A program made the translations under genes and the position numbers. Shown one piece after another: positions 1-45,726 of a stretch of 45,726 bases of DNA; the first letter of the stretch is position 1; each line of letters begins with the position of its first letter. The DNA comes from Clostridia bacterium (GTDB taxonomy: Bacteria > Bacillota > Clostridia > Christensenellales > Aristaeellaceae): assembly GCA_017396845.1 (NCBI GenBank), contig JAFQKQ010000015.1, positions 1-45,726 on the forward strand. Reading direction: 5' to 3'. The notes under the pieces were generated by a model that saw only the letters and a program-made list of their open reading frames with translations, was not told the DNA's origin and did not search any database.

Positions 1-1
1 G

Positions 2-526
2 ACCGAATATGTAATCTGGGCAAACTACGAGCTTCCCGAAAATGACAGGGATATTGAAGCGTATCAGCTGGGTGCGCATGTCCTTGAGCATGCGGAAATC
101 GATACCGGCGTAATGATCCGCTTCCATCAGCTTCGTATGGAAAAGGAGAATTATCTCCGAAATCTCGAAATCCTGGAATACGATATGCTCTATGGAAACA
201 GATACGTGTACGGCGGAAAAGAGTTGAAGGATAAAAATCAGCTCAAGATGGGACTCTATCCGATTACGATTGCGGACGCGTATGTGAAAAACGGCAATCT
301 TTTCGTAAAGGGTGAAAACTTCACGTCGTTCAGCGAAGTGTTTATTGACGGCGAAAGGTATAACAGCACCATTTTCATCGACCGGAATATGCTGGTGGTT
401 CCGGATCTTGCGCCGGATGACGGCATGGCGCTTGTTGTAAAGCAGCTTTCGAGCGAAGGCTATGAGCTCAGCGAGACGGAAGCCTATATCTGTATGGGAT
501 TGAATCCGATCGTATACGAGCATTGA
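2..526 (+). CDS. C-terminal part of an LTA-synthase-like sulfatase family protein (5' truncated)
   Basis: The reading frame is open from the first bases of the window to a TGA at 524-526, so only the last 174 residues are visible and the true start lies upstream. The visible start, with a TEYVIWANYELP-type stretch, followed by a YDMLYG motif near the middle, resembles the end of the alkaline-phosphatase/sulfatase fold in clostridial lipoteichoic-acid-synthase-like membrane proteins. The last ~80 residues look like a small beta-rich TIG/IPT-like domain that would lie outside the membrane. The catalytic Thr and metal ligands would be upstream and cannot be checked. A strong terminator follows immediately. 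Family assignment is from motif resemblance only. Confidence 0.6.
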   Translation, partial: TEYVIWANYELPENDRDIEAYQLGAHVLEHAEIDTGVMIRFHQLRMEKENYLRNLEILEYDMLYGNRYVYGGKELKDKNQLKMGLYPITIADAYVKNGNLFVKGENFTSFSEVFIDGERYNSTIFIDRNMLVVPDLAPDDGMALVVKQLSSEGYELSETEAYICMGLNPIVYEH

Positions 527-531
527 GAAGG

Positions 532-583
532 AAAAAACGGACTGATGCGGAAAAGAAGATTTCTCTGCATCAGTCCGTTTTTA
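532..583. terminator. Bidirectional intrinsic terminator
   Basis: A 16-bp perfect inverted repeat (533-548 with 567-582) has an A-run on its left and a T-run on its right. It can therefore end both the sulfatase-like gene (plus) and the glp-type operon converging on it (minus). Confidence 0.9.
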
Positions 584-588
584 TTTGC

Positions 589-933
589 TTACATATCCTT
601 GGTCACGATGACGTTTATGCCGGTATCCGCGGCGTTTTCAAGCGCGATATCTCCGATTGCAACGGGAGATATGAGGCACACGGAATTCAGCTGCTGCATG
701 ATTTCCATAAGAGACCCCTTTGGAACCGCATGCTCTGTTCGAACCGGGCACCGGCGGTATTTCGCGCCGCCGATTTTGACCGTCGTTGTGAGTACGCGAA
801 CGGGATTCCTGGTTTCGTTTTTTCCGTATTCCGCGCCGCGCGGGCATGCGTTTCCGGTCACGTTGTAATTGTTATTTTCGTCTACTTTTAATCGGCAGCC
901 CTTGGGGCATACGATACAGATCATTTCCTTCAT
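589..933 (-). CDS. DUF1667 redox-associated protein
   Basis: This 114-residue protein has an N-terminal cysteine pattern CxxCxxxC (Cys6, Cys9, Cys13) plus Cys29 in an ACPRG motif, typical of DUF1667 proteins, and a second conserved-looking Cys-Pro near residue 63. It is the last gene of the minus-strand operon and overlaps the FAD oxidoreductase by 4 bases (ATGA), so translation is probably coupled. In Clostridia this family is repeatedly found as the third gene after a GlpA-like glycerol-3-phosphate dehydrogenase and an NAD(P)/FAD oxidoreductase. The cysteines suggest a metal or Fe-S electron-transfer subunit, but its biochemical role is not established. Confidence 0.88.
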   Translation of the reverse strand: MKEMICIVCPKGCRLKVDENNNYNVTGNACPRGAEYGKNETRNPVRVLTTTVKIGGAKYRRCPVRTEHAVPKGSLMEIMQQLNSVCLISPVAIGDIALENAADTGINVIVTKDM

Positions 934-2189
934 TTTTCTGCCTCCTCCGCCGAAATCTCAATTTCACACCCGTTTGCCTTTTCGATAAGCACTTTCGGAA
1001 GGCGGATATGCTCCATTTCACCGGGCGTCATATGGTCGCGTTTGTACTGTGCAATCACGCTTCCGCCTGCTTTTACTACGATGCTGCTGCCGGAGAAAAT
1101 GCGGTTTACGCGGAAAAACACATCGAAAAGCTTTGCACCGCTGTTTACGCGGATTTTCTGAGGAACGGTATAGGTTACGCTCTTTCCGTTTTTGAGGGAG
1201 ACGGATGTATAATCGGCTTCGGCGCTCTTTATGAATTCCGCCGCCGCGCGTCCTGCGCGCTCGCTTTCGTCGGAAACATAATCCACCAGATCGTGTACGT
1301 GAACTACGTTTCCGCAGGCGAATATGCCGGGAACGGAGGTTTCCATATTATCGTACACGATTGCGCCGTTGGTTCTCGGATCGATCTCGATGCCCGCGCC
1401 TCTGGTCAGTTCGTTTTCGGGAATGAGACCTACGGAGAGAAGAAGCGTGTCGCAGTCAAAGTGCATTTCGGTTCCGGGGATCGGCGCGCGCTTTTCATCC
1501 ACCTTCGATACCGTTACGCTTGAAATGCGCCCGTTGTCTGCTATGATTTCGGTTACGGTATGGGAAAGATACAGCGGAATGTCAAAATCATTTAAGCACT
1601 GCGCGATGTTTCTTGCAAGGCCGCCGGAATAGGGCATAACCTCTACGCATGCCAATACCTTTGCGCCTTCAAGGGTCATTCTTCTTGCCATGATGAGGCC
1701 GATATCGCCGGAACCCAGTATAACTACGCGCTTTCCGCACATATAGCCTTCCAGATTCAGATATCTTTGCGCGCTGCCCGCCGTAAATACGCCCGCCGGG
1801 CGGTCGCCGGGAATGCCGATTGCGCCGCGCGTGCGTTCGCGGCAGCCCATTGCGAGTATGATCGCGCCCGCTTCAATTATCTGATAACCGGCAGTCGATG
1901 CAACATGAATCTGCTTGTTTTTTGTAACGTCGAGCACCATCGCATCCGTCATTACCTTTACGTTTGTCGACGACAGCATTTTGATAAAACGGTCTGCATA
2001 TTCGGGGCCGGTCAATTCTTCTTTAAAACGGTGGAGGCCGAAGCCGTTATGAATGCACTGATTGAGTATGCCGCCGAGCTCCTTGTCGCGCTCGATAATC
2101 AGAATGTCGGAAATGCCCGACTCAAATGCGCTGACTGCAGCGGCAAGGCCTGCGGGTCCTCCGCCGATTACTACGAGTTCATGCTTCAT
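930..2189 (-). CDS. NAD(P)/FAD-dependent oxidoreductase of the anaerobic glycerol-3-phosphate module
   Basis: The 419-residue protein starts with an FAD-binding Rossmann motif (GGGPAG, residues 9-14). A second dinucleotide motif GSGDIG lies near residue 160, and a pyridine-nucleotide-disulfide-oxidoreductase style ACGN segment lies near residue 292. It resembles the middle gene of clostridial glpA-FAD-DUF1667 clusters. There it is thought to pass electrons from glycerol-3-phosphate oxidation to an acceptor. An AGGAGG ribosome binding site precedes the ATG by about 8 bases. The start overlaps the upstream dehydrogenase by 11 bases. The frame is intact, unlike that dehydrogenase. Partner and acceptor are inferred from context. 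Confidence 0.9.
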   Translation of the reverse strand: MKHELVVIGGGPAGLAAAVSAFESGISDILIIERDKELGGILNQCIHNGFGLHRFKEELTGPEYADRFIKMLSSTNVKVMTDAMVLDVTKNKQIHVASTAGYQIIEAGAIILAMGCRERTRGAIGIPGDRPAGVFTAGSAQRYLNLEGYMCGKRVVILGSGDIGLIMARRMTLEGAKVLACVEVMPYSGGLARNIAQCLNDFDIPLYLSHTVTEIIADNGRISSVTVSKVDEKRAPIPGTEMHFDCDTLLLSVGLIPENELTRGAGIEIDPRTNGAIVYDNMETSVPGIFACGNVVHVHDLVDYVSDESERAGRAAAEFIKSAEADYTSVSLKNGKSVTYTVPQKIRVNSGAKLFDVFFRVNRIFSGSSIVVKAGGSVIAQYKRDHMTPGEMEHIRLPKVLIEKANGCEIEISAEEAEK

Positions 2190-3627
2190 GGAAGGCTTCC
2201 TCCTTCTTGGTTTCGCTGATAAGAATCCGGCTTCCGTTTTTGTCCTTTAAGATATCCAGCACGTTCATGCCTGTTTCACGCGCGAGAATTTCCAGCACGC
2301 GCGGGCCGCAGAAACCGCCCTGACAACGGCCCATACCGCTTCCGGCGCGGCGCTTGATGCCGTCTACAGAGCAGGGAGGAATGGGCGAATGAACAGCGTC
2401 CACAATTTCGCCCTCCGTTATCGTTTCGCAACGGCAGATTACGCGGCCGTAGAGGGGATTTTCTTTTATAACGGCTGCTTTTTCGGATTCGCTCAACTCT
2501 TTGAAGCGGATGCGCTTTCTGGTAAGAACGGGGTTTTCCTTTTTGGTGAGTGCAAGTCCGTTTTCGGAAAGAATCTTCACGGCCTCTTCACCGATTGCGG
2601 GAGCGCTGGTGAGTCCCGGAGATTTGATGCCCGCAAGATCCAAAAAATGATCGTTTGCCATATAGATGATAAAATCATCGATATCGGTATTGGCGCGCAT
2701 ACCGGAAAAATTACGGATGGCGTTTCTGTAATTGATGTCCGGTACGGATTTGGCCGCCGCTGCCTTTACGCAGGCAAGACCGTCGCTTGTGGTATTTACG
2801 CGTTCTGCGTCATCGCACTTTACCGCGTTCGGGCCTACGATCAGGTTTCCGTGAACAGTGGGGGAAACGAGCACGCCCTTTCCGAACTCTGAGGGACACT
2901 GGAAAAGTACGCAGTTCGCTTTATGGCCTTCGCATTTATCCATCAGATAGTAGTCGCCCCTGCTGGGCTTTATGGTGAAGCGCTTTTCGGCGACCATCCC
3001 GTGTATCGCGGCGCTTTATGCACCTGCCGCGTTGATCACATACCGGGTTTCTATGGATTCATGTTCATTTACGCTTACGCTGTAGCCGGAAGCTGTCTTT
3101 GAAATACCGGTGACCTTGGCGTTCAAACGGATCTCCGCTCCGTTTTTTACAGCGGTTTCCGCCATTGCAATGGCATATTCCCAGGGATTGACAATGCCTG
3201 CGGAGGGGGCGTAGAGCGCGCCGTGTACTTCCTCAGATACGTAAGGCTCCATTTTCAAAACTTCTTCTTTGGAAAGTATCGTGAGGCCCGGAACGCCGTT
3301 TTCGTTGCCGCGCGCATAAAGCATTCGAACCGTTTCCATTTCCTTTTCGGAAAATGCAAGCACGAGCGAGCCGTTGTTTATATAGGGAACATCCAGATCG
3401 CTTGTCAGCTGTTTTGCCATTTCACAGCCGCGCACATTGAGCCGCGCCATGATGGTGCCTGGTTTCGGGTCATAGCCCGCATGTATGATGGCGCTGTTTG
3501 CGCGGGTTGCGCCGAGCGCGATATCGTTTTCCTTTTCAAGCACCAATACGCTGACGTTGTATTTTGATAATTCGAATGCCGCTGCGGCGCCTATGATTCC
3601 GCAGCCGATAATGGTTACATCGACCAT
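2179..3627 (-). pseudogene. GlpA-like glycerol-3-phosphate dehydrogenase interrupted by an in-frame TAA
   Basis: Two pieces in one frame together give the expected ~480-residue FAD-dependent glycerol-3-phosphate dehydrogenase with a C-terminal BFD-like [2Fe-2S] domain. The N-terminal piece (from ATG 3627, GGGAGGG site 7 bases upstream) carries the GCGIIG FAD motif and ends at INAAGA. A TAA at 3016-3018 follows, and homology resumes at once (IHGMVAEK, then PSRGDYYL). The C-terminal piece holds the cluster cysteines (CRC, and CQGGFC near the end). In the family, Tyr normally follows this NAAG segment, so one base change TAT/TAC to TAA explains the break. No strong ribosome binding site precedes the internal ATG at 2997. 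It may be a true nonsense mutation or a sequence error. Confidence 0.85.
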
Positions 3628-3654
3628 TTCGTTCCCTCCCTGTTTTGAAATGCG

Positions 3655-3705
3655 CAAAAAAAGAGTACAAGAAACACAAGCCTATGGCTGTGTACCTCAT
3701 ACTCT
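3655..3705 (-). terminator. Leader terminator, probable GlpP antitermination target
   Basis: On the minus strand, a hairpin (outer arms 3700-3705 and 3662-3667, inner arms 3686-3693 and 3674-3682 with one bulge) is followed by a run of seven or so T (3656-3662). It lies between a promoter and the GlpA-like start at 3627, just downstream of glpP. In Bacillus, GlpP with glycerol-3-phosphate prevents termination in glpD-type leaders. The same control is inferred here. Confidence 0.7.
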
Positions 3706-3739
3706 CTACATCTCCGTATTCGGCTGAACCAATATAGTT

Positions 3740-3768
3740 ATTATAATGGAAGAATGTTAATTTGGAAA
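3740..3768 (-). promoter_or_regulatory. Promoter for the glycerol-3-phosphate dehydrogenase module
   Basis: Reading the minus strand, TTTCCA (3763-3768) and a perfect TATAAT (3740-3745) are separated by 17 bases. The site sits at the very end of glpP, so transcription would start near 3733 and pass through the leader terminator. Confidence 0.6.
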
Positions 3769-3769
3769 T

Positions 3770-4360
3770 CTATTTTTTGCACAATTGTGCGAAATTTGTC
3801 CAAATTTCCGATTTTGTGGAGGAGATGGCGCGAGCGCCCGCATTCAGTGCATTCATAGCGTCCGCTGAATCCTGAATCAGGCCGCCCGCAATTACGGGAA
3901 GCTCGGAGGAGGCGGCAATCACGCCGATAATTTTCGGCATCGCGCCCGGAATGATCTCAATCACGTCCGGCGCGTTCAGACGAACTTGCTTGCCTATATT
4001 GGATACCGCGAGCGAATCCAAAAGGAAGAAGCGCTGAATGGCGATCAATCCCAGCTGCTTTGCGCGCTTTATGAGGAGTCCCTTTGTAGAGATGATGCCG
4101 CAGGCGGGAGTCGTTCGAAAGATGTAGTCCACGGCGGTTTCCTTTGCGGCGAGCCCGTCGATGAGATCGATGTGCACAATCGCCGCTTTATTGGCGCCTG
4201 CGATTCTTTCTACGATTCCCGGAATATCCAGCAGGCTTCCGTACAATACGAAAACCACGCGGCATTCGGAAGCAAGGCTTGCTACAAGCCCCTTTTCATC
4301 CTTGACTGCGGCGATGATGGGAAACTGCGAAAGCAGGGAAGAAAATGCGGATGCGTTCAT
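3770..4360 (-). CDS. glpP: Glycerol-3-phosphate-responsive antiterminator GlpP
   Basis: The 196-residue protein matches GlpP over its full length. It has the VHIDLIDG segment (about residues 67-74), a GIISTK motif, the AIQRFFLLDS segment, EIIPGAMPK, and an AGGLI plus AISSTKSEIW ending, all on a phosphate-binding barrel. GlpP is an RNA-binding antiterminator activated by glycerol-3-phosphate. The GlpA-like dehydrogenase with a terminator hairpin in its leader is immediately downstream, so its target is probably adjacent. It is 29 bases downstream of tatD and probably shares the tatD promoter. A GGAG site precedes the ATG. No glycerol kinase or facilitator gene is in the window. Confidence 0.9.
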   Translation of the reverse strand: MNASAFSSLLSQFPIIAAVKDEKGLVASLASECRVVFVLYGSLLDIPGIVERIAGANKAAIVHIDLIDGLAAKETAVDYIFRTTPACGIISTKGLLIKRAKQLGLIAIQRFFLLDSLAVSNIGKQVRLNAPDVIEIIPGAMPKIIGVIAASSELPVIAGGLIQDSADAMNALNAGARAISSTKSEIWTNFAQLCKK

Positions 4361-4389
4361 AACATAACTCCGTTAAAGGCATAAGGATT

Positions 4390-5169
4390 TTATTCGGTCA
4401 TACCGAATGCATTCAGACCGTTCTGATAAGTGATGTCGCTGAGTTCATTGGAATCGGCATTTCGGATTTCGGCGATTTTCTCAAGTACGTATTTCACATA
4501 TGCGGGTTCGTTTCGCTTTCCGCGCATCGGAACCGGGGCCATATAGGGACAGTCGGTTTCAATGAGAAGGCGGTCGACGGGGATATTCTTCGCCACTTCC
4601 CAAAGCTTCGGCGCATTTTTGAATGTTACCGCGCCGGAAAGGGAGATGAAAAGCCCCATATCCATGTATGTTTTTGCGCTTTCCCAGCTGCCGGTATAGC
4701 AGTGCATAATGCCGCGGGGCATGCGTCCGGCTCTGACTCTTGAAAGCATCATTTCGGTGGCTTCGCCGTGCGCTTCGCGGATGTGGAGAATGACGGGTTT
4801 ATCAAGCGTATAGGCCAGCTCCATCTGAATATCAAATACTTCCCTCTGCTGATCCCTCGGCGATAGATCGTAATGATAATCAAGGCCGATTTCTCCAAGC
4901 GCGACCACCTTATCAAGCGACATCCACTTTTTGATGAGCTCGGGATGATTTTCCGTCCAAAGGATCGCATCATGCGGGTGAACGGCGGCCGCCGCATACA
5001 GAAAATCGTTTTCCCTTGAAAGAGCAAATGCGCTTTCGGGATCTCTTGCGCCGTCGCCTACCACTACCGCACGTTCTACTCCCGCTTCCTTCATGCGGAA
5101 TATGGTTTCGAGTCTGTCCTCGTCGAATCTTTCGTCGTTGATGTGGCAGTGCGTGTCAAAAAGTTTCAT
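4390..5169 (-). CDS. tatD: TatD-family metal-dependent hydrolase (DNase)
   Basis: The 259-residue protein has the family length and metal ligands: His7 and His9 in THCHIND, Glu93 in GEIGLDYH, His129, His155 and Asp206 in ETDCPYMAP. TatD proteins are cytoplasmic TIM-barrel hydrolases acting as 3'-5' DNases, with roles in DNA repair and turnover. It is the first gene of the minus-strand unit behind a consensus promoter, and glpP follows 29 bases downstream. In other Firmicutes tatD often lies near metG and rnmV, which are not seen here. Confidence 0.95.
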   Translation of the reverse strand: MKLFDTHCHINDERFDEDRLETIFRMKEAGVERAVVVGDGARDPESAFALSRENDFLYAAAAVHPHDAILWTENHPELIKKWMSLDKVVALGEIGLDYHYDLSPRDQQREVFDIQMELAYTLDKPVILHIREAHGEATEMMLSRVRAGRMPRGIMHCYTGSWESAKTYMDMGLFISLSGAVTFKNAPKLWEVAKNIPVDRLLIETDCPYMAPVPMRGKRNEPAYVKYVLEKIAEIRNADSNELSDITYQNGLNAFGMTE

Positions 5170-5212
5170 AAGCTCATCCTTTTATCTTTGAAATGCGTAT
5201 ATGTTAAAAAAT

Positions 5213-5241
5213 ATTATACCAAATACGAATATTGGTGTCAA
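5213..5241 (-). promoter_or_regulatory. Consensus sigma-A promoter for tatD-glpP
   Basis: On the minus strand a perfect TTGACA (5236-5241), a 17-base spacer and a perfect TATAAT (5213-5218) stand about 45 bases upstream of the tatD ATG. Confidence 0.85.
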
Positions 5242-5276
5242 CAGAAAGCGGGCGTTGTTTATATCCGCGAAAGAGG

Positions 5277-5305
5277 TTGCAAAAAGCGGTAAATTGGGAT
5301 ATTAT
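5277..5305 (+). promoter_or_regulatory. Promoter for the yhaM-like gene and following genes
   Basis: TTGCAA (5277-5282), 17 bases, TATTAT (5300-5305). It diverges from the tatD promoter within the same 160-base intergenic gap. Confidence 0.55.
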
Positions 5306-5330
5306 ATAGGAAAAGCGCATTGGGAGATGA

Positions 5331-6290
5331 ATGAATATGAAGGAACAGCCAAGGCTGAGTGAAATGATTAAAAACGCCGCGTTTGACGGCTTTCTGCTGG
5401 TGCGCGCTTCTTCGCAGCGCACGGCCTCCAACGGCAGTAAATACCTGGATATGACGCTTACCGATATATCGGGCGATGTAAATGCAAAAATGTGGGACGG
5501 ACAAACGAATCCGCCGCCGGTAGGCAAGGTGATCAGGCTCCGAGGCGTTATGCAGGAGTATAACGGAAGGGCGCAGCTGCGCATTGACAAAATGCGCGAG
5601 TCCAATGAAGACGACGATATTGATATGCAGAAGCTGATTCCCTGCGCGCCCCGGCCCTCGGATGAAATGCTGGATGAAATTCTAAACAGAGCGGACGCCA
5701 TACGCGATAAGGAGCTCAAGGCGCTGGTGCTTATGCGGCTTGAGGAAGCGGGCGAAAGGCTCACATATGCGCCCGCTGCGGTGAAGCTTCATCATGCGGA
5801 GAGGAGCGGACTGTTGCATCATACGTCTACGATGCTCAAAGGCGCACATATGATTTCACAGCTCTATCCCTTCCTGGACGCGGATCTGCTTGCTGCCGGC
5901 GTAATCCTTCACGATCTCTGCAAGATCGATGAAATGAAATCGGATGAGCTTGGAATGGCGTCGGATTATACGAGGGAAGGAAATCTGCTGGGGCATCTTG
6001 TGCTTGGCGTAAGTGAGCTGGCGAGATGCGCGAAGGAGATCGGCGTGAGGAAAGAGCTCGTTACCATGCTTCAGCATATGATCCTTTCGCATCACGATCT
6101 TCCCGAATACGGTTCGCCCAAGCCGCCGATGTTCCCGGAAGCGGAAGCGCTGCATACGCTGGACGTGCTGGATGCAAGGATGAACGAAATGCAGACGGAG
6201 CTTGCAAAGGTATCTCCGGGTGCGTTTACAGAGAGAATCTGGTCGCTTGACAGAAAGCTGTACAGAAGAGAGGAAAGCATTTCTGAATAG
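5331..6290 (+). CDS. YhaM-family 3'-5' exoribonuclease (OB fold plus HD domain)
   Basis: The 319-residue protein matches YhaM/Cbf1. An OB-fold nucleic-acid-binding domain occupies roughly residues 15-90. An HD phosphohydrolase domain follows, with His164, the HD pair His194-Asp195 in ILHDLCKI, and HH near residue 250. YhaM degrades RNA and single-stranded DNA from the 3' end in a Mn-dependent way. The ATG at 5331 has GGGAG only 4 bases upstream; the in-frame ATG at 5337 (10 bases) is an equally possible start. The next gene begins 13 bases after the stop, suggesting co-transcription. Confidence 0.9.
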   Translation: MNMKEQPRLSEMIKNAAFDGFLLVRASSQRTASNGSKYLDMTLTDISGDVNAKMWDGQTNPPPVGKVIRLRGVMQEYNGRAQLRIDKMRESNEDDDIDMQKLIPCAPRPSDEMLDEILNRADAIRDKELKALVLMRLEEAGERLTYAPAAVKLHHAERSGLLHHTSTMLKGAHMISQLYPFLDADLLAAGVILHDLCKIDEMKSDELGMASDYTREGNLLGHLVLGVSELARCAKEIGVRKELVTMLQHMILSHHDLPEYGSPKPPMFPEAEALHTLDVLDARMNEMQTELAKVSPGAFTERIWSLDRKLYRREESISE

Positions 6291-6303
6291 GGAGGAAATG
6301 GAT

Positions 6304-7380
6304 ATGTACGATTTCAATAAAAACACGCTGCCTAAGCTTTTTAAAGAAGGCGCAAGCAAAGAAGACTGGGAAGCGCGCAGACAAGAAATTCTGGAGCTTA
6401 TGCAAAAAGAGATGTACGGCTATACGCCCAAGGAGAAATGCAGGGTAGAAGCCGAAGTCCTTGAAGAGAAAAGCGAGTTTGCGGGCAAAGCGCTGCTTGG
6501 ACGCGTAAAGCTTACCTGTACGTTCGGGTCGGTTTCGTTTTCGTTCCCAGTCACGTATGCGTTTCCTGTAAAAAACGAGATATCGCCTGTATTTGTACAT
6601 ATCAATTTCAGACCGCTCATGCCGGATCAGTATATGCCGGCGGAGGAAATCATCGACGGCGGGTTTGGTTTTGCACAGATCTGTTATAAGGATATAGTGA
6701 ACGATAATCTGAACGGCGATTTTTCGGACGGATTGGGCCTTGCATATTTCAACGGACGCGGAAGAAACGAAGATGATTGGGGAAAAGTCGGCATGTGGGC
6801 GTATGCGCTCAGCCGGACGATCGACTACCTCGAAACGAGAAAAGAGGTAGATAAAAAGCATATCATGGCGATCGGGCATTCAAGGCTCGGAAAAACGTCG
6901 CTCTGGGCAGGCGCGCAGGACGAGAGAATCTATGCAACGTTTGTAAACGATTCCGGCGCGGGCGGAAGCGCAATCACGCGCGATAAGGAAGGCGAACACA
7001 TTCATCATTTCGCTAAAAGCGGTATGTGGGATTGGTTCGGAGAAAGATATAAGTCGTGGGCAAACAGGGAGGATGAAATGCCGTTTGATCAGCATTTCGC
7101 CATCGCCCTGATTGCGCCGCGCCTTGTGTGCGTGGGAAGCGCAGAAAACGATACATGGGCGGATCCCAAAAGTGAAAAGCTGGGCTGCGAAATTGCGGGT
7201 GAGGTCTGGGCGCTGTATGGAAAAGACGGGCTCACAGAAAAGTGCGACGAAGAATTTGAAAACGCATATCTTTCCGGCTGCGTGGGCTATCAGGTGCGTA
7301 CGGGGGATCACTATTTAAGCCGTACGGACTGGATCAGGTATATGAAATTTGCGAAGATGCATATTGAAACGGATGCATAA
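6304..7380 (+). CDS. CE15-like glucuronoyl esterase / acetylxylan-esterase-type alpha/beta hydrolase
   Basis: The 358-residue protein has a nucleophile elbow GHSRLGK (Ser193). It also has the WGKVGMWAYALSRTIDYL-type helix before it, a NDSGAGGSA segment after it, DQHFAIALIAPRLV, the SAENDTWADP acid region (Glu281, Asp283) and a C-terminal GDHYLSRTDW histidine (His336). This order matches the CE15/glucuronoyl methylesterase-like family, whose members cleave lignin-glucuronoxylan or related esters. No signal peptide is visible, so it would act inside the cell on imported fragments, unlike secreted CE15 enzymes. GGAGG at 6291-6295 supports ATG 6304 over the nearer ATG 6298. Confidence 0.8.
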   Translation: MYDFNKNTLPKLFKEGASKEDWEARRQEILELMQKEMYGYTPKEKCRVEAEVLEEKSEFAGKALLGRVKLTCTFGSVSFSFPVTYAFPVKNEISPVFVHINFRPLMPDQYMPAEEIIDGGFGFAQICYKDIVNDNLNGDFSDGLGLAYFNGRGRNEDDWGKVGMWAYALSRTIDYLETRKEVDKKHIMAIGHSRLGKTSLWAGAQDERIYATFVNDSGAGGSAITRDKEGEHIHHFAKSGMWDWFGERYKSWANREDEMPFDQHFAIALIAPRLVCVGSAENDTWADPKSEKLGCEIAGEVWALYGKDGLTEKCDEEFENAYLSGCVGYQVRTGDHYLSRTDWIRYMKFAKMHIETDA

Positions 7381-7400
7381 GCTACGGAGGCAATCGATTG

Positions 7401-9281
7401 ATGAAAACGCTGGTGGTTGCTGAAAAGCCATCGGTCGGCAGGGATATTGCGCGGGTGCTGGGCGCGAAGAACAAGGGCGAAGGCTGCCTGACGAGTGCGG
7501 ATTATATAGTAACCTGGGCAATCGGACATCTGATTACGCTGTCGGAGCCGGGCGAGATTGACGAAAGATACAAAAAATGGCGGATGGACGAGCTGCCGAT
7601 GCTGCCGGAAAAAATTCCGCTGAAGGTGATTTACAATACCCGTTCGCAGTTTCAAATCGTTAAAAAGCTCATGAACGATGATGAAGTGGGCGAGATTGTC
7701 TGCGCAACGGACTCCGGGCGGGAGGGCGAACTGATATTCCGCTACATATATAAAATGGCCAATTGCCGAAAAAGCGTAAAGCGACTTTGGATTTCTTCGA
7801 TGACGGACGCATCGATTCGCGCGGGATTTCAGAATATGCTGCCGGGCACGGCGTATGACGCATTGTATCTCTCCGCAAAGTGCCGAAGCGAAGCGGACTG
7901 GCTGGTGGGAATGAACGCATCAAGGGCCTTTTCATTAAAGTACAATGCGCATCTGTCCATCGGCCGCGTACAGACCCCAACGCTGGCTTTGATCGTAAAG
8001 CGCGATCAGGAGATACGCGCGTTTACGCCCGAGGATTACTATGAACTGCATGCGAATTTCGGCGATTACAAGGGTACGTGGATAGATGAAAAAACACAGA
8101 AGACGCGCATAGAATCCGAACAGAAGGCGCGGGAAATTGAAGCGCTTGTCAAGGGAAAGACAGGCGTGGTGGTAGAAAGCACGAAGGAAGAAAAGAGGAC
8201 GGCGCCCCCGAAGCTGTATGACCTTACCACCCTTCAAAGAGAGGCAAATAGAAAATTCGGCTTCAGCGCCGATAAAACGCTTTCCGTTGCGCAGGCGCTG
8301 TATGAAAGGCATAAGCTGATTACCTATCCGAGAACCGATAGCAGCTATCTTACAAATGATATGGAGAAGAAGGTGGAGGGAACGCTGAATGCCCTTCCGT
8401 CTCCGTACAAGGAGTATGTAAGCGCGATCGCGCCTGTTCAGAAGGCGAAAAGAATCTATAATGAAAAGAAGGTTTCCGATCATCACGCAATCATTCCGAC
8501 GGAAAAAAAGTATTCGCCGGATTCGCTTACAGCGGATGAGAGGAACATTTACGATCTGGTTGCAAGGCGGCTGATTGCGGCGCATTACCCTGACTACATT
8601 TATATGGCCGCCAAAATCATTACGGAAGCGGAGGGGCAGAAATTTAAATCCCTCGGAAACGTAACGATAAACGAAGGCTGGCGGAAGCTGTATCAATCGG
8701 ACAAGGATAAGGAAGAAGATATATATGAGCAGGCGCTTCCGGATGTAAAAAAGGGAGATACGAGAAAAGTGGTAAGGACGTCTGTAAAAAAACAGACGAC
8801 CAGGCCGCCCAAGGAGTATACGGATGACACGCTTCTGAAAGCTATGGAAGACGCGGGCAAGATGATCGAGGATGAAGAGCTTCGCGAGGAAATGAAGGAT
8901 GCGGGGCTTGGTACGCCCGCTACGAGAGCGCAGATGATCACAAGGCTGATTGAGGTGGGATATGTAAAAAGAAACGGGAAAAAGCTGCTCTCGACCGAAA
9001 AAGGGCAAATGCTGATTCAGGTGGTTCCGGAGGAAATAAAGAGTGCGGATACCACGGGAAAATGGGAGCGGGCGCTTTCGAGAATGTCGGCGATCACAGA
9101 TGAAAGTATCATGCCGTTTAAAGAAAAACGGTTTATGGACAGCATCCGCCGTTTCAGCGCGTATCTGGTAGACAGTGCAAAAGCGAGTACGGTGCGCGTG
9201 ATGTTTCCGAAAGAGGCGGAGATCAAGAAAAAGAAAAAAGCATCCCCAAAGGCGGGAGGCGGGAAAGCAGGGAATAAGTGA
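7401..9281 (+). CDS. topB: DNA topoisomerase III
   Basis: A type IA topoisomerase of 626 residues. The TOPRIM domain is at the N terminus (Glu8 in VAEKPSV and the acidic TDSGREGE at about 103-110). The active-site Tyr309 lies in the LITYPRTDSSYL motif. The C-terminal part has the LGTPATRA-type segment and ends in a lysine-rich tail with no zinc-finger cysteines. TopB decatenates and relaxes DNA. ATG 7401 has GGAGG at 7386-7390; an in-frame TTG one codon upstream is also possible. It sits between an esterase and an acetyltransferase with one-base spacing to the latter, and no mobile-element genes surround it. Confidence 0.95.
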   Translation: MKTLVVAEKPSVGRDIARVLGAKNKGEGCLTSADYIVTWAIGHLITLSEPGEIDERYKKWRMDELPMLPEKIPLKVIYNTRSQFQIVKKLMNDDEVGEIVCATDSGREGELIFRYIYKMANCRKSVKRLWISSMTDASIRAGFQNMLPGTAYDALYLSAKCRSEADWLVGMNASRAFSLKYNAHLSIGRVQTPTLALIVKRDQEIRAFTPEDYYELHANFGDYKGTWIDEKTQKTRIESEQKAREIEALVKGKTGVVVESTKEEKRTAPPKLYDLTTLQREANRKFGFSADKTLSVAQALYERHKLITYPRTDSSYLTNDMEKKVEGTLNALPSPYKEYVSAIAPVQKAKRIYNEKKVSDHHAIIPTEKKYSPDSLTADERNIYDLVARRLIAAHYPDYIYMAAKIITEAEGQKFKSLGNVTINEGWRKLYQSDKDKEEDIYEQALPDVKKGDTRKVVRTSVKKQTTRPPKEYTDDTLLKAMEDAGKMIEDEELREEMKDAGLGTPATRAQMITRLIEVGYVKRNGKKLLSTEKGQMLIQVVPEEIKSADTTGKWERALSRMSAITDESIMPFKEKRFMDSIRRFSAYLVDSAKASTVRVMFPKEAEIKKKKKASPKAGGGKAGNK

Positions 9282-9282
9282 T

Positions 9283-10182
9283 ATGAAGGACAGAATCCGG
9301 GAAGCCGTAAAAGCATCGGCAGAAAAGATACGCGCGTATTCCGAAGACGCAGAATTGTTTATCCGCGGTGATTGCGGGCTTCCGGATCGGGCAAAGGTGA
9401 TAGAGGTTTCCGAAAAGCTGAGAAGTCTCATGTTTCCGGGTTTCTTTTCGGATGAATTCAAAACGGGCGGCGAATATGCATACGGTTATGCGCTTACCGA
9501 TGTTGTTAAAACGCTTAAAAAGGAAATGCGGGCGGCATTCGGCTATATGGGCGGATGCCGGTCGGCGGAAGAACAGGCGGAGGAAGCCTGCCTTACGCTG
9601 ATTGAGTGCCTTCCGGATGTGCAGAGAATGCTGGTTCAGGATGTGGAGGCGGCGTTTGACGGAGATCCTGCCGCCAAGTCCCGTGCAGGCGTTGTGTTTT
9701 CGTATCCGGGTCTGCATGCAATTACCATTTACCGGCTTGCGCACGTATTGTATGAAGCTGAGGTTCCGTTTATCCCCAGAATTATGACGGAACATGCGCA
9801 CAGCGTAACGGGAATTGACATCAATGCCGGCGCAAAAATCGGAAGCTACTTTTTTATCGATCACGGAACGGGCGTAGTAATCGGCGAAACTACGGTGATT
9901 GGCGATTTTGTTAAACTGTATCAGGGCGTAACGCTCGGCGCGCTTTCCACGCGTCAGGGTCAGAAGCTTAAGGGGCTTAAACGCCACCCGACCATCGGAA
10001 ACCGGGTAACCATATATTCGGGCGCGTCGATTCTGGGCGGAGAAACCGAGATCGGGGATGACTGCGTAATTGGCGGCAACGCTTTTGTAACGAGCTCTGT
10101 TCCGCCGAGGACGAGGGTTAGCGTAAAGAGTCCGGAGCTTACATTCAGAGAAGTGAATAAGAACCTGTGGGAAAAAGCATAA
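9283..10182 (+). CDS. Serine O-acetyltransferase-like protein (EpsC/long type)
   Basis: The 299-residue protein has an all-helical N-terminal domain (about 1-165) and a left-handed beta-helix of hexapeptide repeats from residue 175. It includes the FFIDHGTGVVIGETTVIGD block and the VKLYQGVTLGALS block typical of the long serine acetyltransferases that make O-acetylserine for cysteine synthesis. The usual TGIDIHPGA motif reads TGIDINAGA, so Asn181 replaces the histidine corresponding, by eye, to E. coli CysE His158. The start lies one base after the topB stop and has only a weak ribosome binding site, suggesting translational coupling. No cysteine synthase gene is nearby. Confidence 0.85.
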   Translation: MKDRIREAVKASAEKIRAYSEDAELFIRGDCGLPDRAKVIEVSEKLRSLMFPGFFSDEFKTGGEYAYGYALTDVVKTLKKEMRAAFGYMGGCRSAEEQAEEACLTLIECLPDVQRMLVQDVEAAFDGDPAAKSRAGVVFSYPGLHAITIYRLAHVLYEAEVPFIPRIMTEHAHSVTGIDINAGAKIGSYFFIDHGTGVVIGETTVIGDFVKLYQGVTLGALSTRQGQKLKGLKRHPTIGNRVTIYSGASILGGETEIGDDCVIGGNAFVTSSVPPRTRVSVKSPELTFREVNKNLWEKA

Positions 10183-10195
10183 GGAGGAAGATGCA

Positions 10196-11314
10196 ATGGC
10201 GTCGAAGGTTTATTTTACCAACATGAGGACATACAACGCCGAAAGTCTGCCCGAGAAGATTACGAGGCTTATCAAGACAGCGGGAATCGGGGAGATCGAT
10301 TTTAAGAACAAGTTCACGGCTGTGAAGGTGCACTTCGGCGAAGCGGGAAATCTTGCATATCTTCGCCCGAACTATGCCAAGGCGGTAGTGGACGTACTTA
10401 AGGAGCTGGGTGCAAAGCCGTTTGTAACGGACTGCTCGACTTTGTATGTGGGTGCGAGAAAAAACGCGCTGGATCATCTGGATGTAGCGTATGAGCACGG
10501 ATACAATCCATTCTGCCTGGGCTGCCATGTGATTATCGCCGACGGCTTAAAGGGTACCGATGAAACGATTGTTCCTATTGAGGGCGAATTTGTCAAAAAC
10601 GCCAAGATCGGAACGGCGGTAGCGGATGCGGATATCATTATTTCGCTTTCGCATTTCAAGGGACATGAAGGAACGGGATTTGGCGGCGCGCTAAAGAATC
10701 TAGGCATGGGATGCGGATCAAGCGCGGGCAAGGCGGAGATGCACGAGAGCGAGAAGCCGGTAGTGGATAAAGATAAGTGCGTTGCCTGCGGCGTGTGCGC
10801 AAAGAACTGCGCGCACGGTGCAATTGATATAAAGGACAGGGCGTCTATTGATTACGACAAGTGCAAGGGATGCGGAAGATGCATAGGCGTATGTCCCGAG
10901 AAGGCAATGAAGCCGGGAGAGGAGAACGGCTGCGAAACACTCGCCAGAAAAGTTACGGAATATGCATGGGCGGTTGTAAAGGATAAGCCGCATTTCCATA
11001 TATCGCTGGCGATTGATATTTCGCCCTTCTGCGATTGCTACGATAATAACGATGCGCCCATTCTTCCCGATATCGGAATGTTCGCGTCCTTTGATCCCGT
11101 GGCGCTTGACAAGGCCTGCGCGGATATGTGCAACAAAGCATGCGCAATTGAAAACAGTCTGCTCGGTGAGAAGCATCACCACGATAACTGCAATTGTGGC
11201 TGCAAGGATCACTTCCATGTTCTGCATCCCGACACCAATTGGCTTTCCGCCATTGAGCAGGGCGAAAAAATCGGCCTTGGAACGCGTGAATATGAGCTGA
11301 TTGACATAGGGTAA
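10196..11314 (+). CDS. DUF362 protein with 2x[4Fe-4S] ferredoxin domain
   Basis: The 372-residue protein has a DUF362 N-terminal domain (about 1-185) with a VKVHFGE start and the HFKGHEGTGFGGALKNLGMG motif. Two classical 4Fe-4S motifs follow (Cys195/198/201/205 and Cys223/226/229/233). A second DUF362 segment follows with the DISPFCDC and FASFDPVALDKAC blocks. Such proteins are cytoplasmic redox proteins of uncertain reaction in anaerobes. A His/Cys cluster at 326-341 (HHH, CNCGC, HFH) is an extra possible metal site. AAGGAGGA lies 8 bases before the ATG, 13 bases after the acetyltransferase. Confidence 0.9.
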   Translation: MASKVYFTNMRTYNAESLPEKITRLIKTAGIGEIDFKNKFTAVKVHFGEAGNLAYLRPNYAKAVVDVLKELGAKPFVTDCSTLYVGARKNALDHLDVAYEHGYNPFCLGCHVIIADGLKGTDETIVPIEGEFVKNAKIGTAVADADIIISLSHFKGHEGTGFGGALKNLGMGCGSSAGKAEMHESEKPVVDKDKCVACGVCAKNCAHGAIDIKDRASIDYDKCKGCGRCIGVCPEKAMKPGEENGCETLARKVTEYAWAVVKDKPHFHISLAIDISPFCDCYDNNDAPILPDIGMFASFDPVALDKACADMCNKACAIENSLLGEKHHHDNCNCGCKDHFHVLHPDTNWLSAIEQGEKIGLGTREYELIDIG

Positions 11315-11350
11315 AAAATGCATATCGCCTGAAAACGGGCGTAATTGACC

Positions 11351-11365
11351 TGCGAAAATTTCGCA
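11351..11365. repeat. Perfect palindrome upstream of a strong promoter
   Basis: Arms of seven bases around a single central base (tgcgaaa / tttcgca). The -35 element of the next promoter starts 17 bases to the right, so it is placed like an activator or repressor site. No protein is assigned. Confidence 0.4.
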
Positions 11366-11381
11366 TATGCCCAAAAAAGCA

Positions 11382-11410
11382 TTGACAAACGCGGAATATA
11401 GCTGTAAAAT
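11382..11410 (+). promoter_or_regulatory. Strong sigma-A promoter for the unknown membrane protein gene
   Basis: A perfect TTGACA (11382-11387), a 17-base spacer and TAAAAT (11405-11410) lie about 80 bases before the start codon. Confidence 0.8.
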
Positions 11411-11490
11411 AACAATCAGAAAAGGTGTCGTATGCGTTGGAACGCCCAGGCTGCCGCCATCTTTACCAATTTAAGTGAGGGGATAGACTT

Positions 11491-13053
11491 ATGAAGAGCT
11501 ACGAAATCAAAATGTCCCGTTCCCGTTGGATGAACCTTCTGATCGCGATCCTCCTGATCGCCATGATCGGAATGCTCTGCTCTCCGTATTTCGTATACGG
11601 CGCTGCGAAGGAAACCTACGTACCTGTTGAAGACGGCAATCTCGCCCATCTGCAGGCCAAGTGGATCATGAGCGGCGTTGCAGCCGATCAGGACGGCTAC
11701 AAAGAGATCGAAATCACTTCCGGCAAGGACATGACTGTCCGCACCACCAACATAATCCGCGTACATCAGAACAAGGCCGACGCCGCTGCCGAAGCTGCGA
11801 AGGAAGCTTATGATGTAGTTGCTAAAGCTGCTGCGGCTGCTGAGAAGGATTCCATCACCATTAACAACAACATGGCAGTTGTTGAAGAGATGAAGAACTT
11901 CATCTTCGCCTTCGAAGGCGTTTCCGAGGAAGTTACGGCAGCTGCTCAGAAGAGCTATGACAACGCCGTGAAGCAGCAGGCCAAGGCAAGCGAGAAGGCT
12001 GCCGATGCGCTTGCATTGGTACCTGTTGTGCAGGAAAACATCAACATTGCATATGAAGGCGCTGCGCAGACCTATACTGCCGATGCGTCCTATGCTTGGG
12101 TCACCGAGACCACCGAAGCATATGAAGCAGCGATCAATGAAGTATACGGCGACGCTATCAACGCCTATATGGAAAAGCACAATTCTGAAATCCCCGCTGA
12201 CAGCAAAGAAAAGCCCGTAGATTATGCAGGCGCAGCAGAACTTTACTTCACCACCATCAGCGGCGAAGAGAAGGACAGCGTGATCTATGAAAAGCTCGCA
12301 GCCGAAAAGGAAAAGGCTGCTGCCGGCTATGAAAAGGCCAATACCACCGTTAAGGTCATTGAAGGCGCCGTAAAGGATGCAGAGAAGGCCGCTAAGGATG
12401 CAGCCAGCGCTCTTAAGAGCTTCAACAAAGAGTTTGATAAGCTGGTAGAGTCCGCTGCCGCACTGGATGCTGCGAAGGTCTTCACCGCTTCCGAGGCTGA
12501 AATCGTTCTCACCGCAATCCCGCCGGTATCCTGCACCGAATACGAGAAAACCAACGAAGAACCCGAACTCATGGAGACCGAAGGAAAGGTTTCCTATAAG
12601 GAAAAGAACGCTGCTCTTACTCTCACCTTCGCAAACGGCGAGAAGATCGATACCACTTATGCTACCAGCGTGTCCATGAATGAGCAGAAGAAACTCTCCA
12701 TCCTCGGCTATGTAGGCTTCCCCTACAACGTAGAAGACTTCTCCGCTGAGATGGCTTATAAGATCAACGGCTTCTACATCAACGACGTAGTTCTCGTACC
12801 GATCATCCTCCTCCTTCTTGCTGTTATCGGCATCGTAGTATGCTTCATCAAGAAAGACAAGATGAGCTCCGGCTTCCTGCCCGCCGCATTCGGTATCGTT
12901 GGTATCGTAGGCTATTTTACCAGCGACTTCCTGAAGCTTGGCGAAAGGTTCTGGATCCATGTAGGCGGCTACGCAGTAGTTCTGGTTGTAGCAATCCTTC
13001 ACATCTATCTTTGCGCTAAGAAGCCCGGCGCAAAGGGAAAGAAGTCCATGTAA
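11491..13053 (+). CDS. Unrecognised membrane protein with long Ala/Lys/Glu-rich extracytoplasmic coiled coil
   Basis: I do not recognise this 520-residue protein. It has a basic N terminus and one hydrophobic segment (about 14-36, uncleaved anchor or signal). An outside region follows with long Ala/Glu/Lys-rich stretches predicted as coiled coil (about 90-125 and 265-320). Three closely spaced hydrophobic segments (about 431-453, 459-480, 487-508) and a Lys-rich tail end it. Codons are strongly biased to C-ending forms (TTC, ATC, AAC, TAC), like the two transporter binding-protein genes here, suggesting high expression. It has its own consensus promoter, a GAGGGG ribosome site and a very strong terminator, so it is a single-gene unit. 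Function unknown; an envelope structural role is a guess. Confidence 0.9.
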   Translation: MKSYEIKMSRSRWMNLLIAILLIAMIGMLCSPYFVYGAAKETYVPVEDGNLAHLQAKWIMSGVAADQDGYKEIEITSGKDMTVRTTNIIRVHQNKADAAAEAAKEAYDVVAKAAAAAEKDSITINNNMAVVEEMKNFIFAFEGVSEEVTAAAQKSYDNAVKQQAKASEKAADALALVPVVQENINIAYEGAAQTYTADASYAWVTETTEAYEAAINEVYGDAINAYMEKHNSEIPADSKEKPVDYAGAAELYFTTISGEEKDSVIYEKLAAEKEKAAAGYEKANTTVKVIEGAVKDAEKAAKDAASALKSFNKEFDKLVESAAALDAAKVFTASEAEIVLTAIPPVSCTEYEKTNEEPELMETEGKVSYKEKNAALTLTFANGEKIDTTYATSVSMNEQKKLSILGYVGFPYNVEDFSAEMAYKINGFYINDVVLVPIILLLLAVIGIVVCFIKKDKMSSGFLPAAFGIVGIVGYFTSDFLKLGERFWIHVGGYAVVLVVAILHIYLCAKKPGAKGKKSM

Positions 13054-13086
13054 GAGACAGACAGTTTGATAAAAACTGAATAGCAT

Positions 13087-13124
13087 AAGAGCAGCCGCCG
13101 AAAACGAATTCGGCGGCTGCTCTT
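13087..13124 (+). terminator. Strong intrinsic terminator
   Basis: A 16-bp perfect GC-rich stem (13087-13102 with 13109-13124), a 6-base loop, and Ts at its end. It follows the unknown membrane protein gene by 33 bases. Confidence 0.9.
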
Positions 13125-13127
13125 TTA

Positions 13128-13820
13128 TGTGCGATGACAGGATGCACGATGTAAGTTTAACGTTCGAATATAAGTTAGGTTGAACGCTTGTCTTATGAAG
13201 AATAAAAAGTAAGTTTCCTTCAAGCGCTCAAACGACGCATTACGGAACGCTGTTGTTCTGAGTTTTCTTAATCCGTAATGCCTTTAAAGGTTGTCAAAAG
13301 GTTGGACTATTTGGTTTGGCTGGTTAGTGAACTTATCGCTGTATCGTATGAAGATATTCATCATAAAATGAACTTCTCTATTGATTTATAATGAAGGGGA
13401 CTGCATGAGCGGTAGAGGGAGACGTAAGGCTTTACAGCCCTTCCGAAAGCAAGAATGGGCGATCGCTGGAGCGGTGGAAGGATGAGGCGCGTACAGCGTG
13501 TTGGATGCTCTAAAGAAACAATGATTGAACATGGTTCGTATCTGCAATACACTAAAAAGAGACAGACACTTAAAGGCGCTTATATGCCGTTATTTAGCGC
13601 TGCAGTCGCTATTTAGCGCTATAAAACAGATAACGTAATGCAGGGCTATAAAAGGTAGGAACGCCTTTAATAGGGCTTCTGGGGGCTTATTGAATTGGCA
13701 TTGATGATCAATTGAATATGTATAGCCGTTTGAATTCCGCGTTTCGTAAACGTATTTCGCTCCTGATAAAAGGAAACTAAATGAAGCATGTAAGCAGGCA
13801 TAAATAAATTCATGCTAAGT
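13128..13820. other. About 700 bases without a convincing gene; inverted and direct repeats only
   Basis: No frame here has both a plausible start and family resemblance. A 10-bp inverted repeat (13237-13246 with 13272-13281) could form a hairpin. An 11-base direct repeat (13591-13601 and 13610-13620, tatttagcgct) is present. A TATAAT at 13387-13392 lacks a good -35 and precedes a more GC-rich stretch to about 13510 that might be a structured RNA. I cannot match it to 6S, tmRNA, SRP or RNase P RNA. Confidence 0.35.
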
Positions 13821-13856
13821 AAAAAATCCTCCGAAGCAAATTGCATCGGAGGATTT
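13821..13856 (-). terminator. Terminator of tRNA-Leu
   Basis: An 11-bp perfect stem (13824-13834 with 13846-13856), followed on the minus strand by a run of T (13821-13826), begins 3 bases past the tRNA 3' end. Confidence 0.85.
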
Positions 13857-13858
13857 AA

Positions 13859-13940
13859 TGCTGAAAGCGGGACTCGAACCCGCACGCTTTGTGGGCGGGA
13901 GATTTTAAGTCTCCAGTGTCTGCCATTCCACCATTTCAGC
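13859..13940 (-). tRNA. tRNA-Leu (anticodon UAA)
   Basis: The minus strand folds as a class II tRNA of 82 bases: a 7-bp acceptor stem (13934-13940 with 13860-13866) and discriminator A at 13859. The anticodon stem GGAGA/TCTCC has loop CTTAAAA, giving UAA. It has a long variable arm and a TTCGAGTC T-loop. The 3' CCA is not encoded. It lies 35 bases from the stop of the minus-strand membrane protein gene and probably shares its transcript or is read from a promoter I cannot see. Confidence 0.95.
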
Positions 13941-13975
13941 GTATCCGGCTTTGAAAGCCGGAGATAGGGGAGAGA

Positions 13976-14824
13976 TTATTTGTGGTTAGATTTGCGTACA
14001 AGGCGCTTCTTGAGGCGCTTTATGGTCATCTGGCGAATGCCGCAGGAGTAAATCGGAAGACCGATCAGAGTGGCGAGAGCGAAGAATCCGGTGATGGTGA
14101 TCGTGCGCATGAACGCCCAATCGTTTTTAGCGCTTTCAGAGAAATTGAGGAAGCCTTCCAGGTGACTGAATGCGATGTATCCGGCGACGAAAATCGCTGC
14201 GAAGAACAGATAGCCGAACAGCATAAGAATCATACCGTAGACAGTCTTGTACTTCTTGGATACAAAGTGCATTACGAAAGCGATGAACAGAGCGCAGAAG
14301 GCAACGAGCATAGAGATGGAGATTTCCATATCTTCGGTACCGACGAGCTTGGCAACAAACTTAATGTTGACCTTCTGGGTACCAAGCCGCATGACTGCCT
14401 TTACAAAGCGGTTCTTGCCTTCAAGAGAATATTCGTTAGTGCCGGTTGAGCCGCTGCTGGATTCGCCGGTGGCAGGAGCGGTCTGTTCAGGAACGATTTC
14501 GGTTTCGGTTTCCTGAACGGGTTCGGAAGTTTCGGGGGTATCTGCGTTATCTTCAGGAACGTGGGTTTCATCGGTTACAGTTGTATCATCAACCGTGGGT
14601 TCTTCTGCAGCATCGTCTTTCTTATCGGTTTTGCCGAGGAGAAGATCAATGCCGTTTTCCTTTTCAAGCGCACCGAAAATCTGCGTCATCAGAACGTCGT
14701 CAGCTTTGTCTTCATTGCAGATGTTCATGTCTGCAAGGATAAACGAATGAGCGGTGACACACAGACACAGCGCAAGGATGAAAACGATGAACGAGATCCA
14801 TTTAAAAACTCGAAGTGCTTTCAT
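13976..14824 (-). CDS. Unrecognised membrane protein with acidic Thr/Glu-rich linker
   Basis: The 282-residue protein is not one I recognise. A hydrophobic N-terminal segment (about 9-31) is followed by a short folded stretch. A low-complexity linker rich in Thr, Glu, Asp, Pro and Ser follows (about 68-130), then a compact region and three hydrophobic segments (about 171-190, 197-222, 242-262) with a strongly basic C terminus. The layout (one N-terminal segment, outside region, three C-terminal segments) matches the 520-residue protein encoded at 11491-13053, though the sequences look unrelated by eye. A consensus promoter lies about 75 bases upstream. Single gene followed by tRNA-Leu. Function unknown. 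Confidence 0.85.
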   Translation of the reverse strand: MKALRVFKWISFIVFILALCLCVTAHSFILADMNICNEDKADDVLMTQIFGALEKENGIDLLLGKTDKKDDAAEEPTVDDTTVTDETHVPEDNADTPETSEPVQETETEIVPEQTAPATGESSSGSTGTNEYSLEGKNRFVKAVMRLGTQKVNIKFVAKLVGTEDMEISISMLVAFCALFIAFVMHFVSKKYKTVYGMILMLFGYLFFAAIFVAGYIAFSHLEGFLNFSESAKNDWAFMRTITITGFFALATLIGLPIYSCGIRQMTIKRLKKRLVRKSNHK

Positions 14825-14898
14825 AATATATGTTCGACCCCTTCCGTAATCAGCGTTACCCTGAAGCTGTGAGGACTCAAGGGAAACTGCTCATTTGT

Positions 14899-14927
14899 AT
14901 TATATACGCACAAACGCCGTTCGTCAA
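14899..14927 (-). promoter_or_regulatory. Promoter for the minus-strand membrane protein gene
   Basis: On the minus strand TTGACG (14922-14927), 17 bases, TATAAT (14899-14904). The remaining gap from 14928 to about 15118 is very AT-rich and holds no gene I can support. Confidence 0.75.
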
Positions 14928-15119
14928 TAGAAATATTCAAAAATATTGAAAAATTTAAAAACAATTGACCTATCTTAGAAATAATTAGGCTGAAGTTCAA
15001 ACGTGAACCAAAAATGATTTACATTCAAAGTAAAAGTGCGAAAATATGTAAAAAATAAACAAATGAAAATATATCGATTAACATATATATCCATGCAGCT
15101 CGGGTTAATTTGGTCAATT

Positions 15120-15148
15120 GCATATTCGGATAAGAACAGGCAATACTG
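15120..15148 (+). promoter_or_regulatory. Candidate sigma-F/sigma-G type promoter for sigG
   Basis: GCATA (15120-15124) and, after 14 bases, GGCAATACTG (15139-15148) match the forespore consensus GYATA and GGNNANANTN. The spacing is slightly short against the usual 15-16. The site ends 22 bases before the sigG ATG. No sigma-A promoter is visible there. In Bacillus sigG is transcribed by sigma-F and by itself. Confidence 0.5.
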
Positions 15149-15170
15149 GAATTAACATGGAGGTGAGCGC

Positions 15171-15944
15171 ATGACGGTGAACAAGGTTGAAATATGCGGA
15201 GTGGATACATCCACGCTGCCTGTTCTGACACAGGAGAAAATGAGGGAGCTGATGAAACGGGCAAAGGACGGTGAAGCGGAAGCAAGAAGGGAATTGATAC
15301 AGGGAAATCTGCGTTTGGTGCTAAGCGTTATACAGAGATTTCAGGGCAGAGGTGAAAATCCCGATGATTTATTCCAGGTTGGGTGCATTGGCCTTATGAA
15401 AGCGCTGGACAATTTCGACCTGACGCTGAATGTTCGCCCAAGCACCTACTGCGTCCCCATGATTATCGGCGAGATCAGAAGATATCTGCGCGATAACAAC
15501 GCCATACGGGTAAGCCGTTCGATGCGGGATACGGCCTATAAGGCGCTAAGAGCGCGGGAAGAACTCACTTATAAAAACGGGAAAGAACCTGCGATCAAGG
15601 AGATCGCGATGGAAATAGAAGCATCTGAGGAAGATGTGGTCGCCGCGCTTGAGGCGATACAGGATCCCGTATCGCTGTTTGATCCCGTATATCAGGACGG
15701 AAGCGACGCGATTTTCGTCATGGATCAGGTAAAAGATGAAAAGGTGAGCGAAGAAGATTGGGTGAGAAAGCTGTCTGTACAAAATGCAATGTCCCATTTG
15801 GCGGAAAGGGAGAAGGGAATTATCGAAAGAAGATATTTTCAGGGAAAGACGCAGATGGAAGTGGCGGACGAGATCGGCATTTCACAGGCGCAGGTTTCAA
15901 GACTTGAAAAAGGCGCGCTTTTGCAGATGAGAAGATTCATTTGA
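15171..15944 (+). CDS. sigG: RNA polymerase sporulation sigma factor SigG
   Basis: The 257-residue protein matches sigma-G end to end. It opens with the characteristic NKVEICGVDTSxLPVL. Region 2 follows (GNLRLVLSVIQRF, DDLFQVGCIGLMKALDNFD, IIGEIRRYLRDN), then IRVSRSMRD. Region 4 has a C-terminal helix-turn-helix (MEVADEIGISQAQVSRLE). Sigma-G directs late forespore transcription. The GGAGGTGA site is 4 bases before ATG. In Bacillus it follows spoIIGA-sigE; neither is present here, and an unrelated divergent gene is upstream. A YlmC/YmxH-type gene and nrdR follow, a neighbourhood seen in many Clostridia. Confidence 0.97.
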   Translation: MTVNKVEICGVDTSTLPVLTQEKMRELMKRAKDGEAEARRELIQGNLRLVLSVIQRFQGRGENPDDLFQVGCIGLMKALDNFDLTLNVRPSTYCVPMIIGEIRRYLRDNNAIRVSRSMRDTAYKALRAREELTYKNGKEPAIKEIAMEIEASEEDVVAALEAIQDPVSLFDPVYQDGSDAIFVMDQVKDEKVSEEDWVRKLSVQNAMSHLAEREKGIIERRYFQGKTQMEVADEIGISQAQVSRLEKGALLQMRRFI

Positions 15945-15987
15945 ACCGAAAATCGTCATCCGGCATAAAATGATGCGTAAGGGGATG

Positions 15988-16239
15988 ATGCGGGTGAATT
16001 TTTCTGATCTTAAGCAAAAGGATGTTATCAACATATCGGACGGGAGAAGGCTTGGAAAGCCTACGGACGTAGCATTTAACGAAAACGCGTGCATAGAGGC
16101 GCTGATTGTGCCGGATTCGTTCAGCCTGATCGGATGCCTGAAGCAGTCGAAAAGCGGTATACAAATCCCTTGGGAGCGCGTCAGGCGCATCGGAGACGAT
16201 GTGATACTTGTTGAAATAAGTCCCGATTTATGTCAGTGA
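15988..16239 (+). CDS. YlmC/YmxH-family sporulation protein (PRC-barrel)
   Basis: About 83 residues of a single PRC-barrel domain: a SDLxxKDVINISDGRRLGKPTD start, a conserved region around VPDSFSLIG, and an IPWERVRRIGDDVILV ending, all typical of the YlmC/YmxH family found after sigG. The molecular role is unknown. Start choice is uncertain: AAGGGG at 15979-15984 best serves ATG 15988 or GTG 15994. The ATG at 15970 lacks a ribosome site. A terminator follows. Confidence 0.88.
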   Translation: MRVNFSDLKQKDVINISDGRRLGKPTDVAFNENACIEALIVPDSFSLIGCLKQSKSGIQIPWERVRRIGDDVILVEISPDLCQ

Positions 16240-16248
16240 GAGACCCGT

Positions 16249-16279
16249 AAAAAACAGCGCCGGATAAATCCGGTTTTTT
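16249..16279 (+). terminator. Intrinsic terminator after the sigG unit
   Basis: A short stem (CCGGA 16260-16264 with TCCGG 16269-16273, loop TAAA), A-run before and six Ts after. Confidence 0.75.
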
Positions 16280-16351
16280 AACAGCGCATATTCGAAAGCA
16301 AATATTCAGTGAATTTCTCAATCAGAAATTAACAAATTCTATTCAGGAGAC

Positions 16352-16380
16352 TGGACGAAATGTAAATTGCGGTGTATAAT
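16352..16380 (+). promoter_or_regulatory. Promoter for nrdR
   Basis: TGGACG (16352-16357), 17 bases, perfect TATAAT (16375-16380). It lies 32 bases upstream of the nrdR GTG start. I see no clear NrdR box overlapping it. Confidence 0.6.
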
Positions 16381-16412
16381 AGTTCTATGACTATGGCTTA
16401 GAGGTAAAAAGC

Positions 16413-16895
16413 GTGAAATGCGTTTACTGCACGAAAGTGGGAAGCCGAGTTGTGGATTCCCGATTATCTGAAGACGGATTGTCCATTCGAAGGCGCCGCG
16501 AGTGTGAAAACTGCGGAAGAAGATATACCACCTTCGAAAGGGCGGAAGCCGTAACTTTAATGGTAATAAAAAAGAATCGTTCGCGCGAAGCATTTGATTC
16601 GGAGAAGATACGCTCCGGTATTCGTAAAGCCTGTGAGAAACGACCGGTATCACAGGAAGCGATCGATTTGCTGGTTGAAAAAATAGAAAGACGTATTTTC
16701 CTGATGGAAGAGTCGGAGATCACTACCGATGCAATAGGAAAAATGGTGATGGACGTACTCAGACATACGGATGAGGTGGCATACGCAAGATTTTCCTGCG
16801 TATATCATCAGGTGAACGATCTGAAAACCTTTGTGGACGAGCTTGAAAGACTGATCAACGAAAATCGGGGTAAAGCTGACGAAACGGTCAGATGA
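16413..16895 (+). CDS. nrdR: Transcriptional repressor NrdR
   Basis: The 160-residue protein has the N-terminal zinc ribbon CVYC (Cys3, Cys6) and CENC (Cys31, Cys34) with the VVDSR and RRECENCGRRYTTFE signatures. An ATP-cone follows (about 49-139). NrdR senses nucleotides and represses ribonucleotide reductase genes. Start is GTG, with GAGGT 7 bases upstream. The PhoB-type regulator gene begins 34 bases after the stop with no terminator between, so they may be co-transcribed. Confidence 0.97.
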   Translation: MKCVYCTKVGSRVVDSRLSEDGLSIRRRRECENCGRRYTTFERAEAVTLMVIKKNRSREAFDSEKIRSGIRKACEKRPVSQEAIDLLVEKIERRIFLMEESEITTDAIGKMVMDVLRHTDEVAYARFSCVYHQVNDLKTFVDELERLINENRGKADETVR

Positions 16896-16929
16896 TATAT
16901 CCAAATACGATAGAAAAGGGGAAACGCAC

Positions 16930-17634
16930 ATGGCTAACAACGAACTGATTCTCGCTGTCGATGACGAGGCCCATATCCTTGAATTGCTTTCGTTCAATTT
17001 GGAGGCTTCCGGCTATCGAGTAGTGACCGCTGCAACCGGTGAGGATGCGCTTGTCGTATGCGCACATGAGCGTCCTACGCTGGTGCTTTTGGACATCATG
17101 CTGCCGGGCATTGATGGAATGGAAGTGTGCCGCCGCCTGAAGAGCGCGCCGACCACCGCAGATATTCCGATCATCATGCTGACCGCCAAGGGCGACGAAG
17201 TTGATAAGATTCTCGGCCTTGAGCTGGGCGCGGACGACTATATCACGAAGCCCTTCTCTGTACGTGAGCTGATTGCACGCGTAAAGGCTCTGCTTCGCCG
17301 TGCCGCACCGCAGAATGAAGAAGAAGGCATCCTCCATGTAGGCGGCCTTACGATCGACGTAGGCAATTACGAGGCATTCAGAAACGGAGAAAAACTCTCT
17401 CTTACGCTGAAGGAATTCGAGCTTCTCAAGCTCCTTGTCATCAGCCGCGGAAAGGTTCTCACCCGTGACTTCCTGCTGGATCGCATCTGGGGCTATGAGT
17501 TCTACGGCGAGACCCGCACGGTAGACGTACACATCCGCCATATTCGCCAGAAGCTGGGCGATGACGCGCATTACATCGAAACCATTCGCGGCGTTGGCTA
17601 TAAGTTCAACGACAGGCAGGATAACCGTCTATGA
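16930..17634 (+). CDS. PhoB/OmpR-family response regulator
   Basis: The 234-residue protein has a receiver domain (VDDE acidic pocket at 10-13, phosphoacceptor Asp55 in LLDIMLPG, Lys107 in ITKPFS). An OmpR/PhoB winged helix follows with the GETRTVDVHIRHIRQKLGDD recognition-helix region and an IRGVGYKF ending. It most resembles PhoB/PhoP of phosphate control. No pst or phoU gene is in the window, so the regulon cannot be named. The stop overlaps the kinase start by 4 bases (ATGA). The gene has C-ending codon bias like highly expressed genes. Confidence 0.93.
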   Translation: MANNELILAVDDEAHILELLSFNLEASGYRVVTAATGEDALVVCAHERPTLVLLDIMLPGIDGMEVCRRLKSAPTTADIPIIMLTAKGDEVDKILGLELGADDYITKPFSVRELIARVKALLRRAAPQNEEEGILHVGGLTIDVGNYEAFRNGEKLSLTLKEFELLKLLVISRGKVLTRDFLLDRIWGYEFYGETRTVDVHIRHIRQKLGDDAHYIETIRGVGYKFNDRQDNRL

Positions 17635-19412
17635 GAAATAAGGCCGCCATTAAAGCGACCTTGCTGAACCTGATAATTTGTGTGCTGCTGATCGCGGTGA
17701 GCTGCGTGTCGGCAGCACAATCGCAAAAGGGAATCGCGGAAGAGGAACTCAGAGTCCGCTGCCTTTTTGCAAGAGAGCTTATGGAAAGCTCAGCGAGCAA
17801 GGATGCTCCCGAAGGGCGCTTAGAAGGCGTTCTTAAAAAGGGTGACATCCTTTTCGCTTATTTCGGGACAAACGGCAAGGTTGTCGAAAACGATATGGAC
17901 TTTAACCCGAAAATGCCAAACGCCCGCGAATTCAGCAAAAGCACAGACGGCATATACATCAATTCCCAAAACGATAAAGATGGAAACAAGGTTCTGATTG
18001 CGTATCAGAAGCTTGAAGACGGAAGCGTAATTGCGTTTGCAAAGGAAACGGTTTCCTTTGGAGACATTTTTGCGGATTCCGTCTGGATGTATGCGTCGAT
18101 TGTTTTGGCTGCAGTGATCGTTCAGTTCGTAATTGTATACCGCGCGGTAGGCGGTGCGGATTCCATGGTGGAATCCGTCATGCGCGTATTGGAAGACTTT
18201 ACCGAGGGCAATTTTGACAGCCGTATCAGCGGCGTAACAGCCGTATCGCCGACCGTTGCCGCCAAGTACAACTCCATCTTTGCGCGCGTGCAGGACAGGG
18301 TTTTCAACCAGCAGAAGCGCAACAGAGTTGTCGGGCAGATGCTGAACCAGATGAAAAACGGCATCATCACGGTGGATACAAAGCTGAATCTGAGCTTCAC
18401 AAGCATAAGCACCGGCGAGCTGTTTGGCGTGAACCTGAAAGATACCGACGGTATGCCGATTGCTTCCGTGTTCAACAATGAAGAGCTTGAACAGGCTTTT
18501 AAAGAGGCGATGAGCCAGGGCAGCGGCAATGTTATCACCGAGGAGATCGAGGGAAGAAGACCCGATACCAGCGTAAGACCCATGCGCATATATGCCTCCG
18601 CGCTCTACAGGGAAGGCAAATGCACGGGCGCGCTGGGTGTGGTTGAAGATATCACGGAGATCAGAAAGCTTGAACAGCTCAGAACCGACTTCGCTGCGAA
18701 TGTATCTCACGAGATGAAAACGCCGCTTACGTCGATCAAGGGCTTTGTCGAAACGCTTCAGGCCGGCGCTGTGGATAATCCGGAAATGGCGAGAAAGTTC
18801 CTGAACATTATCATGATCGAAGCCGATCGCCTCACAAGACTGATTAACGACATACTTTCCATTACCAAAATGGAATCCGGTAACGAGAGCGTCGAGATCA
18901 AGAAGATCGCCATCGACCGCACGGTGGAAGAGGTTTGCGAGCTTCTCAAGATTCACGCCAGCGAAAAGGAAGTTACCGTGAAAGCGCACAGGAACGAAAA
19001 GCCTGCCTACATCATGGGAAATCCTGACCGCGTAAAGCAGCTGCTTTTGAACTTGATTGAAAACAGCATAAAGTATAACAAGACCGGCGGCTTTGTCAGC
19101 GTAAAGGTGATGGAGGATGATCAGAATATCAATCTGATCGTAGCGGATACCGGAATCGGAATTCGCGAGGAAAACCTTCCCAGGCTCTTTGAGCGCTTCT
19201 ATCGGGTAGATAAGGGCAGAAGCCGCGCAATGGGCGGAACGGGATTGGGACTTGCCATTGTAAAGCACATTGTAAACAGCATGAACGGCATGATTGAGGT
19301 TCATTCGAAATACGGCGAAGGCACGGATTTTCTGATTACGCTTCCCAAGGCGCCTGAGGAAGAAATGCCGGAGGCGCCGGATGACAAGAAAGAGAATACG
19401 GAGGAAGCGTAA
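17631..19412 (+). CDS. PhoR-type sensor histidine kinase
   Basis: The 593-residue protein has two membrane segments (about 8-28 and 152-171) enclosing an outside sensor domain. A HAMP-like linker, a PAS domain (about 235-345) and a dimerisation domain with His360 in the SHEMKTPL box follow. The ATPase domain has the N box (LLNLIENSIKYN), DTGIGI and GGTGLGL. The end is an acidic Pro/Glu-rich tail. It should autophosphorylate His360 and pass phosphate to the regulator encoded just upstream, with which it is translationally coupled. The signal is unknown; phosphate limitation is suggested only by family likeness. Confidence 0.93.
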   Translation: MRNKAAIKATLLNLIICVLLIAVSCVSAAQSQKGIAEEELRVRCLFARELMESSASKDAPEGRLEGVLKKGDILFAYFGTNGKVVENDMDFNPKMPNAREFSKSTDGIYINSQNDKDGNKVLIAYQKLEDGSVIAFAKETVSFGDIFADSVWMYASIVLAAVIVQFVIVYRAVGGADSMVESVMRVLEDFTEGNFDSRISGVTAVSPTVAAKYNSIFARVQDRVFNQQKRNRVVGQMLNQMKNGIITVDTKLNLSFTSISTGELFGVNLKDTDGMPIASVFNNEELEQAFKEAMSQGSGNVITEEIEGRRPDTSVRPMRIYASALYREGKCTGALGVVEDITEIRKLEQLRTDFAANVSHEMKTPLTSIKGFVETLQAGAVDNPEMARKFLNIIMIEADRLTRLINDILSITKMESGNESVEIKKIAIDRTVEEVCELLKIHASEKEVTVKAHRNEKPAYIMGNPDRVKQLLLNLIENSIKYNKTGGFVSVKVMEDDQNINLIVADTGIGIREENLPRLFERFYRVDKGRSRAMGGTGLGLAIVKHIVNSMNGMIEVHSKYGEGTDFLITLPKAPEEEMPEAPDDKKENTEEA

Positions 19413-20546
19413 ATGGAATTGAGAAAGTTTCCCGGAACGGATATTTCGGCATCGGTGTTAGGCATGGGTTGTATGCGTCTGCCGGTGCTTGACGAAGAGA
19501 ATCATCCCATCGACGAAGAAAAGGCGATAAAGATGATCCGCGCGGCCATTGACGGAGGCGTTACCTACGTAGATACCGCATACGGCTATCACAACGGAAA
19601 AAGTGAAGTGGTGGTTGGCAAGGCGCTCAAGGACGGATACCGTGAAAAGGTGACGCTTACGAGCAAACTGCCGCTGTGGCTGGTGGAAAAGAGAGAGGAT
19701 ATGGAAAGACTGCTTGACGAGCAGCTCAAGCGTCTGGAAGTGGAATACCTCGATTTCTATCTTGCGCATGCGGTCAGCAGCGATCGCTTTGACAAGGTAG
19801 TAGAATTGGGCCTGTTTGAATTCCTCGACGAAATGATTGCCAAGGGAAAAATCCGCTATCCCGGATTTTCGTTCCACGACAATAAAGAAGTGTTCATTCG
19901 CGTAATCGACAGCTATCCATGGAAGCTTGCCCAGGTGCAGATGAATATTCTGGACGAATTCAATCAGGCGACAATGGAAGGAATTGAGTACGCAAAGAAA
20001 AAGGGAATCGGCGTCGTCATCATGGAGCCTCTTCGCGGAGGAGCGCTTACGCAGTCGGTTCCGGCTGAAATCCTGAAGCTTTACGATGAATTCAAAGTAA
20101 AGCGTTCTCCGGCTGAATGGGCATTCAGGTATCTCTATGACCGCGATGAAATCGTAACGATACTTTCCGGTATGTCCACCATGGAGCAGATTGAAGACAA
20201 CCTGAAAATATTTGAATCTGCAAAGGCCGGCGTGATGGAAGATCAGGAAAAGGAGCTTCTTAAAAATGTCCGCCTGACCTATGAAGCGCGCGTTCGCATC
20301 GGCTGCACGGGCTGCAGCTACTGCCAGCCCTGCCCGCAGGAAATCAAGATCCCGCAGATTTTCAAAAGATACGATACCGCCAGTATGTTTAACGATTTGA
20401 AACAGTTCTATGCCCGTTACGGCGAAAAGCCGGCGGCGGAAAGATGCGTGGAATGCGGCTCGTGCGAAAGCGCATGTCCGCAGAATATCAAGATCCGCGA
20501 CTGGATCAAGACGATCGACAGGGAATACAGGGATACGCTGAAATAA
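19413..20546 (+). CDS. Aldo/keto reductase with C-terminal 4Fe-4S ferredoxin domain
   Basis: The 377-residue protein has an aldo/keto reductase barrel with the catalytic set Asp54, Tyr59, Lys85 and His119, and a MGCMRLP opening. It ends in a ferredoxin-like domain with CTGCxxCxxCP and CVECGSCxxACP motifs for two Fe-S clusters. Such fusions are common in anaerobes; substrates are mostly unknown. It begins directly after the kinase stop codon, which suggests the same transcript as the two-component pair. No functional link is proven. Confidence 0.92.
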   Translation: MELRKFPGTDISASVLGMGCMRLPVLDEENHPIDEEKAIKMIRAAIDGGVTYVDTAYGYHNGKSEVVVGKALKDGYREKVTLTSKLPLWLVEKREDMERLLDEQLKRLEVEYLDFYLAHAVSSDRFDKVVELGLFEFLDEMIAKGKIRYPGFSFHDNKEVFIRVIDSYPWKLAQVQMNILDEFNQATMEGIEYAKKKGIGVVIMEPLRGGALTQSVPAEILKLYDEFKVKRSPAEWAFRYLYDRDEIVTILSGMSTMEQIEDNLKIFESAKAGVMEDQEKELLKNVRLTYEARVRIGCTGCSYCQPCPQEIKIPQIFKRYDTASMFNDLKQFYARYGEKPAAERCVECGSCESACPQNIKIRDWIKTIDREYRDTLK

Positions 20547-20584
20547 TAAATTACGCAGTCAAGGAATCAAAAACGGACAATATA

Positions 20585-20624
20585 AAAGAACGCTTCCGGA
20601 ATCCATCCGGCGGCGTTCTTTTTT
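20585..20624 (+). terminator. Terminator after the aldo/keto reductase
   Basis: Outer stem 20585-20593 with 20613-20621, inner stem CCGGA/TCCGG, followed by T's to 20624. Confidence 0.8.
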
Positions 20625-20631
20625 AAGAAAG

Positions 20632-20670
20632 AAAAAGGATGCTTGAGAACAACTATTTCTCAAACATCCT
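20632..20670 (-). terminator. Terminator of the minus-strand NAGPA unit
   Basis: A 14-bp stem with one mismatch (20636-20649 with 20657-20670). On the minus strand it is followed by T's (20632-20635 and beyond). It lies 16 bases past the last gene of that unit. Confidence 0.8.
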
Positions 20671-20685
20671 CTTTTAAAAGGAAGG

Positions 20686-21828
20686 TTATTCAACCAGGAA
20701 ATCGATGTCGTAGATCAGCCACTTGTCGCCGTTTTTCTCCAGGAACAGAAGTGACGCCCAGTGGTAGGTGTTTTCTTTGCCCTTCGTGATGGATGTATAA
20801 TCCAAACGAACCTCGCAGGAGAATATGCTATCGGAGAATGCGACGTAATTGCAGGTCTCAATATTGGCAAAGGAGTATGATTCCGCCTTATTCAGCCAGG
20901 TTCTGTCAAGGCCTAAGATATACTCCTCGGCATTGGAATCGGGCTTCGTAAAGGCGCGTACGTTATTAATCAGAGCGTTTTTCGTAGTAAGCATGCAGAA
21001 CTTCTGAGCAAAGTCTACAATGTGCGCTTCATGCTCTGCGCGCATGGCTTCATCCTGATAGTTATAAGAGAAGGCAAATGTATTGTTTCCTTTGTCCGTA
21101 AGCGCAACGGGTTGTCCGTTTGCATCTGCCGCCTTGATTTCGGGAACGCCCAGCGCTGTGGTGAAGCGGTAGGTGCAAAGGGAGGTGGGTACGTTTAATT
21201 GCTCGGGAAGATGACCGTCGGCAAACGTTTTTTCGCCGCTTGATACGATATGATCAACAGACACGGGATTTCCGTTTACGAAGAGAGACGAGCCTTCCGG
21301 AACGGTTACGGTGTAGGTGATCGGCTGGATGACGTCGGTTGTAATGTCGCCGGGCGCATAAACCTCTACATCTCCAAGGAAGCCGCAGTTTACCTTTTCG
21401 CCGGTCTTTTCAATGGTAAAGGAAGCAAACGAGCGGCCGTTTGAAGTAACGGAATACTTTTTTACGTTCGGGTCCTTGGAAGGAACTTCCTTATAGTCGA
21501 TATAGGTTCCTTCGGTAAGAGAGGAAATGTAATTCACATAATCCTCTTCATCTTCAAGGGAAAGCTCGGAGTGATCTTCATAGGTGTAGAGCTTCTTGTA
21601 ATCCTGTTCTATAAAGATCTTTCCGAATTCCTCCGCTACGTACTTGGGCTGCACGGATTCATATCTGGAAAGCGTGTCTTCCAGATAGGTATATATAAAG
21701 AAGAAGACAAAACCGATCAGTCCCAGAAGAACAAGATAGAAGAAATAGAAACGAACGTTTCTCCAGATGAGGCGGCGGTTGGTGTACCGCTTTAGCTGCT
21801 TTGCCTGACGCTTGATTTTGTTTGCCAT
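20686..21828 (-). CDS. Unrecognised membrane-anchored extracytoplasmic protein
   Basis: The 380-residue protein has a very basic N terminus (about 1-24, inside), one membrane segment (about 25-48), and the rest outside. The outer part starts with an NTF2-like-looking stretch (about 60-115). A beta-rich region follows with VTVPEGSSLFVNGNPV, resembling the small Ig-like units of clostridial cell-wall proteins. A second NTF2-like region ends the protein (about 265-380, ending WLIYDIDFLVE). I cannot name the family. It lies 11 bases after the NAGPA-domain gene on the same strand, which also has one N-terminal anchor, so both probably work at the outer face of the membrane. Confidence 0.85.
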   Translation of the reverse strand: MANKIKRQAKQLKRYTNRRLIWRNVRFYFFYLVLLGLIGFVFFFIYTYLEDTLSRYESVQPKYVAEEFGKIFIEQDYKKLYTYEDHSELSLEDEEDYVNYISSLTEGTYIDYKEVPSKDPNVKKYSVTSNGRSFASFTIEKTGEKVNCGFLGDVEVYAPGDITTDVIQPITYTVTVPEGSSLFVNGNPVSVDHIVSSGEKTFADGHLPEQLNVPTSLCTYRFTTALGVPEIKAADANGQPVALTDKGNNTFAFSYNYQDEAMRAEHEAHIVDFAQKFCMLTTKNALINNVRAFTKPDSNAEEYILGLDRTWLNKAESYSFANIETCNYVAFSDSIFSCEVRLDYTSITKGKENTYHWASLLFLEKNGDKWLIYDIDFLVE

Positions 21829-21839
21829 AACACAGCCTC

Positions 21840-22949
21840 CTATTTCACAATCCAGGCAGTGGGGAGACGGCGGGAACCGGAGAGCGCCAAGCCGTCGTTA
21901 ATCTGCTCGCCGTTTAAGAACATGCATGCGGAGGAGCCGCCGTCCATGTTGCAGGCGTTAACTGCGCCGTATTCCAGCATGATTTCGATCAGGTCTGCGT
22001 AGGAAGCGCCCAAAGAGTTTGCCTGACGGCCGTCGATGGTAAGCAGAAGCACCGCGCCGTCGGCTCTCTGACCGATGGCGGAGCGGGGGTTGAGTCCGGA
22101 ACCGCCGTCTACCAGCGCAGGCTCTCCGTTAATGATGAGCGCGGGACCGAAGGCGAGCGCGTCTCTGAACGTAAGATTTTCGGCTTCCTGCTTTGTGAAA
22201 TCGCCTACATGCAGTATGTCGTTTTCGTCAAACGCTGCTGCGACGGGATAGCCGTAGCCGGGGCTGTGCAGCTTTTCGCCCTGAGAATATACAAGACCCA
22301 GCGGTTTTCCGCCGTTTCCCTGTCCGCCCGGATCGGAAAACGCGCCGCCGTTGATTCCGCCGACAGCGCCGTATTGCGCGATGATTTCATTTACGCGAAG
22401 GCCGGCTTCGTTGGTAAAGGGGTTGCGGCATACGCCGACGGAAACGCGGGAGGGATCAAGTACTACCATCATATAGCCGCGGTAGGTAGCGCCTACGACG
22501 GTCTCTATGTAAAGCTCTTCTTCCGCTTCTTCGCCGGTTTCCAGAGGCTCGGGATCGCGGGCGCGCACGGTGATCAGACTTACGTCCGTCATTGCATCGG
22601 TCGTTTCGATGGTGTTGCGGTTGAGCGCGTCCTCAACATATCTGTCCTGCATGAACAGGTAGGGCACAAATTTAAGCGCGCTGCTCTCGGTAAGTGTCTT
22701 TACCAGAAGGTCGCTTGCGGTCATGGAAGGGCCGTTAAAAATCTGACCTGCCGCGAGAACGACTGCGAGCGCGACCGCGAGAATCAGCGTAAAAAATACC
22801 AGAAGAATATGGCGGAATGTGCCCCAATGCCAGCGGGAACGAATTTTCCGCATTTCGATCATCTGCGGATCATTCTTCTGGAGAAGGCGCTTTTTCTTGG
22901 GCTGCTCAGAGCGGCGAGAGGGCTTCTGATCTCGGTACTGCCTTAACAT
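21840..22949 (-). CDS. Phosphodiester glycosidase (NAGPA/DUF2233) family protein, membrane-anchored
   Basis: The 369-residue protein has a basic cytoplasmic head of ~45 residues and one membrane segment (about 46-68). An outside NAGPA domain runs from about residue 135 to the end, with signatures NGGAFSD, FGPALIINGEP, NPRSAIGQRADG, LLTIDGRQ and CNMDGGSSACMFLNG. The family includes the enzyme that removes GlcNAc from phosphodiester-linked sugars. In Firmicutes such proteins are linked to wall polymer or exopolysaccharide turnover, which fits an outside location. First gene of a two-gene unit with an unknown anchored protein. Confidence 0.9.
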   Translation of the reverse strand: MLRQYRDQKPSRRSEQPKKKRLLQKNDPQMIEMRKIRSRWHWGTFRHILLVFFTLILAVALAVVLAAGQIFNGPSMTASDLLVKTLTESSALKFVPYLFMQDRYVEDALNRNTIETTDAMTDVSLITVRARDPEPLETGEEAEEELYIETVVGATYRGYMMVVLDPSRVSVGVCRNPFTNEAGLRVNEIIAQYGAVGGINGGAFSDPGGQGNGGKPLGLVYSQGEKLHSPGYGYPVAAAFDENDILHVGDFTKQEAENLTFRDALAFGPALIINGEPALVDGGSGLNPRSAIGQRADGAVLLLTIDGRQANSLGASYADLIEIMLEYGAVNACNMDGGSSACMFLNGEQINDGLALSGSRRLPTAWIVK

Positions 22950-22984
22950 AAGATTTCCTCCGTTGGTTTTACAATCTGCTTTTC

Positions 22985-23013
22985 ATTATACAAAAAAGCG
23001 CATAATAAACCAA
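22985..23013 (-). promoter_or_regulatory. Promoter for the NAGPA unit
   Basis: On the minus strand TTGGTT (23008-23013), 17 bases, TATAAT (22985-22990). The rest of the 22950-23278 gap is AT-rich and holds only this and the divergent promoter. Confidence 0.6.
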
Positions 23014-23201
23014 ATACATGATAAACGATTTCTTATGTAAATGCAAGATGGAATATTACGATTTATTGGGCAACATTATGTAAAATAAGATATGGAAAGA
23101 TAAAAAGGCAGACATATAAAAATGAGAAAGGAATCCGTGGCGCAGGATGTTTGGAAATATGTTTTATTCATGATAAGTCACACCAAGGCGCAAATATGTG
23201 C

Positions 23202-23229
23202 TTGAAATTTAAAGAAATGATGGTATAAT
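23202..23229 (+). promoter_or_regulatory. Promoter for the BMP binding protein gene
   Basis: TTGAAA (23202-23207), 16 bases, perfect TATAAT (23224-23229). A small palindrome (23239-23253, aacggtgaaaccgtt) lies at the start of the transcript and could be a hairpin or operator. Confidence 0.7.
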
Positions 23230-23278
23230 AAATGGGCAAACGGTGAAACCGTTCAAAACAGTATGGGAGGAAACACAC

Positions 23279-24382
23279 ATGAAAAAGCTGCTTGCTCTTA
23301 TTCTTGCTCTCATGATGGCCCTCAGCATGACCGCTCTGGCCGAGAACAAGATCGCGCTGGTTACCGACGTAGGAACCATCGATGACGAATCCTTCAACCA
23401 GGCCTGCTGGCAGGGCGTAGAAGCCTTCGCTACCGCCAACAATATCCCCTACATCTACTATCAGCCCGCTGCTGACTCCACCGACGCCCGCCTCGTTTCC
23501 ATCGATCAGGCCATCGCCGAAGGCGCAAACGTAATCGTTATGCCCGGCTACCTGTTCGGCACCGCTCTTATGGAAGTTCAGGAAGTATATCCTGAGGTCA
23601 CCTTCCTCGCCATCGACGTCGGCGCAGGCGACATGACCTATGACTATGTGAACTACGAAGTTCCCACCGCCAACAGCGTATGCATCACCTTCGCCGAAGA
23701 GCAGGCTGGCTTCCTCGCCGGTTATGCCGCGGTTAAGGACGGCTACACCAAGCTCGGCTTCCTGGGCGGCATGGCAGTTCCCGCTGTTATCCGTTACGGC
23801 TACGGCTTCGTTCAGGGCGCCGATAAGGCAGCTCAGGAAATGGGCGTAGAGATTGAGATCAACTACACCTACGGCGGACAGTTTTTCGGCGACGCCAACA
23901 TCACCGCGAAGATGGAAGGCTGGTATGCCGGCGGAACCCAGATCGTATTTGCTTGCGGCGGCGGTATCTACACCAGCGCTGTCGAAGCTGCTACCAAGAA
24001 CAACGGCATGGTAATCGGCGTTGACGTTGACCAGCACTACATCGGCGAGAAGGGCATTGCCAACGGCGAATACAACTACAATCCCTTCGTAACCTCCGCA
24101 ATGAAGGGCCTTCAGAACGTAACCGAAACCCTGCTTGCTGAGTTCGTAGCCGGCAACTGGGCCAACTACGGCGGACAGTTCATCAACTACTCCCTTGCTC
24201 AGGGCGACTACGTAGGCCTGCCCACCGCTGAGGATTCCTGGTGCTTCAAGACCTTCACCGCCGCTGAGTATGAAACCCTCAAGGCCGCCATCAAAGATGG
24301 CAGCGTAGTAGTAGACAACTCCTCTGACGACGCTGTAAAGCCCGCCGTTTCCGAGAAGACCACTGTTAACTACATTGCGTAA
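23279..24382 (+). CDS. BMP-family nucleoside-type ABC transporter substrate-binding protein
   Basis: The 367-residue protein has a signal peptide (about 1-21, ending MTALA before Glu22) and then the BMP/PnrA fold. It has VTDVGTIDDESFNQ at the mature N terminus, EEQAGFLAGYAA, KLGFLGGMAVP, a YGFVQGA segment and FVTSAMKGL near the end. Relatives bind purine nucleosides (PnrA, NupN). Unlike most Gram-positive relatives there is no lipobox cysteine. GGGAGG 8 bases upstream fixes this ATG, not the earlier in-frame one at 23243. Codons are biased to C-ending forms, so high expression is likely. A terminator separates it from the ATPase and permease genes, which have their own promoter. Confidence 0.92.
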   Translation: MKKLLALILALMMALSMTALAENKIALVTDVGTIDDESFNQACWQGVEAFATANNIPYIYYQPAADSTDARLVSIDQAIAEGANVIVMPGYLFGTALMEVQEVYPEVTFLAIDVGAGDMTYDYVNYEVPTANSVCITFAEEQAGFLAGYAAVKDGYTKLGFLGGMAVPAVIRYGYGFVQGADKAAQEMGVEIEINYTYGGQFFGDANITAKMEGWYAGGTQIVFACGGGIYTSAVEAATKNNGMVIGVDVDQHYIGEKGIANGEYNYNPFVTSAMKGLQNVTETLLAEFVAGNWANYGGQFINYSLAQGDYVGLPTAEDSWCFKTFTAAEYETLKAAIKDGSVVVDNSSDDAVKPAVSEKTTVNYIA

Positions 24383-24404
24383 TTAATAATCGCAATCAAT
24401 GAAG

Positions 24405-24437
24405 AGCGCTCCGGATTTCACCGGGGCGCTTTCTTTT
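24405..24437 (+). terminator. Terminator after the binding-protein gene
   Basis: A 10-bp stem (24405-24414 with 24421-24430, one G-T pair) followed by TTCTTTT. It would let the binding protein be made in excess over the membrane parts. Confidence 0.8.
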
Positions 24438-24478
24438 CATCATTCGAGGATTTTCGCGCAGTTTATGAAAAAAAGGAA

Positions 24479-24507
24479 TTGTAATTTACTCTTCTTTCAA
24501 GTATAAT
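24479..24507 (+). promoter_or_regulatory. Promoter for the nucleoside ABC ATPase-permease genes
   Basis: TTGTAA (24479-24484), 17 bases, perfect TATAAT (24502-24507), about 44 bases before the TTG start. Confidence 0.7.
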
Positions 24508-24550
24508 AGTATATATTATTGTGTAAACCTTTCAAAAGGAGAGATGCGCG

Positions 24551-26113
24551 TTGTCTGAGTACATCATAGAGATGAGAAACATCACTAAGGTGTTTCCGGG
24601 GATCAAGGCGAATGACAACATAACACTTCAGCTGAAAAAAGGCGAAATTCACGCGCTGCTGGGCGAAAACGGCGCGGGAAAAAGCACGCTGATGAGCGTA
24701 CTTTTCGGACTTTATCAGCCGGACGAGGGAAAGATTTTCAAAGACGGCAAGGAAGTGAAAATCAACAATCCCAACGACGCAAACGCCCTTAAAATCGGCA
24801 TGGTACACCAGCATTTTAAACTGGTGGAAGTGTTTACGGTGCTTGAAAACATCATTTTAGGCGCTGAAGACACGAATATGGGACTGCTTGAAAAAAATCG
24901 CGCGCGCAAGAAGGTATTGATGCTCAGCCAGAAATACGGCCTGAACGTAAATCCCAACGCGCTTGTGGAGGATATTTCCGTAGGCATGCAGCAGCGTGTG
25001 GAAATACTCAAAATGCTCTACAGAAACAACGACATACTGATCTTTGACGAGCCGACCGCCGTTCTTACGCCTCAGGAAATCGACGACCTGATGGAGATCA
25101 TGCGCGGCTTTGCAAGGGAAGGAAAGAGCATACTGTTTATTACCCATAAGCTCAACGAGATCATGGCGGTTGCCGACAGATGTACGGTTCTGAGAAAAGG
25201 AAAGTACATGGGAACGGTAGATATCAAGGATGTAACCAAAGAAGACCTCTCTCAGATGATGGTCGGCCGCCAGGTATCTTTTACGGTTGATAAAATGGAT
25301 ATTCAGACCGGTAAAACGGTGCTTGAAGTAAAGAATCTCACGGTTCCCAGCAAGCTTCATAAAAATAACGCCGTAAAGAACGTAAGCTTTACCGTGCGCG
25401 AGGGCGAGATCGTCTGCATCGCCGGCATCGAAGGAAACGGACAGACGGAATTTGTTCAGGCGCTTACGGGACTTGAAAAGATAAAGAGCGGAAGCATTAA
25501 GCTGTACGGAAAAGAGCTTACCAAGCTTAGCATCCGTCAGAGAGCGAAAAGCGGTATGGCGCATATTCCGGAGGATCGTCATAAACACGGACTGGTGCTG
25601 GATTATACGCTTGAGCAGAATCTGGTATTGCAAAGATACTGGACGAACGAATTCAAAAAGGCAGGCTTTATTCGTTCGAAAGCCATCAGAAAGCATGCCG
25701 TTCGTTTGATTGAACAATTTGATATCCGCTCCGGTCAGGGGCCGATCACCATTTCCCGATCCATGTCCGGCGGAAACCAGCAAAAGGCGATTGTCGGACG
25801 CGAAATCGACAGAAGCGAACCGCTGGTGGTCGCTGTGCAGCCGACGCGCGGTTTGGATGTAGGCGCGATTGAATTCATCCATCAAGAGCTGGTGAAAACC
25901 CGAGACAGCGGAAAAGCGGTGCTTCTGGTGTCGCTGGAGCTGGATGAAGTTATGAATCTGTCCGACCGCATACTCGTTATGTACGAGGGTAAGATCGTCG
26001 GCGAGTTTGATCCAAAGAAGACCACCGTTCAGGAACTCGGCTTGTACATGGCCGGAGGCAAACGAACGAATGAACAAACGAATGAACAAACGAAAGCTTC
26101 ATTAGCGAAATAG
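24551..26113 (+). CDS. Nucleoside-type ABC transporter, double ATP-binding subunit
   Basis: The 520-residue protein holds two fused ABC domains. The first has Walker [10 protein letters not shown] (Lys44), a [11 protein letters not shown] signature and the Walker [11 protein letters not shown]. The second has the degenerate Walker [10 protein letters not shown] and signature SGGNQQK, as usual in the BMP/ribose-type class (NupO/YufO-like). It powers uptake with the two permeases downstream. Start is TTG with AGGAGA 8 bases upstream. The extreme C terminus (NEQTNEQTK) comes from a 12-base tandem repeat and is probably not conserved. Confidence 0.95.
26067..26090 (+). repeat. Two perfect copies of a 12-base unit inside the ATPase gene
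   Basis: cgaatgaacaaa occurs twice in a row, with partial copies on both sides. It encodes NEQT repeats at the C terminus and could vary in copy number without shifting the frame. Confidence 0.8.
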
Positions 26114-26125
26114 GAGGCGTAGAAT

Positions 26126-27313
26126 ATGAATCATCTTGAAAAGCTGAAGCGCGGCTTGTCCACGGTTCTCTCTGCGCTGATCAGCGTAGCGATCGGTCTT
26201 GCATTCGGTTTCATTATTCTTTTCCTGCTTTCGCTTTCCACGTATGCTTCCGCCGGTGAACCTTTTACGCTGAAGCAGGTTTTTGACACGGCCTATAACG
26301 AAGGCTTTTTACGCCTGATGAAGGGCTGCTTCTACATGGTGAGACGCGGTCTTAAGACGGAAATCTCTCAGGCTGCGCCGCTTATTATGACGGGTCTTTC
26401 CGTAGCGTTTGCATTTAAGACGGGTCTTTTCAATATCGGCGCTGCGGGACAGTATACGCTGGGCGCTTTCGGCGCATTGTACTGCGCGATCGTGCTTAAG
26501 CTTCCGTGGTATCTGTGTCTGCTGGCCTCCGTGCTTTTTGGCGCGGTCTGGGGTGCGATTCCCGGTTTCTTCAAGGCATATTTTAAAATCAATGAGGTTA
26601 TCACCTCCATCATGTTCAACTGGATCGGCCTGTACGCGGTAAATACGCTCATTTACGGCGGAGGCACGGGCGCAATGTACTGCGCGAAGACGACGAAGAC
26701 CTGGGTAATCGGAAGCGGTGTATACGAAGGAACCACCATCCCCAATATAAGCGTGTTTCTTTCGGAAAAACCGCAGGGCCTGGGGTTGTATCTTAAGGAT
26801 ACTTCAATTGCTATCTTCTTTGCGATTATCATTGCAATCATTCTCTATATCATTATCAACAAGACCACTTTCGGCTACGAGATCCGCGCTTGCGGACACA
26901 GCCAGACAGCCGCGAAATACGCAGGCATCAGCGAAAAGAGAAACATCATTCTCTCCATGGCGATCGCAGGCGGACTTGCAGGCTTCGGCGCCGGCCTTTA
27001 CTATCTCTCCGGTGTTGCCGAATGGCAGCCGCTGGTTTCCACATCCCTTCCCGGCTTCGGCTTCGACGGCATTTCCGTGGCGCTGCTCGCGTCCTCAAAT
27101 CCCATCGGCGTAATATTCTCTGCATTGTTCATTGCGCATATTGATGTTGGCGGCGGCTACATGAACGCATCCTTCTTCCCGAGGGAGATTGCGGACATTG
27201 TATCGGGCATTATCATTTACCTCTGTGCGTTTATGCTTCTTTTCAAAACTGCGATTTCCAAGGGAATCAGCCGCGTATTCGGTGCGAAAAAAGAGCTTGA
27301 GGGGGGTAAGTAA
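26126..27313 (+). CDS. Nucleoside-type ABC transporter permease 1
   Basis: The 395-residue, very hydrophobic protein has about ten membrane segments and the BPD_transp_2 layout of NupP/YufP. The signature is a LIMTGLSVAFAFKTGLFNIGAAGQY segment split across two helices, with the TTFGYEIRACGHSQTAAKYAGI loop that contacts the ATPase. It starts 12 bases after the ATPase stop with GGAGG in front. It forms the membrane channel with the second permease. Confidence 0.95.
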   Translation: MNHLEKLKRGLSTVLSALISVAIGLAFGFIILFLLSLSTYASAGEPFTLKQVFDTAYNEGFLRLMKGCFYMVRRGLKTEISQAAPLIMTGLSVAFAFKTGLFNIGAAGQYTLGAFGALYCAIVLKLPWYLCLLASVLFGAVWGAIPGFFKAYFKINEVITSIMFNWIGLYAVNTLIYGGGTGAMYCAKTTKTWVIGSGVYEGTTIPNISVFLSEKPQGLGLYLKDTSIAIFFAIIIAIILYIIINKTTFGYEIRACGHSQTAAKYAGISEKRNIILSMAIAGGLAGFGAGLYYLSGVAEWQPLVSTSLPGFGFDGISVALLASSNPIGVIFSALFIAHIDVGGGYMNASFFPREIADIVSGIIIYLCAFMLLFKTAISKGISRVFGAKKELEGGK

Positions 27314-27315
27314 GC

Positions 27316-28245
27316 ATGCCTAACGAGATTCTGCTTCTGATTAAATACACCCTTTTGTATTCGAGCGTGCTTATGATGGTCGCTTTGGGCGGCATGTTCG
27401 CCGAAAGAAGCGGCATTATCAACATTGCGCTTGAAGGTATCATGGTTATCGGCGGTCTGATCGGCGTTCTTGCTACGCAGATGACGCATGGCATGAATCC
27501 GGTAATTCAGGTTGCGGTTTCCGTAATTGCTGCAGGCCTTGCGGGCATGATATACTCGATGCTTCTGGCCTTTGCCTCCATAAACCTGAAGGCCGATCAA
27601 ACGATCGGCGGTACGGCGCTCAATATTCTGGCGACGGCCATCGCGATGGTTATTGCAAAGAGGGTAAACGGTTCCCAGTCTTCGAAGCTCGACTATACGA
27701 ATTCCTCGTTTATATTCAATGTCTTCGGAATTGACGTAAACGTATTCCTCTTTATCGGACTTGTTTTCCTCATTCTGTCCTTTGTCATTCTCTACCGTAC
27801 GCGCCTTGGCCTGCGCCTTCGTGCCTGCGGCGAGCATCCACAGGCGGCGGACAGCGTAGGAATCAACGTATACAAGATGCGCTATATCGGCGTACTTCTC
27901 TCCGGCTTTCTGGGCGGTATCGGCGGCTTTGCCTATATCGTGCCTGCCGTTCAGTCCTGGAACTTTGAAGTGGGCGTCGCCGGCATGGGCTTCCTGGCGC
28001 TGGCCGTTATGATTTTCGGTCAGTGGCATCCCATCAAGATCTTCTTTGCGGCGATATTCTTCTCGCTCTTTAAGTCGCTTGCGAACATTGCAGACTCTGT
28101 ATCGTTCTTGAGCAGGCTGCAGTGGCCCAAGGAGATTTACAACATGATGCCCTTTATCGCTTCCATGGTCGTGCTGGCGCTGACCAGCGGACGAAGCAAA
28201 GCGCCCAAGGCGGAGGGCATACCCTACGACAAGGGTTCAAGATAA
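27316..28245 (+). CDS. Nucleoside-type ABC transporter permease 2
   Basis: The 309-residue hydrophobic protein is the NupQ/YufQ-type partner. It opens near YSSVLMMVALGGMFAERSG with IINIALEGIM, has the coupling loop TRLGLRLRACGEHPQAADSVGI, and ends in a short basic tail. It begins 2 bases after the first permease, so expression is coupled. A strong terminator closes the unit. Confidence 0.95.
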   Translation: MPNEILLLIKYTLLYSSVLMMVALGGMFAERSGIINIALEGIMVIGGLIGVLATQMTHGMNPVIQVAVSVIAAGLAGMIYSMLLAFASINLKADQTIGGTALNILATAIAMVIAKRVNGSQSSKLDYTNSSFIFNVFGIDVNVFLFIGLVFLILSFVILYRTRLGLRLRACGEHPQAADSVGINVYKMRYIGVLLSGFLGGIGGFAYIVPAVQSWNFEVGVAGMGFLALAVMIFGQWHPIKIFFAAIFFSLFKSLANIADSVSFLSRLQWPKEIYNMMPFIASMVVLALTSGRSKAPKAEGIPYDKGSR

Positions 28246-28253
28246 TGCACATG

Positions 28254-28297
28254 ATCCGGCGCAGAAGGTATATGGTTTCTGCGCCGGATTGTTTTGT
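28254..28297 (+). terminator. Terminator of the nucleoside transporter unit
   Basis: A 13-bp perfect stem (atccggcgcagaa 28254-28266 with 28277-28289) followed by a T-rich tail. Confidence 0.9.
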
Positions 28298-28338
28298 TTG
28301 TTAAATCTGATTTCGGGATATGAAATTACTGTAAAGTG

Positions 28339-28347
28339 TGATATAAT
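28339..28347 (+). promoter_or_regulatory. Extended -10 promoter for mscL
   Basis: TGATATAAT, a perfect extended -10 element; no good -35 is seen 17 bases upstream. It is 33 bases before the ATG. Confidence 0.6.
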
Positions 28348-28379
28348 TAACATATTACAAATGAGGGAGTGAATCATCC

Positions 28380-28802
28380 ATGAAGAAACTCTGGGCGGAA
28401 TTCAAAGCGTTTGCCTTCAAGGGAAATGTAATCGACCTGGCCGTTGGTATGATGATCGGCTCTGCGTTTACAGCGATTGTAACGGCGCTTGTAAACAGCG
28501 TTCTCATGCCGCTGCTTTCTCTGATTACCGGTAAAGTGGACTTTAATGACATGGTGTGGGTGATTGGTGAAACGCAGATTCCCTATGGTGCGTTTTTACA
28601 GTCCATATTCAACTTCATTGCAATCGCTGTATGCATATTCGCATTTGTAAAGGTGATTGCAAAGCTCAATTCGCTTAAAAAGAAAGAAGAAGCCAAAGAA
28701 GAAGTCAAGCCGGAGCCTCCGCGTCTTTGCCCGTACTGCTTTACGGAGATTCATAAGGAAGCCACCCGCTGCCCGCATTGCACCAGCGTGCTTGACAAAT
28801 AA
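28380..28802 (+). CDS. mscL: Large-conductance mechanosensitive channel with C-terminal zinc ribbon
   Basis: The 140-residue protein matches MscL: FKAFAFKGNVIDLAVGMMIGSAF pore-helix region (split over residues 8-30), a second membrane helix at about 70-92, and a Lys/Glu-rich cytoplasmic linker. After the linker it has an added zinc ribbon, CPYC (117, 120) and CPHC (131, 134), not part of the classical MscL. MscL opens under osmotic downshock. It has its own promoter and terminator, so it is a single-gene unit. Confidence 0.95.
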   Translation: MKKLWAEFKAFAFKGNVIDLAVGMMIGSAFTAIVTALVNSVLMPLLSLITGKVDFNDMVWVIGETQIPYGAFLQSIFNFIAIAVCIFAFVKVIAKLNSLKKKEEAKEEVKPEPPRLCPYCFTEIHKEATRCPHCTSVLDK

Positions 28803-28817
28803 GCGTGAAACATCCTG

Positions 28818-28849
28818 CGGCTGATTCTTTTAAGGAATCAGCCGTTTTT
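28818..28849 (+). terminator. Terminator of mscL
   Basis: A 10-bp perfect stem (28818-28827 with 28835-28844) followed by five Ts. Confidence 0.9.
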
Positions 28850-28860
28850 ATTTTTAGGCA

Positions 28861-28888
28861 TTGAAAAATCGAAAGAATATGATATAAT
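28861..28888 (+). promoter_or_regulatory. Promoter for yybS-like, rplI and dnaB
   Basis: TTGAAA (28861-28866), 16 bases, perfect TATAAT (28883-28888) with an extended TGA in front. Confidence 0.75.
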
Positions 28889-28922
28889 ACGGTAGAGGAA
28901 TATTTCCTGGTGGAGGACGAAA

Positions 28923-30020
28923 GTGGAAAATACGGTCAATGAAAACACTGTTCAGAAAGAAAAGAATCCGAGTACCATCCGTTTGATTATCGGTCTTGTT
29001 TTGGCGGTTGTATTTGGAATCGGAAGTTCCGGAATTGCAATTCTTTTTAGCCCCGAAACCATTCCGTTGGTCATGATGATTCCGTTTATTCCCGTATTCA
29101 TAATGGTATTGTACGGTTATTCGGGCTATTTGCCGCCGATGGTATATATAACTGCATTCGGCATAGGAACTTCCTTTACGCTTGGTCCGTGGGCGGCGCT
29201 TGGCATTCTTGCTGCGTTTGCGATTCCGGGCTTCTGCATGATTTATGTATCAAAAAAGGGGCTTCCGTTTTTTCAGCAGATTCGTTTTTCAATGATCATG
29301 CAGGCGGTCAGCATTGTTTTCGTGATTGTGATACTGTATTCAGCCTATGGCTCTGATCTTGGCGGCATGGCGGCGCAGGCGATGAGGAGTTCCTTTGAAG
29401 AAATTCCCGCTGAGAGCAAGGAAGCTTTTGCGGAAATGATCGCATCCATGAACAGTCAGTTTGGTCTCGCGATTGAATACATTACGGCGGAAGATTTGTT
29501 CAATAAGCTTGAAAAGATATTTGAACAAAGCATAAAAATCACGGTTCCCATGATGATGGTCGTATGCATCATTGTAAACGGCGCGATTGGCCCGCTCTGG
29601 GGCAATGCCATACGCGCAAAGCGCGGAGACGAAGGCGTACAGTTTGTGCCTATTCGCGGCTGGCGTCTGCCGCCGATTACGATCATCGCAATCATCATGT
29701 GCTATATTATAACGATGATTCTTACGCTTATGCAAAGAGCGGAAATTGATATGCTGTATCTGCTGGCAAGCGTTTGCGTATTCTTTGCCTTTTCGGTGCA
29801 GGCCAGCGCGTCTGTGCTCAGCCGTATGTTCAGAGCCGGCGTGAAAAAGGGAAAGAGAACATTGATATGCACGCTGATGTTCATATTGGCGCCGTCGTTC
29901 TTCCAGATATACGGCGTAACGAGCGCATTATTCGGATCGCAGGGCGTATTCATGCCTTTGATTCGTAAGAGAATGGAAAAGAAACTCGATGAAAAAGATA
30001 AGGAGGATCCGGAAGAATGA
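28923..30020 (+). CDS. YybS-family (DUF2232) membrane protein
   Basis: The 365-residue protein has about eight membrane segments. A larger loop (about 150-195) lies in the middle, then [13 protein letters not shown] and a Lys/Glu-rich C terminus, the pattern of DUF2232/YybS. Function is unknown. Start is GTG with GGAGG 6 bases upstream. The stop overlaps rplI by 4 bases. In Bacillus the order is yybS-gdpP-rplI-dnaC; gdpP (cyclic-di-AMP phosphodiesterase) is absent here, so yybS abuts rplI directly. Confidence 0.85.
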
Positions 30021-30469
30021 AAGTTATTCTTTTGAAGGATGTTAAGGGATGCGGCAAGAAGGATCAGATTGTAGAAGTATCCGAGGGTTACGGCCGCAAT
30101 TTCCTTTTGCCCAGAAAAATCGCCATCGAAGCGACGAATGAAGCGCTCAATGCGATTGAGAGATCGAAGGCTGCCCAGAAGCACAGAGAAGAAGTAAAAC
30201 ACCAGGAGGCCGAGATTAAGGCCAGAGAGCTTAAGGGAAAGGTAATCCAGATTCACGCGCGCGGCGGCGAAGGCGGAAAGCTGTACGGCTCTATTACGGC
30301 CGATATGATTGCGGAGGCGCTGAAAACGCAGCACGGAATTGACGTCGACAAGCGCAAGATCGAGCAGGAAGAGCCGATCAAGACTGCGGGTCAGTCCTTT
30401 ATAAACGTGAAGCTCTATGCCGGTATTGCTGTCAGAATGATTGTGAATACCACGATTGACGTAAAGTAA
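30017..30469 (+). CDS. rplI: 50S ribosomal protein L9
   Basis: The 150-residue protein has full L9 length. It has the N-terminal [20 protein letters not shown]-type signature, the GYGRNFLLP rRNA-binding loop, the long connecting helix, and a C-terminal globular domain with [12 protein letters not shown]. It is translationally coupled to the yybS-like gene and followed by dnaB 36 bases later, the usual Firmicute arrangement. Confidence 0.98.
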
Positions 30470-30505
30470 GAAAAATACGCTTATTCATAAGATGAGGGAT
30501 GCACG

Positions 30506-31873
30506 ATGGAATACAGGGAGGCGCTCGCGGCTGCTTCCAGGATACCGCCGAATCAGCCGGAGGCGGAGAGAAGCGTAATCGGCGCAATGCTCAGAAGCGC
30601 AGACGCCGTGATGCTTGCACAGGAATCGCTCCATGAGGACGATTTCTATGATCCTGTGCTCAGAGAGCTGTTTTCCGCCATGCTGTATTTAACTGCGCGT
30701 TCAAAACCGGTAGACATCGTTACGATGGACGAGGAGATGACGAGGCGGGGAAGGCTGGAGGCCATCGGCGGCTCTGCATATTTGATTGAGCTTTCCAGAA
30801 GCGTTCCGTCTGCGTCCAACATCGGAGCCTATATCAAGATCGTCGATGAAAAATCCACCCTGCGAAAGCTGATCGGAGCGGCAGATGATATCCATAAAAA
30901 CGCGTTCGGCGGAGAGCTTGAAACCCCTGAGGTTCTGGCACTTGCCGAAAAAGCGGTGTACGACATCACCATGCGCAAAGGCGGAGAGCAGCTTCAGGCG
31001 GTTCAGCCGGTGCTACTCAAAACCTTTGAGATGATTGAAGAGCTGGTCAGAAATCACGGCCGAATCGAAGGCGTGCCGACCGGCTATACCAATCTTGACA
31101 ATATGACGACCGGCTTTCATTCCGGCGAACTGATACTGCTGGCTGCTCGTCCCTCCATGGGAAAAACCAGCTTTGGCATGAATGTCATAGGAAACGCCGC
31201 CATTCGCGCGGGGAAATGCGCGGCGGTGTTCTCGCTGGAAATGCCCGCGGAGCAGCTGGTATTAAGGCTTCTGTGCACGGAAGCGAAGGTGGACATGCAG
31301 CGCGTCCGGCGCGGCATTCTGGAAGACGACGAATGGCTGAAGCTGAGCGAAGCCATGGCCACGATTGCCAATTCCCGCCTGTTTATAGACGCTACCGCCG
31401 GTATTACCGTAACTGAAATCCGCTCGAAGGCGCGAAGGCTTCAGATGGAGCACGGGCTTGATATCATTATGATTGACTATCTTCAGCTGATGACGGGCGT
31501 CGGCAAGTTCGGTTCCCGTCAGGAAGAAGTCGCCAGCATATCCCGATCGCTTAAGGCGCTCGCGGGCGAACTGGGAGTTCCCGTTGTCGCGCTTTCGCAG
31601 CTTTCACGAGCGCCGACCGGCAGAACCAATCATCGCCCCGTGCTTTCGGATATTCGGGATTCAGGCGCAATCGAGCAGGACGCCGACGTGGTAATGTTTA
31701 TCCACAGAGAAGATTACTACGAACCTACGCCCGAGAACAAGGGAATTGCCGAGATCATCATCGCCAAGCAACGAAACGGCGCGCTCGGCACATGCAACCT
31801 CGGCTGGAAGGGTGAATACACGTGGTTTATGGATTTGGATCCGGAAGGCAAGGAGGTTCAGCGTCCGTCGTAG
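30506..31873 (+). CDS. dnaB: Replicative DNA helicase DnaB (DnaC in Bacillus)
   Basis: The 455-residue protein has the N-terminal helical domain (PPNQPEAERSVIGAML) and a RecA-like helicase domain with Walker A ARPSMGKTS (Lys220), a Walker B IIMIDYLQLM and the LSQLSR and DIRDSGAIEQDADVV motifs. No intein is present. It unwinds DNA at the replication fork as a hexamer. It is the last gene of the unit; its end overlaps a small minus-strand gene and a hairpin terminator follows. Confidence 0.98.
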   Translation: MEYREALAAASRIPPNQPEAERSVIGAMLRSADAVMLAQESLHEDDFYDPVLRELFSAMLYLTARSKPVDIVTMDEEMTRRGRLEAIGGSAYLIELSRSVPSASNIGAYIKIVDEKSTLRKLIGAADDIHKNAFGGELETPEVLALAEKAVYDITMRKGGEQLQAVQPVLLKTFEMIEELVRNHGRIEGVPTGYTNLDNMTTGFHSGELILLAARPSMGKTSFGMNVIGNAAIRAGKCAAVFSLEMPAEQLVLRLLCTEAKVDMQRVRRGILEDDEWLKLSEAMATIANSRLFIDATAGITVTEIRSKARRLQMEHGLDIIMIDYLQLMTGVGKFGSRQEEVASISRSLKALAGELGVPVVALSQLSRAPTGRTNHRPVLSDIRDSGAIEQDADVVMFIHREDYYEPTPENKGIAEIIIAKQRNGALGTCNLGWKGEYTWFMDLDPEGKEVQRPS

Positions 31874-32020
31874 GATGGCTGGTCATCCGTACAATCCAAA
31901 CAGTGGTTGTTTGAACTCTTTGCGCATTCCGGGCAAATGGGTAAGCCACACCCCTCGCAAGCGGTCATGGATCTTGAATCGCCGGGTCTTCTGCAAATAG
32001 TACATTCCGTAACTGCCATA
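31858..32020 (-). pseudogene. Tiny Cys-rich zinc-ribbon protein gene broken by a one-base frameshift
   Basis: From ATG 32018-32020 (GGAGG about 9 bases upstream) the minus strand reads MAVTECTICRRPG. It then loses sense in that frame. In the neighbouring frame, from about 31980 to a TGA at 31858-31860, it reads DSRSMTACEGCGLPICPECAK, then SSNNHCLDCTDD and YDGR. Joined, this gives a ~53-residue protein with CTIC, CEGC, CPEC and CLDC, the spacing expected for two zinc ribbons or a treble-clef. Removing one base in the GGCGG stretch near 31980-31987 restores it. The end overlaps dnaB antisense by 16 bases. It could be a young pseudogene, a sequence error or programmed frameshifting. Family not recognised. 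Confidence 0.5.
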
Positions 32021-32024
32021 ATCA

Positions 32025-32066
32025 ATCGCCTCCAAAGGACAGAGTTTCCTTTGAAGGCGATTTTTA
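32025..32066 (+). terminator. Terminator of the rplI-dnaB unit
   Basis: A 16-bp stem with one mismatch (32025-32040 with 32048-32063) followed by T's. The complementary strand carries the putative ribosome binding site of the small Cys-rich gene, so the two elements overlap. Confidence 0.85.
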
Positions 32067-32198
32067 TGCGCGTATGCGGAAATGCCAGGTTGAAAAATCA
32101 GTACAACATGTACCTGAGAACGGGAGAAAATGGTACAGTATTCAAAAAATAATTAACAAAGTGCGGTTTTGTTAAGGAACAGAGTGCGGATTTGTGCA

Positions 32199-32227
32199 TT
32201 TACGTCTTGAAATCCGTAGCATATAAT
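32199..32227 (+). promoter_or_regulatory. Promoter for the putative sugar-uptake locus
   Basis: TTTACG (32199-32204), 17 bases, perfect TATAAT (32222-32227), followed by a ~60-base leader. No similar promoter is evident further along the locus. Confidence 0.55.
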
Positions 32228-32290
32228 AATACTACAATGATTTGTGTCACTATATAAATAATAACCTATAAAAGATTTGGAGGGAAGAAG

Positions 32291-33481
32291 ATGGTGTGCA
32301 TACCGAAAGATGAATACAACATTCGGGTAGCAAGGCTGCGCGAAGAAATGGCGAAGAAGGGCTATGACGCATGTCTGGTATACGGCGACGAATATCGCAG
32401 AGAGAATATTCGCTACATCGCCAACATATGGCCCATTTTCGAACGCGCTGCCGTGCTCGTTGGAAAAGAAGGCAATCCCATCGTACTCGGTGCGCCGGAA
32501 GGCGAGTTGCTGCTCAAGGAAATGAGCGCATTTGACGACATCCGATTGCTTCCGGAGTTTACCTGCGTAACGGTTCCGGATGAAATCGAGTATCCCTTTG
32601 CCAACTATACAACCTTCAAATCTCTGTTCAAAGAGATCGGTGAAATTAAAAAAATCGGCATTGTCGGCATCGATGCGATGTCCAAGCCGCTGTATGATAT
32701 TATTGCCGCTTCGCTTACCGGAATTGAAATCGAAGATGCAAATGACATTTTCTTCGCCATGAGACTCAGCAAATCCGAAAGCGAAGTAAAGTGCCTGCTT
32801 AAGGCCATTGAAATTGCGGACAAGGCCTATACGGAGCTTATGCGCGCAGCGAAGCCCGGCGTTACGGAGTTGTATCTTGCCGGCGTTGCGGTAGGCGAGT
32901 GCATGAAGCTCGGCGCGGAAAACGTTCCCTTCTGCCTGGTAACCTCCGGCGAGCGCGTAAAGACCATCATCGGCCGCGCAAGCAATAAGGTGGTTGAAGA
33001 GGGCGATATGGTAATGGCTGCGTTGGCCGTTCAGTATGAAGGCTATATTGCGTCGTTCAACTTCCCGTTCGTTGTCGGAAAGATGTCGCCTGAACAGCGC
33101 CAGCTGATCGATTGGCTCATCGGCTCTTATGAGAGCGCCATCGGACAGCTCAAGGCCGGCAATGAGCAGTGCAATCTCGTTAAGGCGGTTAAGAAATACT
33201 TCGCCGATAACGGACTTAGCGAATACGATCTGTATCCGCCGCTGCACGGCTGCGGTCTGTCGGAAGCGGAGAGCCCGTATCCGAACGAGAACGTACATAC
33301 GCCTTTTGTAAAGAACATGACCGTCAATACGGACATCAGCCTTTTCGGACATCCCTACGGCTCGAACCGAATTGAGGTAAGCTTTATCGTTACTGAAGAC
33401 GGTTATGAATCCCCGTCCATCCTGTTCAAGAAGCTGATCAGCGCGTGGAAAGATGGAAAGGATTACACCGAGGTTCTGTAA
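32291..33481 (+). CDS. M24-fold (creatinase/prolidase-like) protein lacking key metal ligands
   Basis: The 396-residue protein has a creatinase-type N-terminal domain (about 1-155) and a pita-bread M24 domain. The family motif GDLVLID reads GDMVMAA (Ala244 for Asp) and GYxSD reads GYIAS (Ser255 for Asp). The first His (319, LHGCG) and the late Glu (362, RIEV) remain, and the EPG Glu is replaced by Asp348. Without the two bridging aspartates, a dinuclear peptidase site is unlikely. It may be a non-peptidase like creatinase, or a binding protein. First gene of the Opp-type locus with a good ribosome site (GGAGGG), 46 bases before oppD. Confidence 0.85.
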   Translation: MVCIPKDEYNIRVARLREEMAKKGYDACLVYGDEYRRENIRYIANIWPIFERAAVLVGKEGNPIVLGAPEGELLLKEMSAFDDIRLLPEFTCVTVPDEIEYPFANYTTFKSLFKEIGEIKKIGIVGIDAMSKPLYDIIAASLTGIEIEDANDIFFAMRLSKSESEVKCLLKAIEIADKAYTELMRAAKPGVTELYLAGVAVGECMKLGAENVPFCLVTSGERVKTIIGRASNKVVEEGDMVMAALAVQYEGYIASFNFPFVVGKMSPEQRQLIDWLIGSYESAIGQLKAGNEQCNLVKAVKKYFADNGLSEYDLYPPLHGCGLSEAESPYPNENVHTPFVKNMTVNTDISLFGHPYGSNRIEVSFIVTEDGYESPSILFKKLISAWKDGKDYTEVL

Positions 33482-33527
33482 GGCGCAAAAGAAAATATGA
33501 ATTCTAAAAAAGAAAGGGTGTCGTTGT

Positions 33528-34520
33528 TTGAGTGAAAAATTGCTGGAAGTGCGTGACCTAAGCGTAAAATTCAAAACCGTTAACGGTCTGGTCAACGCGC
33601 TCAATGGCGTAAGCTTCGACATCCTGCGCAATGAAAGCGTCGGGTTTGTCGGAGAGTCCGGCTGCGGAAAGAGCGTTACAGCGCGTGCGGTTATGCGAAT
33701 TCTGGAAAAGAACAGCGTAATGACGGGCGATGTAAAGCTTTTCACGGACAATCAGGAAATCATGATCTCAGCGTACAAGCAGAAGGATGACAAGCTCAGA
33801 AGCATACGCGGCGGAAAGATTTCCATGATTTTCCAGGAGCCGATGAGTTCCCTGTGCCCGGTCTATACCGTCGGAAATCAGCTGATCGAAGCGATTCGTC
33901 TGCACAGCGATAAAACCAAGAAGGAAGCCAGAGAAATCGCCATTGAGTATCTTGCCAATGTAGGAATTTCAAGGCCTTCAAAGCTGATTGACGAATATCC
34001 CTATCAGTTAAGCGGCGGTATGCGCCAGAGAGTGGTTATCGCCATGGCGCTCTCGTGCAATCCGGAGCTTTTGATTGCCGATGAACCTACCACTGCGCTG
34101 GATGTAACGGTATCCGCTCAGATACTGAAGCTGCTTGAAGAACTGCGCGAAAAGCACAACATGTCGGTTATGATGATTAACCACAATCTGGGCGTAATTG
34201 CGCAGACCTGTTCCAGAGTATTCGTCATGTACCTTGGCCGTATCGTTGAAGCTGCGTCCGTAGATGAGATTTTCGATCATCCCATGCATCCGTACACGAT
34301 CGACCTTCTCAATTCCATACCGCGCCTCAACATGGCGCGCGGCGGAAAGCTTGCGAGAATCCGAGGATATGTTCCGGATCCTCTGAACATTCCCAAGGGC
34401 TGCGCCTATCACAACCGGTGCAGAAGCTGCGTCAAGGGAACCTGCGATGAATGCATTCCCGAGATGGTTGAGGTTCGTCCCGGACATTACGTAGCGTGCA
34501 GCTGCGCAGGGGAGGTGTAA
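33528..34520 (+). CDS. Opp/Dpp-family ABC transporter ATP-binding protein (OppD-like)
   Basis: The 330-residue protein has Walker [10 protein letters not shown] (Lys48), Q-loop FQEPMSSL, signature LSGGMRQR, Walker [13 protein letters not shown] and a switch His in INHNLG. The C-terminal oligopeptide-transporter extension has a Cys-rich tail (CRSC, CDEC). Start is TTG. It pairs with the OppF-like protein 3 bases downstream. Sugar-specific members of this family use identical ATPases, so substrate cannot be read from it. Confidence 0.95.
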
Positions 34521-34523
34521 TAG

Positions 34524-35519
34524 ATGGCAGACATCTTTACCATTAACAATCTTCAGATGTACTACCCGATCAAAAAAGGTTTTACTAAAAAGCTGATCGG
34601 TCATGTGAAGGCTGTAAACAATGTTTCCCTGACGATTCACGAAGGCGAAACGCTGGGCGTTGTAGGCGAGTCCGGATGCGGAAAGAGTACGCTTGGCAAC
34701 TGCATCATTCGCCTGATCAATCCCACCGGCGGCGAAATCATCTACCACAGGGAAAACGGCGAGAGCATAAACCTTGTCGGAATGCCGGATAAGGAACTGA
34801 AGTTCTACAGAAAAGAAGCCCAGCTGATTTTTCAGGATCCGTATTCTTCTTTAAATCCCCGAAAGACCGTTCGCGATCTGGTCGGCGAGCCGCTTCTGGT
34901 AAATGATATTTGCGATAAGAGCGAAATCAACAACCGCGTCGGTACAATGCTCAGAAGAGTCGGTCTTCGCGCCGAATACATGAAGCGTTACCCGCACGCA
35001 TTTTCCGGCGGACAAAGGCAGAGAATATCCATTGCCAGAGCGCTCATCATGAGACCCAGATTCGTAATCTGCGATGAAGCGGTTTCCGCATTGGACGTTT
35101 CCGTACAGGCGCAGGTAATCGAGCTTCTGCGCGATCTGCAGGCGGAGTACAAAAACACCTATCTGTTCATATCGCATGATTTGAGTGTCGTCAAGCATAT
35201 TTCCGATAGAATCATGGTAATGTACATGGGCAGAGTGGTGGAGATGTGCGAATCCGACGAGCTTTTCAGGAACACACTTCACCCGTACGCGAAAGCGCTC
35301 ATCGACGCGGTTCCGGACGTCGATAAGACCCGCCACAAGACTCCGAACGTCGTAAAGGGCGAAGTCGGTGACGCAACCAAGGATATTCCAGGATGTGCGT
35401 TTGCGCCCAGATGCAAATACGCAACGGACATCTGCTTAAAGGAACATCCGCCCCTTGTGAACGCGGGCGGCGAAGGCGATCAGGAGCACTGGGTGTGCTG
35501 CCACAATCGTTTAGGATGA
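34524..35519 (+). CDS. Opp/Dpp-family ABC transporter ATP-binding protein (OppF-like)
   Basis: The 331-residue protein has Walker [10 protein letters not shown] (Lys54), Q-loop FQDPYSSLNPRKTV, signature FSGGQRQR, Walker B FVICDEAVSALD and switch His in ISHDLS. The family's C-terminal PGCAFAPRCKYA extension follows. It should form a heterodimer with the OppD-like subunit that drives the two permeases encoded downstream at 39844-42004. Confidence 0.95.
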   Translation: MADIFTINNLQMYYPIKKGFTKKLIGHVKAVNNVSLTIHEGETLGVVGESGCGKSTLGNCIIRLINPTGGEIIYHRENGESINLVGMPDKELKFYRKEAQLIFQDPYSSLNPRKTVRDLVGEPLLVNDICDKSEINNRVGTMLRRVGLRAEYMKRYPHAFSGGQRQRISIARALIMRPRFVICDEAVSALDVSVQAQVIELLRDLQAEYKNTYLFISHDLSVVKHISDRIMVMYMGRVVEMCESDELFRNTLHPYAKALIDAVPDVDKTRHKTPNVVKGEVGDATKDIPGCAFAPRCKYATDICLKEHPPLVNAGGEGDQEHWVCCHNRLG

Positions 35520-35542
35520 CCCTTATCCCCATGGTTCCACTG

Positions 35543-35593
35543 ACCGGTTTTCAAGCAAGCGGAAGAGGCCTTTGCGCAACTGAAAAAGCCGGT
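35543..35593 (+). other. Imperfect hairpin in the leader of the binding-protein gene
   Basis: accggttttca (35543-35553) can pair with tgaaaaagccggt (35581-35593). It lies between oppF and the GGAGG site of the binding protein and could act as an mRNA-processing or stabilising structure. Evidence is base pairing only. Confidence 0.35.
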
Positions 35594-35620
35594 TATGAAT
35601 AATAAAAAGGAGGTACCACA

Positions 35621-37489
35621 ATGAAACTGAGAACAACCGTATCCCGTATCCTGTGCATGCTTCTGGTGTGCATGCTCTTCTCCGGCGCTTGCCTGGCAGA
35701 AGGCGCAAACAAGATGGTTGTCACCCCCAAGGAGTCCGTAGGCGTATACGGCGGAACGCTGTATTCTGCATTCCCCAAGGGCTACGCAGGACAGGCCTGG
35801 CAGACTCTCGGCTTCTATGAGCCCATCCTCGGCTGGAACGCCGACAAGTCCGCAAAGGTTCCGAACCTTGTAGAAACCTTTGAAATGTCCGAAGACGCGA
35901 AGGTCTTCACCCTCACCATACGCGAAGGCCTCACCTGGTCCAACGGCGATCCCGTAACCACCGAGGACGTTCGTTACCAGTATGAAGATGTTCTCCAGAA
36001 TCCCAGCCTGTACACTTCTTTCCCGACCGACTACATGGCCGGCGGCGAGAAAGTTCAGCTTGAGATCGTAGACGAGCGAACCTTCAAGCTCATCTTCAGC
36101 GTTCCGAACCTTCTGTTCGACAACACTCTCGTACTGCAGGGCTCCAGCAACCTGCTCTTCAGCCCCTCTAACTACCTCAAGCAGTTCAACGACAAGTATG
36201 TTGAAGTTGAGAAGCTCAATGAGATGGCAACGGCAGAAGGCTACGATGACTGGACCAAGCTGTATCATGAGAAGAATGGTGAATTCACCAACCCCGATCG
36301 TCCTTCTCTGTATGCATGGGCTCTCACCAGCATATCCGATGATGACAAGGTTTACGTTGCAACCCGCAACCCCTACTACCACAAGGTAGACACCGAAGGC
36401 AACCAGCTGCCCTACATCGACAACGTACAGGTTGAGTATGTAGACAACCTTGAAACCCTGAAGGTTAAGGTTATGGCCGGTGAAGTTGATTACATCAACG
36501 CTCCCATCGGTGAGAACTTCGCCGAGTGGCCGGTTCTTGCGCAGAATGCTGAAGTTGGAAATTATCGCCTGCTCCTTGCCGGCGCCGATTTCTGCGGTAT
36601 CTTCAACATCATGCCCAATCTTGCCAACCAGGATCCCCAGAAGGGCCCCCTGCTTCAGGACAAGAACTTCCGTATCGCTCTGTCTCACGCCATCAACCGT
36701 CAGGAGATCATTGACCTGCTCGCAACTGTAGCTACCTTCCAGGGCGAACCGGTTCAGACTCCCCACATCGTATCCGCTTCCCAGTTCCACAACGAGACTC
36801 TGGCCAAGCAGTACACCGAGTACAATCCTGAGCTTGCCAACCAGATGCTCGACGAACTCGGACTCACCGCACGCGGCGAAGACGGCTTCCGCCTTGGCCT
36901 CGACGGACAGCCCATGGCCTTCACTCTCTCCGTTCCCGGCGAGTTCTCTGACCAGTGGGTAAACGGCGCTCTGATGATCGCTGAGTACTGGAAGGCAGTC
37001 GGCCTGAACTTCGAAGTAAAGAACATGGCTGCTGACATCTGGAACGAGCTCGTAGCCGCCAACGGCAGTGAAGTTACCATCCTTTCCACCGGCTCCGGCG
37101 GAATGATGACCCTCAACGAGCCCCACGTCCGCGCATATGCTTGCGTAGCTCCCAGCTGGTACACCTATTGGGGATATGCCTACGGTCAGTGGGTTGCCAC
37201 CGAAGGCGCTGCAGGCATCGAGCCCCCGGCCGAGATTCTGAAGCTCAACGACCTGTACAACGAAGTACTGGTTGCCACCAGCATGGAAGCTGCTGCTGCC
37301 AAGCTTAAGGAACTCACCGATGCGTTCGCAGATGTATTCCCGCAGATGGGTATCTCCACGCCGCTGCCCTCCTTCTGCGTAGCGACCAACAGAATTAAGA
37401 ACGGCCCGTCTGATTACGATCCTTATGTAACCTTCGCATTCGGCGTAGGCGGAACCGTAGATTCCTGCCAGTGGTACATTGCCGAATAA
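35621..37489 (+). CDS. Family 5 (Opp-type) extracellular solute-binding protein, probably for oligosaccharides
   Basis: The 622-residue protein has a signal peptide (about 1-26). It then has the SBP_bac_5 fold: YEPILGWNADKSAKVPNLVETF, LTIREGLTWSNGDPVTTEDV and FRIALSHAINRQEI. It is longer than peptide-binding members and resembles the sugar-binding branch known from Thermotoga-type Opp transporters. Cys24 is present but the surrounding FSGAC is not a canonical lipobox, so lipid anchoring is doubtful. Codons are strongly C-biased, suggesting high expression. AAGGAGG lies 8-9 bases before ATG, and hairpins flank the gene on both sides. Confidence 0.92.
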   Translation: MKLRTTVSRILCMLLVCMLFSGACLAEGANKMVVTPKESVGVYGGTLYSAFPKGYAGQAWQTLGFYEPILGWNADKSAKVPNLVETFEMSEDAKVFTLTIREGLTWSNGDPVTTEDVRYQYEDVLQNPSLYTSFPTDYMAGGEKVQLEIVDERTFKLIFSVPNLLFDNTLVLQGSSNLLFSPSNYLKQFNDKYVEVEKLNEMATAEGYDDWTKLYHEKNGEFTNPDRPSLYAWALTSISDDDKVYVATRNPYYHKVDTEGNQLPYIDNVQVEYVDNLETLKVKVMAGEVDYINAPIGENFAEWPVLAQNAEVGNYRLLLAGADFCGIFNIMPNLANQDPQKGPLLQDKNFRIALSHAINRQEIIDLLATVATFQGEPVQTPHIVSASQFHNETLAKQYTEYNPELANQMLDELGLTARGEDGFRLGLDGQPMAFTLSVPGEFSDQWVNGALMIAEYWKAVGLNFEVKNMAADIWNELVAANGSEVTILSTGSGGMMTLNEPHVRAYACVAPSWYTYWGYAYGQWVATEGAAGIEPPAEILKLNDLYNEVLVATSMEAAAAKLKELTDAFADVFPQMGISTPLPSFCVATNRIKNGPSDYDPYVTFAFGVGGTVDSCQWYIAE

Positions 37490-37526
37490 TCCGTATTCGG
37501 TAAAACAAAAAGTAGCTTAGCAATTG

Positions 37527-37561
37527 GGAGCGGCGCACGCGGCCTCGGGCGCCGCTCCTTT
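37527..37561 (+). terminator. GC-rich hairpin after the binding-protein gene (attenuator)
   Basis: A 10-bp perfect stem (37527-37536 with 37549-37558) with only three Ts after it. Weak termination here would make more binding protein than downstream products. Confidence 0.7.
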
Positions 37562-37574
37562 CGTAGGGAGGAAC

Positions 37575-38351
37575 ATGTTTGATTGTATTATAGCTGTCAA
37601 CAGCCTTGAGCACGTAGAGAAAATACGTGTCTACCTTCAGCAAGGCGGATTCCCGGTCAACGTAATCGGCGCCTTAACGGAGGGAGAAGGCTTATTTAAA
37701 ATTATTTCAGAATTTCAGGTAGATGTATTGATTATTGAGGCCGACCTGAAAAATATGATGGGGTTCCAGGCTCTTAAAGAAGCGCTGCAGCCACAGCCAC
37801 ACTGCGCAGTTGTGCTTGCAAGCGAACGGGAGGATTTTTCCTACGAACACGCAAGTCAGGCGATCGAAGCCGGCGTTCAGGGGTATATTCTCCTTCCTGT
37901 AGAAGAAAAGCATCTGTCCAGGGCGATGGGCAGCGTACTCAAATATCTGTACGATCACAATGCCGGAAATAACAGCTTAAGCGGAGCAGAGCCGATTAAG
38001 CAGGAGCCGGCAGAAGAAAGCAAGAGTGCAGAGCTTGCAGAAAGCATATACCGGTTTATCGAAAAAAATCACGTACAGCCGCTTCAGATTAAGGATATTA
38101 TGAATCATTTTCATATTTCAGAATCCTATGTGAACCGGCTTCTCATGAAAAATTTCGGAAATTCATTCAAGAAAATACTAAACAGAGCCCGGCTTGAAGA
38201 GGCGCGCAAGCTGCTTAGAGAAAAGCCGAATCTGCCCATTAATGAGATAGCAATTAGCGTTGGGTATCAGGACGTCTATTATTTCTATCGTTTGTACAAG
38301 GCCACTATGGGCGTAACCCCGTCCGCAGACCGCGAAAACGGTGGAGAATAG
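37575..38351 (+). CDS. AraC-family regulator with a degenerate receiver domain
   Basis: The 258-residue protein has a receiver-like domain (about 1-125) and a C-terminal AraC double helix-turn-helix (about 155-250; HFHISESYVNRLLMKNFGNSF... and AISVGYQDVYYFYRLYK). In the receiver part the acidic pair is Asn9-Ser10, the phosphoacceptor position holds Glu55 and the Pro-adjacent Lys is Leu107. Normal phosphorylation is therefore unlikely. No kinase gene is near. GGGAGG before ATG 37575 fixes the start. Probably the local regulator of the sugar locus, possibly sensing a ligand directly or being always active. Confidence 0.9.
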   Translation: MFDCIIAVNSLEHVEKIRVYLQQGGFPVNVIGALTEGEGLFKIISEFQVDVLIIEADLKNMMGFQALKEALQPQPHCAVVLASEREDFSYEHASQAIEAGVQGYILLPVEEKHLSRAMGSVLKYLYDHNAGNNSLSGAEPIKQEPAEESKSAELAESIYRFIEKNHVQPLQIKDIMNHFHISESYVNRLLMKNFGNSFKKILNRARLEEARKLLREKPNLPINEIAISVGYQDVYYFYRLYKATMGVTPSADRENGGE

Positions 38352-38364
38352 CAGGAGTGGAAAC

Positions 38365-39828
38365 ATGCATTTACTAAAATCATTTGAGGAATCCAACAAG
38401 GATACATACGGCGATTTGCTCAGCGCAAGGCGTGAACGCCGAAAGATTACCGTAGGCCTGATTCTGTTCGGGTATTTCGAATACTGGCGCATGTTCCCGG
38501 AATCCTTGCGCATACAGGTGGAAGAAGATCTGAAGTTTGTAGAAGAAAAGCTGAGGGAAAAATACGAACTGATCTCTACCGACGTAGTTGATACTCTGGA
38601 CGCTGCAGATATATCAGGCAGGATATTAAAGGAAAATCAGGTGGACGCGGTGGTGCTGGTAATGGGTACGTATGTGCCGGATTACATTACCATGCATGCG
38701 CTCAATTATGTAAGGGATGTGCCGCTTCTGATTTTCAGCGCGCAGCACATGAAAACCATTTCCGACGAAAGCACCTACATGAACCATGCCCGTGATTCCT
38801 GCCTTACCGGCACGGCTCAGCTGACGGCAACGCTTAAGAAGATCGGCAGGAAGCACACAACCGTGGTGGGAAGCGTAAATGACGAAGCAGCGTACAAAAA
38901 AATCGGGCGCTTCCTAAACGCCATTCAGGCGATTGTGGATATAAAGGAAGCCAATATCGGTATCCTCGGAAACGTATTTCGCGGCATGTACGATATCGAG
39001 CTTTCAAAGACGTTCCTGAAAGGATGCTTTGACGTAAACGTCATTTATATTCAGGAGTCACACCTGGTTGAATCGTGGGAGAATACCACGGAGGCAGAGA
39101 CCAAAGAGGTTGCCGAACAGCTGCTAAAGCGGTTTAAAACGCGAACGGTGACGGAGCAGGATATTTTACGGGCTTGCAGGCTTGCAATAGCCCTTGAAAA
39201 ACTGGTCGACCGCTACAGGCTGGATGCGCTGTGTCTTTTGGATCAGCACTATCTGCAGCGGCTTTTCAGAACCACCTCCCGAATCGGCGCATCGCTCCTG
39301 CTGGAGGAAAAAAACATTCCGGTAAGCTGCGAAGGCGACCTTGGAAGCATTGTCGTTGCAATGCTAATGCAGTCACTGACCGGGAAAAACCCGATGCAAG
39401 GCGGCTGGTGCGGATACGATGAAACATTAAATGCCTGCCTGATCGGAGGGCACGGCGTAGCCGATCCGAGAATGGCGGGCGGCGATGAAAAAATCACGCT
39501 CACCCGAACACCGGAGGTGTGGGGCATGGAAGGCGTAGGACTGAACTACGAGTTCATTGTCAAACCCGGCATATGCACCATCGCTTCGCTTCTTGAAAAG
39601 CAGAACGGCTACAGCATGATGATTTCAAAGGCGGAAAGTATTCAGCATAATCCCCTGAATAACGATGAATTGTATGCGTTTTTAAAGGTGGATATGCCGG
39701 TAAAGGAATATCTGGAGAAAATATTCGAATTCGGCGTAACTCAGCACTGCATGCTGTCGCATGACGATGTGCAGAATGAGCTTAAGGTGGTAGCGGATTA
39801 CTTTGGACTTGAAACAATGGTTCTATAA
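38365..39828 (+). CDS. L-fucose/L-arabinose isomerase-like protein
   Basis: The 487-residue protein has the three-part FucI/AraA layout. An N-terminal Rossmann-like domain carries FGYFEYWRMFP and VVLVMGTYVPDY. The middle has a helical segment. The C-terminal half has SCEGDLGSIVVAMLMQSLTG (Glu323, Asp325), GGHGVADPRM (His363) and FIVKPGICTIASL. These residues correspond in the family to metal and substrate positions of aldose-ketose isomerases. AGGAG lies 7 bases before ATG 38365. Placed between the regulator and permease genes, it probably isomerises the imported sugar or a product; the true substrate is unknown. Confidence 0.87.
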   Translation: MHLLKSFEESNKDTYGDLLSARRERRKITVGLILFGYFEYWRMFPESLRIQVEEDLKFVEEKLREKYELISTDVVDTLDAADISGRILKENQVDAVVLVMGTYVPDYITMHALNYVRDVPLLIFSAQHMKTISDESTYMNHARDSCLTGTAQLTATLKKIGRKHTTVVGSVNDEAAYKKIGRFLNAIQAIVDIKEANIGILGNVFRGMYDIELSKTFLKGCFDVNVIYIQESHLVESWENTTEAETKEVAEQLLKRFKTRTVTEQDILRACRLAIALEKLVDRYRLDALCLLDQHYLQRLFRTTSRIGASLLLEEKNIPVSCEGDLGSIVVAMLMQSLTGKNPMQGGWCGYDETLNACLIGGHGVADPRMAGGDEKITLTRTPEVWGMEGVGLNYEFIVKPGICTIASLLEKQNGYSMMISKAESIQHNPLNNDELYAFLKVDMPVKEYLEKIFEFGVTQHCMLSHDDVQNELKVVADYFGLETMVL

Positions 39829-39843
39829 GCAGGGGGTGTACAA

Positions 39844-40827
39844 ATGGGCAGGTATTTATCAAAGCGCTTTGTGTACATGGTACTGATGTTGGTGGCTGTA
39901 ACAATCGTTACGTTTGTTGTAATTCAGCTGCCTCCGGGAGACTATCTGACGACCTATATCAATTCCTTGCAGGCGAAGGGTCAGAAAGTGAATCAGGAAG
40001 AGGTCGAAAGACTTACAAAGCTGTACGGCCTTGATCAGCCGATGTGGAAGCAGTTTATCAACTGGGTTTCCAACTTCCCGAAGGGCAACTTCGGTTATTC
40101 ATTTTCGCACGCCAGACCCTGTATAGAAGTAATCATTCCCGCATTCAAGACTTCTCTTATGATTGCTGTGATCGTATTTGTTACGACGACGCTTCTGGGC
40201 TTTTACATCGGCTACATTACGGCTCTTCGTAAGAATACCATCGTTGACTACACGGCTTCTTTCCTGGGAACGGTCGGCATGTCGGTTCCGGCGTTTGTAA
40301 CCGCCTTGATTGCGCTATGGTTCATGTTTAAGTGGACTGGAAAAAGCTGGGCGGGCATGTATTCCAGAGAATACCTTGCGGCGCCCATGAGCTGGGGCAA
40401 ATTCTGGGACGGCCTAAAGCACATGCTGTTGCCGATCTGCGTAATCACGTTTGCCAATCTGTCCGGTTTCAAGGGCGTAAGAGCCAACATGCTGGATGAA
40501 ATCAACAAGCCTTACGTAGTTACCGGCAGAGCAAAGGGTATGAAGGAAGGAAAACTCCTTACGAAATATCCCTTCCGCATGGCAATCATTCCCAACATGG
40601 GATCCGCCGGTCTTGCTATTCCGATGCTGATCAGCGGTGAAGCGATTTGCGGTATTGTACTCAATCTCCCGACGCTGGGCCCGCTGATGCTGAACGCACT
40701 GAAATCTCAGGATATGTATCTGGCCGGCGCAATTCTTCTCATTCAGAGCGCAATGACGCTTGTCGGCGTACTGATCAGCGATATTCTTCTTGCACTCATC
40801 GACCCGCGTATTCGTCTGGATAGTTAG
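39844..40827 (+). CDS. Opp-family ABC transporter permease (OppB-like)
   Basis: The 327-residue protein has six membrane segments. The N terminus has the family MGRYLSKRFVYMVLMLVAVT style. A periplasm-facing loop carries YGLDQPMWKQFINW, and the coupling loop is RAKGMKEGKLLTKYPFRMAIIP. It starts 15 bases after the isomerase gene and precedes the OppC-like gene by 13 bases. Confidence 0.95.
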   Translation: MGRYLSKRFVYMVLMLVAVTIVTFVVIQLPPGDYLTTYINSLQAKGQKVNQEEVERLTKLYGLDQPMWKQFINWVSNFPKGNFGYSFSHARPCIEVIIPAFKTSLMIAVIVFVTTTLLGFYIGYITALRKNTIVDYTASFLGTVGMSVPAFVTALIALWFMFKWTGKSWAGMYSREYLAAPMSWGKFWDGLKHMLLPICVITFANLSGFKGVRANMLDEINKPYVVTGRAKGMKEGKLLTKYPFRMAIIPNMGSAGLAIPMLISGEAICGIVLNLPTLGPLMLNALKSQDMYLAGAILLIQSAMTLVGVLISDILLALIDPRIRLDS

Positions 40828-40840
40828 GAGGGAAACTGCA

Positions 40841-42004
40841 ATGTCGGAAGAGAAGCTTAAGATTCAGGTAACCAACATTGAAGAGACAGAGAATCTGGAT
40901 GAAACGAGTCAGGGCGAAGAAATCTTCATGGCGAGGCCCATCGTAATGATGTGGTGGAAATTCAAGAAGAACAAGATGGCGGTTATTTCGCTGATCTTCC
41001 TGATTCTGATGTACTTGATCGCCATATTCTGCGAATTTGTCGCGCCCACGGATCCGTATAAGATTCATTCAGACCGCGCGTACCTGCCTCCGCAGAAGAT
41101 TGAGTTTGTAGGAAAAGACGGTTTTTCGCTGGTTCCGCATGTGAATCCGTTCAAGGTTGAATACGACATGAAAACCTTCGCGAAGATTTACAAGTCGGAT
41201 GAAGACGTGGAATGCAAGCTCGGCTTCTTTGTAGAAGGCACGCCCTATAAGCTCTGGGGAGTCTTTGACAGCAACATCCATCTGTTCGGACCTACCGATC
41301 CCGATGTTCCTTTCCATCCGCTGGGAACGGATAAAATGGGACGCGACATGCTTTCGAGAATCATTTACGGCGTTCGAATCTCGACAAGTATCGGTCTGCT
41401 CGGCGTAATCATTTCTCTGGTACTGGGCGTTCTGCTCGGAGGTATTTCCGGTTACTTCGGCGGAGCGGTTGACATTGTCATTCAAAGAATTATCGAATTC
41501 ATTTCCTGTATACCTACATATCCCTTGTGGATGGCGCTATCGGCTGCCTTGCCTGTCCATTGGCCGCAGATGTATGTATACTGCGGCATGGTAGTCATTT
41601 TGTCCCTGGTCGGCTGGACGGGCATGGCCAGAACGGTTCGCGCGAAGTTTATATCCCTTCGCGAAGAGGACTTCATAAAGGCAGCAAAGGTAATTGGCGC
41701 AAGCAATATGCGAATCATCGTAAAGCACATGGTGCCTTCCTTTATCAGCTACCTGATTGCCAGCATGACGCTTTCCATCCCCGGCATGATTCTCGGCGAA
41801 ACCTCGCTTAGCTATCTGGGACTGGGCCTTCGCGAGCCCACCATCTCCTGGGGAGTAATTCTTCAGCAGGCGCAGAACCTCAACAGCATTGTAAGCTATC
41901 CCTGGCTGCTTTTGCCGGCTGCGATTCTCGTAGTTACGGTTCTTGCATTCAACTTCGTGGGCGACGGCTTCAGAGATGCAGCTGACCCGTACAGCAACGA
42001 ATAA
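40841..42004 (+). CDS. Opp-family ABC transporter permease (OppC-like) with large outside insertion
   Basis: The 387-residue protein is longer than peptide-type OppC. About 110 residues (roughly 68-170) lie between the first and second membrane segments, ending in the FHPLGTDKMGRDMLSRI motif. Such insertions are typical of oligosaccharide-transporting Opp relatives. The coupling loop is RTVRAKFISLREEDFIKAAKVIGAS and the ending is LNFVGDGLRD-like. GGAGGG 9 bases upstream supports ATG 40841 rather than the earlier in-frame start overlapping OppB. Confidence 0.94.
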   Translation: MSEEKLKIQVTNIEETENLDETSQGEEIFMARPIVMMWWKFKKNKMAVISLIFLILMYLIAIFCEFVAPTDPYKIHSDRAYLPPQKIEFVGKDGFSLVPHVNPFKVEYDMKTFAKIYKSDEDVECKLGFFVEGTPYKLWGVFDSNIHLFGPTDPDVPFHPLGTDKMGRDMLSRIIYGVRISTSIGLLGVIISLVLGVLLGGISGYFGGAVDIVIQRIIEFISCIPTYPLWMALSAALPVHWPQMYVYCGMVVILSLVGWTGMARTVRAKFISLREEDFIKAAKVIGASNMRIIVKHMVPSFISYLIASMTLSIPGMILGETSLSYLGLGLREPTISWGVILQQAQNLNSIVSYPWLLLPAAILVVTVLAFNFVGDGFRDAADPYSNE

Positions 42005-42016
42005 CAGGAGGAGCAT

Positions 42017-44047
42017 ATGGACTTTTTTCATCAGGACTCATGGCAGAAATTTACGTGGATTGAGTTAACCGGTTTTGACCGCGAAAAAGAAGATTTTGGC
42101 GTAGAAGACTTTTTGCACCGCACAGGCTTTGTGCCCACCGGCGTATCGTTTCTTCTGTACTGGGTTGGCTTTGTATTCAGTCATGACGGGCTTGATGTAG
42201 AAAAGCCGCTCAGCATTGCGGAGGACAGCTACGGCGCGCATCCCTACGCGCCGGAGCGTCCGAGGCAGAATTGGACAAATTTCGAATTCAAGGGTTTGAT
42301 TGATGAGCTTCACAAGCACGGAATCAAGGTCTACATGAGCTACTTTAACATGCTCTCTTACTCGGATGATGACGATAATACCGTCATTCATCCGGCGTTT
42401 GAGGGTTGGCACGACAAGATCATGGTCGAAAACCGCGAAGGGAAGCCTTGCGGCGGCATAAACGTTTTAAGGCGCATGATCAACGGCGAGTATTTTGAAG
42501 ATAAGCTGATTGAAAAGACCGTTTCGGCCATGAACGACTATGGCTTTGACGGAATTCAGATTGCCGATGGTATTTCTTCCCCGCGTGTAACCCTTGAACA
42601 GGGATGTTTTTCCAAGGACATGCTCGAGCAGTTCGCCGATGCAACCGGAATTGTCGCACCGGAAGGCGGGAACGCGGGCAAATGGATCTGGGAAAACAAG
42701 AGATGGGAATGGATTAATTTCAATACCGACCGCTGGGAGATTTTCTATAAGAAGTTTATCGGCGCGGTCAAAGATGCGGGCAAGGAAGCCGTATTCAACA
42801 GCGCATGGACGCGCGATCCCTTTGAAGCCATGTACCGTTACGGCGTAGACTACAGAAAGGTTGCAAAGACCGGCGTCGACGGCTGCATGGTAGAGGATAC
42901 CAGCGCGGGACTTGCAATTCTTTCCGAAGAGGACAACCTGTATCTGATGACGGATGCGCAGCGTAAGCGCGTTCACTATGAGTTCCTTTCGGTTCTCATG
43001 ATGAACCGAGCCGCCATGCCGGATGTCAAGATTACGCCTCTTGCCGGCGTCCATGACACCATGGAGCAGTGGGGCGTGTTTGAACACATGCCTACGGCAA
43101 TGACGAGAAACGTAATGAACAACCTTGAGACCTTTATCATCAATAAAGACGGTCTTAAACCGATTACGGACGGCCCCTTCTTCTGCTTAAGTGATGGACT
43201 TAGCAAGACGGACTGGGATTTCATTAAGAAGCAGTGGGAGATCGGCGCGATTGAAAAGGCGACGGGCGTTTCCGGCGCTACCGTAATCTGGTCGGACGCA
43301 AGAGTGGATCATGAGCTCAAGGCGTTTATCAAAAACAGAAATACACCTACGCACCGTCTGGTTTCCGAGCTTCTATACGCCGGAGCCAACCTGTACTCCA
43401 TTGCGAGAATCGAGGATATCGATTCTGTGAACGGACCGATTCTGGTTACGAATCCCGGGCTTTTGCCGGAATACGAGCTTAAAAAGGTGCTCTCCTTTAA
43501 AAACGGAAGCGTGTTCCTGATCGGCGACGGCGCAAAGAGAGACGGCTTTGAAGAAGCGGTGTTTGAGGAAAACAGCTTCGGCTCCATTTGCATTACGGTA
43601 AACGGAATGATCAGCGAGAAAAAGAGTATTAAAAACGAAAAGAGCTATGATTTTGACCCTGTAACGGGACTTGAGAAGGTGGAAGCGATCTGGACGCATC
43701 CGCTGTGCTTCCAGCCGGTAACCGGAGAGTTTTTCCTGAAGGCGGCAGACGTAATCAATGAAATGACCAATGCGCCCACGACCAATAAGGAAATCGTTTC
43801 AGAGGACGGAAGCATAAAGCGCCCCTGCAAATGCATTATGACATTTACCGGTGAAAAGACCGCGAGAGTGCTTTTGACAAACGACGATTATTTCTACAAT
43901 CTTCCCAAGGTCGACCTTAAGCGGAAGATAAAGGCTATGAAGTGTCTGACCAAATATGACGGCTATCAGGTGAAATTTACGTCATCCGTATTTGGCGCCA
44001 GAGTGCCCGGTAGAGGCGCAGAGGCGTATGAGGTAGAATTTGAGTAG
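42017..44047 (+). CDS. Unrecognised, possibly glycoside-hydrolase-like protein, copy 1
   Basis: I cannot assign this 676-residue protein to a named family. It has a TIM-barrel look: beta-strand ends such as HGIKVYMSYFN, YGFDGIQIADG (Asp178, Asp184), EAVFNSAWTRDPFEAM and GVDGCMVEDTSAG (Glu293, Asp294). A second part (about 440-676) looks like a GATase-like region plus a beta-sandwich, as in multi-domain glycosidases. No signal peptide, so it acts inside the cell. Paralogue of the protein starting at 44485: both share FxWxxLxGFD, a Trp-rich WIW segment and TxDPFESM-type motifs. AGGAGG precedes the ATG. Candidate acids are Asp184 and Glu293/Asp294. Confidence 0.85.
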   Translation: MDFFHQDSWQKFTWIELTGFDREKEDFGVEDFLHRTGFVPTGVSFLLYWVGFVFSHDGLDVEKPLSIAEDSYGAHPYAPERPRQNWTNFEFKGLIDELHKHGIKVYMSYFNMLSYSDDDDNTVIHPAFEGWHDKIMVENREGKPCGGINVLRRMINGEYFEDKLIEKTVSAMNDYGFDGIQIADGISSPRVTLEQGCFSKDMLEQFADATGIVAPEGGNAGKWIWENKRWEWINFNTDRWEIFYKKFIGAVKDAGKEAVFNSAWTRDPFEAMYRYGVDYRKVAKTGVDGCMVEDTSAGLAILSEEDNLYLMTDAQRKRVHYEFLSVLMMNRAAMPDVKITPLAGVHDTMEQWGVFEHMPTAMTRNVMNNLETFIINKDGLKPITDGPFFCLSDGLSKTDWDFIKKQWEIGAIEKATGVSGATVIWSDARVDHELKAFIKNRNTPTHRLVSELLYAGANLYSIARIEDIDSVNGPILVTNPGLLPEYELKKVLSFKNGSVFLIGDGAKRDGFEEAVFEENSFGSICITVNGMISEKKSIKNEKSYDFDPVTGLEKVEAIWTHPLCFQPVTGEFFLKAADVINEMTNAPTTNKEIVSEDGSIKRPCKCIMTFTGEKTARVLLTNDDYFYNLPKVDLKRKIKAMKCLTKYDGYQVKFTSSVFGARVPGRGAEAYEVEFE

Positions 44048-44070
44048 GCAATGATGAAAGGGGAAGCACA

Positions 44071-44445
44071 ATGGAAAACGGCAAAAAGAATTGGTATATC
44101 GTTGACGGTTACCTGCCCTATCCCGGAGAGGTAAAGGATGCTGACTTTGCCGGCCATGAGGCGGTAATGCTCTTGAATTGCAACGAGAGAGACGCGCATG
44201 TATTCCTGGATTTCTATTTCGAAGACCGTGACCCCGTGAAAGACGTGCCGATCACCGTCAAAGCGGAGCGCGTACTGTGCCTGAGAATGGATAAGCCGGA
44301 AGAAATCGGCGGCGTGAAGCTTGACAGACAGCAGCAGTATTCCCTTCGCGTAAGAAGCGACGAGAATATCATTGTGCAGTACGGAAGAATGGATATCGCA
44401 CAGCCCAACCTCGCATACATCGGCCTTATGGGCTATCATGAGTAA
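44071..44445 (+). CDS. Sensory rhodopsin transducer (ASRT/DUF1362)-like protein
   Basis: The 124-residue protein aligns by eye along its length with the Anabaena sensory rhodopsin transducer: a KNWYIVDGYLPYPG opening, HEAVMLLNCNERDAHVFLDFYFEDRDPV, ITVKAERVLCLRM, and a YSLRVRSDENIIVQYGRMD ending. That protein is a small soluble all-beta tetramer. Members occur in many bacteria without rhodopsin, and small-molecule or carbohydrate binding has been proposed for the family. No rhodopsin gene is here. It is wedged between two paralogous glycosidase-like genes (23 and 39 bases away), so a ligand-binding role in the same pathway is the natural inference. Confidence 0.88.
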   Translation: MENGKKNWYIVDGYLPYPGEVKDADFAGHEAVMLLNCNERDAHVFLDFYFEDRDPVKDVPITVKAERVLCLRMDKPEEIGGVKLDRQQQYSLRVRSDENIIVQYGRMDIAQPNLAYIGLMGYHE

Positions 44446-44484
44446 GCGTATAGCGGATAACTACTGCGAAAGGAATGGAAGCGT

Positions 44485-45726
44485 ATGAGAGAGAAGGATA
44501 AGCGCTTTATTTGGATGCAGCTTCTGGGCTTCGACAAGAATGACCCTGACAGGGGAGCCAAAAGATATATTGACCAGATCGGCTTTGTGCCGGACGGTAT
44601 CTGCGCATTGACGTTTCATCCGGATCTTGTAAATCAGTTCAGGGGAATGGATGAGGAATACATCCTTCCGCCGGACATCTGCGCTTATTACGGCATTCCG
44701 AGAAACATCGAAAGAGAACGTCAGGAGTGGAGCAATCACGACCTGCGTGTGCTGTGCCATGAGCTTAAGAATCTGGGCAGCGGACTGTATGCGTCCGTCA
44801 TGGGAAGCTATCTCGATAATATGTTCCACCAGGAATGGCTTAGCGACCATAAGGAGCTCAGATACCGCGCAAGAAACATGTGGGGCACGCTGAACTGCCT
44901 TAAGAGATTCAAGGACGGAACCTATTACGAGGACTTCCTTGCGGATAAGCTTGCTGAAACGCTTGTTGCGTATGGCTTTGAAGGCGTTCACCTGACCGAT
45001 GCTTTCTGCCCGCTTATGAATAGCCGCTATGACGGCGACTTCTCTACAGATATGGTCATGCAGTTTATCGAGCACACCGGAATCGAAGTGCCCGCGGACA
45101 TCAGAGCGACCTTCGGAAACGATGATGATGACAAAGCGATCAATCAGCGCGGCGACTGGATCTGGAACAACTACAAAATCGAATGGCTGAAGTTCTTCGA
45201 CTGGAGATGGGAATGCTTCTTTAAGAAGCTGTGCGCAAAGCTTCACGCAGTAGGAAAGAAAGTGCTGGTACTTGGTATGTACTGCACCGATCCCTTTGAG
45301 TCCATGTTCATGATGGGCTTCAGCATTAAGACGGTCATCAACGCTGGCGTCGACTACATTATGCCGAACATCGTTCCCACGGGAATGTATATGCAGACCG
45401 GACAGTCCTTCTTCCAGCGCTATTTCAACCAGATTCCGCTGATCCGCGCACAGACGCCGGAAGGAAAGTATCTTAGCATGCTGGGCGTTCAGGACGCCAG
45501 CGAAGAGTGGAACATCCTCAATCACGCGCCCTGCAAGCTGGAAAGAGATATGTATACCATGTTCTCGTTCCAGTATGTGGACGATGTCAGCAGCCATCGT
45601 TCAATGAACGGACTGATGGTATGCCTTGGCGACGGCATTCCCTCCAAGGATTGGAGATGGATGAACGAAAGACTCGATATCGCGTTCTCCATGGACGCGG
45701 ACGGCGTGGAAGGCCCGCTGGTCGTA
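44485..45726 (+). CDS. Unrecognised, possibly glycoside-hydrolase-like protein, copy 2 (3' truncated by window)
   Basis: ATG 44485 (AAAGGA upstream) opens a frame that runs off the window after 414 residues. It is a diverged paralogue of the protein at 42017-44047, with FIWMQLLGFD at the start and YGFEGVHLTDAF (Asp172, matching Asp184). It also has RGDWIWNNYKIEWLKFF (matching the WIW segment) and CTDPFESM. The segment matching Glu293-Asp294 of copy 1 reads Pro294-Asn295, so one candidate acid pair is missing here. The insertion between strands differs as well. The two probably act on different linkages, or one is non-catalytic. Confidence 0.85.
   Translation, partial: MREKDKRFIWMQLLGFDKNDPDRGAKRYIDQIGFVPDGICALTFHPDLVNQFRGMDEEYILPPDICAYYGIPRNIERERQEWSNHDLRVLCHELKNLGSGLYASVMGSYLDNMFHQEWLSDHKELRYRARNMWGTLNCLKRFKDGTYYEDFLADKLAETLVAYGFEGVHLTDAFCPLMNSRYDGDFSTDMVMQFIEHTGIEVPADIRATFGNDDDDKAINQRGDWIWNNYKIEWLKFFDWRWECFFKKLCAKLHAVGKKVLVLGMYCTDPFESMFMMGFSIKTVINAGVDYIMPNIVPTGMYMQTGQSFFQRYFNQIPLIRAQTPEGKYLSMLGVQDASEEWNILNHAPCKLERDMYTMFSFQYVDDVSSHRSMNGLMVCLGDGIPSKDWRWMNERLDIAFSMDADGVEGPLVV

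Follow-up and report, generated by a model that had tools for sequence, protein, structure and literature searches.

The eleven genes at positions 32291–45726 of the window probably form a sugar-utilisation cluster of a known kind, and its M24-ASRT module was found nowhere described in our searches of the open literature on ASRT and M24. The window, which is the whole stretch of 45,726 nucleotides analysed, is the entire contig JAFQKQ010000015.1 of a 73%-complete draft genome (GCA_017396845.1, Clostridia bacterium), and because it ends with the contig, the last gene (K) is truncated. The gene set is not a chance one, as combinations of these genes were also found in other genera and phyla. We consider it probable that the operon takes up an oligosaccharide, which may be acylated and of plant origin, and breaks it down inside the cell. 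A preliminary description of this DNA knew no named pathway with this gene set, and we also found none.

Gene content of the cluster

The plus-strand run of eleven co-oriented and tightly packed open reading frames (Table 1) was confirmed. The intergenic gaps from A to K were 46, 3, 101, 34, −11, 15, −38, 12, 23, and 39 bases, in order; the gene pairs E/F and G/H thus overlap with the listed starts, outside the spacing of 3–101 bases given previously. The true start of H is probably an ATG codon (Table 1). The promoter match upstream of gene A is weak, because the region contained 10 promoter-like matches in total, fewer than the shuffled mean of 14.0. The Rfam scan at gathering scores found only a tRNA, and neither a kinase nor an aldolase was present among the operon genes.

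Table 1. Genes of the cluster and the upstream promoter match (positions in the window)
Feature	Position	Strand	Basis
sigma-70-like promoter match	32199..32227	+	10/12 positions, upstream of gene A
A: M24-fold (creatinase/prolidase-like) protein	32291..33481	+	Pfam profile, ligand alignment
B: OppD-type ATPase	33528..34520	+	Pfam and NCBIfam profiles
C: OppF-type ATPase	34524..35519	+	Pfam and NCBIfam profiles
D: SBP_bac_5 solute-binding protein, 622 aa	35621..37489	+	Pfam profile, PDB sequence matches
E: receiver-AraC regulator, Glu in place of phospho-Asp	37524..38351	+	Pfam, alignment
F: AraA/SftI-like isomerase-fold protein	38341..39828	+	NCBIfam, profile alignment
G: OppB-type permease	39844..40827	+	NCBIfam
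H: OppC-type permease, large insertion	40790..42004	+	Pfam; likelier start 40838
I: glycosidase-like protein, 676 aa	42017..44047	+	family comparison; no Pfam/NCBIfam family
J: ASRT-family protein, M24-side clade, signature GHEAVMLLN	44071..44445	+	Pfam, alignment
K: glycosidase-like paralogue of I, different clade, cut by contig end	44485..45726	+	sequence comparison

The Opp/Dpp importer set was complete in the window (a solute-binding protein, two permeases, and two ATPases), all five components being matched by Pfam or NCBIfam, in agreement with the full Opp-type transporter described before. D (SBP_bac_5, 165.7 bits), B, C, and H had Pfam matches over the cut-off; G, scanned with NCBIfam only, matched Opp4B with 197 bits, below the equivalog cut-off of 450. 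The large insertion of H, also described before, was seen relative to E. coli OppC and is retained in Litorilinea. The best PDB relative of D was 5ipw (244 bits), followed by the pectin-binding SPH1118. Among the 22 PDB relatives listed, five were sugar-binding by name or description (7ver and 7veq, SPH1118, pectin; 6epy, alpha-galactoside; 4pfu, mannoside; 1zty, chitin oligosaccharide), 12, including the nearest, 5ipw, had oligopeptide- or peptide-binding names only, and one was NikA. SPH1118, the pectin-binding protein of an Opp-type oligosaccharide importer (PMC9314435), matches D with 207 bits and is likewise an SBP_bac_5 protein about 620 aa long, whereas no pectin-degrading gene was recognised in the operon of the window. 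The receiver domain of E matched PF00072 with 39.5 bits (cut-off 30.2). Alignment with the receiver of L011, which like L013 is a cluster of Paenibacillus baekrokdamisoli, placed a glutamate at the phosphorylatable aspartate, and by eye the acidic pair and the lysine also look changed, in line with the earlier description of the receiver as phosphorylation-dead.

F matched the SftI profile NF048012 over residues 97–494 with 76 bits (cut-off 700) and the AraA NCBIfam equivalog with 36.8 bits (cut-off 622), far below both cut-offs. The profile of its family (alignment A4) aligns with E. coli AraA across about 445 positions, and F keeps the equivalents of E306, H350, and H450, three of the four active-site positions (E306, E333, H350, and H450), which we take to be ligand residues. 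One column from E333, each of the ten A4 relatives has a glutamate, whereas F has a glycine (GGW where the relatives read EW), so that the active site is altered in this genome. A sulfoquinovose (sulfo-TAL/TK) operon, suggested by the best-named match of F being sulfoquinovose isomerase and by the 129.8 bits of its Paenibacillus relative in L011 to the same profile, is very improbable and was rejected: F lies far under the cut-off, and no sulfoquinovosidase, transaldolase, or transketolase was matched in the ten genes scanned per library. The broken end of contig 45 of the same genome was found to contain an amidohydrolase gene (44–45% identity), a piece of the degenerate amidohydrolase (58%), and an isomerase (24%), and the other genes of that contig matched Hsp70, hrcA, and lepA.

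I and K were described as two paralogous glycosidase-like proteins. The paralogy was borne out (28% identity over 429 columns), but the glycosidase assignment is weak, because neither protein matched a glycoside hydrolase family over the cut-off in Pfam or NCBIfam (I had no Pfam match under E 0.1), nor did anything else exceed it when 40 family members (alignment A2) were scanned with both libraries, and their 40-row profile gave a single match against PDB sequences, which is not credible (E 0.28). The best glycoside hydrolase-type match among the 40 members was GHL6 (E 0.0014), reached by two of them. In a profile-profile comparison the I/K family matched the GHL6 proteins with P 0.0013 and a probability of 18% over 360 columns, as against P 0.12 and 0.34 for two unrelated profiles. 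A PDB relative of the GHL6 proteins is the alpha-L-fucosidase 6tvk, presumably of family GH151. I and K resemble them in length and by this weak profile alignment, but the similarity is too weak for membership, and no common catalytic pair was shown. I alone gave weak PDB hits on a C-6' aminotransferase, the best at E 0.0075, which we attribute to chance. No obvious signal peptide was seen in I or K by eye. SGNH/SASA-type esterases recurred, either as domains fused to the glycosidase-like domain (L004/L023) or near the cluster (L018, L033, L119, and, weakly, L011).

The M24 and ASRT proteins

A matched PF00557 with 89.3 bits, above the gathering score (cut-off 23), and, like PepQ, creatinase, and ectoine hydrolase, it matched both the N- and the C-domain profiles of the M24 family. 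The positions D, D, H, E, and E (D212, D223, H292, E321, and E335 of the reference E. coli YpdF), which we take to be the five metal ligands of an M24 metallopeptidase, read A, S, H, D, and E in A. 'Without metal ligands', as the protein had been described, is slightly too strong, since three of the five are changed and two remain. The relatives of A share this departure from the known M24 family: all 37 sequences with the sites have a residue other than aspartate at ligand positions 1 and 2, and aspartate instead of glutamate at position 4. Creatinase cleaves its bond without the usual metal pair. The A group also stands apart from the known family in the genes linked to it, which are ASRT and phosphotriesterase- or creatininase-like genes: in the relatives, the M24 gene neighboured a phosphotriesterase-like enzyme and two amidohydrolase-like proteins, with Amidohydro_2 profile matches, or alternatively a creatininase-fold enzyme (PF02633).

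The M24, creatininase-fold, and Amidohydro_2 superfamilies are rich in C-N hydrolases. Together with the peptide-binding names carried by the nearest PDB relative of D and by many of the others, such neighbours would suit peptide or amide salvage, in which the Opp transporter imports a glycosylated or amide-linked compound, these enzymes cleave amide-type bonds, and the sugar enzymes take the remainder. We regard this as unlikely, because the relatives of D also include pectin-, galactoside-, mannoside-, and chitin-oligosaccharide-binding proteins, and the isomerase, the ASRT, and the GH20, GH36-type, and GH3 genes found among the cluster neighbours in relatives are sugar-related.

ASRT is a light-signalling partner in Anabaena, and its role in rhodopsin-less bacteria rests on the sugar-sensor proposal of 2009. 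J matched PF07100 with 113.7 bits (cut-off 25) over profile positions 2–118 of 119. 'Rhodopsin transducer' is a family name only, since ASRT proteins were already argued to be sugar-related, and isomerase and ABC-transporter neighbours of their genes were already reported (De Souza, Iyer, Aravind, 2009; PMC2739507). The window resembles the solo ASRT/ASRAH family of that paper in its solo ASRT gene clustered with genes for a sugar isomerase and for an ABC transporter, and J retains the signature Trp, His, and Asn. It differs in having no kinase or aldolase in its operon, in its M24 partner, absent from the main text of the paper, and in the signature, SHEshChhN with a pocket His and Cys in the family (PMC2739507) and GHE..M/I/V in the clade of the window. 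In J the cysteine is a methionine. The ASRTs beside M24 form one clade in which the pocket cysteine is lost (35 of 35 aligned rows). The ASRTs of L033 and L122 are 65 and 69% identical to J, yet the adjoining M24 proteins are only 25% identical to A; if the M24-ASRT pair is a functional unit, the ASRT would go with the metabolite and not with a particular M24 protein. In the four of 77 plasmid records with ASRT matches that were examined, the neighbours included GH15 and pyruvate oxidase as well as amylase, SDR, and MFS proteins; M24 was not named among them in the gene table, which is incomplete.

Recurrence in other genomes and proposed role

Using the glycosidase-like family, 54 loci were collected, some of which are near-copies or come from one genome. 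By tblastn at E 1e-4, M24 was found in 18 loci (13 at 55–61% identity and five at 24–25%, L056 by tblastn only), ASRT in 14, phosphotriesterase-like genes in 13, and the isomerase in 10, many loci being short contigs. Isomerase, M24, and ASRT occurred together in nine loci (Paenibacillus, Cohnella, and a Clostridia bacterium). The phosphotriesterase-like gene, absent from the window, was present in eight of these nine; a search of the rest of this draft genome, run without a positive control, gave no match. Many relatives come, by record titles, from ruminant gut and Paenibacillus. The co-occurrence of ASRT, glycosidase-like, and isomerase genes that had been proposed as a check holds for these nine loci, with the isomerase limited to 10 of 54. 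Across 297 genomes, the four strongest matches of the A4 profile scored 426–789 bits (next 159) and lay directly beside M24 (L111, L113), two genes away (L112), or in the same operon (window), with ASRT present in three of the four. In the class of the window, ASRT was found within 1.5 kb of 28 of the 47 M24 matches above 170 bits and of none of the 18 matches listed below 160 bits, which supports the ASRT as part of the system.

The transporter is less constant. Paenibacillus clusters scanned for transporters carry a BPD_transp_1 pair (best NCBIfam matches of GlcU/UgpE type, under the cut-off) with SBP_bac_1. Closely related Opp genes were joined to glycosidase-like genes only in the window and in Litorilinea L007 (Chloroflexota), which has OppDF-SBP-OppBC and two glycosidase-like genes with no M24, ASRT, or isomerase match nearby. 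Only in the window was the M24-ASRT-isomerase set seen in one cluster with the Opp genes, so their link is transitive. Both L007 and the Paenibacillus sets would fit two sets that merely meet in the window, an Opp-glycosidase-like cluster and an M24/isomerase/ASRT set with another job. This is a still less likely reading, since the window genes interleave with overlaps and short gaps, the Oscillospiraceae locus L026 interleaves glycosidase-like, M24, and glycosidase-like genes (ASRT was not found in the sequence searched), and the glycosidase-like family is present in both settings, which is only partly telling because the search was built on that family. Members of the K clade share one cluster with other family members in L007 and L026. 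The claim of one system for sugar uptake and catabolism is thus largely supported by the recurring gene sets, but transporter type is not conserved and the isomerase is infrequent; of the shuffled neighbours that were held to count against it, gene order and transporter do vary, whereas the M24-ASRT-isomerase core does not scatter.

Under oligosaccharide uptake and breakdown, the importer would bring in an oligosaccharide, and I and K would set sugar units free from it within the cell. F may act on the released aldose, or in this genome merely bind it. A might break a C-N, C-O, or C-C bond and, like creatinase, do so without the usual pair of metals. J might bind the sugar or an intermediate, either signalling its presence to A or the regulator or placing it in position for one of them. 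In relatives, the phosphotriesterase-like and two amidohydrolase-like proteins, or the creatininase-fold enzyme, could perform a ring-opening or deacylation step. Nothing points to the unusual deoxy-sugar proposed as substrate; a plant glycan, also proposed, has a weak context in the SGNH/SASA-type esterases, the pectin-binding kin of D, and the ruminant-gut and Paenibacillus relatives.

More tentatively, the M24-ASRT pair may be an undescribed unit, in which a metal-free M24 enzyme has its substrate or product bound by the cysteine-less ASRT clade. The enzyme would be coupled to a hydrolase of either of two interchangeable types, phosphotriesterase-like (frequently accompanied by the two amidohydrolase-like proteins) or creatininase-fold, and the result would be a sugar-catabolic route across the class of the window, Paenibacillaceae, and a spirochaete. 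The I/K family, to which neither Pfam nor NCBIfam assigned a family here, could be a glycoside hydrolase family of its own. An ASRT clade with a recurrent, distinctive gene partner offers handles on its function: the partner is an enzyme, the pocket residues are defined, and cultured hosts (Paenibacillus) are named.

Organisation of the operon and its transporter

The interval 32291–45726 was found to be filled by eleven plus-strand open reading frames (A–K), successive frames being spaced −38 to 101 bases apart. The ORF calls and family scans bore out the preliminary description of the operon overall; the genes were tightly packed, as it had stated, except that its spacings of 3–101 bases missed two overlapping gene pairs. 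As the window is the entire contig (C101), the 3′ end of the operon was out of reach. A stretch of about 420 bases was present upstream of A, and a promoter match (10 of 12 positions) was found at 32199, such matches being no commoner than in shuffles.

Genes of the operon and other features of the window
Feature	Coordinates	Assignment	Strand	Basis
A		M24	plus	family scan
B, C		OppD and OppF ATPases	plus	family scans
D		SBP_bac_5	plus	family scan
E		receiver-AraC	plus	family scan
F		AraA/SftI-like protein	plus	family scan
G, H		OppB and OppC	plus	family scans
I, K		two paralogues, no family match	plus	family scans
J		ASRT	plus	family scan
Long ORF	11416–13086	no Pfam match on the strand scanned (11491–13050); both strands open	plus (scanned)	
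Long ORF	20686–21828	no Pfam match on the strand scanned (20686–21825)	minus (scanned)	
Bmp/PnrA-type binding protein, ATPase and permease genes	23243–28245	presumably a nucleoside-type ABC importer		

The transporter type was found to vary between loci carrying glycosidase-like genes. The Paenibacillus loci scanned contained a BPD_transp_1 pair and SBP_bac_1, and an Opp-type transporter was present in the window and in Litorilinea (L007), where the Opp genes were flanked on both sides by glycosidase-like genes. The identity between the two was 71, 62, 50, 67, and 67% for OppD, OppF, SBP, OppB, and OppC, respectively. The 22 listed relatives of the binding protein D were a mixture of sugar-binding and peptide-named proteins.

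M24 and ASRT as neighbours

ASRT was present in 71 of the 391 genomes of the window's class (91 matches). Twenty of the 27 matches scoring 103.7–117.8 bits were hand-picked for wide-flank inspection, and in 18 of them an M24 gene adjoined ASRT or was one gene away. The sequence of L118 ended shortly past ASRT with no M24 seen, and L119 contained a phosphotriesterase, both amidohydrolases and the isomerase instead of M24. No M24 was found at the 30 best-scoring ASRT loci within flanks of up to 1.5 kb. The M24 profile (A3), searched at an E-value limit of 1e-40, gave two score classes: ASRT was found within 1.5 kb of 28 of the 47 M24 matches above 170 bits (median gap 26 bases) and of none of the 18 listed at 139–152 bits, and none of the 42 ASRT matches of at least 129 bits had such an M24 neighbour, the score bands being chosen post hoc and the M24 search spanning fewer genomes (291) than the ASRT search (391). 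The remaining 19 high-scoring M24s had no ASRT close by; one of them was that of the window, whose operon contains ASRT at a distance of 10.6 kb, and eight adjoined a phosphotriesterase-like or creatininase-fold gene. Related M24 proteins were seen near a phosphotriesterase-like gene, with no ASRT nearby, in L149–L153 and L156.

The phosphotriesterase-like and creatininase-fold genes were found in 10 and 7 of 30 M24 loci (flanks about 1.5 kb) and in 5 and 14 of the 28 loci L109–L136, respectively, and never together in these two overlapping sets. The creatininase-fold gene was located near the M24-ASRT pairs of L112, L117, L121, L124–L132, L134, and L136, all devoid of a phosphotriesterase-like gene; the single member scanned matched PF02633 and showed a weak likeness to IolN, a 3-dehydro-scyllo-inosose hydrolase (53.7 bits against a cut-off of 245).

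Aligned to Escherichia coli YpdF, 37 of 38 M24 sequences, not all with ASRT seen nearby, covered the ligand sites. Both Asp ligands were gone in all 37, the first being replaced by A, N, G or Q and the second by S, T, A or I; the first Glu was substituted by Asp, and the His and the last Glu were kept. The M24 protein had been described as being without metal ligands; ligand loss was found, with two ligands retained.

All 35 M24-side ASRT rows contained GHE without Cys, and all 30 high-scoring rows SHE or SHD with Cys. In the IQ-TREE tree of these 65 rows a single branch (support 100/99) set the M24-side rows apart from the others, and motif and gene context concurred; the two-way split is partly a sampling effect, since rows were picked by score. 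Across the class, SHE/SHD with Cys was seen with no M24 nearby (L061–L090), whereas GHE without Cys was M24-adjacent in 18 of the 20 loci inspected (L117–L136). The closest ASRT to J was that of L119 (73–74% identity). The ASRTs of L033 and L122 were 65 and 69% identical to J, whereas their adjoining M24s were only 25% identical to A; ASRT is therefore not bound to one M24 type. These comparisons favour ASRT binding a shared metabolite over its being an obligate M24 subunit.

Glycosidase-like genes and the isomerase

The glycosidase-like family was rare: within the order, 3 of 297 genomes carried it, own genome included, and among 398 genomes at phylum level it was found in own genome only. 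The genome collection contained 54 loci, which their record titles assign to Bacillota, Chloroflexota, Armatimonadota, Lentisphaerota, Kiritimatiellota, Spirochaetota, Omnitrophota and one actinobacterium (Jiangella); the number of independent events is lower than 54, owing to near-copies (e.g., L031/L036, L034/L035, L045/L046) and shared genomes (L011, L013, and L020 are one). In the tree of 54 rows, K fell within a 27-row clade (SH-aLRT 100), and I was grouped with L006, L007, and L026 (4 rows) inside a 9-row group. Both types were present in the window, L007 and L026, and Cohnella (L016) contained one K-clade and one Paenibacillus-group member. The I/K profile matched GHL6 proteins weakly, above two unrelated profiles, and the PDB relative of these proteins is an alpha-L-fucosidase; this resemblance is the sole, weak fold lead for the putative glycosidases. 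A 956-aa protein of L004 and L023 carried a SASA-type esterase domain followed by a fused glycosidase-like domain.

A homologue of the M24 protein A was found in the flanks of 18 of the 54 loci (55–61% identity in 13; 24–25% in L030, L031, L033, L036, and L056), ASRT in 14 and the isomerase in 10. The proposed co-occurrence was found in part, all three being together in nine loci (L009, L011, L013, L016, L017, L018, L029, L033, and L047; the L009 ASRT match spans 20 residues only) and not in the rest, where genes may often have gone unseen, the flanks reaching no further than 10 kb and numerous contigs being short. The first eight of these contained, whole or nearly, the common order phosphotriesterase-like, degenerate amidohydrolase (not called in L016), amidohydrolase, isomerase, M24, ASRT. 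In L026 the glycosidase-like, M24 (61%) and K-type genes were consecutive.

The isomerase profile (A4) spans AraA, and its four strongest matches in 297 genomes were all clustered with M24, three also with ASRT. In L112 the isomerase and ASRT genes were separated by a creatininase-fold gene, with no phosphotriesterase in view. Among 17 aligned rows, the Glu of the EW motif was substituted by Gly in the window alone; the distant paralogue of L116 contained Asp. F also lacked the following Glu and the His that precedes H450, both kept in its ten A4 relatives, and owing to these missing residues it may be inactive, altered or regulatory. Contigs 30 and 45 of own genome carried further isomerase-like genes; at the end of contig 45 (L185, 11719–14109) a second, distant set comprised isomerase-like, amidohydrolase-like and cut degenerate amidohydrolase genes.

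Proposed working and relation to known clusters

From families and context, we infer that an oligosaccharide would be imported by the transporter and cut inside the cell by I and K, that the AraA-fold and M24 proteins would process the products further, that ASRT would be the member that binds the metabolite, and that E would serve as a regulator probably not phosphorylated in the usual manner. The hydrolases of the relatives would lie beyond the contig end or be missing; no phosphotriesterase-like match was found in own genome (73% complete; search without positive control).

Solo ASRT has been proposed as a sugar sensor, and its listed neighbours include isomerase, aldolase, kinase, ABC transporter and amylase, among others (De Souza et al., 2009; PMC2739507). 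The window operon is filed as a variant of a sugar-utilisation cluster. The M24 partner present here is not in the main text of that paper, and a limited literature survey on ASRT and M24 found no description of the pair. The M24-ASRT module is the part of the cluster most deserving pursuit.
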